Positions 1 to 64,000 of a DNA stretch of 64,000 bases are shown here, piece after piece. Every line of letters starts with the position of its first letter. The first letter of the stretch is position 1. The stretch lies in NCBI GenBank assembly GCA_029582155.1, contig CM055908.1, forward strand, positions 22,057,103 through 22,121,102, written 5' to 3'. The notes under the pieces were generated by a model. The model was not told the DNA's origin and ran no database searches. It worked only from the letters and a program-made list of their open reading frames with translations. The DNA comes from Panopea generosa. Its lineage: Eukaryota; Mollusca; Bivalvia; Adapedonta; Hiatellidae. The position numbers and the translations under genes were made by a program.

Positions 1-171
1 GCAGTTATTTAATGAGAAGAGCACGACATACAATAACATACATATAGCAAAATTTCAGTTTTTAATGATCACAAATTGGTTTCAATGCCTCCCCCCTTGG
101 TGTGTCTTCATTATAAACATTTGCAACCATATAACTTCATATACGGTCACAAATATCAAAATGACAGTATA
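1..171. other. Intron sequence without recognisable feature
   Basis: AT-rich sequence left of the pogo-like element. The small + strand ORF starting at 76 crosses into the element and has no coding character. I see nothing else here. Confidence 0.5.
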
Positions 172-1055
172 CACTCGGGTCCCGTTATAACGCGGTTCTT
201 GGGGTCCACAAAACGAAACTGCATTATAAGCGGACCGCATTATAGCGATAATTACCTCGAAAAAAATCGATGTCGGTTATTCACACCTATCGTGCTGTCC
301 GACTCTAAGTGAATGGTATTGTTTGCATTGTAATATGATACAACGCGTATTTGGTTACAACAGATACACTTAGATAAGTATAAAATTAATACAAATAAAG
401 CAAAGAAAGAAAAACATTTTCGTGTTTTGATTATACAAAAAGTAGCAGCCATTTCCGTTTAACCTGGAAGGAGAAAAAACGGTGTCTATATAAAAAATCG
501 CGCTTCAATTTGAACTCAACGCTGTTAGAATAAAAATATTAAAAAAAATATAAATCTGAAGTATTAACAACAATAAAATAATAAAAATAAGTTTGTGTTT
601 ACGATCCGGTAAGATACCCGCGACATATTAATACCTGTCAACCGCTTTGTTGCTTGATCACATGATCACATGATCACTCGATAATAACAAAGTTTTGCAT
701 ATGGCTTCCGTGTTTGGCGTGTGTCAGTATTTATTGAAGCACTTGGGATCATTACAAACTGTTAATTGTCAATGCTGGCATGAATCAATCCCTTAAAATA
801 TCCTTTAAACCACCATGAGGTAATAGTTATAATAGTTTGTTATAATCAAGGCTAATTGGTAAGTAGAAGATGAGCGATTATCAAATCAAAACATGGCGAC
901 GATCTATTGTTTGGTTGTCATTTGATCATTTGCGCAGAGTTTCAAGTTTTATATCAAGACTTTCCCACCCTCGCCGAAAAAACGGGAGCTAAGCAAAAAC
1001 CGCGTTATAATGGAATTCGCGTTATATTGGACCGCGTTATAACGGGACCGCAGTG
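172..1055. mobile_element. Non-autonomous pogo/Tigger-like DNA element with TA target duplication
   Basis: Inverted termini CACTCGGGTCCCGTTATAACG (left; the right end reads as CACTGCGGTCCCGTTATAACG on the other strand) flanked by TA at 170-171 and 1056-1057. Subterminal copies of the CGTTATA / GCATTATA motif occur at both ends. The GTTATAACGCGG core and TA duplication resemble the pogo/Tigger group. The interior has no transposase ORF, so it would be a deletion derivative or MITE. Inferred from ends only. Confidence 0.65.
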
Positions 1056-1101
1056 TACTTAACCCCAAATTATTTGAAGAAATTAAAACACTGATACTAA
1101 C

Positions 1102-1284
1102 CTGCAGACTTTAGTAACCAAGGACTTGTCAGAAACACACTTTGTTAAAGACAGACCCAGCTCTGACATAAGTTTCATTGTCTCGTATGGATTGCATTTT
1201 GGTTTCTCTGGTTTCTCTGGCTCTTCTGGCTCCTCTGATTCCTCAGATTCTTCAGGCACTTCAGGTTCCTGACACATTTGTAAG
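1102..1284 (-). CDS. Exon 25: Cys module with long acidic-proline linker
   Basis: 183 bp, phase 2-2, acceptor TTCACAG and donor GCAG|GTTAGT. It encodes LQMCQEPEVPEESEESEEPE continuing as alternating E-P and E-K-P repeats, then KCNPYETMKLMSELGLSLTKC and VTKVCR. The acidic run between MC and KC repeats the layout of exons 11 and 16 and is the longest of the three. The open phase at the donor shows that the gene continues beyond the left edge; no stop is in the window. The adjoining intron holds a pogo-like element. Confidence 0.78.
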
Positions 1285-4200
1285 CTGTGAAGAGAACACA
1301 TAATGGTATCACATCATATTACGTGTTATGTGGTCCAGTAGTAAAGCTACCCACAAACCAGTTATTCGTAGTGTCCTTCTGCAGGACAATTGATCCACCT
1401 AACATGCTTTGTTCAGGTTCTATTCAGGAAGATTTTGAGCGTGATGTTTAGTGTGCAAGAACATGTTTCGACATTGATGTCAAACAAATAAGTTGAAAAG
1501 TAAAACGTCTTGTTATAACATGACATTGTATTCAAGTAAATATGAACATTCCTTGTGTGAATTGTGTTACACTTGTTCAAATTATAGCAGATTACATTAT
1601 GTCATATCAGGTTGAAATATACGCATCTCTGGCAACAGTAACCTTTATACTCTTCCACTGGTAGGTTTGCAGCTGGTAAAATATAATGATGTTCCTAGTT
1701 TAACCCTTTTCTCAATAATCATTTTCTCGAACTCTATCAAATTGAAAGCATTTATTCACAATGTATCAGCAATGGGTGAATTATGTTTATATTAACTGAC
1801 AGAGTGGAAAACACTGCAGGAAGTGTTCAGTTTGCTCATTACGAGCAATCTGAACTCTTCCCGCACTGTTTTCAAAGGCCTTCTGTGATTGGTGTGGGAA
1901 AACGCGTATCTATGGAGTAAAGGGTTAAAAAGAACAGTGCGCTCGTGTCAACAGTGTTGGAACTCCATCAGAGACAAAAATAGTGTCAACTATTCTTAAT
2001 GCCTTTAAAAATGTAGGTGTGGGTATTGTATCAAATCTAGATATGAAATGAACGATAAACCAAGTCAAACCTTCTTAATCTTGTTTTTCAAATTTATTCC
2101 AACAAGTTTATCACTTTAGGTATACAAACTTATAAAAAAGTGTTTTAAAAGTCTTTAAGTATATGTATACTAGAAGGTAAACTCCATTTTAATGACTTGT
2201 TTATAAAGTGCACAAGATATTTTGCGATAACTTATTTATGACTGAAGACAATGAGAGGAAGGGAAGGAGGAAGCCAGAGTGTGATGTTGATCAATGCAGT
2301 TGTCGATACTAACAAGTGTACAACCAGCTATCGCACCTTCAAGGACACCACACATAGCCGTGGCCAAGGATTGAACCACGACCTCCGATCCTGTGTTAAA
2401 TGATCTGCCACTAGACCATACACTCCACATCCACATTCTAAGACTGGTTTACAAGTGTATTTAATACATATGGTCAAATGTTAAAATACATAAGCGGTAA
2501 ATGGCAGGTTCACGGAATTAATTTTGAAAAAGAATAAAAGAAATTTATAATACACAGTTATGCTTCTTAAGCAATATTATCATAAAATATTTGCGACAGA
2601 AACTCAGGAGACACTTTTAAGCAATGTGTTACAGTTATGATTGGTACCTACCTTGACTTTCCGTCGATAGGTCTGAAATATTAAATGATAACTTTATATT
2701 ACATGCTACATATGTGTATATATTATATCCAAAAAACAGAAAACATACATTAATATATGGACCTACTCTGCTACACATGTATATACATATTATATCCAAG
2801 AAACAGAATATATACATTAATATTATATAACATATAATAAATAAAAAATAAAACCTAGTTTATTACAGCTGTTTAAACTAACTCTATGGAACATTTTCAA
2901 GAAAACTAAGCAATTCAACATGGTAATACTTTCTTTATACAATGAGAGTCAAGTTGTTATTGTATGATGTTTACCATTGCTTTTAAAACTTTTTCCGTTA
3001 TATCGCCACAGTGTCTATACGAAACAGTATTTCAAGTGCTGCCACACTGGACTATCATGCCGTAGACACATGGTATGATACCCCACCCAGTCACATTATA
3101 CTGGCACAGGGCGGACCAGTCCCAGATATATTCTTTAAATTCTGAGTGCCAAGCGAGGCAGCTTCTTGTGCCAATTTTTAAGTCTATGGTATGACTCAGC
3201 CAGGGATAAAACTCACAACCTTCCTCATACAAGGCATGCACTGTACTGCCAGGCCACACTGTAGAGATAAGTGGACAGCTGTTGCTTGTTAAAGTTGATC
3301 AGTAATGGCACACTCCTTATACAAGAACACTTCTCATTTTTTTTGAAAATACCCTACAAAGCATTGTAACTCTGGGTTTTCACACATTCCTCTATGGCAG
3401 TGCTTCTGATTACAGGCCCTCTATCTGTAAACTAGTTTTTGAAAGCATAAGTCTTTTTGTTCTCGGCTGAATCAGTTTAAATTTTATAGCAAATGGTAGA
3501 AGTAATTATCAACTTATCTACAAAACACTTTTGCAGAGCATACAAACGTTAGCTGTTATCCACAAGATTGCCTTGTAGAATAAGTATATGTATGTACAAC
3601 ACATATATGTAGGTAAAACATCTCATTTAATTAGCATTTATAAACTAATTCTGTCAAGCATATTTAGTGAATTTATGTCTCCTGCTTTTTCCAAAAACTT
3701 GAATTCAGGCAATGAACAGGAACACCCAAATTAAAGGAGAATAACGACAATAACGACAAATGTCACAGCCCCTTAAATCTAACTAAGCCTGTGTTTTGTC
3801 ATTATAAACATTGTATCAAAATTTCAAATGATTTGATTAAGGCATTTTTAAGTTATTACACAGAAACCCCCCAAAATATGGGTTTTCACTAATTAAAGGA
3901 GCTTAACTGTAGAGCAACAAATGCCACAACCTCTTAAAGCAAACTAAGCCAGTGTTTTTTCATTATAAATACTGTAATAAAATTTTAAAAGATTTGATTC
4001 CCGCATTCTTAAGTTATTGCACAGAAACCAAAGTGTGACAGACTCACTGTTGGAAAGACAATGAGACAGATGGACAGACTTTAATGAGTGACAATGTTCT
4101 TACTTAGATACAAAACTGGCTTACCCTGGGTCTAACGTCTTGAAGAAAGAATCAGCCTCTGTAAAGAATTCTTCACCTGTCTGATCCTCTTCACAATCAC

Positions 4201-7200
4201 TAATATAATGCTTGCATAGAGCGGTCCTGTTGGCATAACTGGAAGTAAACAATTAAGTATGGTCAGAAACCTGTATAGATAGTCACCTTTATTAGGCCAT
4301 AATAAATTAATTGTTAGATTATCGTCCCCGACCTCCCCCTAATTTTCATGCAGCCCCTACCTTTTTTATTTTCATAAAAATAAAAAATAAATATTTTTTT
4401 TTTTTATTAAACAAGAGGGCCAAGATGGCCCTATATTGCTCATCTGACTGACCTTGAGTCACCCAACTTAAGTAGATTATATAATACATGTACACTCAAA
4501 ATTCCAGAAAAACAAGATGGGTGAGTAGTTAGAATTTTGATTTGTTTTGAAGATGTAACAGATGTGTAGAAGAGTTCAAACTTGGTAGAGGTTCACCCAT
4601 GGTAAATGTCTGTGAAATTACATTGAAATCAGGTCAGTAGATTCTGACAAGAAGGCTTTTGAAGTTTTTGCTATAGTAAACTAGCACCTCACTGTGGCGG
4701 TCATGTTTTTAAACAAATCACAAGGGCTTGAACAAACTTGGTAAAGGGTCACCAAAGGAACATTTCTGCGAAATTGTTTTAAAATCGATCCAGTGGTTTC
4801 TGACAAGAAGATTTTTTAAGTTTTTACTAAAGCTCATATAGTAAACTAGCACCTCACTGTGGCAGTCATGTTTTTTGATGAATCACTATGGTTTGAACAA
4901 ACTTGGTGAAGGGTCCTCCAAGAAACATTTATGTGAAATTATTTTAAAATCAAGCCAGTAGTTTCTGACAAGAAGATTTTTTAAGTTTTTACTAATTAAA
5001 CTTGTCCAGCCCCCTGGCTGCCATGTTCTTTGACAAATCAAGATGACTTGAACAAACTTAGTAGAGGGTTACCCAAGGAACATTTCTGTGAAGTTATATC
5101 AAAATGGCCCAGTGGTTTCTGATAAGAAGATTTTTAAGTTTTTACTATATAACCCTGCCCCCTGGTGGCCATGTTTTTTGACGAATCAAAGTAGCTTGAA
5201 CAAACTTGGTAGAGGGGTCACCCAAGAAATATTTCTGTAAAATTATTTTAAAATCGAGCCCGTAGTTTCTGACAAGAAGATTTTTTAAGTTTTTACTAAT
5301 TAAACTTGCCCCGCCCCCTGGCAGTCAAGTTTTTTTGATGAATCTTGTTAGAGGGTCACCCAAGGAACATTTCTGTGAAGTAATATCAAAATTGGCTCAG
5401 TGGTTTCAGAGAAGTTGTAAGAAGCTAAATGTTAACGACGGACAACAGACGACGGACGACGGACAACGGATGACAGAAAATGGACACCAGGCAATAACAA
5501 AAGCTCCCCTGTGAGCATTTGGCTCTGGTGAGCTAAAAACCATCAAAAAATTTAAAAATGGAAAAAAAAAATGAAAAATAAAATCCTCCCACCCTCCCTT
5601 TTTTTAAGAAAAAAAATTGATGATAATCTATCAATTAATTTATAATGGCCTAAGGTGCCTTAAGCAGCCACTTGTCTAAAACAGCCACATTCATTATTTC
5701 CCATTTCTATGCTTTCAGAGCAATTTAACCGGTATCAAGCAACAACTTGTCTATACAGGTCACTTTACTCCGTCCCTTGACTAGCTGCTTAAGACAGGTT
5801 TAACTGTACTTCCTGTAATCTTTGGCAAATTCAAAGGAAGTACCTTTCACAAACAACTGTATATTATTTAGGAGATTACAGTGGTCAGAAACTAAATCAA
5901 AACAAGAAATGTCACTGGTAACCCCCCAAATGGTCTTTGAAAATAACAATATATGTTATAACAGGCAGCAATGTATCCATGAATATCATGAGTAATGGAC
6001 TGACATTTCAGACTAGACATGCAATTTCATGTTTTTAGCTCACTTGGACAAAGTCCAAGGAGAGCTATTGCCATGACCTTGGCATCTTCATCAGCGTTGG
6101 CAGCGTCTGTAGACACCCAGGTTAAACTTTTGCATTTAAGTTAAAAATATTTATGCAATGTGAATGAAACTTTGCATGTGTGTTCACCATAACCAATGGA
6201 ACACACAGAGACAAAAACCATAAATCTGGATTGCATTTTGGCACAGTTATGGCCCTTTATGGACTTAATTATTCAGGTTAAAGTTTTTTATCAGGTAATA
6301 TATCTATAAAACCACTCATTGGATATGAATGAAACTTTGCATGTGTGTTCAACATCATCAATATAACACATACAGACAAGAACCATAAATCTGGATTGCA
6401 TTTTTACATTGAAGCATAACCTTGACCTTTGTTTAACATTAACCTTGACATCACATCTGATGTAACAGTCTGGGTATTTCTACAAGTAAATGCAGGTGAC
6501 ACATTATCTTGATATGCTGATCACTTTAGTCAAGCAATTTTAAAATACCTCCATGTACAAACTGAAAGTGTGACCTTGAGATAAGGTTCTGGCTCTTAAT
6601 GTGACACGTCGTCATGTCATGTTGATCAATTGATAGATTGAGCCAAGTGTTTTTGAAATCCATCCATGTATGATAAAGTTACAGGATGGACTTGAAACTT
6701 CAGACTCAAAGTGTTGTCATAGAAACTCAAAGTGTGACCTTGACCTTTGAGGTACCGGCGTGGGTCTTACTTGCTACATGTCGTCATGCTATGTTGATCA
6801 TTTGTAGCAAGCATTTATAAAATCCATCTATGCATGACAAAGTTACAGGCAGGACACGAAATACCGGACGGACGGATGCTGCAATTACTATATGCCATCC
6901 CCAAAATTTGTTAGGGGCATAAAAATAGTGAAGCAACAATGTACACAAGCAAAATGTTTATTTTATCAAGTCTTAAATAGTTAAAGCAACAATGGTAGGG
7001 GTCTAAAGATACAAAATTTGCGAGATTTTATTGTTAAGTGTTATTTTAATGTTTTCAATTTTTAGCCCTTTTTCAATAAATGCACAAAATGATCACATTT
7101 GAAAGTGCTAACGTTCCAAGATTACTGATGTAGGTATGTGTAAATTTCATTTAAAGCTTGTGAAGATCAAGACAGACTACGACAATGAAATATGTTTCAA

Positions 7201-10200
7201 CCAGACTGAACATATCTATGGTAGAAACTGTCTTCAAATAATTAAACTTTCTTACCTGTGCTGACAGAGCGCGACCTTATCAGAAACACTGTACAGGGGT
7301 GCAACAAAATACTCAGCACCGATAGACATGATGCACTGACCATATCTTGCAGTTTGACAAAGAGCATCATTGGCTGTAAAAAAAAAAGTACCAAATTATG
7401 TATTTCCCTTTGAATAAATGCACCCCACCGCCCTGTCACACACACCACCAATTTGGATAAAATTAGATCTTTTTTTAAAAATTAATAACCTTGGCAGCGT
7501 TTGTCAGTATGGAACTTTAAAGAGGTTTATAATTATGTCATGTGTTGTTTACAAAACAAGGCATTTCCCAAATATATTTTCAATCAAGTCAGGCTGTAGG
7601 TAGCATTTGCTACTTGTCTGGTCTTTATCAGAATATTAAATGAGGTAAATCATAGAAACCAATATTTCAGTGCCACAATATTAAACTATTGTAAGCAATA
7701 TTGACAGCTTTAACCCTTTACTTCATATAGACGCCTTTGGACACCTCTAATAAAAACGCCTTTGGACACCTCTAATAAAGAAGGCTTTTGAACTATTGGG
7801 TGAATTATGTTTATATTAACTGACAGAGTGGAAAAAAGTGCAGGAAGTGTTCAGATTGCTTGTTACGAGCAATCTGAACTCTTCCTGCACTGTTTTCAAA
7901 GACCTTCCATGATTGGTGCTGGAAAACGTGTATCTATGGAGTAAAGGGTTAAAACAAGTGTGTAAAGGTATTTGGTAAATGATTTTATCAATAATAATAA
8001 TAACGATTCTACTGACAAAATTATTCATATTCATAATGTGGCTTTGTAAGGTATGTAAAAATGGTTGGCAACATCAACCAAGTCAGTATGGTAACTATAT
8101 AGGAGTGTATATAGAACTGTCAAGGACTCACAAGGAATAACTATAATAACAGCTGGCAGCGACGTCTAGTGGAAGAGCGTCCGCCTCGCATGTGGAAGTT
8201 TGTGGGTTTGATCCCCGGGTAGGTCATACCAAATACTTGAAAAATGGTACTAGAAGCTTCCTCGCTTGGGGTTCAGCATTTAGACAATATTTATAGGTCT
8301 GGTTGGCCTATCGTCAGTAAAATGTGACTGGGTGGGGTATCATGTAACCATGTGTCTGCGGCATGATAGTCCAGTGTGGCAGCGCTTAGAAAAGCCTCAA
8401 GTAGACACAATTGTGATTTGACTAAAAGTGACACTGAACACTGTGCAACAATAACAGTTAACAGCAATAAACTGGAAAACATTACCATCCGAGAACGCAG
8501 CACCATCACTAACTGAAAAATAAAATAACAAAGTTCAAAAATATAATTAAACAGAATGACCATGTGCATCATACAGGAGGAATAGTAAAGCTCGACACAA
8601 ACATTACATGTATATGTAAAATACACATTGATGGATTCTTAACAGGCTTTTGATGTCAGGTTGATTTTACAGTGGATTTATTGTAGTCAGTGGCCAGCAA
8701 GCCACCAGGTTCTAGAGGATCTGGGTTTTTTAGGATGCATTTCCTGCATTCTAGAGATATTTTAAGGAAATATAACCAAGAAAATTTGCAAGCGTGGACA
8801 TTGTAGTTCTGATGGTGTTTATTACAAAATTACAATTTGTTGTCATGGTGATTTTGATTAAAGTAAAATTGTGTTATTAAAATGTAGCAACAAAATGCTC
8901 ATTTTTTCCAATGGGAACAAAAAAATTAGAAAAACTTTAGAGGACAACAAAAGGAATTTGTGTTATTTTGATTCCATTTTGTCAAGGACTTAAATATAGA
9001 AGGATAGGAAGCTTGCATCTCTCTGCTAATTTGATAAACATAGCATGCGAAAAATTAATAATTTAACAAATTAATTATTAAAGATAGTTTGTGGCGTTCT
9101 TATCAAATTTTTTGACATCTGGCGTAAATTATCAACAATCTGAAAACATATACTAGGAAGTATCAGCTTTTGTTTTAGCTTTGTTTTTTAATATATTCCA
9201 TTACAGAATCTTGTTAACAGCGTTCCCTAACAGTACGTATTTTCAGACAATTTTCATCGAATAATCCTTATAAAATGGCAAAAATTAATTGAAAACTGTT
9301 TTAATAACATTAATGTGTGATAAGATTATAACATTTATACAGACAAACTGCAATTTAAGTTACCTTAATTACATCTAATCATTATACCAGACTTGATTAA
9401 ATGCATGTTTAAAAAGAACAAATTTTGAACATTCACGCTTGATTGTGCAAAAATGGTCCAGTACATGTTCTTGAAATTTGCATATGTTAAACTTTTTCAT
9501 TTTACTACAATATGATCGAATAAAAAGAGGGGGTGTTCATGCTATTTTGTTCATAAATAACAATTCAAAATAAAAAAATGAAACTTTAAAAACACATGAT
9601 GTTGGCCAGCTATTTTGGACGATGTCGTATTTTACATTAGTATATTATGGCAGTTTCTTGACATCGTCCGAAATCACAAACAAACATTGTGTGTTTCATT
9701 TTAATTTAAATTCAAATTAATGAAAAGAAAAGCATGAACACCTCCTCTTTTTATTTGGTCATATTTTAGATAAATTAATCAAGATAAACATATCTCAAAT
9801 TCAAGAACTTGTACCAGAGCTTTTGTTGCGCAATCAGCCCTGAATGTTCAAAATTTGTTCCTTTTAAACCCACATTTTTATCAACCCCAGCATAATGATT
9901 AGATGTAAAGGTAACACAAATTATTTTTTATCTGCATGAAAGTTATAATCTTATAGCAGGAAATAAAATAAGTAATATAACAATGTTATTAAAAACAAAT
10001 TTGAATATTGATTATTCTACATGGGATAAAACAGCAAAAAAACAAACAAAAAACAGCTTAAATGAAAGCTGAGACTTCATAGATCCATTGTAGATTTGTG
10101 ATAAATAACGCGAGATGTCAACAAATCTGACAGGAAAGCCACAAACTACCTTAAATTTTACAGGCAACATTTAAATAAAAAGGTGTAAGTTATCTTTGAT

Positions 10201-13200
10201 GTTTCATAATGTTTTAAATGTCCAAAATGATCTTGAATTTAAATATTGCAGTTTGAAATTTCAAGTACTTTCGTTGATTTTTTAGTTGTAGTATACAAAT
10301 TTTGTAATCATAAGTACTTAAACACACTTTGCTGGGAATGGTCTCATTGTGTAGAGAATTTCATTGTGCAAAGGAAGAATTTTGATTTGTATTTCCGAGA
10401 TGCATGGAAGTTATAGGATTTTGAAAACGAGATTTCGCGTGAATACACAAGAGTTCATAACATCTCTATCAGTTGCTTTTTCTATGCAAGTCCTTGATTT
10501 TGTTCAGTGGTTTTGAAAAAGAACATTTCAGCCAATCAAAAATGACCATAGTGACCATACTAATTGACTACATGTAAAATATTACAGCTCTGGAAATTTT
10601 TCTTCTTTTAATGACACATGACAGGTTATATAACTTTTATTGGGAGGAAGACCTCAGGCTGGGTTTCAGTAGAACCACCATTCTTTCACAAGTAAATGAA
10701 ATGGATGTAACATAAGTTTGAATATATGTAAACATCAATGCAGATGGATAAGAATATAAGTAATAAATGACTCACCTTTACTGCAAGATTTATTAAACCT
10801 GTTGATCATTTCAAAATGTTGGCTCATCAACTTTCTATAAACAGGTGCTTTTCCACTTTCATGAATTTCTAGGCACTTCACAAATTCGTCTAAATCATCA
10901 CAGAACACCAGACTGCCTTTGCCAACCTGATAATATCGTCATAGTTGTATATTACAAAATAAAAACAAAAGGGCCATGGAGGCCCTAATTTGCTTATCTT
11001 TACATTAATCTGCGTAGAACCACCACCATCAGTTAATAATTCTCACTAGTCTTTATCATCTGAGACGATTGCTTTTCTAAAAGACAAAACGTTGCTTTTT
11101 CTAAAAGACAAAACAAACATTGCTTTTCAAAAAGACAAAACTTTTTGACAAGTTGTGAAGAAGAGACGTGTGAATCTGGCAGTAAGATCTGATTGGCTGA
11201 AACAAACACACCTCTTCAACAGTTATTTTTTAATAAAATTAAAAAATTTTTTATTCTGCTGGAAGTCATTGCTGATAAATACACATATATATAAACGATA
11301 ATCTTTTGAAATAATATGGAAATGTCCAAGGTAGTTTGATTGTTTGATCAACAAATCATAAACTTTATCAGGATGCATTTACATTTTTGTTCACAACTGA
11401 ACCTTTCATTGGGGGGGTGGGGGTGGGGAGTGCTGAGGAGTGGTGTTGAGGCAGCACAGTACACCTGTTGGACAGGAGGAACTGTTAACAATGAATATTA
11501 TCAAATATTTAATTGGGCATTGATGCATCAAACAGAGTTTTGACAGCTCAACCTAGTTTCTGGGTTTGACCCCTAGCTAGCACTAATGGCCTCTCAAAAA
11601 ACAACACTAATGCAATAGCATGGAATTCCCTGGCTATCCCATAATTCATAATGCTTTAGTGACCAAACTGTCACATGTTTCACCTTCAGCTGAAGCAACC
11701 GATAATCAATAATTGACAATCGGCATGCTGGTATGTAACTTAATGTTTCTTAGTTACCATTTCTACCGTCCAATCCCTATCACAATATTACTGACACTTG
11801 GGTTCCATCCCTCACAAAAGCCATGTGTAATGTCATTGAGCAAGGCCCCTTATCCTCACTGGTTCTAACCAGGAATCAGTGTAGTGGATAGAGTGTTGGC
11901 CACTCATGCCAGATGTTACAAGTTCAATCCCCAGGTGGACATGATGTCTTTAAAAAAACAACAACTTTGAACTGATAATCCTCACTGGAAGCACTGTGAG
12001 CAGCTCTGAACTTTCTGCACAATCAAATTAAAATAAATTAGTATAAACTAAACTAACCAGGAAGACATCAAATCAAGAGTGATTTGTCCAAGTCGTAAGA
12101 ATTTGTTTTACAATCGATGTATAGAAAATAAGTTTAATTTCAACTCACATTATCAATAAAGTTAAAGAGGCAAACACTCCAGTCGCTATCACCACCACCA
12201 TTTATGGATATATTAAAACCACATTGTGTAAAAGCATTAACTCCGTTCTCGAAACTCCATTTTGGTACAATGGCCAGGGGTGTTTCACACATTCCTATCA
12301 GATCAGTCATATTATCCTTCTTGTCAAGTATATCATCTTCACTACAATAGACAATTTTAATATTCTATTACTATATTTGCCAATTAATACATCACAATAG
12401 TATCAAATATCTCATCTTCACTACAATAGACAATTTAATATTCTGTTACTATATTTGCCAATTAATACATCACAATAGTATCAAATATCTCATCTTAGCT
12501 ACAATAGACATTTTAATACTCTGTTACTATATTTGCCAATTAATACATCACAATAGTATCAAATATCTCATCTTCACTACAATAGACATTTTAATATTTT
12601 GTTACTATATGAGGGGGGATCAGAAAGTTCGTAGATTTTTGCCATAACTTATTTATATCAGTTGTACAATGCAAAATATTATTATTGTATTTAAAAGAAA
12701 TGTATATGGGACATATTTTGAAAATTTTAGCATGATACGTCAACTATTAAGAAAATAAGGCACTATTCAAAGCATAGCAGTTATATAAGTCGGGGCAAAA
12801 TGATGACGTTGTATTCAACAAAAACCAACGTCAACAATTTAAATAGGTGCTTTTGTATTACATTTACTGAGTCACTCTTTCTCAAAATACTCTCCTTCGT
12901 GGTCTATACATTTTTGATACCATTTACACCATTGAGTGAACATGTAAATGAAATCTGAAGATAGTATACTGAACACAACATTCTGTAAAACATGCTTTAA
13001 TTCCAATATGTCTTCAAATCGACTCCCCGTTTGCTCCTTTTTAATGACTGATTACCGGCATTCTAAAAAACATTAATTTTGTAAAATTCAAACACTAGAG
13101 ACCTTGAAACATTAGATTCACCGTACATATTTTGTTTTTCTGTTTTAGCAGGTGTATTATCTAACATGGAGCAGAACTTTACGGAACTGCTGTATTCCGC

Positions 13201-16200
13201 GTGATAATCCATTTTCAAGTGCCCCGACGTCATTTTGTTTTTATCAAAATGGCATACCGTAACATCATAATATTGATGTCATGTTGAGATGCGCAAAATT
13301 GGTGGCATTTTTTTAAAGGATGTAAACAAGCATACGATACAGCACACATTGATATATTTTATTTATAAATAAAACCCATTTTGGCAACGCTACGATTGTT
13401 TGAATAGTATAGGTAGGAAAAAAGCAAAAACTGCCCCGACTACGTAAATCGACGTTTCCATAGTTACTATAGAAAATAAACTAATGATAAAAAAACTATC
13501 ATTTTTTTGCAAAATTACTTCAAATGTGTAGCGGCACCGGCACCGTGAGAATTATTAGAATACAATGATAAATAAAAAAAGTTATGGCAAAAGTCTACGA
13601 ACTTTCTGATCCCCCCTCGTATTTGCCAATTAATACATCACAATAGTACCAAATATATCATCTTAGCTACAATAGACATTTTAATACTCTGTTACTATAT
13701 TTGCCAATTAATACATCACAATAGTACCAAATATATCATCTTCGCAACAATAGACATTTTAATATTCTGTTACTATATTTGCCAATTAATACATCACAAT
13801 AGTATCAAATATCTCATCTTCGCTACAATAGACATTTTAATACTCTGTTACTATATTTGCCAATTAATACATCACAATAGTATCAAATATATCATCTTCG
13901 CTACAATAGACATTTTAATACTCTGTTACTATATTTGCCAATTAATACATCACAATAGTATCAAATATATCATCTTCACTACAATAGACATTTTAATAGT
14001 CTGTTACTATATTTGCCAACTAATACATCACAATAGTATCAAATATATCATCTTCGCTACAATAGACATTTTAATACTCTGTTACTATATTTGCCAATTA
14101 ATACATCACAATAGTACCAAAAAATATTATCTTCGCCTCAATAGACATTTTAATATTCTGTTACTATATTTGCCAATTAGTGCATCACAATGGTATGAAA
14201 TAGGAGTACATCAAAATAGTTATTTGCAAAGTGGGGGACAAAAATCTAAATTTTAGTCCAGTAGAGGAGATGATCCACCAAATCACGACATCACCACTTT
14301 ATGTGTGGCTGCAAGATAATATGGATACATATTGAGTAATCTTTCCAGACAGACAAACAGAGGAATGCCCAATGGAAGGATAGAGGGTAAACATGTAGTC
14401 AGTTTCGGTAAGACTGTAGGGGACTAAAAAAACACTCCAGAGGTTCATGTACAAAAATATCATCTTCATCTGTTGCTTTTCATGAGTAAAGACATAACCG
14501 ATTTAAAGATATTAAACCGTTATAAAGATATAGATGTTTAAAGATATAGATGCTTTAACTCTATCGACGCCAATGTCCCCACACAGTGACAAATGCCAGA
14601 GCATCAATGTCGCCATACAACGACTTCAAATAGGTCATTTTACTTACTATAAACCAGATTTAACAACAGTCAAAGGGATAAAATGCATGATGATTATCTG
14701 TTTAAGGTAGTTAGATATTAATTTGCAATATTGTTGAACTAAATAAAAAACTTCAAATTCTATGCTTTCGAGGCGTTTTGAGCAGTGCTGAAATGAACAC
14801 TAACTATGGGAGAAGCAGTCAAACGAATAATGAACAATTAAGACTCCGAATTTCAGTTGGAAATGTCTGTGCCTGTCTAAGTAAATGCCAGTTTTATGTT
14901 TTGAAATCATTATTGAGGAAATAATGAGCAATATCGGTTTTATGTTTCATTTGATGAACATATTATTACTTTTTACCTGTTGAACTTGTCAATCAGTCAG
15001 AAATTGCCACGTGATATAAAAAAAACTTTCTTTTATATATCCTGAAAGAATAATATATATAAAAAACAGACCTGGAAAGTTTCATTCAGATATCTCAAAC
15101 ATTTTTCTTTTAACAGCAGTTTGTGTAGATAGACTTATTAATAATCAAAAAGAAAGAATTCAATACGTAGCTGTTTTAAAGATAAAGCTGTTGTCGACAT
15201 AACTTACGGACAAACAACTTGTTCAGCGAAGTTTCTGATAAATTTGTTGGATTCATCAACAGCCATCACCACTTTACACTCGTACTCCTGGTAGTCGGGA
15301 CAGGTGGGATTATAGTCATCAACAAAAACAGTCTCGTTGTCACATTTGTATGTAGTATTGGCTTTGGTAATCAAGGCAGTTTGAGTATCAGTGGCTTCAC
15401 AGTGGTTAGCAAAATATAGAATACATTTATTCACCTTCTTCTGTGTTCTGCAAATAAATAAATATATATCAAATGTTATACAAGTCACTTGTGTTTTAAT
15501 CATGTTATTTTTTACATCAGAATACTAAAATGATGTCAATACAGTGACAGTAATGCTATTCTTGCATACTGGACAAGGATTCCTGCATATTTTTACCACG
15601 TACACATTTTTAATCCTAAATCCCCTTCACAGGTTTATCCTACCCTTTCGTGAAGTTGGAGCCCCTTCACAGGTTTATCCTACCCTCTTGTGAAGTTGGA
15701 GCCCCTTCACAGATTTATCCTACCCTCTGGTGAAGTTGGAGCCCCTTCACAGGTTTATTCTACCCTCTCGTGAAGTTAGAGCCCCTTCACGGGTTTATCG
15801 TACCCTCTTGTGAAGTTGGAGCCCCTTCATGGGTTTATCCTATCCCCTTGTGATGTTGGAGCCCCTTCATGGGTTTATCCTACCCTCTTGTGAAGTTGTA
15901 GCCTCTTCACAGGTTTATCCTACCCTCTTGTGAATTTGGAGCCCCTTCACGGGTTTATCATACCCTCTTGTGAAGTTGGAGCCCCTTCACAGGTTTATCC
16001 TACCCTCTCGTGAAGTTGGAGCCCCTTCACGGGTTTATTGTACCCTCTCGTGAAGTTGGAGCCCCTTCACGGGTTTATTGTACCCTCTTGTGAAGTTGGA
16101 GCCCCTTCACGGGTTTATCCTATCCCCTTGTGATGTTGGAGCCCCTTCATGGGTTAATCCTACCCTCTTGTGAAGTTGGAGCCCCTTCACGGGTTTATCC

Positions 16201-19200
16201 TACCCTCTTGTGATGTTGGAGCCCCTTCACGGGTTTATCCTACCCTCTCGTGAAGTTGGAGCCCCTTCACGGGTTTATCCTACACTCTCGTGAAGTTGGA
16301 GCCCCTTCACAGGTTTATCCTACCCTCATGTGAAGTTGTAGCCTCTTCACAGGTTTATCCTACCCTCTCGTGAAGTTGGAGCCCCTTCACGGATTTATCC
16401 TACCCTCTCCTGAAGTTTGAGCCCCTTCACGGGTTTATCGTACCCTCTTGTGAAGTTGGAGCCCCTTCATGGGTTTATCCTATCCCCTTGTGATGTTGGA
16501 GCCCCTTCATGGGTTAATCCTACCCTCTTGTGAAGTTGGAGCCCCTTCACGGGTTTATCATACCCTCTTGTGAAGTTGGAGCCACTTCACAGGTTTATCC
16601 TACCCTCTTGTGATGTTGGAGCCCCTTCACGGGTTTATCCTACCCTCTTGTGAGGTTGGAGCCCCTTCACGGGTTTATCCTACCCTCTTGTGACGTTGGA
16701 GCCACTTCACGGGTTTATCCTACCCTCTTGTGAAGTTGGAGCCCCTTCACAGGTTTATCTTACCTTTTTGTGACGTTTAAACCCCTTCACAGGTTTATCC
16801 TACCATCCTGTGACTTTAGAACCATTGATAGATTCATCAATACATATATATTGACTCTTATAATCTTGTATTAGGCATGTCAGAAACATGGCCGTCAGTT
16901 CAAAACATTTAGTTGGCTGATTAAAAGGCGATTTACCTCTGGTTTAAAGGGAGTATATTAAAAATAAAAAAAAAGCTATAAATGTCTAAAAAAATAAAAT
17001 TATTTTTAAAATGAACTAGAGCTATCACTGAAGGTGATGAATACCCCTGAATGCCGCCATGACAGAAAATGGTTTACCATTGTATGAAGTTTTATTAAAT
17101 TATATCCAATAGTTTTAAAGTTATGCTCCAGACAAAAAAAAAACTTAATAAAAGAGAATGTTATGGATTGAGTTTTTTGTATTGTTAATTTTTTTTATGG
17201 TTTTGTTAAAATTAAAAACGTTTTTTTTAATTTTTTAATTATTGTGCAGTGTACAAGCTTTCATGGCAATCAATAAATGTTATACTTTTTCGAGTTATGT
17301 TGAGGGACAACAATTTTATGGACAAAAGTTTGACAAGAAACAGTTTGACAAGAAACAATTTTTTTTATCAAAGGGCAATAACTCTGTAATTAGCAAGAAT
17401 AGAGTTATGTTTCTTGTACACTGCACTTCCTCTCATTATATTCTACCATTGTATGAAGTTTGATGAAATTCCATCCAGTACTTTAAAAGTAATGCTCCAG
17501 ACAAGGGAAATATATCAAAGGGCAATAACTCTGTAATTAGCAAGAATAGAGTTATATTTCTTGTACACTGCACTTCCTCTCATTATATTCTACCATTGTA
17601 TGAAGTTTGATGAAATTCCATCCAGTACTTTAAAAGTAATGCTCCGGACGAGGGAAATATATCAAAGGGCAATAACTCTGTAATTAGCAAGAATAGAGTT
17701 ATGTTTCTTGTACACTGCACTTCCTCTCATTATATTCTACCATTGTATGACGTTTGATGAAATTCCATCCAGTACCTTTCAAGTGATGCTCCGGACAAGG
17801 AAAATTGCAACGGACAGACCGACCGACAGACTGACAGACCGACAGACAGACCACAGGGTGACTCCAATATACCCCCTCAAACTTTGTTTGTCGGGGGTAT
17901 AATAAAAAGCATCCCTGATTATCATTAATGAATAAAATTCCAATGGTTTGGTTTGTCAAGTCCACTAAAATGTGCCAAAATTGAATATTTAAATTGGAGT
18001 GGTAAATTTGAAACAAATCCCCATTCTAAAGGTAGACAGCACTTAAATACTGATTGATGACCTTCACATCATAATTTCGTCTCTTTTTAAGATAAACACT
18101 TATAACTACATAATTATAAACATGTGTAATTGATCAAATTGAAATCAAAATCAAATCAAATTACTTATTTATTAAATATGTTACAAAATATGTTGCGTAG
18201 GCCAAGTAAGGAAATCCCTTTTCAACATATTATTTTTGGACATAGGAAATCCCTTTTCAATGTATTATTTTTGGACTAAGGAAATCCCTTTTCAATGTAT
18301 TATTTTTGGACTAAGGAAATCCCTTTTCAACATATTATTTTTGGACTAAGGAAATCCCTTTTCAACATATTATTTTTGGACTAAGGAAACCCCTTTTCAA
18401 TATATTATTTTTGGACTAAGGAAATCCCTTTTCAACATATTATTTTTGTACTAAGGAAATCCCTTTTCAATATACTATTTTTGGACTAAGGAAATCCCTT
18501 TTCAATATATTATTTTTGGACTAAGGAAATCCCTTTTCAACATATTATTTTTGTACTAAGGAAATCCCTTTTCAATATACTATTTTTGGACTAAGGAAAT
18601 CCCTTTTCAATATATTATTTTTGGACTAAGGAAATCCCTTTTCAATATATATCCCGATATATTCCCTTTAAAGTGCCCGAACCATAAATTGCATGTGCTG
18701 GCTATTTATTCAATTTTTAATATCAGTTTACCAACCATTCTTAAAGTTGAACTCAAGAACACATTCTGATACATATATGTATACATTAAACAGCTGTACT
18801 TACTGACAATCAGGGAAAGAAAGAAGAGGCACACTTTAATCTAACAATAAACAATCAAAGCAAGAAGAATGAACACATTCTGATACGTATATGTATACAT
18901 TACACAGCTGTACTTACTGACAATCAGGGACAAAGGGAGGCATAGTTTGATCTAACAACAAACACTCCTCTGCAGCTTCAAGGTTACAAACTTCGTCAAC
19001 ATCTTTAATTAAACAAATCACTTCGTGAAGGTTATTCCCACAATAGTCATTTCCAACAATGCCTTGCACTTTCTGTACATGCTCAGCAATAGCGTAACGC
19101 TGCTCTACGTCACAACTTCGTAGTGTTGTTTTGATGCAATCAAGTGAACGATTCATGTACCTGAAGTTATATTTAAAAAAAACCTCAAAGTTGTGATAAC

Positions 19201-22200
19201 AAGATATCCAGTAAATCATTTACATACATAGACAATATAGTGTGGTATCTTTACTAGTTAATCGTTTACATATATAGACAATATAGTGTGGTATCTTTAC
19301 TAGTTAATCGTTTACATATATAGACAATACAGTGTGGTATCTTTACTAGTAAATCCTTTACATATATAGACAATACAGTGTGGTATCATTACTAGTAAAT
19401 TGTTTACATACATAGACAGTACCGTGTGGTATCTTTACTAGTAAATCGTTTACATACATAGACAATACAGTGTGGTATCATTACTAGTAAACCATTTACA
19501 TACATAGACAATACAGTGTCACATCATTACTAGTAAATCATTTACATACATAGACAATAAAGTGTTGCATCAATACTAGTAAATCATTTACATACATATA
19601 CAATACAGTGTGGTATCATTACTAGTAAACCATTAACATACATAGACAATACAGTGTCGCATCATTACTAGTAAATCATTTACATACATATACAATACAG
19701 TGTGGTATCATTACTAGTAAATCATTTACATACATTGACAATACAGTGTCGCATCATTACTAGTAAATCAATTACATACATAGACAATATAGTGTGGTAT
19801 CATTACTTGTAAATCATTTACATACATAGACAATATAGTGTCGCATCATTACTAGTACATCATTTACATACATAGACAATACAGTGTCGCATCATTACTA
19901 GTAAATCATTTACATACATAGACAATACAGTGTCGCATCAATACTTGTAAATCATTTACATACATAGACAATACAGTGTCGTATAATTACTTATAATCAT
20001 TTACATACATAGACAATATAGTGTCGCATCATTACTAGTAAATCATTTACATACATAGACAATATAGTGTAGCATCATTACTAGTAAATCATTTACATAC
20101 ATAGACAATATAGTGTCGCATCATTACTAGTACATCATTTACATACATAGACAATACAGTGTCGCATCATTACTAGTAAATCATTTACATACATAGACAA
20201 TATAGTGTCACATCATTACTTGTAAATCATTTACATACATAGACAATACAGTGTCGCATCATTACTAGTAAATCATTTACATACATAGACAATACAGTGT
20301 CGCATCAATACTAGTAAATCATTTACATACATAGACAATATAGTGTCGCATCATTACTAGTCAATCATTTACATACATAGACAATATAGTGTGGTATCAT
20401 TACTAGTAAATCATTTACATACATAGACAATACAGTGTCGCATCATTACTAGTTAATCATTTACATACATAGACAATATAGTGTCGCATCATTACTAGTA
20501 AATCATTTACATACATAGACAATATAGTGTCGCATCAATACTAGTAAATCATTTACATACATAGACAATATAGTGTCGTATAATTACTTATAATCATTTA
20601 CATACATAGACAATATAGTGTCGCATCATTACTAGTAAATCATTTACATACATAGACAATACAGTGTCGCATCATTTCGAGTAAATCATTTACATACATA
20701 GACAATACAGTGTCGCATCATTACTAGTAAATCATTTACATACATAGACAATACAGTGTCGCATCAATACTAGTAAATCATTTACATACATAGACAATAT
20801 AGTGTCGTATAATTACTTATAATCATTTACATACATAGACAATATAGTGTCGCATCATTACTAGTAAATCATTTACATACATAGACAATACAGTGTCGCA
20901 TCATTTCGAGTAAATCATTTACATACATAGACAATACAGTGTCGCATCATTACTAGTAAATCATTTACATACATAGACAATACAGTGTCGCATCAATACT
21001 AGTAAATCATTTACATACATAGACAATATAGTGTCGTATAATTACTTATAATCATTTACATACATAGACAATATAGTGTCGCATCATTACTAGTAAATCA
21101 TTTACATACATAGACAATATAGTGTTGCATCATTACTAGTAAATCATTTACATACATAGACAATATAGTGTCGCATCATTACTAGTAAATCATTTACATA
21201 CATAGACAATACAGTGTCACATCATTACTAGTAAATCATTTACATACATAGACAATACAGTGTGGTATCATTACTAGTAAATCATTTACATACATAGACA
21301 ATACAGTGTCGCATCAATACTTGTAAATCATTTACATACATAGACAATATAGTGTCGTATAATTACTTATAATCATTTACATACATAGACAATATAGTGT
21401 CACATCATTACTAGTAAATCATTTACATACATAGACAATATAGTGTCGCATCATTACTAGTAAATCATTTACATACATAGACAATATAGTGTCGCATCAT
21501 TACTAGTAAATCATTTACATACATAGACAATATAGTGTCGCATCATTACTAGTAAATCATTTACATACATAGACAATACAGTGTCGCATCATTACTAGTA
21601 AATCATTTACATACATAGACAATATAGTGTCGTATAATTACTTAAAATCATTTACATACATAGACAATACAGTGTCGCATCATTACTTGTAAATCATTTA
21701 CATACATAGACAATATAGTGTCGTATAATTACTTAAAATCATTTACATACATAGACAATATAGTGTCACATCATTACTAGTAAATCATTTACATACATAG
21801 ACAATATAGTGTTGCATCATTACTAGTAAATCATTTACATACATAGACAATATAGTGTCGCATCATTACTAGTAAATCATTTACATACATAGACAATACA
21901 GTGTCGCATCAATACTTGTAAATCATTTACATACATAGACAATATAGTGTCGTATAATTACTTATAATCATTTACATACATAGACAATATAGTGTCGCAT
22001 CATTACTAGTAAATCATTTACATACATAGACAATATAGTGTTGCATCATTACTAGTAAATCATTTACATACATAGACAATATAGTGTCGCATCATTACTA
22101 GTAAATCATTTACATACATAGACAATACAGTGTCACATCATTACTAGTAAATCATTTACATACATAGACAATACAGTGTGGTATCATTACTAGTAAATCA

Positions 22201-25200
22201 TTTACATACATAGACAATACAGTGTCGCATCAATACTAGTAAATCATTTACATACATAGACAATACAGTGTCGCATCATTACTAGTAAATCATTTACATA
22301 CATAGACAATACAGTGTCGCATCAATACTAGTAAATCATTTACATACATAGACAATACAGTGTCGCATCATTACTAGTAAATCATTTACATACATAGACA
22401 ATACAGTGTCGCATCATTACTAGTAAATCATTTACATACATAGACAATATAGTGTCGCATCATTACTAGTAAATCATTTACATACATAGACAATATAGTG
22501 TCGCATCATTACTAGTAAATCATTTACATACATAGACAATACAGTGTCGCATCAATACTTGTAAATCATTTACATACATAGACAATATAGTGTCGTATAA
22601 TTACTTAAAATCATTTACATACATAGACAATATAGTGTCGCATCATTACTAGTAAATCATTTACATACATAGACAATATAGTGTCGCATCATTACTAGTA
22701 AATCATTTACATACATAGACAATATAGTGTCACATCATTACTAGTAAATCATTTACATACATAGACAATATAGTGTCGCATCATTACTAGTAAATCATTT
22801 ACATACATAGACAATATAGTGTCGTATAATTCATATTTATTATAAAGTTGGAAAAATTGGGCAGAGTATGTCATTTATTTAAGAACAAAATTAAAATAAA
22901 AGGCCTGAACAGCCTGAGGGAAGGCTTGCTACTTGAGCAAATTCATAAATATTATCATCTGGTAAACTGAAAAACCTGTTTTCATCTCCCCTTAAAGGGA
23001 ATTGATCAGGATTTTTCAAAGTTTTCAAATTGGCTAAAACATTTTGTCCAATATATCATGCATATATATAATGCATATACATATTCACTGACCCCATATT
23101 GCCAAAAGGATATCTATTTAAATATGCCAAAATAATATATTGAAAAGGGATTTCCTAACCTGGGCTATATATGCGCCTGGGTTAAAATAGATTTCCCGCT
23201 TAAAATTGCAATATATTTTGTGATGTAATAAACGAGTCATATGGTTACATTTTGATTTCAATATGATCCATTTTACAGGTTTACACGTAGTAAAACTTGT
23301 TTCATCTTAGAAAGAGACCAAATATCGATGTGGAGGTATTCAAGTGCTGCCTATTTTTAGAATGGGGATTTCGTTTCAAGTTTTACACTCCAGTTTGAAT
23401 ATCGATTATGTCACGTTTTGTTGGATTTGACATACCAAACCATTTGGATTCTATGTCTTAATGATAATGAGGTGCTTTTTATCTATTTTAAAAATAATTT
23501 TATTTTGGAAAACATTGATAGCATTTTTTTCTGATATACTCCCTATAAGATACTATACATGTATGTCATATAATTAAGCTGTAAGAAATTCCTGATCTAA
23601 GGGCATTTTTTTTGCTAATTAATTAATCTTTTGCAGAATTTAAAAGAAAATCACCATATGCTCCAATAACATCATCAATATTCATACTAACTTTTATCAA
23701 TGTTGACCGCACTATATTGCACACCATAGTATGAGTGAAAACCAAACATGATAATTTTTACAAACAATAAAACAAATATAATGTTTCTTATCAACAAAAT
23801 AACCAATAAACTGTTTCTTATACACAAGAAAACAAATAAACTGTTTCTTACACACAAAATAACAAATAAAATGTTTCTTATAAACAAGATAACAAATAAA
23901 ATGTTTCTTATAAACAAGATAACAACTATAATGTTTTTATAAACAAGATAACAACTATAATGTTTTTATAAACAAGATAACAAATAAATTGTTTCTTATA
24001 AATAATATAACAACTATAATAATTCTTATAAACAAGATAAGAAATAAACTGTTTTCTATAAACAAGATAACAAATAAAATGTTTCTTATAAACAAGATAA
24101 CAAATAAAAATAATGTTACTTACTATCAACAGTGAAATATATATAAGATACCAAATATAACATAATGAAGAAACTGAATGAAGAATTAAGCTGATACACT
24201 ATATGTTATAGACTACGATGTCACTTAATTAAAACCAAAGTATACCTGCATCCTCCGTCTAAATGGACATTGCCAATAAATGGCATAATACGGTCTGTAC
24301 AATGTTCCCAGTTACAGGCTTCTTCATCATCATCCATCTCTTCTCCAGAGCTTTCCACGTCTTCCGTATCAGGCAGAGGTTGAGCACATACCATATTGGA
24401 AATTGCACCGAAACACATAGTCACTTGTTCAATACGGCCAGTCATCTCTGCTGAACAGTTGGTCTTCATCTCCGTAATGTGTTGTGCTGTTTCCATCATG
24501 TCTCTGTAACAGAAACATTCCAAACCCTCACAAGCACTCATCAAATTACGTTTACGTACATGACACAAGTTTATATGCATATGATTTGCACTGACTTTAC
24601 CCAGGAAGTGAGTAAGTGTTATTAGACAAAAACTATTTGTAGCAACCTTGTGATTTTTCCAGAAAAATAACCGATACTTTAAATTTCAATAAGTTTGTGA
24701 GAATCAGTAGCACCCCTAGTAATCAATGTCAAAACAAATGCTCGCATCAACGAGTTATTTCTCCTACTGGGGGTCACACACGATGCATTACATGGACTAC
24801 TTATCTTTCCACAAAATTGGATCTGACCTCAATTGTCTTTAGATTCCCACACAAAGCCCTCCAAGGCCAAGTGGTCTAAGGTGCCATCTCAAGATCACTT
24901 ACCTCTCACTGCATAGGTCATAGGTTCAAATCCTGCTCACTCCAAAAACTTTATGTGAGAATGTTTGCCAGTTAGTTACTTACGGAAGGACGATGGTTCT
25001 ACTTACATTCATTCTGAGGTCTTCCTCCACCAATAAAGCTGGATCTGCCATATATAACCTGAAATGTTCATTCTGAGGTCTTCCTCCACCAATAAAGCTG
25101 GATATACCATATATAACCTGAAATGTTCATTCTGAGGTCTTCCTCCACCAATAAAGCTGGATCTGCCATATATAACCTGAAATGTTCATTCTGAGGTCTT

Positions 25201-25689
25201 CCTCCACCAATAAAGCTGGATATGCCATATATAACCTGAAATGTTCATTCTGAGGTCTTCCTCCACCAATAAAGCTGGATCTGCCATATATAACCTGAAA
25301 TGTTCATTCTGAGGTCTTCCTCCACCAATAAAGCTGGATATACCATATATAACCTGAAATGTTCATTCTGAGGTCTTCCTCCACCAATAAAGCTGGATAT
25401 ACCATATATAACCTGAAAGGATGGAGCTTTTGTATCTGGGCTATGTTTACGACAATGTCTGACATTCGCAGTGTCAATTAGTTTGTTAATATAATGCACA
25501 CAATACCGTGACTGCAGGAGATTTTGAATCCCATTTGGGACTCTCGGGTTTTCTCTTTGATTCTGGGAGACTCCGAGAGTAGGCCATAATAAATGAATTG
25601 CTAGATTATCATCCCCGCTTGCCCTCTAATTTTCATGCTGCCCCAACCCTTTTTATTTTCATAAAAAATATAAAAAAAAAAACTTAAAA

Positions 25690-25720
<31 letters not shown>

Positions 25721-28700
25721 TAAAGATAATTTTATATAAATATATAAAAATTAAAATGGAAATATAAAATTCTCCTCACCCCTTCCCCCTTTTTAAGAAA
25801 AATTTAGATGAGAATCTTGCAATTAATTTATAATGACCTTACTAACTGTTGGTTGGATAACAAAAGTACATGAATAAGATTACCCGCAGAACATGTCGCT
25901 GTCGTCACGGTGCAAGAAATTGAAGGTAAACATGCGTCTAAAATATTGATCAGCCAGTGAACCAAAATCTGCATATCGACATGCTTCATCCTCTGCCACT
26001 GGAATAGATTATATGTTTATGATTGTGTGTGTTCAGACAATATAGTTTTAAAAGTTGTCTCCCCTAAAAGTGAATGTATTATTAATATCATAAAATTTCT
26101 ACTTTATTATATGGACATTTTTTTTTTATTTCACAAAGTCAATAGTCTGGCTTATAAAATTATTAATTTGATAAAAAAAATCTGAGCAGAAGTTATTCAA
26201 TGAAACCCAGTAACCCATTTTTCTGTATGACAGAAAATGTTCATAATTCTCTTGTAAGACATCACCTTGACTGTTGACCGACTTGTGTTGTTTTTATTTT
26301 GTTTGAATATTTAGCATAATTTTTATGCCATCAAGGGCAAAGAGACGACCAGTTAACCTTACCACTGTTTCATGAGATCCTGAGAGGTAAACCAGTACTC
26401 GAGCACACCCTATCTCACCACAAGTAACTAATAACTTTCCCCCTTGAATTAGCTGTGAGAGACGAATGACAATGAGATGTAATATCGTATATCAATCATC
26501 ACAGACTGTGACTGGATGGGGATTCAAACTCATGACCCCTAGATTGATAAGTCAGACGCGCAACTGGCTGAGCCAACTTGACCTCGGTATCAATATTTGT
26601 GTATATACATTGAACTCACCGTCAGGTTGTCGGGTAGGTACATCAGGTTCATCACGTTCACCGTCATCATCTCGCCCAATTTCATCAGTCAGAGGTAGGC
26701 CTTCATTACATTTATCTGTGTAACATGCATGGCGATATGTGACTTTATTCCCACTGGATTGGACTTTTACCATTGCTTTACTTGCTTTGGGGTTTTTGCA
26801 ACCTTTAGTTATGCTCAGTTCACCCCCATTGGTAACCACCACAATTGTCTGGCAGGACTGCAATACATTATCATATATCTACATTCATGACTCAACTCCT
26901 TAACTAACCGTTATAAAATGGTGTTATTTGCATTCCCATGAAATTGTATTTTTAGCCTTGGCGCAATTTTGGATGAAATCAACCTTATTTGAGATTGACA
27001 TAAAAAACATTGTAGTTATTATGTGTTTTTACATTATGATGAATGAGCAGAAATGTCACTGTTATTGTTCAATTTACCAAATTTAACTTATGGATGCACA
27101 ATATAATTTACCTTCATATCGGTGCTTGATGAATGTGAAACTGGAAATGGTGTTGTTAAGGAACTCTTATTTTTTTATATGTATAATGACCTCTTGTTCA
27201 GTAAGTGCTATCAATTTTCAGTAATACAGCCAAGTTTCAGGCATTAAATACTGAAACTTTTGTTAGAATACCATTTTCTGCATGGTCATGATATACAGAC
27301 GCGGGATGTCGACCGACATGCAATTTTGTTCTCAATGTCTGTCAACCTCTGTGCTACCAAAATATGATGAGAAAGGTATATGGGTCATGGGTCATTATCA
27401 GAGATTTTTTTCTGTTCAATGTGTACACTGTTGACAAAGTGAAAGTAGACTTCCGAAATCATATATTTATACCCTAATTTCTAAGCATTTTTTTTTCTAA
27501 ATTCACAATACAAGCATGACAATGTTCAAAATATATCATTAATACATATGTTACTATATATAGTAACAAAATGAGCATGTTTTAAGCAGGTTATTGCCTT
27601 CATGTGCTGATTATCACTTATCGGCCTGGGCTGAAAACTCATAATCATAATCAACCTGGTAAACACTTGCCTTGAAAACAATGGCCACGTAAAACATTAT
27701 CATTGTCAGTGCGTTTCAACATGTCGATACATTCTTTCATGGATAAAAAATAAATGTTCTTCGCTAAAATAAATCGCTGATATTGTGTACATTATTTTAG
27801 TTTAGTATTTCCTTTTTGTTTGTAATGTTAACAAATCAATGAAGCAACTGCATAGTGACTAAAACAACTGAAAAGCAAATAAATATCTTAAAATCTGTGG
27901 GCAACATCAGAATGGTGCAATTATATATAGCTTGGTCAACGTGTACATCATATCATATTTTATTTATCTGAAAGTCGTGTATTCAAGATGCATCAATGAC
28001 ATGTTGTTTTTAAATCAAATTTGTTTTTATTATTTTTCTTTCATTTTAGACTAGTTTAAAATATAAAAAAGTGATGTGTACACATAATTCAGAAGAACAT
28101 GTAATAAAGTGGTTGATAAATGGATGTACAGTGCCTTGTAATGATAATGTTCAGTCCCGGTGAGTGTAACATACTTAGTCCCTTTGAGTGGTGCAACCAA
28201 ACATGTGTATTAAAGACATTAATACAGGACAGAGCCAAACAGGGAGGTGATAATTGGCCAAGAATTCATAATGGCCCTTGCACTAAAACGCTGGGGCCAT
28301 TATTCATTTTCCGGGCCAATTATCACCTCCTGGTCCAGCTCTGTCATGATTTAACCTCTAAATAATGCCATTCAAATAAAAAAATGAGCATTAAAAAAGA
28401 AGAAACAAGGATTAGTTATTACCGCCATTATGCAACTACCCCTCGGAAGAATTTCCTGTTTCCTATGGTGGTACTATGCCTTAATTGAGGACATAAATAA
28501 TATAAATAAAACAAGACCTGTTGGAGAACAGCATTAACTTGACTATTCTAGCTTTGTCATTAATATGTAACACCAGAAATACAGTATGTGGGGTAAAGAA
28601 AGGCTGGAAAATTCAACTCGTCTACTCGCCAAAATGAGTGAACATTTGGTCAGGATGATTAAGATTTAATAAACTGACCTTAATATTAATTTGATTTAAA

Positions 28701-31700
28701 GCATTCAATAAACAATGTTAGAAAGGAGGATGAAAAGCTTTTATATGATATTTCTAGCCCTGTACTTGTTTCCTCTTGTTAAATATACTTAGTGCTGGCC
28801 GTAAAAATGGCTGGTTTTATTTGAATTTGGTTTGTAAAGGAAATTTAAACACTTTCTTAAAATATGATCTTAGCCCCACCACTCCCCTTCCACCCCTCCC
28901 CCCACACCTCTGTAAACATAATTGCACTGACCTTCTGGTTGAAAGGACAAATTTCTGTATTATTGTTGCAAGTTTCACGGTCATTTGCTTCATTGCAAGC
29001 ATAACATCGCATTTTATCATCCTGTACTTCCACTGAAATAAACAAAAATACATATACAATTATGTCTGACACAATCACCACAACAGTGTACGTGTTACAC
29101 AGAACATGTAGCATACCTCTGACACAATCACCACAGTAGTATACATGTTACACAGAACATGTAGCACTCCTCTGACACCACCACCTATGTCACACAGAGC
29201 ATGTAGCATTCCTCTGACACAATCACCTATGTCACACAGAACACATAGCAGTCCTCTGTCACAATCACCTATGTCACACAGAACACAGCCATAGCAGTCC
29301 TCTGGCACACTAACCTTTGTCACACAGAGCATGTAGCATTCCTCTGACACAATCACCTATGTCACACAGAACATGTAGCATTCCTCTGACACAATCACCT
29401 AGGTCACACAGAACACAGCCATAGCAGTCCTCTGTCACAATCACCTATGTCACACAGAACACAGCCATAGCAGTCCTCTGGCACAATAACCTTTGTCACA
29501 CAGGGCATGTAGCAGTCCTCTGGCACAATAACCTTTGTCACACAGAGCATGTAGCATTCCTCTGACACAATCACCTAGGTCACACAGAACACAGCCATAG
29601 CAGTCCTCTGGCACAATAACCTTTGTCACACAGAGCATGTAGCATTCCTCTGACACAATCACCTATGTCACACAGAACATGTAGCATTCCTCTGACACAA
29701 TCACTTATGTCACACAGAACATGTAGCATTCCTCTAGCACAATCACCTATGTCACACAGAACACATAGCACTCCTCTGACACAACCACCTATGTCACACA
29801 GAACACAGCATTCCTCTGACACAATCACCTATGTCATGCAAAACACATAGCATTCCTGGCACAATCACCTATGTCACACAGAGCATGTAGCATTCCTTTG
29901 ACACAATCACCTATGACACACAGAGCATGTAACATTCCTCTGGCACAATCACCTATGTCACACACAGCATTTAGCATTCCTCTGACACAATCACCTATGT
30001 CACATAGAGCATGTAACATTCCTCTGACACAATCACCTATGTCACACAGAGCATGTAACATTCCTCTGGCACAATCACCTATGTCACACACATGATTTAG
30101 CATTCCTCTGACACAATCACCTATGTCACATAGAGCATGTAACATTTCTAACAAAATCACCTAAGTCACACAGAAAATGTAGCATTCCTCTGACACAATC
30201 ACCTATGTCACACAGAACACATAGCAGTCCTCTGACACAATCACCTATGTCACACAGAACACATAGCACTCCTCTGACACAATCACCTATGTCACACAGA
30301 ACATATAGCATTCCTCTGGCACAATCACCTAAGTCACACAGAACACATAGCACTCCTCTGACACAATCACCTATGTCACACAGAACATATAGCATTCCTC
30401 GGACACAATTACCTATGTCACACAGAGCATGTAACATTACTAACAAAATCACTTAAGTCACACAGAAAATGTAGCATTCCTGTGACACAATCACCTATGT
30501 CACACAGAACACATAGCAGTCCTCTGTCACAATCACCTATGTCACACAGAACACGTAGCACTCCTCTGACACAATCACCTAAGTCACACAGAACACGTAG
30601 CACTCCTCTGGCACAATCACCTATGTCACACAGAACATATAGCATTCCTCTGACACAATTACCTATGTCACACAGAGCATGTAACATTACTAACAAAATC
30701 ACCTAAGTCACACAGAAAATGTAGCATTCCTCTGACACAATCACCTATGTCACACAGAACACGTAGCAGTCCTCTGTCACAATCACCTATGTCACACAGA
30801 ACACATAGCAGTCCTCTGACACAATCACCTATGTCACACATAACACGTAGCACTCCTCTGACACAATCACCTAAGTCACACAGAAAATGTAGCATTCCTC
30901 TGACACAATCACCTATGTCACACAGAACACATAGCAGTCCTCTGACACAATCACCTATGTCACACAGAACACGTAGCATTCCTCTGACACAATCACCTAT
31001 GTCACACAGAACACGTAGCACTCCTCTGACACAATCACCTATTTCACATAGAACAGGTAGCACTCCTCTGACACAATCACCTATGTCACACAGAACACGT
31101 AGCACTCCTCTGACACAATCACCTATGTCACACAGAACACGTAGCACTCCTAACACAATCACCTATGTCACACAGAACACGTAGCACTCCTAACACAATC
31201 ACCCCAACAGTATATACTTCTTATGACAATACACAATTGTGGTGCTAACTTGTTTATCAGAATCCCATTTCACTAACCTTCTTAAATCTTAAGATTTTTG
31301 TATGAACAAAATGTAACACCTAGGAACATGTCACTGGCGCAGCATCTTTGCATATTTTAATAAAAAAATATTATTAACAAGGCTTACGAGACTTTGTAAA
31401 ATGATGTAATTGATATCACTAAATGAATTTCCCGTCTTTTCATCATAACTTCAAAAGTTGAACTAAGAAATTCGTAAACTTATGAATGTTTGTAAAACTT
31501 TGCTACTAAAGACACTTAAATGAAGATCCAATGAAAAAATACAGGTGCTAGAGTGCATTATTCCAAAAACAGATGCCACTTAATTGATATAGCTTTCTGA
31601 TTAATGTTTAAAAATTAAGAAGAATGCAATGATTTGCCTTCATCACATTTTCACAAAGAGAGACTCAACATTTCACCATGAGAGTCTGTATTTCATGCAG

Positions 31701-34700
31701 GGACGAGGCTGGAGCTGTTATACCATATCATGATATTTGTGTATAAGTTAATAACAAAGGATGAATAAGTGTTATATGTAAGAGTCAAGGTCACCTGGAA
31801 TAATTTGATTACTCCAGACAGAATCTCAGAATGAATGCTTGAACACAATCCAGAGGTAGTGAGAGAGATGTGTTGAGGCACACTTATGTTACACAAGGTG
31901 CAACCATTCAGGGCATCATCGGAACATAAACTCAGAATGAATGCTTGAACACAATCCAGAGATAGTGAGAGAGATGTGTTGAGGCACACTTATGTTACAC
32001 AAGGTGCAACCATTCAGGGCATCATCGGAACATAAACTCAGAATGAATGCTTGAACACAATCCAGAGATAGTGAGGGAGGTGTGTTGAGACACACTTATG
32101 TTACACAAGGTGCAACCATTCAGGGCATCATCGGAACATAAACTCAGAATGAATGCTTGAACACAATCCAGAGATAGTGAGAGAGGTGTGTTGAGATACA
32201 CTTATGTTACACAAGGTGCAACCATTCAGGGCATCATCGGAACATAAACTCAGAATGAATGCTTGAACACAATCCAGAGATAGTGAGAGAGGTGTGTTGA
32301 GGCACACTTATGTTACACAAGGTGCAACCATTCAGGGCATCATCGGAACATAAACTCAGAATGAATGCTTGAACACAATCCAGAGATAGTGAGAGAGATG
32401 TGTTGAGGCACACTTATGTTACACAAGGTGCAACCATTCAGGGCATCATCGGAACATAAACTCAGAATGAATGCTTGAACACAATCCAGAGATAGTGAGG
32501 GAGGTGTGTTGAGACACACTTATGTTACACAAGGTGCAACCATTCAGGGCATCATCGGAACATAAACTCAGAATGAATGCTTGAACACAATCCAGAGATA
32601 GTGAGAGAGGTGTGTTGAGGCACACTTATGTTACACAAGGTGCAACCATTCAGGGCATCATCGGAACATAAACTCAGAATGAATGCTTGAACACAATCCA
32701 GAGATAGTGAGAGAGATGTGTTGAGGCACACTTATGTTACACAAGGTGCAACCATTCAGGGCATCATCGGAACATAAACTCAGAATGAATGCTTGAACAC
32801 AATCCAGAGATAGTGAGGGAGGTGTGTTGAGACACACTTATGTTACACAAGGTGCAACCATTCAGGGCATCATCGGAACATAAACTCAGAATGAATGCTT
32901 GAACACAATCCAGAGATAGTGAGAGAGGTGTGTTGAGATACACTTATGTTACACAAGGTGCAACCATTCAGGGCATCATCGGAACATAAACTCAGAATGA
33001 ATGCTTGAACACAATCCAGAGATAGTGAGAGAGGTGTGTTGAGGCACACTTATGTTACACAAGGTGCCACCATTCAGGGCATCATCAGTTGACATAACAG
33101 TAACACACATTTCCGTTCTTTTCTCACAACAGTTTGTTAATGACCATGAAATTAGTTTTTTAACTAGCACATTAGTTCTGAAGTGCTGAAGTGATGTATA
33201 GATTGGATAATCATTTACAGTTTGAAATTATTGGCTGATTCCATACATGACACATTGGGACATATTATTTAGTAATTTCAAATGTTTGATCATACCTGTA
33301 TCATCACAAAGTTCTTCACGTAACTTTTTAGCAGTGGCTACCATGCCCCTAATCGAGGTTTTGTCGTGTAGATTTGTAACCGAGCAGATACACTGATCAA
33401 ACATCTCCATGGACATACACATTTTGTTTGACACGCCATAAGGAATGAAATCATCAGCAAGTGCAGATGTAAATTTATTAATGAATGTTTTAACACAATC
33501 CAAGGAAGATGTGAGATTGGTGTTGAGCAATTGGGGCACACTTATTTCACAGTCATCATTCTGGGTATCATCAGCGATTTTATTTAACATTCTTTGCCGC
33601 TCATCTAACTGCAGGCCATTACATGCAGCAGTAGTGAAGTTGGCCACACAATCCATGTAGTCTTCGATGGTTCTACAAATAAACCATTAAATCAGAAAAA
33701 TTACCACTGTAAAACAATTATCTAAGAAAAATTAATTAAAACAACAATAAAAAATGTTGTTTTTATTATAACAACAATTGTGAAATTCAAATAATTGATG
33801 GAGGGTAAAAATATGACTGCTTTCAGTAGAACATTTTAACAAGGGTATCAGTAGCACCAATGGATGCTCCCTGAACAAGTGCTTGATATAGTAGTTCTAA
33901 AGCTCATTCACATGCTGTTGAAGATATATTCCGAATAAGAGGATTGGGATGGGCTTGGGCAGGTTACCAAGGGCTGGCTCAGCTGAACACGATGTGTAGG
34001 CACGGTTGTATGGGATCCCGGGGGCATGCTCCCCCGGAAATAAATTTCAGCTAGATTGCTGTAGGTGCATTTTGACGTATTTTTCTTATGTTTTAGGGGC
34101 CTAGTTGACCATATATAAATATTAATCTTGAATTCACTGTTTTATAACCAATTAAATGTAATGTTTTATGGTTTGTTCACTTCAATAAAGGGAAAAATGA
34201 AGTAACATAGAGGTAAGACTTTATTGCATTTCTTGTCATTTTTGTGTTTTCGATTTCTCAGAAAAAAGCATGCCTACAGGAAGCTATGCCCCCTGGTTAC
34301 AAAGTTTAAACAGTGTTGTAAATAATGAGATATGAGGGGGATGAGGAGGGGGATCTTCATGGGTATAACAAGTAACAAGAGATATGAGGGGGACGAGGTG
34401 GGGGATCTTCCTGGGTATAACAAATAACAAGAGATATGAGGGGGATGAGGAAGGGATCTTCATGGGTATAACAAGTAACAAGAGATATGAGGGGGATGAG
34501 GAGGGGATCTTCATGGGTATAACAAGTAACAAGAGATATGAGGGGGATGAGGAGGGGGATCTTCATGGGTATAACAAGTAACAAGAGATATGAGGGGGAT
34601 GAGGAGGGGGATCTTCATGGGTATAACAAATAACAAGAGATATGAGGGGAATGAGGAGGGGGATGAGGAGGGGGATCTTCATGGGTATAACAAGTAACAA

Positions 34701-37700
34701 GAGATATGAGGGGGATAAGGAGGGGGATCTTCATGGGTTTAACAAGTAACAAGAGATATGATGGGGATAAGGAGGGGGATCTTTATGGGTATAACAAATA
34801 ACAAGAGATATGAGGGGGATGAGGAGGGGATCTTCAAGTGTATAACAAGTAACAAGAGATATGAGGGGGATGAGGAAGGGATCTTCACGTGTATAACAAG
34901 TAACAAGAGATATGTGGGGGATGAGGAGGGGGATCTTCATGGGTATAACAAATAACAAGAGTTTTGAGTTGGATGAGGAGGGGGATCTTCATAGGTATAA
35001 CAAGTAACAAGATATATGAGGGGGATGAGGAGGGGGATCTTCATGGGTATAACAAATAACAAGAGATATGAGGGGGATGAGGAGGGGGAACTTCATGGGT
35101 ATAACAAGTAACAAGAGATATGAGGGGGATGAGGAGGGGATCTTCACATGTATAACAAGTAATAAGAGATATGAGGGGGACGATGTTGGGGATCTATTTG
35201 GGTACAACAAGTAACAAGAGGCCCAAGTTGCTCACCTGATTTCACTGGCACCTTTTTTTTAAATTTTGAGAATTATCTGTGTTTACATAGTATTCCTAAG
35301 TGAAAACTAAAGTTCCCTTACTAGGCCCCAATGGACAATAGCTTCTTTATTTGAACAAACACCAAACCCTTAATCAATGGGATCATTTATACCAACTATG
35401 AACAAATTTGGCTGAATGGTTCTTGAGAAACAGATTTAAACTTGAAATACCCACACATAGGGGTTATTTATACCAAACATAAACAAATTTGGCAGGTCAG
35501 TTATTAAGAAAAGGGTTTTTAAATGAAAATTCCACTATGCTAAACTGATTAGGTGATACTACATGCAAAATATCAAAGCTCCTGGCCTTGTACTTTTGGG
35601 AGAAGAATATTTTTGAAATTTTGAATGGGGTTTAATGCCATTTTCAATACATTTCAGGTTATATATGGCATATTTAGTTTTACTGGTGGAGGAAGACCTC
35701 AGACTGAGTCAGACTGAGTAGAACTGCCGTCTTTCCGCTAGTAACTGGAAACTTTCTCACAAAGTTTTTGGAGCAAGCAGGACACAAACCTACAACCTTA
35801 ACGGTGAGAGGTAAGTGATCTTGAGACGGCGCCTCAATAGACCACTTGGGCACGTTGGACCCTTGAAATTTTGAGAAAAAAAACCTGATAATACCCTGGG
35901 GCATGTCATGATTTAAACAAATGTGAGAGCTTCATGTAACACTGCTTCACACCAAATTTGGTGAAAATCTGTCAAGCGGTTTCAGAGAAGAAGGCCAACA
36001 CAGGGCAATCAGGATAGCTCACTTGAGCTTTGCTTTACTTTGATACAAAACAAAATTTGAAAATGGGGAGTGGAGGTGATTGGTCTGGTATCTAGGCCGA
36101 AACGGGGTAAGATTAATTAAAATTAATAAAAAAGGGTTGTGGGGTAGGGGAGGGATGAACTCAGGATGGATATTCGGGCTTGTTCAGGTATCAAAGTTGT
36201 TCAAAGGTTTAAACAGGACTGATGCTGATATAGAATATTTAAGTTAATAACAGTATATAACTTACGAGCATTTTTCACTTGCAGGCACTGTTAAATCAAG
36301 AGGACATTCACTCATTATACTCTTCATGGAATAACACTTCATTCCCTCCATCTCTTCCTTCTCATCTTCTTCTTCCATTTCCATCTCTGTATTATTTTCA
36401 CACATCCCCCAGATCTCTTCTCCCATGTATTCATTTTGTCTTATTTCTTCTCTCACCATGGGTAGGTGGCACTTTTCCAAGGCAGCATTCGCTTTCATCT
36501 TAAAATCCGACCGAGCCATTCTGCAATAGGAAAAATAGCAAAGTATCATCAGTCATGCAATATTTTTCTAACACTGTCTATTCTGTTTTGATTCAGAGGC
36601 ATTTTATCCACTCAATTGTTTTTCTTTACAATTTGGAAATAAAAATAAAATTTATCATCAAAGGGTACTCAGAGGTCCCGGATTCGCCATTGAGTTAGTG
36701 GATGAATAACTTGGAATCTTCTGAATATCAAAACTGGTTATCCCATTCATCATTTCTTTACATGATTCATTTGAAGATTTAGATCCAATCTTGACGTTTT
36801 TGTCAGGGCTGAATTAGAAATGTTTCCCCCCATTTTTTTTTTACCCTGACTACAGTATCCATATCCAATTCATTTTTTTATTCTCTGAAACTAAGCTGGT
36901 TTGTTACAGGTACAGTGGGTCCATTTTTTAAAGATTCTAAATTGTGAGTGGCAAATTAATGTCAAAGTTGTGTAAAAATTTGCACACTGAAATAGTTTTA
37001 TAACTTCAGAATGAAAATGACAAAATGAAAACTTAATGCACTGATGATATAGAAGAACTAAATTATACAAATTTTGACAATTAGTTTAAATTTTGTTCTT
37101 TTATTTCGATTGTAAGACATTTTATTACAACTTAAACAAATCACACTTGAAGTCTTCCTGGGTGGAACCAGTACTTAGCATATGCAGAAAGTGTCTTTCT
37201 CAAGGGCACCACACATAGCCGTGGGGGAAGACCGAACACACAGCCCTCTGATTCTGGTTTACTTAGCTATACCACTTGACCACATGATCCACTTGACAAC
37301 TGAACTATTATAACTCAGGGCAGAACGATGACAAACAAAACATAATCATCAAATACAAGATATATAAGAATGGTTAGCTAAATAACTAATACGGACAGGA
37401 AGTTGAAAAACAAATTAATAAAGATGGGGATGGTCATCTAAATAACTGATAAGAAAAATCAATTAATAACATACAGATAAGCATGCCCATGGTCAGATAA
37501 ATAACTCATGGGGACAGTCAGTTAAATAACAGACGGATAAGCATGCCCGTGGTCAGATAATAACTCATGGGGACAGTCAGTTAAATAACAGACTGATAAG
37601 CATGCCCGTGGTCAGATAATAACTCATGGGGACAGTCAGTTAAATAACAGACAGATAGGGATGGTCAGATATATAACTCATGGGGACAGTCAGTTAAATA

Positions 37701-40700
37701 ACAGACAGATAAGCATGGTCAGATAATAACTCATGGGGACAGTCAGTTAAATAACAGACAGATAAGCATGGTCAGATATATAACTCATGGGGACAGTCAG
37801 TTAAATAACAGACAGATAAGCATGCCCGTGGTCAGATAATAATTCATGGGGACAGTCAGTTAAATAACAGACAGATAGGGATGGTCAGATATATAACTCA
37901 TGGGGACAGTCAGTTAAATAACAGACAGATAAGCTAGTCAGATAATAACTCATGGGGACAGTCAGTTAAATAACAGACAGATAAGCATGGTCAGATATAT
38001 AACTCATGGGGACAGTCAGTTAAATAACAGACAGATAAGCATGGTCAGATAAATAACTCATGGGGACAGTCAGTTAAATAACAGACAGATAAGCATGGTC
38101 AGATAAATAACTCATGGGGACAGTCAGTTAAATAACAGACAGATAAGCATGGTCAGATAATAACTCATGACAACAATCAGTTCAATACCAGACAGATAGG
38201 GATGGTCAGATAAATAACTCATGCGGACAGTCAGTTAAATAACAGACAGATAAGCATGGTCAGATAAATAACTCATGGGGACAGTCAGTTAAATAACAGA
38301 CAGATAAGCATGGTCAGATAAATAACTCATGGGGACAGTCAGTTAAATAACAGACAGATAAGCATGGTCAGATATATAACTCATGGGGACAGTCAGTTAA
38401 ATAACAGACAGATAAGCATGGTCAGATATATAACTCATGGGGACAATCAGTTAAATACCAGACAGATAGGGATGGTCAGATAAATAACTCATGTGGACAG
38501 TCAGTTAAATAAGACAGATAAGCATGGTCAGATAAATAACTCATGCGGACAATCACTTAAATAACAGACAGATAAGCATGGTCAGATATATAACTCATGG
38601 GGACATTCATTTAATTACAGACAGATAAGCATGGTCAGATAAATAACTCATGGGGACAATCAGTTAAATAAGACAGATAAGCATGGTCAGATATATAACT
38701 CATGGGGACATTCAGTTAATAACAGACAGATAGGCATGGTCAGATATATAACTCATGGGTACATTCAGTTAATAACAGACAGATAAGCATGGTCAGATAA
38801 ATAACTCATGGGGACAATCAGTTAAATAACAGACAGATATGCATGGTCAGATAAATAACTCATGGGGACAGTCAGTTAAATAACAGACAGATAAGCATGG
38901 TCAGATAAATAACTCATGCGGACAGTCAGTTAAATAAGACAGATAAGCATGGTCAGATAAATAACTCATGGGGACAATCAGTTAAATAAGACAGATAAGC
39001 ATGGTCAGATAAATAACTCATGCGGACAGTCAGTTAAATAACAGACAGATAAGCATGGTCAGATAAATAACTCATGGGGACAATCAGTTAAATAAGACAG
39101 ATAAGCATGGTCAGATATATAACTCATGGGGACATTCAGTTAATAACAGACAGATAGGCATGGTCAGATATATAACCCATGGGGACATTCAGTTAATAAC
39201 AGACAGATAAGCATGGTCAGATAAATAACTCATGGGGACAATCAGTTAAATAACAGACAGATATGCATGGTCAGATAAATAACTCATGGGGACAGTCAGT
39301 TAAATAACAGACAGATAAGCATGGTCAGATAAATAATTCATGGGGACAGTCAGTTAAATAACAGACAGATAAGCATGGTCAGATAAATAACTCATGGGGA
39401 CAATCAGTTAAATAACAGACAGATAAGCATGGTCAGATATATAACTCATGGGGACAATCAGTTTAATAACAGACAGATAAGCATGGTCAGATAAATATCT
39501 CATGGGGATAATCAGTTAAATAACAAACAGATAAGCATGATCAGATATATAACTCATGGGGACATTCAGTTAATAACAGACAGATAAGCATGGTCAGATA
39601 AATAACTCATGGGGACAATCAGTTAAATAACAGACAGATATGCATGGTCAGATAAATAACTCATGGGGACAGTCAGTTAAATAACAGACAGATAAGCATG
39701 GTCAGATAAATAACTCATGGGGACAGTCAGTTAAATAACAGACAGATAAGCATGGTCAGATAAATAACTCATGGGGACAATCAGTTAAATAACAGACAGA
39801 TAAGCATGGTCAGATAAATAACTCATGGGGACAATCAGTTTAATAACAGACAGATAAGCATGGTCAGATAAATATCTCATGGGGATAATCAGTTAAATAA
39901 CAAACAGATAAGCATGATCAGATATATAACTCATGGGGACATTCAGTTAATAACAGACAGATAAGCATGGTCAGATAAATAACTCATGGGGACAATCAGT
40001 TAAATAAGACAGATAAGCATGGTCACATAAATAACTCATGCGGATAATCAGTTAAATAACAAACAGATAAGCATGATCAGATATATAACTCATGGGGACA
40101 TTCAGTTAATAACAGACAGATAAGCATGGTCAGATAAATAACTCATGCGGATAATCAGTTAAATAACAAACAGATAAGCATGATCAGATATATAACTCAT
40201 GGGGACATTCAGTTAATAACAGACAGATAAGCATGGTCAGATAAATAACTCATGGGGACAATCAGTTAAATAAGACAGATAAGCATGGTCACATAAATAA
40301 CTCATGCGGACAATCAGTTAAATAACAGACAGATAAGTATGGTCAGATATATAACTCATGGGGACATTCAGTTAATAACAGACAGATAAGCATGGTCAGA
40401 TAAATAACTCATGGGGCCAGTCAGTTAATAACAGACAAATAAGCATGGTCAGATAAATAACTCATGGGGACAATCAGTTAAATAACAGACAGATAAGCAT
40501 GGTCAGATAAATAACTCATGCGGACAATCAGTTAAATAACAGACAAATAAGCATGGTCAGATATATAACTCATGGGGACATTCAGTTAATAACAGACAGA
40601 TAGGCATGGTCAGATATATAACTCATGGGGACATTCATTTAATAACAGACAGATAAGCATGGTCAGATAAATAACTCATGGGGACAGTCAGTTAAATAAG

Positions 40701-43700
40701 ACAGATAAGCATGGTCAGATAAATAACTCATGCAGATAATCAGTTAAATAACAGACAGTTAAGCATGGTCAGATATATAACTCATAGGGACATTCAGTTA
40801 ATAACAGACAGATAAGCATGGTCAGATAAATAACTCATGGGGACAATCAGTTAAATAACAGACAGATAAGCATGGTCAGATAAATAACTCATGCGGACAA
40901 TCAGTTAAATAACAGACAGATAAGCATAGTCAGATATATAACTCATGGGACATTCAGTTAATAACAGACAGATAAGCATGGTCAGATAAATAACTCATGC
41001 GGACAATCAGTTAAATAACAGACAGATAAGCATGGTCAGATAAATAACTCATGCGGACAATCAGTTAAATAACAGACAGATAAGCATGGCCAGATAAATA
41101 TCTCATGGGGACAGTCAGTTAAATAAGACAGATAAGCATGGTCAGATAAATATCTCATGCAGATAATCAGTTAAATAACAGACAGTTAAGCATGGTCAGA
41201 TATATAACTCATAGGGACATTCAGTTAATAACAGACAGATAAGCATGGTCAGATAAATAACTCATGGGGACAATCAGTTAAATAACAGACAGATAAGCAT
41301 GGTCAGATAAATAACTCATGCGGACAATCAGTTAAATAACAGACAGATAAGCATAGTCAGATATATAACTCATGGGACATTCAGTTAATAACAGACAGAT
41401 AAGCATGGTCAGATAAATAACTCATGGGGACAATCAGTTAAATAAGACAGATAAGCATGGTCACATAAATAACTCATGCGGATAATCAGTTAAATAACAA
41501 ACAGATAAGCATGATCAGATATATAACTCATGGGGACATTCAGTTAATAACAGACAGATAAGCATGGTCAGATAAATAACTCATGCGGATAATCAGTTAA
41601 ATAACAAACAGATAAGCATGATCAGATATATAACTCATGGGGACATTCAGTTAATAACAGACAGATAAGCATGGTCAGATAAATAACTCATGGGGACAAT
41701 CAGTTAAATAAGACAGATAAGCATGGTCACATAAATAACTCATGCGGACAATCAGTTAAATAACAGACAGATAAGTATGGTCAGATATATAACTCATGGG
41801 GACATTCAGTTAATAACAGACAGATAAGCATGGTCAGATAAATAACTCATGGGGCCAGTCAGTTAATAACAGAGAAATAAGCATGGTCAGATAAATAACT
41901 CATGGGGACAATCAGTTAAATAACAGACAGATAAGCATGGTCAGATAAATAACTCATGCGGACAATCAGTTAAATAACAGACAAATAAGCATGGTCAGAT
42001 ATATAACTCATGGGGACATTCAGTTAATAACAGACAGATAAGCATGGTCAGATAAATAACTCATGGGGACAATCAGTTAAATAAGACAGATAAGCATGGT
42101 CAGATATATAACTCATGGGGAAATTCAGTTAATAACAGACAGATAGGCATGGTCAGATATATAACTCATGGGGACATTCATTTAATAACAGACAGATAAG
42201 CATGGTCAGATAAATAACTCATGGGGACAGTCAGTTAAATAAGACAGATAAGCATGGTCAGATAAATAACTCATGCAGATAATCAGTTAAATAACAGACA
42301 GTTAAGCATGGTCAGATATATAACTCATAGGGACATTCAGTTAATAACAGACAGATAAGCATGGTCAGATAAATAACTCATGGGGACAATCAGTTAAATA
42401 ACAGACAGATAAGCATGGTCAGATATTTAACTCATGCGGACAATCAGTTAAATAACAGACAGATAAGCATAGTCAGATATATAACTCATGGGACATTCAG
42501 TTAATAACAGACAGATAAGCATGGTCAGATAAATAACTCATGCGGACAATCAGTTAAATAACAGACAGATAAGCATGGTCAGATAAATAACTCATGCGGA
42601 CAATCAGTTAAATAACAGACAGATAAGCATGGCCAGATAAATATCTCATGGGGACAGTCAGTTAAATAAGACAGATAAGCATGGTCAGATAAATATCTCA
42701 TGCAGATAATCAGTTAAATAACAGACAGTTAAGCATGGTCAGATATATAACTCATAGGGACATTCAGTTAATAACAGACAGATAAGCATGGTCAGATAAA
42801 TAACTCATGGGGACAATCAGTTAAATAACAGACAGATAAGCATGGTCAGATAAATAACTCATGCGGACAATCAGTTAAATAACAGACAGATAAGCATGGT
42901 CAGATAAATATCTCATGGGGACAGTCAGTCAAATAACAGACAGATAAGCATGGTCAGATAAATATCTTATGGGGACAGTCAGTTAATAACAGACAGATAA
43001 GCATGGTCAGATATATAACTCATAGGGACATTCAGTTAATAACAGACAGATAAGCATGGTCAGATAAATAACTCATGGGGACAATCAGTTAAATAACAGA
43101 CAGATAAGCATGGTCAGATAAATAACTCATGCGGACAATCAGTTAAATAACAGACAGATAAGCATGGTCAGATAAATATCTCATGGGGACAGTCAGTCAA
43201 ATAACAGACAGATAAGCATGGTCAGATAAATAACTTATGGGGACAGTCAGTAAAATGCTAAGGGTGAATAGTTTAATAGTAGCTAACAACTTTAAACAGT
43301 GAAATTATATAGAAAAGGACATTCAAAGTAAATGAAGTACAAAAATGTTAAAACTGACCTGCATATGATATGATTGTCATTCAAGATTTTAAGCGTATTG
43401 TTCAAGTGCACGGTAAGTTTGTTGACAGTTTCAATCACATCATCACAGTTTCGCTCCATCTTTGATCCTGAAAAACGAACATGGTCCATATCTGTTTCTG
43501 TTTTCATATATTTGACCTTTTTTCTTTTAAGTACTTCTTCTAATTTTTCTAGAAAAACTTAAATTGCGATTTTGCAAGAACATTTTCCCTAACTTGTTTG
43601 GCAATTGATGTACAATACGAATAACTTTAACAAAGAAAGCACCAACAGATGTCCAGATTATTTTATTTGACGAGGGCTTTAAACATAGACAAGATGACCA

Positions 43701-46700
43701 TGATGGACATATGTGACACCATGGCATAAATCACTTAACATGACGGAAGTGCAGTAAATTTTACTAGATACTTAGCAACATTTTTATGCCATTGAGGGCT
43801 AACAGACAATCAGTTAACTTAACCACTGTTTCCTGGTATATCCTTGAAGGTTAACCTGACAATGTTCTCAGACTCAACTCAAAATTCAAACTCAAACTTT
43901 TCCAGGGTTCATATAAAAACACAAATTAAGTCGCAAACACTTGACATAATCTCGAGTTAGAAATTATTGATGCAGATTTGCGGTAGAAAGTTACAGGTAA
44001 TAATATTTACTTTCTTGTAATAAGTCCATATGTTTTTGTGGTAGAAAGTTACAGGTAATAATATTTACTTTCTTACAATAAGTACATATGTTTTTGAGTT
44101 GATGATGAAATCTTGAGTTGAGCATGCAACCTTGCACCCAGTACTCCTGCACTACCTATCCCCGCAAGTAACTGAAACTTTTCCACTTCAATCACTGTTG
44201 AGAGACGTATGATAATGAGGTTTTGTGATGTATATCAATCATCACAGAGACTGTGGCCTGGCAGGGATTCGAACACACAACCCCTAGATTCATAATCAGA
44301 TGCTATAACAACTGAGCTAATCATGCCTGGCCAGTGAATATTAAGAGCTTATCAAAGATATTAGGAGATAAAACATATATAAATTTTTTTTATGCCGATA
44401 TGACACAAGGTGTCAGTAACTACATCCTTAAGGAGTAAGACCAAAGACTCCTTTACACCTGGGCCAAAATGTTCTCATGATCAATTTACAAAACATGTGA
44501 CATTCATTCTTAGACATGTGTTACCAAACTAACTTAATTTACAAGACATGTGACATTCATTCTTAGACATGTGTTACCAAAGTTATTTAATGCACAAGAC
44601 ATGTGACACTCATTCTTAGACATGTGTTACCAATCTTACTTAATTCACAAGACATGTGACATTCATTCTTAGACATGTGTTATGAAACTTATTTAATCCA
44701 CAAGACATGTGACATTCATTCTTAGACATGTGTTACCAAACTTATCTAATCCACAAGACATGCAACATTCATTCTTAGACATGTGTGATCAAACTTATTT
44801 AATGCACAAGACATGTGACATTCATTCTTAGACATGTGTTACCAAACTTATTTAATCCACAAGACATGCAACATTCATTCTTAGACATGTGTTACTGTTC
44901 TTACTTATTCTAAATAAAATGTGACATTCATTCTTAAACATGTGTTACCAAACCTACTTATTTCTCAAGACATGCGACATTCATTCTTAGACATGTGTTA
45001 CTGTACTTACTTATTCCACAAGACATGCGACATTCATCCATGGATAAGAAGCGGTTCAAATTCCCTCCACAACCAGAGAAATTAAACTTCTTACAATGGT
45101 CAGATTTTGCATCATAATACCACGCTGTTTGGTTTCCAGTACAGTATCCACGAGACATTTCCATATTACAACGCCCCATACCTATTTTTTAAAAAAAAAT
45201 GGTACTGATTAATAAAAGTTTTTATTAATACCTAGCAAGGCTATTCAAGGGGTTCTTAGTCATGATACAGTTGTCATGGAAATGAGCATCTAGTAATATT
45301 AATTGATAAATATCATGAGGGAAATTCAAGCGCAAAAATATGGAAAACATTAAAAAACATCCTTTTATATGGGATTACAAAGGTTATAAAAAACATAAAC
45401 CATGAAGAATTAGAATTAGAAACATGAAATAATTGGAACTATTGTTGTCATGAAACTCATAACACATTATCTCCTTTGTTTACTTTTTACAAGTGATAAC
45501 CACATAATATGTGGAATGTTCCTACACACAGAATATCATGACAAGGTTTTGTTTGGAAACAAATGGCAATGGTTGTGATTTGTGTCTTTTTAGGAATATT
45601 TGGATGTAACTACTTTCAAATCCATCTGATGTTGTGTGGTGTTTAGGGCCTCCTTCAACAATTTTTCAGTCATATCACAACATGTCTACTTGAGACAGTA
45701 TTCTAAAAGCTGACACACTAGACTAACTTTGCTGTGTCAACTTTCTTACTCCGGCACATCATGTGTTATAACAACATTGTTGTGTGAACTTTCTTACTCC
45801 GGCACATCATGTGTTATAGCAACATTGTTGTGTCAACTTTCTTACTCTGGCACATCGTGTGTTATAGCAACATTGTTGTGTCAACTTTCTTACTCCGGCA
45901 CATCATGTGTTATAACAACATTGTTGTGTCAACTTTCTTACTCCGGCACATCTTGTGTTATAGCAACATTGTTGTGTCAACTTTCTTACTTTGGCACATT
46001 ATGTGTTATAGCAACATTGTTGTGTCAACTTTCTTACTTTGGCACATCATGTGTTATAGCAACATTTCTGTGTCAACTTTCTTACTTCGGCACATCATGT
46101 GTTGTAAAAACCTTGTTGTGTCAACTTCTTATTTTAACACAATGTGTGTTATAGCAACATTGCTGTGTCAACTTTCTTACTCCGACACATCATGTGTTAT
46201 AGCAACATTTCTGTGTCAACTTCTTACTTTGGCACATCGTGTGTTATAGCAACATTTCTGTGTCAACTTTCTTACTTCGGCGCATCATTTGTTATAGCAA
46301 CATTTCTGTTTCAACTTTCTAACTTCGACACATCATGTGTTATAGCAACTTTGCTGTGTCAACTTCTTACTTCGGCACATCATGTGTTATAGCAACATTT
46401 CTGTGTCAACTTTCTTACTTCGGCACATCATGTGTTATAGCAACATTGTTGTGTCAACTTCTTACTTCGGCACATCGTGTGTTATAGCAACATTTCTGTG
46501 TCAACTTTCTTACTTCGGCACATCATGTGTTGTTACAACATTGTTGTGTCAACTTCTTATTTTAACACAATGTGTGTTATACTTACAGGACATCCTACAA
46601 TCTTTCTCTGTCTGGAAATTATTGCCTTTCCCATCACATCCCAAGTATTTGTTGCACTGTTCTGATATCATATTATAGGTATAACGAACAACAGTCTCAT

Positions 46701-49700
46701 TGGCGTCACATGATGAGTTGTCTTCAACTGTAGGTAACAGGCACACAGAGTCGTTAGAGAAACCTGAAATAGAAATATAACTTTCTTAATATGATACATG
46801 GATGTGCTATGAAATCACACTTTGTCCGACACTTTGGAATCTGCAGAGCCATTAAAAAAGATATTGTTCAGTCTTTTCACAATAGCTTTTTAAACTTATT
46901 TTAATTTTGTTTTATTTTGATCCTGACAAGTTATTATGACTTTGACAAATCTAGCTAAAATGAATGAGTGAATGTATGAACGAACGAATGAACGAACGAA
47001 CGAACGAACGAACGAACGAACGAACGAACGAACGAACGAATGAATTAATGGTGTTGTACAGCACATTAACACATAAATGGGTCATTTTGTGAAGTCTTCC
47101 TGGGTGGAATCAAGGACATCAAATGTTGCCATGGCGAAGAAGCAAACCTCCAACTGACACTCAGAAATACGATACTCTACCATAATGAGTAAAGATCGCA
47201 ATAAACTTTGTTCTGGTTCTTATCAACCCAGCAGAAGGTCATGAATATTTGAATATATATACATGTGTCAATATTGGAAATATTAAATACCATATACAAA
47301 AGTGCTGAAACGGTTGGCAGAAATTGTTAACCGGTCACTCGTCAGATAAAGACACCAGTTTCCAGTAGATGTCCAGACTCATATAAATGACTTTATAAAT
47401 ATGCTGATGTAACAGGAAACAAGCGTAACATTACAGAGTAAATATTATTTATTTGTGTTTTATTAACATATTTTATAATGATCGAACCAAACAATTATAT
47501 CTAAATATAATGAAACTATGTAGACAACAGTAATACTACTGTTAATTATGTTGACCAATATCTCACATTTTAATTATTGCAAGTGTATAACAGCAATGTC
47601 TGCTATACTGAACTCTGAATACCCAGAAGTGATAAACAATTTAAAATGAATCAAGTGTTATCATTAACTTGTTTTTCACAGCAAGTTTTGCTCTGCTAGT
47701 AATTATGATCACTCCAGCCACCTGTCAGGTGTTAAGGCCAATGGATGTCTCTGTATTACAAATGGCAACACATTTTAAATGTCCCTTCTTGCTAATTAAG
47801 ACTTCTTACTTACTTGGCTTATTACACGAGGAAGATACATCAATGCCCTCTACGGTGAACTGAGCATTGCAGCCGCCACAGTAGTTTTCCCTGAAATAAA
47901 TAAATAAAATCTGGAAATCCTCCTTTGTATTCAGTGACATCAAAGAAATTACTTATTTCTGCCTATTCAACTACATTTCAAAATTCTTACAAATTTATTT
48001 ATTTATTTTTTTTTTTTCAATAACAAAACAAATATTACACAATTATTGACAGTTGGGGTATTAAGTATGTTTATTTAGTATCAACAAGAGTATATGAATA
48101 GTGACCAAGGTGACATGGGATCAAACCCACAACATTGCGCAAATATGCGAGGCAGACGTTCTACCAACAGACCACTGCCACATGATATTAAATGGAGAAA
48201 ATAAACCCCAGAGAATATGATATAGTATAGATTGACAAGGAAATTGAGTCTATGAAATGGTTTTTTTTTAAATTATTAGATCTGGTTGTTGTTTTTATTG
48301 ATTTTTTTATAGACACAACCTGTATTAGTTTTACCTGTTTCTCAACTATTTTAGAATATTTCAAGTTGTTATTGATGTAAGTATGGCTGACAGTTAATAA
48401 CTTACATGCAAGTGGCCTCCGGGAATTTTGTACAATTGCTTACAGAACAAGGTGGCGCAACGCATTTAGCTTGTGGTGCTCCTTTTTCACATGTCACTGT
48501 AACAGAGAAAAGACATCATTATATAAATTCAAGCATATACTACAATCTGGGTATTACAATGCCTAGAAAAGCATGTGGTGCACAGGAAGAGCATCAGACC
48601 CTAGATATGGTGATACTCCGTCACGGCTATATATAGTTTTAAATACTTGTGCATACTGAGAATAAGGTGGTGATTTACATAATATTATAGAAGTGTTTAT
48701 CCACTAAGACAATGTGTGGAGTGTGTAGTCCAGTGGTAGGGCATCTGGGATCGGAGGGTCATGAGTGATCCTCCACCACAGCTAATAATGTATAGTATCC
48801 TTGGGCAAGACACTTTATCCACATATGCTTTAAAATGGTTCTACCCGTCAAGACTTTGAATGTGTTTTGTCTAGGTTTTAAGAAATTGTTTCACAATCAA
48901 TGATAAATAAATAAGTTTAAAATAATTTCCAACTCTTAACAGATGTGTTTTCACACAACTTTAAAGCTGGACTTCTCTGCCAGGGAAGAGAACATCACTA
49001 TATGTCATTAAGACATGACATCCTTACGTAAAATGACAATTTCTCATGTGGTATAAGAAATCATATTTAACGCAAGAATATTACAAATTGTATGTCAGAC
49101 GTAACAGTTAATTACTGGTTTCAAGCTACATAATATTTTAAAAGCTGTTTTTGCTAATCTAAGCTTTAACCCTTTGCTACATAAGCATTTTCTTGGACTC
49201 TTCCAAATTGAAAGCATTAATTCACCACGTATCAGCAATGGGTGAATGATGTTAATATTAACTGACAGAGTGGAAAACAGTGCAGGAAGTGTTCAGATTG
49301 CTCGTTATGAGGCCTTCTGTGAGTGGTGTGGGAAAACGTGTATCTATAGAGTAAAGGGTTAAATCTGTGCCTCGAATATCAAACATACAGAAAATCCTTT
49401 CTTATAGATAGTTATAGTGTCATACTCCATAGCTGGAACATCAGCCGGCTCCCTGAGCTGGAACCTGCTTACAACATTGGCTAGTTTACACTTACATGGA
49501 GGTTCTTCAGCCAGTGCTTCCACACAAGAAGTACCACCACAAGCATTGGGGCAGCATTTGTGAGAAGATTTAGAACATGTTTCATCACTTGAACATGTCA
49601 ATGCACATATTCCAAAATCCCCCTCCTTTACTTCTGGGCAGACACCTTTTCTTGGTTCAATATCTGTAAGATAAAAAAATTTATGTTAAACATGTGCTAA

Positions 49701-52700
49701 CCAGCCAGGGCTCAAACTGGGTCTGAATTTTAGGGAGAAGTGTCTTCTCCTTCAACCAAAAAAAAAGGGAGAAGTGGAGAAAAAACAGGGTGAAGTGCTA
49801 AATTTTGTTACGCGGTTAACACAAAAACGTAGTTTCATTAAATGCTATGTCAATGTGTATGTTTTTGTTTTATATTGTTTTTTTATATTGATCTTGATTA
49901 ATATTAAAAGGAACTATTTCATTTGTCATCTATTCCTAAAAAACAGGGAGTTTAATTTTCTGAAGTTACACTAAATGCTCTTATAATCTGCTATTTTATG
50001 GTAGGAGTGTTCTTTATGCAGCTCATTAGTGTTTTAAAAAAAAAATTTGGGCAAAGCATGGAACACTAGTAACTGGGAATGCTATTCATCTATATCATTA
50101 TGCATTATTAACGTAAGCAGACCTGCATTATAATGAGCAGTGCCATTTTGATTCAGAGTCCAAAATATACCAGTCAAAAGCATTTTGATTTAATTCTTTA
50201 GAAAATATACATTTTGACGGAGGTAATGTTAAAACATCATCATTTTCCTCAATTTTGCATTTAGAGTAGGGTTTAGGAGAACCGCCGGACAACCAATTTT
50301 CTAAAGACATGTTCTAAAGCAGATATCTTAGTGTTAGGAAGGCATGAGCACAAATCTTTTTTATATTCTGATAGTTGTGATTAGAATTACATATTTCATA
50401 TAATGACTTACCAAAAGATTATCAATTAAACAGTTTACATGATCATTACCACTTTTAATGGCCCATCTTTTTTCAACAAATCTGCGATTTAAAAGGCTGA
50501 TTGAATGGATTTATAATTACAGTAACATTACTTTGTCGCACTTTGTAGCAACCGGTCATATTACAAATAATTAGAGTATTTAACCAGCTGATTTGAACAA
50601 ACAAATTGAATAACAAAACAATTATATATTTCAAATAAATTTTAAACATCACTCACGGACACCGAATTAATGGTTGTTGTTATCAATTCAATTTATTTTG
50701 ACTCAAAACATATTTATCGCCAACAGTAGCAACGTAATTATCAATACTTCTTTAATCATTGGTAAAATCTTAAATTAAATGCACTAATTAATCAGTTGAA
50801 AGTGTAATTGTAATTGAATTACACTCCGCCCACAAACTATGCAGCCCACTTATACAAGTGATGATTACGACACACGTGGAAAATTACTTTGTTGATAGAA
50901 AACTTGAAATGATCGGTGTCAATTGGATGCTTGATGTTTTATACCATCATTAAGGGATTCTTGACCTTTGTCACTCATATGATTACTTTGCCTAGCAACC
51001 AATACAATGATGAAGTCAGCTGGCAAGGTAAACATGTGCATAGGCCGTAAATTAGTGTTGTTCCGATTATCACTGACAATCGAATATCGGTCAAAACTGT
51101 TTGTATTGCCGACAATAGATAACGATTTTAACTGTTGGCGACATTTTGTATGCATTGCTGTATTTTCGGTCAATTTCATTTGGTTTTGGAATTAAGATAA
51201 ACTGTACTCGCAATAATAAAGACGCTTAGTTCAATACAGTACAACAGGGTGGAAGCATCTACAAGACTGTGTTTTTCATAAGCTTCTAGAACAACATGGC
51301 GTCTACGAGAGATGCAGCAGAATGGGTGGACGGCGACGCTGCTCCAAAACCAAGGGAAAGTAAAGTTCCACATGTGGGGACATTTCGGTTTCAGAAAAGA
51401 AGCAGATAGAGCTGCAAACAGATCAACCCTGAACACGAGTCTATTGACCAAGGCAATATGCATACACTGCAAATAGCCTTATGCCCACAATGGTTGGTAC
51501 ATTTGCAAATTATGAATGATAATAGTTTAGTTGAAACTCATTGACCAAATAGTTGTAAAACAGTTGAAAATAACACCCTTTTCTGTTGGATCGTTTCAGT
51601 CAAAAATACGGTTGGTTCTTACAATTTACTGTTATATTTTTCCTCCATTTTTTCCTAATTTTTAGAAGAGGTTTTCGTTGTTTTTTTAAATCTATGTAGG
51701 AACAACTTATTTGGTAACACTTGCACAGCCTGGGAAGTTATACTGCATGTAATAGATATTTTTGAATTTTACTTTTGAAAGTTAAATAATCGATAAATAA
51801 TCAATAAATGATCAGTCTGTCCATTCAATAATCGATTATGCTTTTTGGGTTCAATTCCTAACACTACCAGAAATTGGCTATGGGGATATTTGGAGCAGAA
51901 GTAACCGATTATTGCAATTTACATTCCCACATGGCGACACTTCTCCATGGATTAGAGTACATGCCAACTATTGATTTTTAATTGTTAATTGCACTTTGCC
52001 TGATTAAAGAAAACAAGAGGCCCAAGAGGGCCTGAGGACGCTGTACTGACTCATAGTGGCCACAGCACTTTTTGAAATTCTCCTATGCAATAGAAACAAC
52101 GGGCAGGGTCATTTTTAACCCTATGGACACCATCTGAACAAATCTAACAAAACTATAGTTGGTCATCAATATTACATAAACATTTTGAAAATCTGTTGGG
52201 TCCTTCATGCGAAAAAGATTTTTTAAAATTTCGACTATTTTTAGTAATGGTAGCCATCTTGAATTTTAGTAGAGCTAAAAATGGATGTTATTATTTTTAA
52301 GGCGACTTAAACTTCGCCTTCACCCAAAAAAAAAAGCGAAGTGACGGAGAAAATAGTGACTTTGTCACCCACTTTGCCCTCTAGTTTGAGCCCTGCCAGC
52401 AACAGACAGTGGCAGCAGAGAATTGTGTTATATCATTCAAAAGATCAAAGTATGCATACATAAAATGTAATAAGCAATGTAGCAATGTAAATATTTAACA
52501 TTTAAAGTGGTACAATAGCTCTAGGTTCTTTTTTAACTGATTCAAGGATTAAAGAAACTACAGGAAACAGGAAGTACTTCCATGTGGGAGTCCTTGTTTC
52601 TTCTTATCAAACAATGCATTCTCCTTATTTTAATGCTCATTTGTGATTTGAAAGGCATTACTGATGTATTTGCAACATTTTGAAAGCATTGTCATGCTTT

Positions 52701-55700
52701 ATTGTGAATTTAAAGAAACAAATAAATGCTTGGAAATTGGGGTATGAATACACTATTTAGAAAGTCTACTTTCATCTCTTGGACGAAACATGACCCCTTC
52801 TTTCCTAATGATATTTTGGCAGTACTGATGTAAACACACTGTAACATGTAAGTTTACCTTCCTTGAATAGTGTCTTTCTATGAATGACAAGTCTTAAAAT
52901 TCACCATAGAAAAAGATAGAAAATCAATGGTGGAATGACACCTCAAGTCAATAGTTTATATACAATGGTGGAATGACACCTCAAGCCAATAGTTTATATA
53001 CAATGGTGGAATGACACCTCAAGCCAATAGTTTATATACAATGGTGGACTGACACCTCAAGTCAATAGTTTATATACAATGGTGGAATGACACCTCAAGT
53101 CAATAGTTTATATACAATGGTGGAATGACACCTCAAGCCAATAGTTTATATACAATGGTGGAATGACACCTCAAGTCAATAGTTTATATACAATGGTGGA
53201 ATGACACCTCAAGCCAATAGTTTATATACAATGGTGGAATGACACCTCAAGCCAATAGTTTATATACAATGGTGGAATGACACCTCAAGTCAATAGTTTA
53301 TATACTTTGAACAGTTTTTGACAGAAGCTGAAACACATTTTTCACTTACAGGCTAATGTAGATTATATCACATATTTCAGATGTAGAAGGACCCCTGAGC
53401 AAAGAATCAATGTGTTATTTATATACAACCAAGGATAGTTTGATTGAAATATTCATGCCAGCATGAATTATAAACAGTTTGTAAAAATCAGAGTGGTTCA
53501 ATATGATTATACTGATGTGCGCCAAACAAGGAAGCCATTTGCAAACTCTGTTAGTGGCCAGTTTTTACATAGACACTGATTTTACATCCTGGTAATATGG
53601 CAATTGCTGTCAATTTTAGTTTTATTTAAACACAATTTTTAATTTTTTTTTAATTTAATACTTAGCTAAGTGTACCTGATGTACCCAAAAACAATATAAG
53701 TCGGAGTCAGTCCAGCAGCATAGTCAGAGTACCATTCAGTCAGAGTCCAGCAACATAGTAGGTGTGACTATCCAACAATACTATTAAGTCAAGGGTCGGG
53801 TAGCAAAGAAGGTGTGACTATCCAACAATACCATTCAGTCAAGGGTCGGGTAGCATAGTAGGTGTGACTATCCAACAATACTATTCAGTCAGAGTCCAGC
53901 AACATAGTAGGTGTGACTATCAAACAATACCATTCAGTCAAGGGTCAGGTAGCATAGTAGGTGTGACTATCCAACAATACCATTCAGTCAGAGTTTTGCA
54001 GCATAGTAGGTGTGACTATCCAACAATACCATTCAGTCAAGGGTCGGGTAGCATAGTAGGTGTGACTATCCAACAATACTATTCAGTCAGAGTCCAGCAA
54101 CATAGTAGGTGTGACTATCAAACAATACCATTCAGTCAAGGGTCAGGTAGCATAGTAGGTGTGACTATCCAACAATACCATTCAGTCAAGGGTCAGGTAG
54201 CATAGTAGGTGTGACTATCCAACAATACCATTCAGTCAAGGGTCAGGTAGCATAGTAGGTGTGACTATCCAACAATACCATTCAGTCAAGGGTCAGGTAG
54301 CATAGTAGGTGTGACTATCCAACAATACCATTCAGTCAAGGGTCAGGTAGCATAGTAGGTGTGACTATCCAACAATACTATTCAGTCAAGGGTCGGGTAG
54401 TATAGTAGGTGTGACTATCCAACAATACTATTCAGTCAGAGTCCAGCAACATAGTAAGTGTGACTATCCAACAATACCATTCAGTCAGAGTTTTGCAGCA
54501 TAGTAGGTGTGACTATCCAACAATACTATTCAGTCAGAGTCGGGCAGCATAGTAGGTGTGACTATCCAACAATACCATTCAATCAAGAGTCAGGCAGCAT
54601 AGGTGTGAATATCCAACAATACCATTCAGTCAGAGTCGGGCAGCATAGGTGTGACTATCCAACAATACCATTCATTCAAGAGTCAGACAGCATAGTTGGT
54701 GTGACTATGTCACAATACCATTCAGTCAGAGTCGGTCAGCATAGTAGGTGTGACTATCCAACAACACTATTCAGTAAGAGTCTGGCAGCATAGATGTGAC
54801 TATCCAACAATACCATTCATTCAAGAGTTGGGCAGCATAGTAGGTGTGACTATCCCACAATACCATTCAGTTAGAGTCGGTCAGCATAGTAAGTGTGACT
54901 ATCCAACAATACTATTCAGTCAGAATCAGGCAGCATAAGTGTGACTATCCAACAATACCATTCATTCATGAGTTGGGCAGCACAGTTAGTGTGACTATCC
55001 AACAATACCATTTAGTCAGAATCAGGCAGCATAGGTGTGACTATCCCACAATACCATTCATTCAAGAGTTGGGCAGCATAGGTGTGACTATCCAACAATA
55101 CCATTCAGTCAGTCGGGCAGCATAGGTGTGACTATCCGACAATACCATTCATTCAAGAGTTGGGCAGCGTAGGTGTGACTATCCCACAATACCATTCAGT
55201 AAGAGTCAGGCAGCATAGGTGTGACTATCCAAAAATACCATTCATTCAAGAGTTGGGCAGCATAGGTGTGACTATCCAACAATACCATTCATTCAAGAGT
55301 TTGGCAGCATAGATGTGACTATCCAACAATACCATTCAGTCAGAGTCAGGCAGCATAGGTGTGACTATCCAACAATACCATTCAGTCAAGAGTTAGGCAG
55401 CATAGGTGTGACTATCCAACAATACCATTCAGTCAGAGTCGGGCAGCATAGGTGTGACTATCCAACAATACCATTCATTCAAGAGTTGGGCAGCATAGGT
55501 GTGACTATCCAACAATACCATTCAGTCAGAGTCGGGCAGCATAGGTGTGACTATCCAACAAAACCATTCAGTACTATTTATTTATTTATCTGCCACCTTT
55601 ATAGTAATGGTCATTCACTTTTTCATTTGTTTATCTTCCTCTTTATAACAAGGCAATTATTATTTTCTTTTAACCTTGTTCTATTTATTTATCCACCATC

Positions 55701-58700
55701 TTCACAATAAGGCCAGGTGTTTAATCATTCAATAATTTATAAAAAGGAAATCTGTAAAATAAGGTGTTACCATAGATATTCATTGTACGACAGATGCTTT
55801 AACAAACCTGTATTATTTTTCTCAATAATAACTTCTTTTTGTACCAGCTTCTTGCAATCGAAACAATCGCCATATTGGCAGCAAGTTAGTCCTGCTGAGC
55901 AGTTACTGCTGCGGCAAGTAGATTCACAGTTTTCTTCAGCTGCAGGACATTCTAACACATACTCAGGCTCTGTCAAGCAAAAATTGCAAAAAAAAAGCGT
56001 GAACATTAAATAAGCTGCATTATAAAAATAAGCTTTACTAACTAAATAAAGAAATAATTAAGTGCATATGACAGTTTAAACAAGAGGTCCAAGAGGACCT
56101 GAATAGCTCTACTGGCAACAGATGCTACATGTACATGTAAAATATCTAAGGTCTAGGCCTTAAATTTTTAGAGAAAATTTTTTTTTTTTTAAATTTTACT
56201 TAAAATATGCTTATAAGCCCGGTAGCAGGGGTAGTGGAGGTGTGGTTAAGTGTGTGTGGGGGTATTTGTAGTCAAATCATGCTTGTTCAAGAACTTGCCC
56301 AAGATCTTGTGGTTATATAACTGCTGTGCATGTTTGGTTAAGATTCAATGAAAAATGAAAGTACTATAGCGTATTCAACATTTTCCCTTTATAACTCTAT
56401 GTAAAACAGTGACCCCTGTGGCGGCCCCAAATTTGACCCTCAGGACCAGACTTCAACAAATATTTTAGGGGACCTCCATGCAATTCTACATGTAAATCAT
56501 CTAAGGTCTAGGTCTTGCACTTTCAGAGAAACTGTGTTTTAAAATTTTAATTAAATTGTGCTTACATGTATAAGCCCTGTGATGGGAGGGGGGGGGGGGC
56601 ATTTGTGGCCAAATGAGGCTGGTTCAATAACTCATCCAAGATCTTGTGGTTACATAACTGCTGTGTAAGTTTGGTTAAGATTCAATGGAAAATAGAAGTG
56701 CTATCCCGTCTACAACATTTTCCCTATATGACTATGTAAAACGGTGACCCCTTTGGCGGCCCCAAATTTGATCCCTGGGACCCAACTTCAACAAACCATT
56801 TAGGGGACCTCCATGCAATGCTACAATCATGTATTTGTGTAAAGACTGGTCTAGGCCTTGAACTTTCAGATAAAATGTGCTTATAAGCTCTGTGGTGGGG
56901 GGGGGGGGGGGGGGGGTATTTTATGATTCAATAAAAAATGAAGCTGCTATCCTGTCAACAAGAAAAAGGTTAACAGATGGACAGACAACTATTTTTATTA
57001 TGACATAAGCCCTGTTGACATTTGGCCCTAAAAATGATGAACATTGGTTGTGTTATAAGCAAAGCAAAGGGAAGTGAAATGGGATGATAATCTTCTGAAA
57101 CTATATTCAAACATGATTTATTTTTTGTATCAAAAACACATATCCCACTCCTAGCCGTCCAGTTATAGCAAAACATGAGATACTGAATAAACAATCTCGG
57201 TAAAGCTGCAATATAAAACTAGAAAAATTAAGATTCAAATTGGAACATTTTTTTTAACCAAAGTACAACAAAATTTCTGTTGTCACAAGTTACTTGTTAA
57301 GTTTGAAGAAATTGTTTTTCAACCTGTACATTAAGCAGTTTAGTGGACAAACTTCCCATTGATCTTCCATTATTGAAGGGAAAAAGTATAGTGCAAACAG
57401 GTATGAAAGTTCTTTGACGATTGCCATTATATGTTGACAATGATGATAATCAAGTAAAGATGCAGTGATTGATGATCAAGACTATATTTATTACAAAAGA
57501 AAGCCTGGCCAAACCTTGTCAAGTAAAGGTATTTTGACCAAAACCCTCAGCGTATAATCCCCAAATACTGGCTTCCTGCAACCCAAAATGTTTGCTTGGA
57601 TGAACATGCAAAAGCAATAAAGATATAATAAGAAATAAATGTTCATAAGCACTAAAGCACACTATAACCATCTAAAACTATCACTGGATCAAAACACAAG
57701 CAATGGATGAACACGAGAGAGAAATGATGTATGAAAGTTCATCATGTGGCCATCATAAAGTCGGGCAGCACAGTAGGTGTGACTATCCAACAATGCCATT
57801 CAGTCAGAGTCGGGCAGCACAGTAGGTGAGACTATTTGACAATGCCATTCAATCAGAGTCGAGCAGCACAGTAGGTGCGACTATCCGACAATGCCATTCA
57901 GTCAGAGTCGGGCAGCACAGTAGGTGCCACTATCCGACAATGCCAATCAGTCAGAGTCGGGCAGCATAGTAGGTGCGACTATCCGACTATCCAACAATGC
58001 CATTCAGTCAGAGCCGGGCAGCATAGTAGGTGTGACTATCCAACAATAACATTTAGTCAGAGCCGGGCAGCATAGGTGTGACTATCCAACAATACTATTC
58101 AATAAGAATCGGGCAGCACAGGTGTGACTTTCCAACAATACCATTCAGTCAGAGTTGGGCAGCACAGTAGGTGTGACTATCCCACAATACCATTCAGTAC
58201 CATTTATTTATTGATCTGCCACCTTTATAGTAAAGGCCATTATTTTTTATTTATTTATTAACCATCTTCACAATAAGGGCAGGTTTTTACCCATTCAATA
58301 ATTTATAAAAATGAAATCTGTAAACCAACAAAAAAATAAGGTGTTACCATAGATATTTATTGTTTTAACAAACCTGTATTATTTTTCTCAATAATAACTT
58401 CTTTTTGTACCAGCTTCTTGCAATCGAAACAATCGCCGTATTGGCAGCAAGTTAGTCCTGCTGAGCAGTTACTGCTGCGGCAAGTAGATTCACAGTTTTC
58501 TTCAGCTGCAGGACATTCTAACACATACTCAGGCTCTGTCAAGCAAAAATTGCAAAAAAAAGCTTGCACATTAAATAAGGTGCATTATAAAAATAAGCTT
58601 AACTAACTAAATAAAGAAATAATTAAGTGCATATAACATTTTAAACAAAAGGCCCAAGAGGACCTAAATCGCTCTACTGGCAACAAATGCTACATGTAAA

Positions 58701-61700
58701 ATATCTAAGGTCTAGGCCTAAAATTTTCAGAGAAAATGTTTTTTTTTTAAATTTTACTTAAAATGTGCTTATAAGCCCCGTAGCAGGGGGTGTGGGTAGT
58801 GTGTGGGGGTATTTGTGGTCAAATCAAGCTGGTTCAAGAACTTGCCCGAGATCTTGTGGTTATATAACTGCTGTGCAAGTTTGGTAAAGATTCAATGAAA
58901 AATAAAATACTATTGTGTCTACAACATTTTCCCTATATCACTCTATGTAAAACAGTGACCCCTGTGGCGGCCCCCAATTTGACCCTAAGGACCAGATTTC
59001 AACAAATATTTTAGGGGATCTCCATGCAATGCTACATGCAAACCATCTAAGGTCTAGGGGTTGCACTTTCAGAGAAACTGTTGTTTTTTTTAATTTTAAT
59101 TAAAATGTGTTTATAAGCCCTGTTGAACTTTGGCCCTAAAAATGATGAACATTGGTTGTGTTATAAGCAAGGCAAAGGGAAGTGAAATGGGATGATAATC
59201 TTCTGAAACTTTATTCAAACACGATTTATCTTTTGTATCAAAAACACATATCCCACTCCTCGCCGTCCAGTTATAGCAAAACATGAGATACTGAATAAAC
59301 AATCTAGGTAAAGCTGCAATATAAAACTAGTAAAATTTAGATTCAAATTGGAACATTTTTGTTAACCAAAGTACAACAAAATTTCTGTTGTCACAAGTTA
59401 CTTGTTAAGTTTAAAGAATTTTTTTTTCAACCTGTACATTAAGCAGTTTAGTGGACAAACTTCCCATTGATCTTCCATTATTGAAGGGAAAAAGTATAGT
59501 GCAAACAGGTATGAAAGTTCTTTGAGGATTGCCATTATATGCTGACAATGATGATAATCAAGTAAAGATGCAGTGATTGATGATCAAGACTATATTTATT
59601 TAAAAAGAAAGCCTGGCCAAACCTTGTCAAGTAAAGGTATTTAATGGCCAAAGAAATCGGAAATTTTCAATAATGTAAAATCCATTGTGCTAATTTTCAG
59701 TAAAAACGACCTTGACCGACCTTGACCTAGACCCCAGTGACTGCATAATGCAATCCTAACCTTCCTCTTGTCATAGGGTATCAAATAAGTTTCATTCAAA
59801 TAGCTCAACACTAACTAATATTATTGACTGGAAACCACAAGTCTTATACCCATCCTCCCACCAAATGACATGCATCAATCTAAAAGATATTTGAAACACA
59901 AACACGAACCAGTGCCATGAAATGAAGGTTTAAAAAAGGCAAACTTTTATATTTTGATATTTTGACTCAAACCCTCAGTGTATAAACCCCAAATACTGGC
60001 TTCCTGCAACCCAAAATGTTTGCTTGGATGAAAGGAACATTCAAAAACAATAAAAATATAATAAGAAATAAATGTACGTAAGCATTAAAGCACACTATAA
60101 CCATCTAAAACTATCATTGGATCAAAACACAGGCAATGGATGAACATGAGAGAGAAATAATGTATGAAAGTTCATCATGATCTAAGGCCATCATAAATGA
60201 ATTGCTAGATTTTCATTTTCACCCACACCGTTTCTAATCACCTCAACATATATTATTGTCTTGATCTTGAAAACAATTCTGACAACAGCAACCTTAATTT
60301 ACCAAAACGGTGCTGTGTTTTTTACCTTTTGAAGTTTAAAATGATTTTTTTTTCATTTCATTCCCCAACCCTTGTTTGAAATGAATTTGGATGAAAATTT
60401 AGGAATACATTAATTATGGCCTAAATCTAATGAATGCAATTACTAAAATAAAAAAAGTTTACATTTTTAGTATATACATGAACTTGCAATGTGTTTTACA
60501 CCCTCCACACATATACATGAATGTGCAGTGTGTTTTGCAAAAAATCCCAGACATATTTTATATTAACCTAGTGTAATATCACTACTGAGTCATTGTTTGG
60601 CATTTCCGTGTAACTTGGCTCCCGTATGTAAAATACTGAAGTGTTTCTGACATGACTGAACTAAATGACATTGATTTGTTAATGATAAAATGATGTTATT
60701 TTCAGACGTAATGTCATACAATAACCAACAGAACTTTAAGCATGAATTCCACCCATAATCTGAAAAATAAATGGTAAATATATCAATTTTCTGAATTATG
60801 TGATAAAAGGAATCTTACATTCATGCTTATTAACTATTGAAATTTTTAAACTTCTTTGAAAAAATTATATGAAGCTTGACAAAGCCCCGCATGATATATT
60901 TTTGCAAACTCGTGTAATAAATTTAATTATGAATAAACATTCATGTAAGATCCTCTATATATGTGTCATCTTTTAACCACGCCATTAAACAGACAAACAT
61001 GTACTATGTGTAGAGGGTATCCATAATTTCAGGTTTTATATATCCACTTTTATATTTAGTAACTAAACTACAATAAGAACACTTTCGATAAAAGCTATAC
61101 CATTCTATTCTAGGCAAGAAAAATGAATCCCCCCCCCCCCCCCCCTATTGAGAAAATTATCCTACAGCAAATCCTACACAGCTTCTGGACATTACATCAT
61201 TTACCTGGTTTCTTCTCTCCCTCACAGGTTCCGGAGAGGCGGGAGTTTGCTGTCATCAGACTGGTTCTGGCATACTCATGATCATCTTTACTACACTTAT
61301 CCCAGTCTATTTTCTTGTGAACGGTGTTATAAACACTCTTATAATGCCTTAAATTAATTAATAAACACAATCATTTACAAACATAATTATTAAAGTATCA
61401 AAAGCACAATTTTGAATTTTCATCAGGTGATATAAAATTTGTTTAATGTTGTTGAAAAGCCCAAAAACTAGATAAATGTCTCACACCTGATGGAAACTCA
61501 TAACTATTTCCAATACATTTTCTGATTTAGATAAAACTATTATGTAACTTCCCATTTTAATATAAAACAAGCAGATTATATGCACCAAACTACAAAACCA
61601 ATGCATGATTGGAACAGCAACATTGTCAACACACTGAGTGCATGCATTTTTATGGCAACTTACAGTGTCACATTAAACTAATGATGATGTGATGTCTTGC

Positions 61701-64000: not shown

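Follow-up and report, generated by a model that had tools for sequence, protein, structure and literature searches.

Tandem arrays that arise from transposable elements are well documented, and Alu- and MITE-derived minisatellites have been summarized in PMC9659126. Genic sequence can also become part of tandem repeats. For human genes in segmental duplications, PMC2812944 describes how gene structure is changed by internal tandem repeats located where exons meet introns, and a minisatellite in human IFI6 is reported to provide several donor sites for splicing (Turri et al. 1995, as cited in PMC4526556). Here, we compare these systems with a 106-bp array in an apparent intron of Panopea generosa, located in a window of 64,000 bases. 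The initial annotation of this window had placed a degraded copy of the middle of its exon 12 at positions 31815 to 33170, just beside that exon, and had proposed that coding sequence turned into an intronic satellite next to its parent.

Structure of the 106-bp array

Tandem Repeats Finder (TRF) delimits the array at positions 31818-33086 and reports a period of 106 bp, 12.0 copies, 97% matches and 0% indels. Read on the minus strand, the unit corresponds to exon sequence, and the true end of the array lies at about 33086-33089. The 12-unit minisatellite of high identity that had been claimed for this locus is thus real. Near-identical copies follow each other head to tail with a unit of tens of bases, as is typical of minisatellites; note that 106 bp just exceeds the unit range of 15-100 bp given in one abstract (PMC3618361).

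When the 12 units are aligned with MAFFT, ten columns prove variable. At four array-internal columns (47, 51, 61 and 62) the units fall into variants, arranged along the array as A A B C D A B D A B C D. This order suggests that three or four units were duplicated at once. At six columns a single end unit stands alone. The last unit (32984-33089, minus strand), which faces the parent exon, carries the exon's base at two of them (95 and 114), at which the remaining 11 units have a different base in common. The first unit alone carries the exon's base at column 9, where the alignment is poor. At column 41 it is the other units that share the exon's base, and at columns 6 and 116 neither state equals that of the exon. 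As only three of the six columns favor the exon base in the end unit, any argument from them about the founder end of the array is slight.

Homology with the adjacent exon and loss of the reading frame

The parent exon, i.e., exon 12 of the initial annotation, is predicted on the minus strand at 33296-33672, within an open frame that extends from 33228 to 33686. It comprises about 125 codons between an acceptor (...TTTGTAG) at 33672 and a donor (GTATGA) at 33296, both of which were judged by eye. The encoded protein matches no Pfam family above the cut-off. Elsewhere in the window, minus-strand open frames encode one WAP and two Kunitz domains above the Pfam cut-off, as well as a Quiver/Ly6-like match below it. 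Provided that these open frames form one gene, it looks like a gene for a secreted multi-domain protein. Pairwise phmmer comparison of eight candidate exons, one of which (28920-29059) is probably in the wrong frame, revealed no convincing kinship. The best pair consisted of the parent exon and the exon at 18917-19160, with an E value of 0.02 for a database of eight.

The unit copies the exon part at 33480-33575 (minus strand) in the same orientation. In local alignments with the parent exon, a consensus-like unit scored 66 and the last unit scored 73, while 2000 dinucleotide shuffles of the exon reached 30 at most. Among 656 segment/strand combinations covering the window outside the array, the two top scores (66 each) belonged to overlapping segments that hold the parent exon itself, and the third was 31. 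As a control, 20 stretches of 10 kb each (200 kb) were taken from other parts of this genome; their 2040 segment/strand combinations scored 29 at most. BLAST against the window yielded 1.7e-6 for the doubled unit and 2e-8 for the exon when matched to the last unit. The unit is homologous to the nearby exon beyond chance, and the objection raised along with the initial annotation, namely that the identity might be no better than expected by chance, fails, since shuffled sequences, the rest of the window and the control all stay at or below 31. The value for the identity shifts with the choice of alignment: for the last unit, 80 of 95 ungapped positions are identical and there are six gaps, while the MAFFT alignment of all 12 units gives 69-73 of 100. 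About 95 bp of the unit are homologous to the exon, while about 11 bp per unit have no clear exon origin. The array ends 210 bp from the near edge of the exon and 394 bp from the aligned exon part.

The exon words CEISVPQ and LDCVKTFI return in the unit as CNISVPQ and LDCVQAFI, just as had been described, and these lie in different frames. All three frames of the doubled last unit contain stops, and a length of 106 bp cannot be divided by 3. Had the encoded protein been under selection, differences would be in excess at third codon positions. The bias seen here is the opposite, with differences at 8 of 31 first, 4 of 32 second and 3 of 32 third positions, counts that comprise only 15 differences altogether. 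The broken frame and the lack of a third-position excess indicate that the copy decayed as non-coding DNA. Within the limits of such small numbers, they would fit a copy that was never a working exon, or not for long. On this reading, the array plays no coding role, and a function appears unlikely. Homology, adjacency, identical orientation, loss of the frame and the structure of the array are shown, and they support the proposal of the initial annotation that coding sequence became an intronic satellite next to its parent.

Extent and source of the copied sequence

Clear coverage of the exon is confined to 33480-33575 and reaches about 33614 at most. On the left flank of the array, the anchored extension to the exon scores 0. 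On the right flank, a weak similarity that possibly continues the exon copy past the last unit extends over about 43 bp (33090-33132, minus strand), with an anchored extension score of 9 that was reached by 26 of 300 shuffles. The coordinates in the initial annotation therefore hold for the array, from 31818 to about 33086-33089, and what lies beyond is this weak similarity to about 33132. A dead duplicate of the entire exon was considered as a candidate and rejected: the homology does not span the exon and its splice sites, the left flank scoring 0 and the right flank being weak. The homology covers about 95 bp, a larger duplication is possible, and a duplication of the whole exon is unsupported.

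A rival to descent from the parent exon is that the unit descends from another gene's exon or from a dispersed repeat that resembles the parent exon. This explanation draws on the fact that dispersed repeats are frequent nearby (31264-31500; 25008-25418 together with 35649-35707). However, a DNA search of the whole genome (1.474 Gb, 39 contigs) with one unit returned just the 12 units of this array, and a search with the exon part returned only the exon itself. The dispersed copies that would mark a satellite as transposon-derived were not found in this search, which detects close relatives only. Neither search found the target of the other, so that a source with the same degree of divergence would escape them as well. 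The unrelated dispersed source named in the initial annotation as counterevidence was thus not found with one unit in a whole-genome search that is blind to sources as diverged as the exon. Greater reach was provided by a more sensitive model that uses sequence only; five units and the exon went into its construction and match it as a matter of course. Over 264 kb (the window and the 200-kb control) and at E≤10, its sole hits were the exon and the 12 units. At E≤1, the exon protein matched only itself in the whole genome. When the unit was compared with 13 candidate exons of the window, an incomplete and purely predicted set with approximate edges, chosen by visual inspection of open frames and domain matches, the parent exon alone matched and the other 12 scored 21 or less. 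Moreover, the one known match lies right beside the array. We thus regard a source other than the adjacent exon as very unlikely.

What remains to be weighed is how much was copied. The whole exon with its flanks may once have been duplicated as a working sister exon that later died, leaving only the amplified 106-bp part. This is a sub-case of local exon duplication and overlaps with the explanation we prefer. It would accommodate the weak similarity of about 43 bp past the array, which points toward the 5' part of the exon, and exon duplication does occur here, as a cysteine-rich exon is present twice in 55158-57698 and 57759-60131. On the other hand, the left extension of 0 and the right flank, which is not significant (26 of 300 shuffles), do not reveal such flanks, and the lack of a third-position excess means that nothing points to a time in which the copy worked as an exon. 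A former sister exon is therefore an unlikely, albeit conceivable, origin.

We consider it very probable that the array goes back to local duplication of a piece of the exon, followed by decay, tandem amplification and later duplication of blocks. Direct descent from the parent exon, the order of events and the mechanism of recombination are what we infer here, and the course would be as follows. A local duplication would have placed an exon piece of at least 95 bp, with its orientation unchanged, in the apparent intron that follows the exon. Released from coding constraint, the intronic copy would have accumulated indels and substitutions. A stretch of 106 bp, made up of about 95 bp of exon-derived sequence and about 11 bp of uncertain origin, would then have been amplified by replication slippage or unequal crossover, and subsequent duplications of three- and four-unit blocks may have brought the array to 12 copies. 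The recurrence of unit variants in blocks of three and four units argues for the last step. Seeding by an exon is supported by a second array at 44488-45037, where the sequence of an exon edge occurs in tandem with the exon still attached.

Other arrays in the window and comparison with known systems

With a period of at least 20 and a TRF score of at least 100 as limits, the window contains 22 arrays that occupy 24,157 of 64,000 bases (38%), and the 20 control stretches contain 47 arrays that occupy 40,673 of 200,000 bases (20%). Very long arrays of the window are 37488-43256 (54 bp x 108) and 19210-22831 (46 bp x 79). For 5 of 22 arrays in the window and 6 of 47 in the control, the unit has a relative that belongs to no array and lies at a distance of more than one period; these figures are not directly comparable because the control stretches are just 10 kb long. 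The array at 25008-25418 (59-bp unit) has a 92% match at 35649-35707, in opposite orientation and 10 kb away; perhaps a dispersed repeat seeded this array. The dispersed repeat at 31264-31500 occurs at 74-83% in at least 39 other places of the genome.

Two of the 22 window arrays stand out when compared with the 13 candidate exons, each with the exon next to it: the 106-bp array with a score of 66 (null maximum 30) and the array at 44488-45037 with a score of 56 (null maximum 25; next best exon 20), which in the latter case is not an independent match because the end of the Kunitz exon lies within the TRF array. Four other arrays lie just above the maximum of 300 shuffles (17366, 31 vs 27; 34327, 28 vs 22; 57759, 24 vs 22; 61683, 22 vs 21). 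We take these slight excesses as noise, since the scores are low and each is the best of 26 comparisons.

The array at 44488-45037 (minus strand; TRF and sequence) has a unit of 53 bp, which combines the last ~27 nt of a Kunitz exon, the sequence GTAAGT as inferred donor and some 20 nt of intron. The terminal exon sequence is ...TGTCGCATGTCTTGTGGAATAA; the inferred donor comes next, and copies of this edge follow immediately behind it. The first unit is the end of the Kunitz exon itself, contiguous with the exon, and in each of nine full units 42-45 of 53 bases are identical to it. As a consequence, a series of donor-like sequences follows the first inferred donor. Note that the census of unit relatives masks one period on either side of an array and thus misses this case, which is caught by the comparison with candidate exons.

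A further array, 45725-46559, begins at most ~30 bp from the donor inferred for the second Kunitz exon. Its unit scores 18 or less against any of the 13 candidate exons and, by eye, resembles the start of its intron, not an exon. The stretches 55158-57698 and 57759-60131 form a diverged local duplication (77-96% by piece), which includes the cysteine-rich exon twice and a common minisatellite unit. This exon appears WAP-like by eye; the one copy that was scanned gave no Pfam match.

The 106-bp array is less singular than first judged, because arrays are routine in this genome and a second array in the window repeats exon sequence. One could go further and propose that exons of such a repeat-rich genome repeatedly seed arrays in their own introns and thereby keep supplying them with copies of coding sequence and splice donors as decoy material. 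Such intronic copies could then feed new exons or shift splicing. The basis for this reading is that 2 of 22 window arrays carry sequence of an adjacent exon, and we hold it to be quite doubtful. Little can be said for a function of the 106-bp array in its intron, e.g., an influence on splicing of the neighboring exon. What speaks for it is indirect: gene structure can be modified by tandem repeats where exon and intron meet, as outlined in PMC2812944, and the Kunitz array repeats donor-like sequence. With arrays filling 38% of the window and 20% of the control, the presence of one means little by itself, and its unit is frame-broken with a length that is not a multiple of 3. A function of this kind is highly improbable.

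How does the locus relate to the systems described before? Like the Alu- and MITE-derived minisatellites covered by the review PMC9659126, it represents a local piece of sequence amplified into a tandem array; there, however, the seed is a transposable element, whereas here it is apparently coding exon sequence. The human boundary repeats, as outlined in PMC2812944, are likewise intragenic minisatellites that take in exon-edge sequence, a description that suits the Kunitz array. Those repeats can enter transcripts, while the 106-bp array is separated from its parent exon, within what looks like an intron, and is known from its DNA sequence. The IFI6 minisatellite, as presented in PMC4526556, resembles 44488-45037 in having tandem units with donor-like sequence, but its repeats supply splice donors, whereas the donors at 44488-45037 are putative ones, read from the DNA only. 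In a limited search of the open-licence literature by title and abstract opening, no intronic array from the interior of an adjacent exon was recognized.

Three points make the case useful. The birth of the array can be read from the sequence, because its likely seed is still adjacent and recognizable by its protein. Intronic minisatellites can carry exon fragments and may thereby mislead gene prediction. Together, the 106-bp and the Kunitz arrays justify a genome-wide count of exon-seeded arrays. The distinguishing point of the 106-bp array is its seed from the interior of an exon, set apart from the parent; otherwise it is of a known kind and looks like a tidy fossil of an ordinary process of repeat birth.
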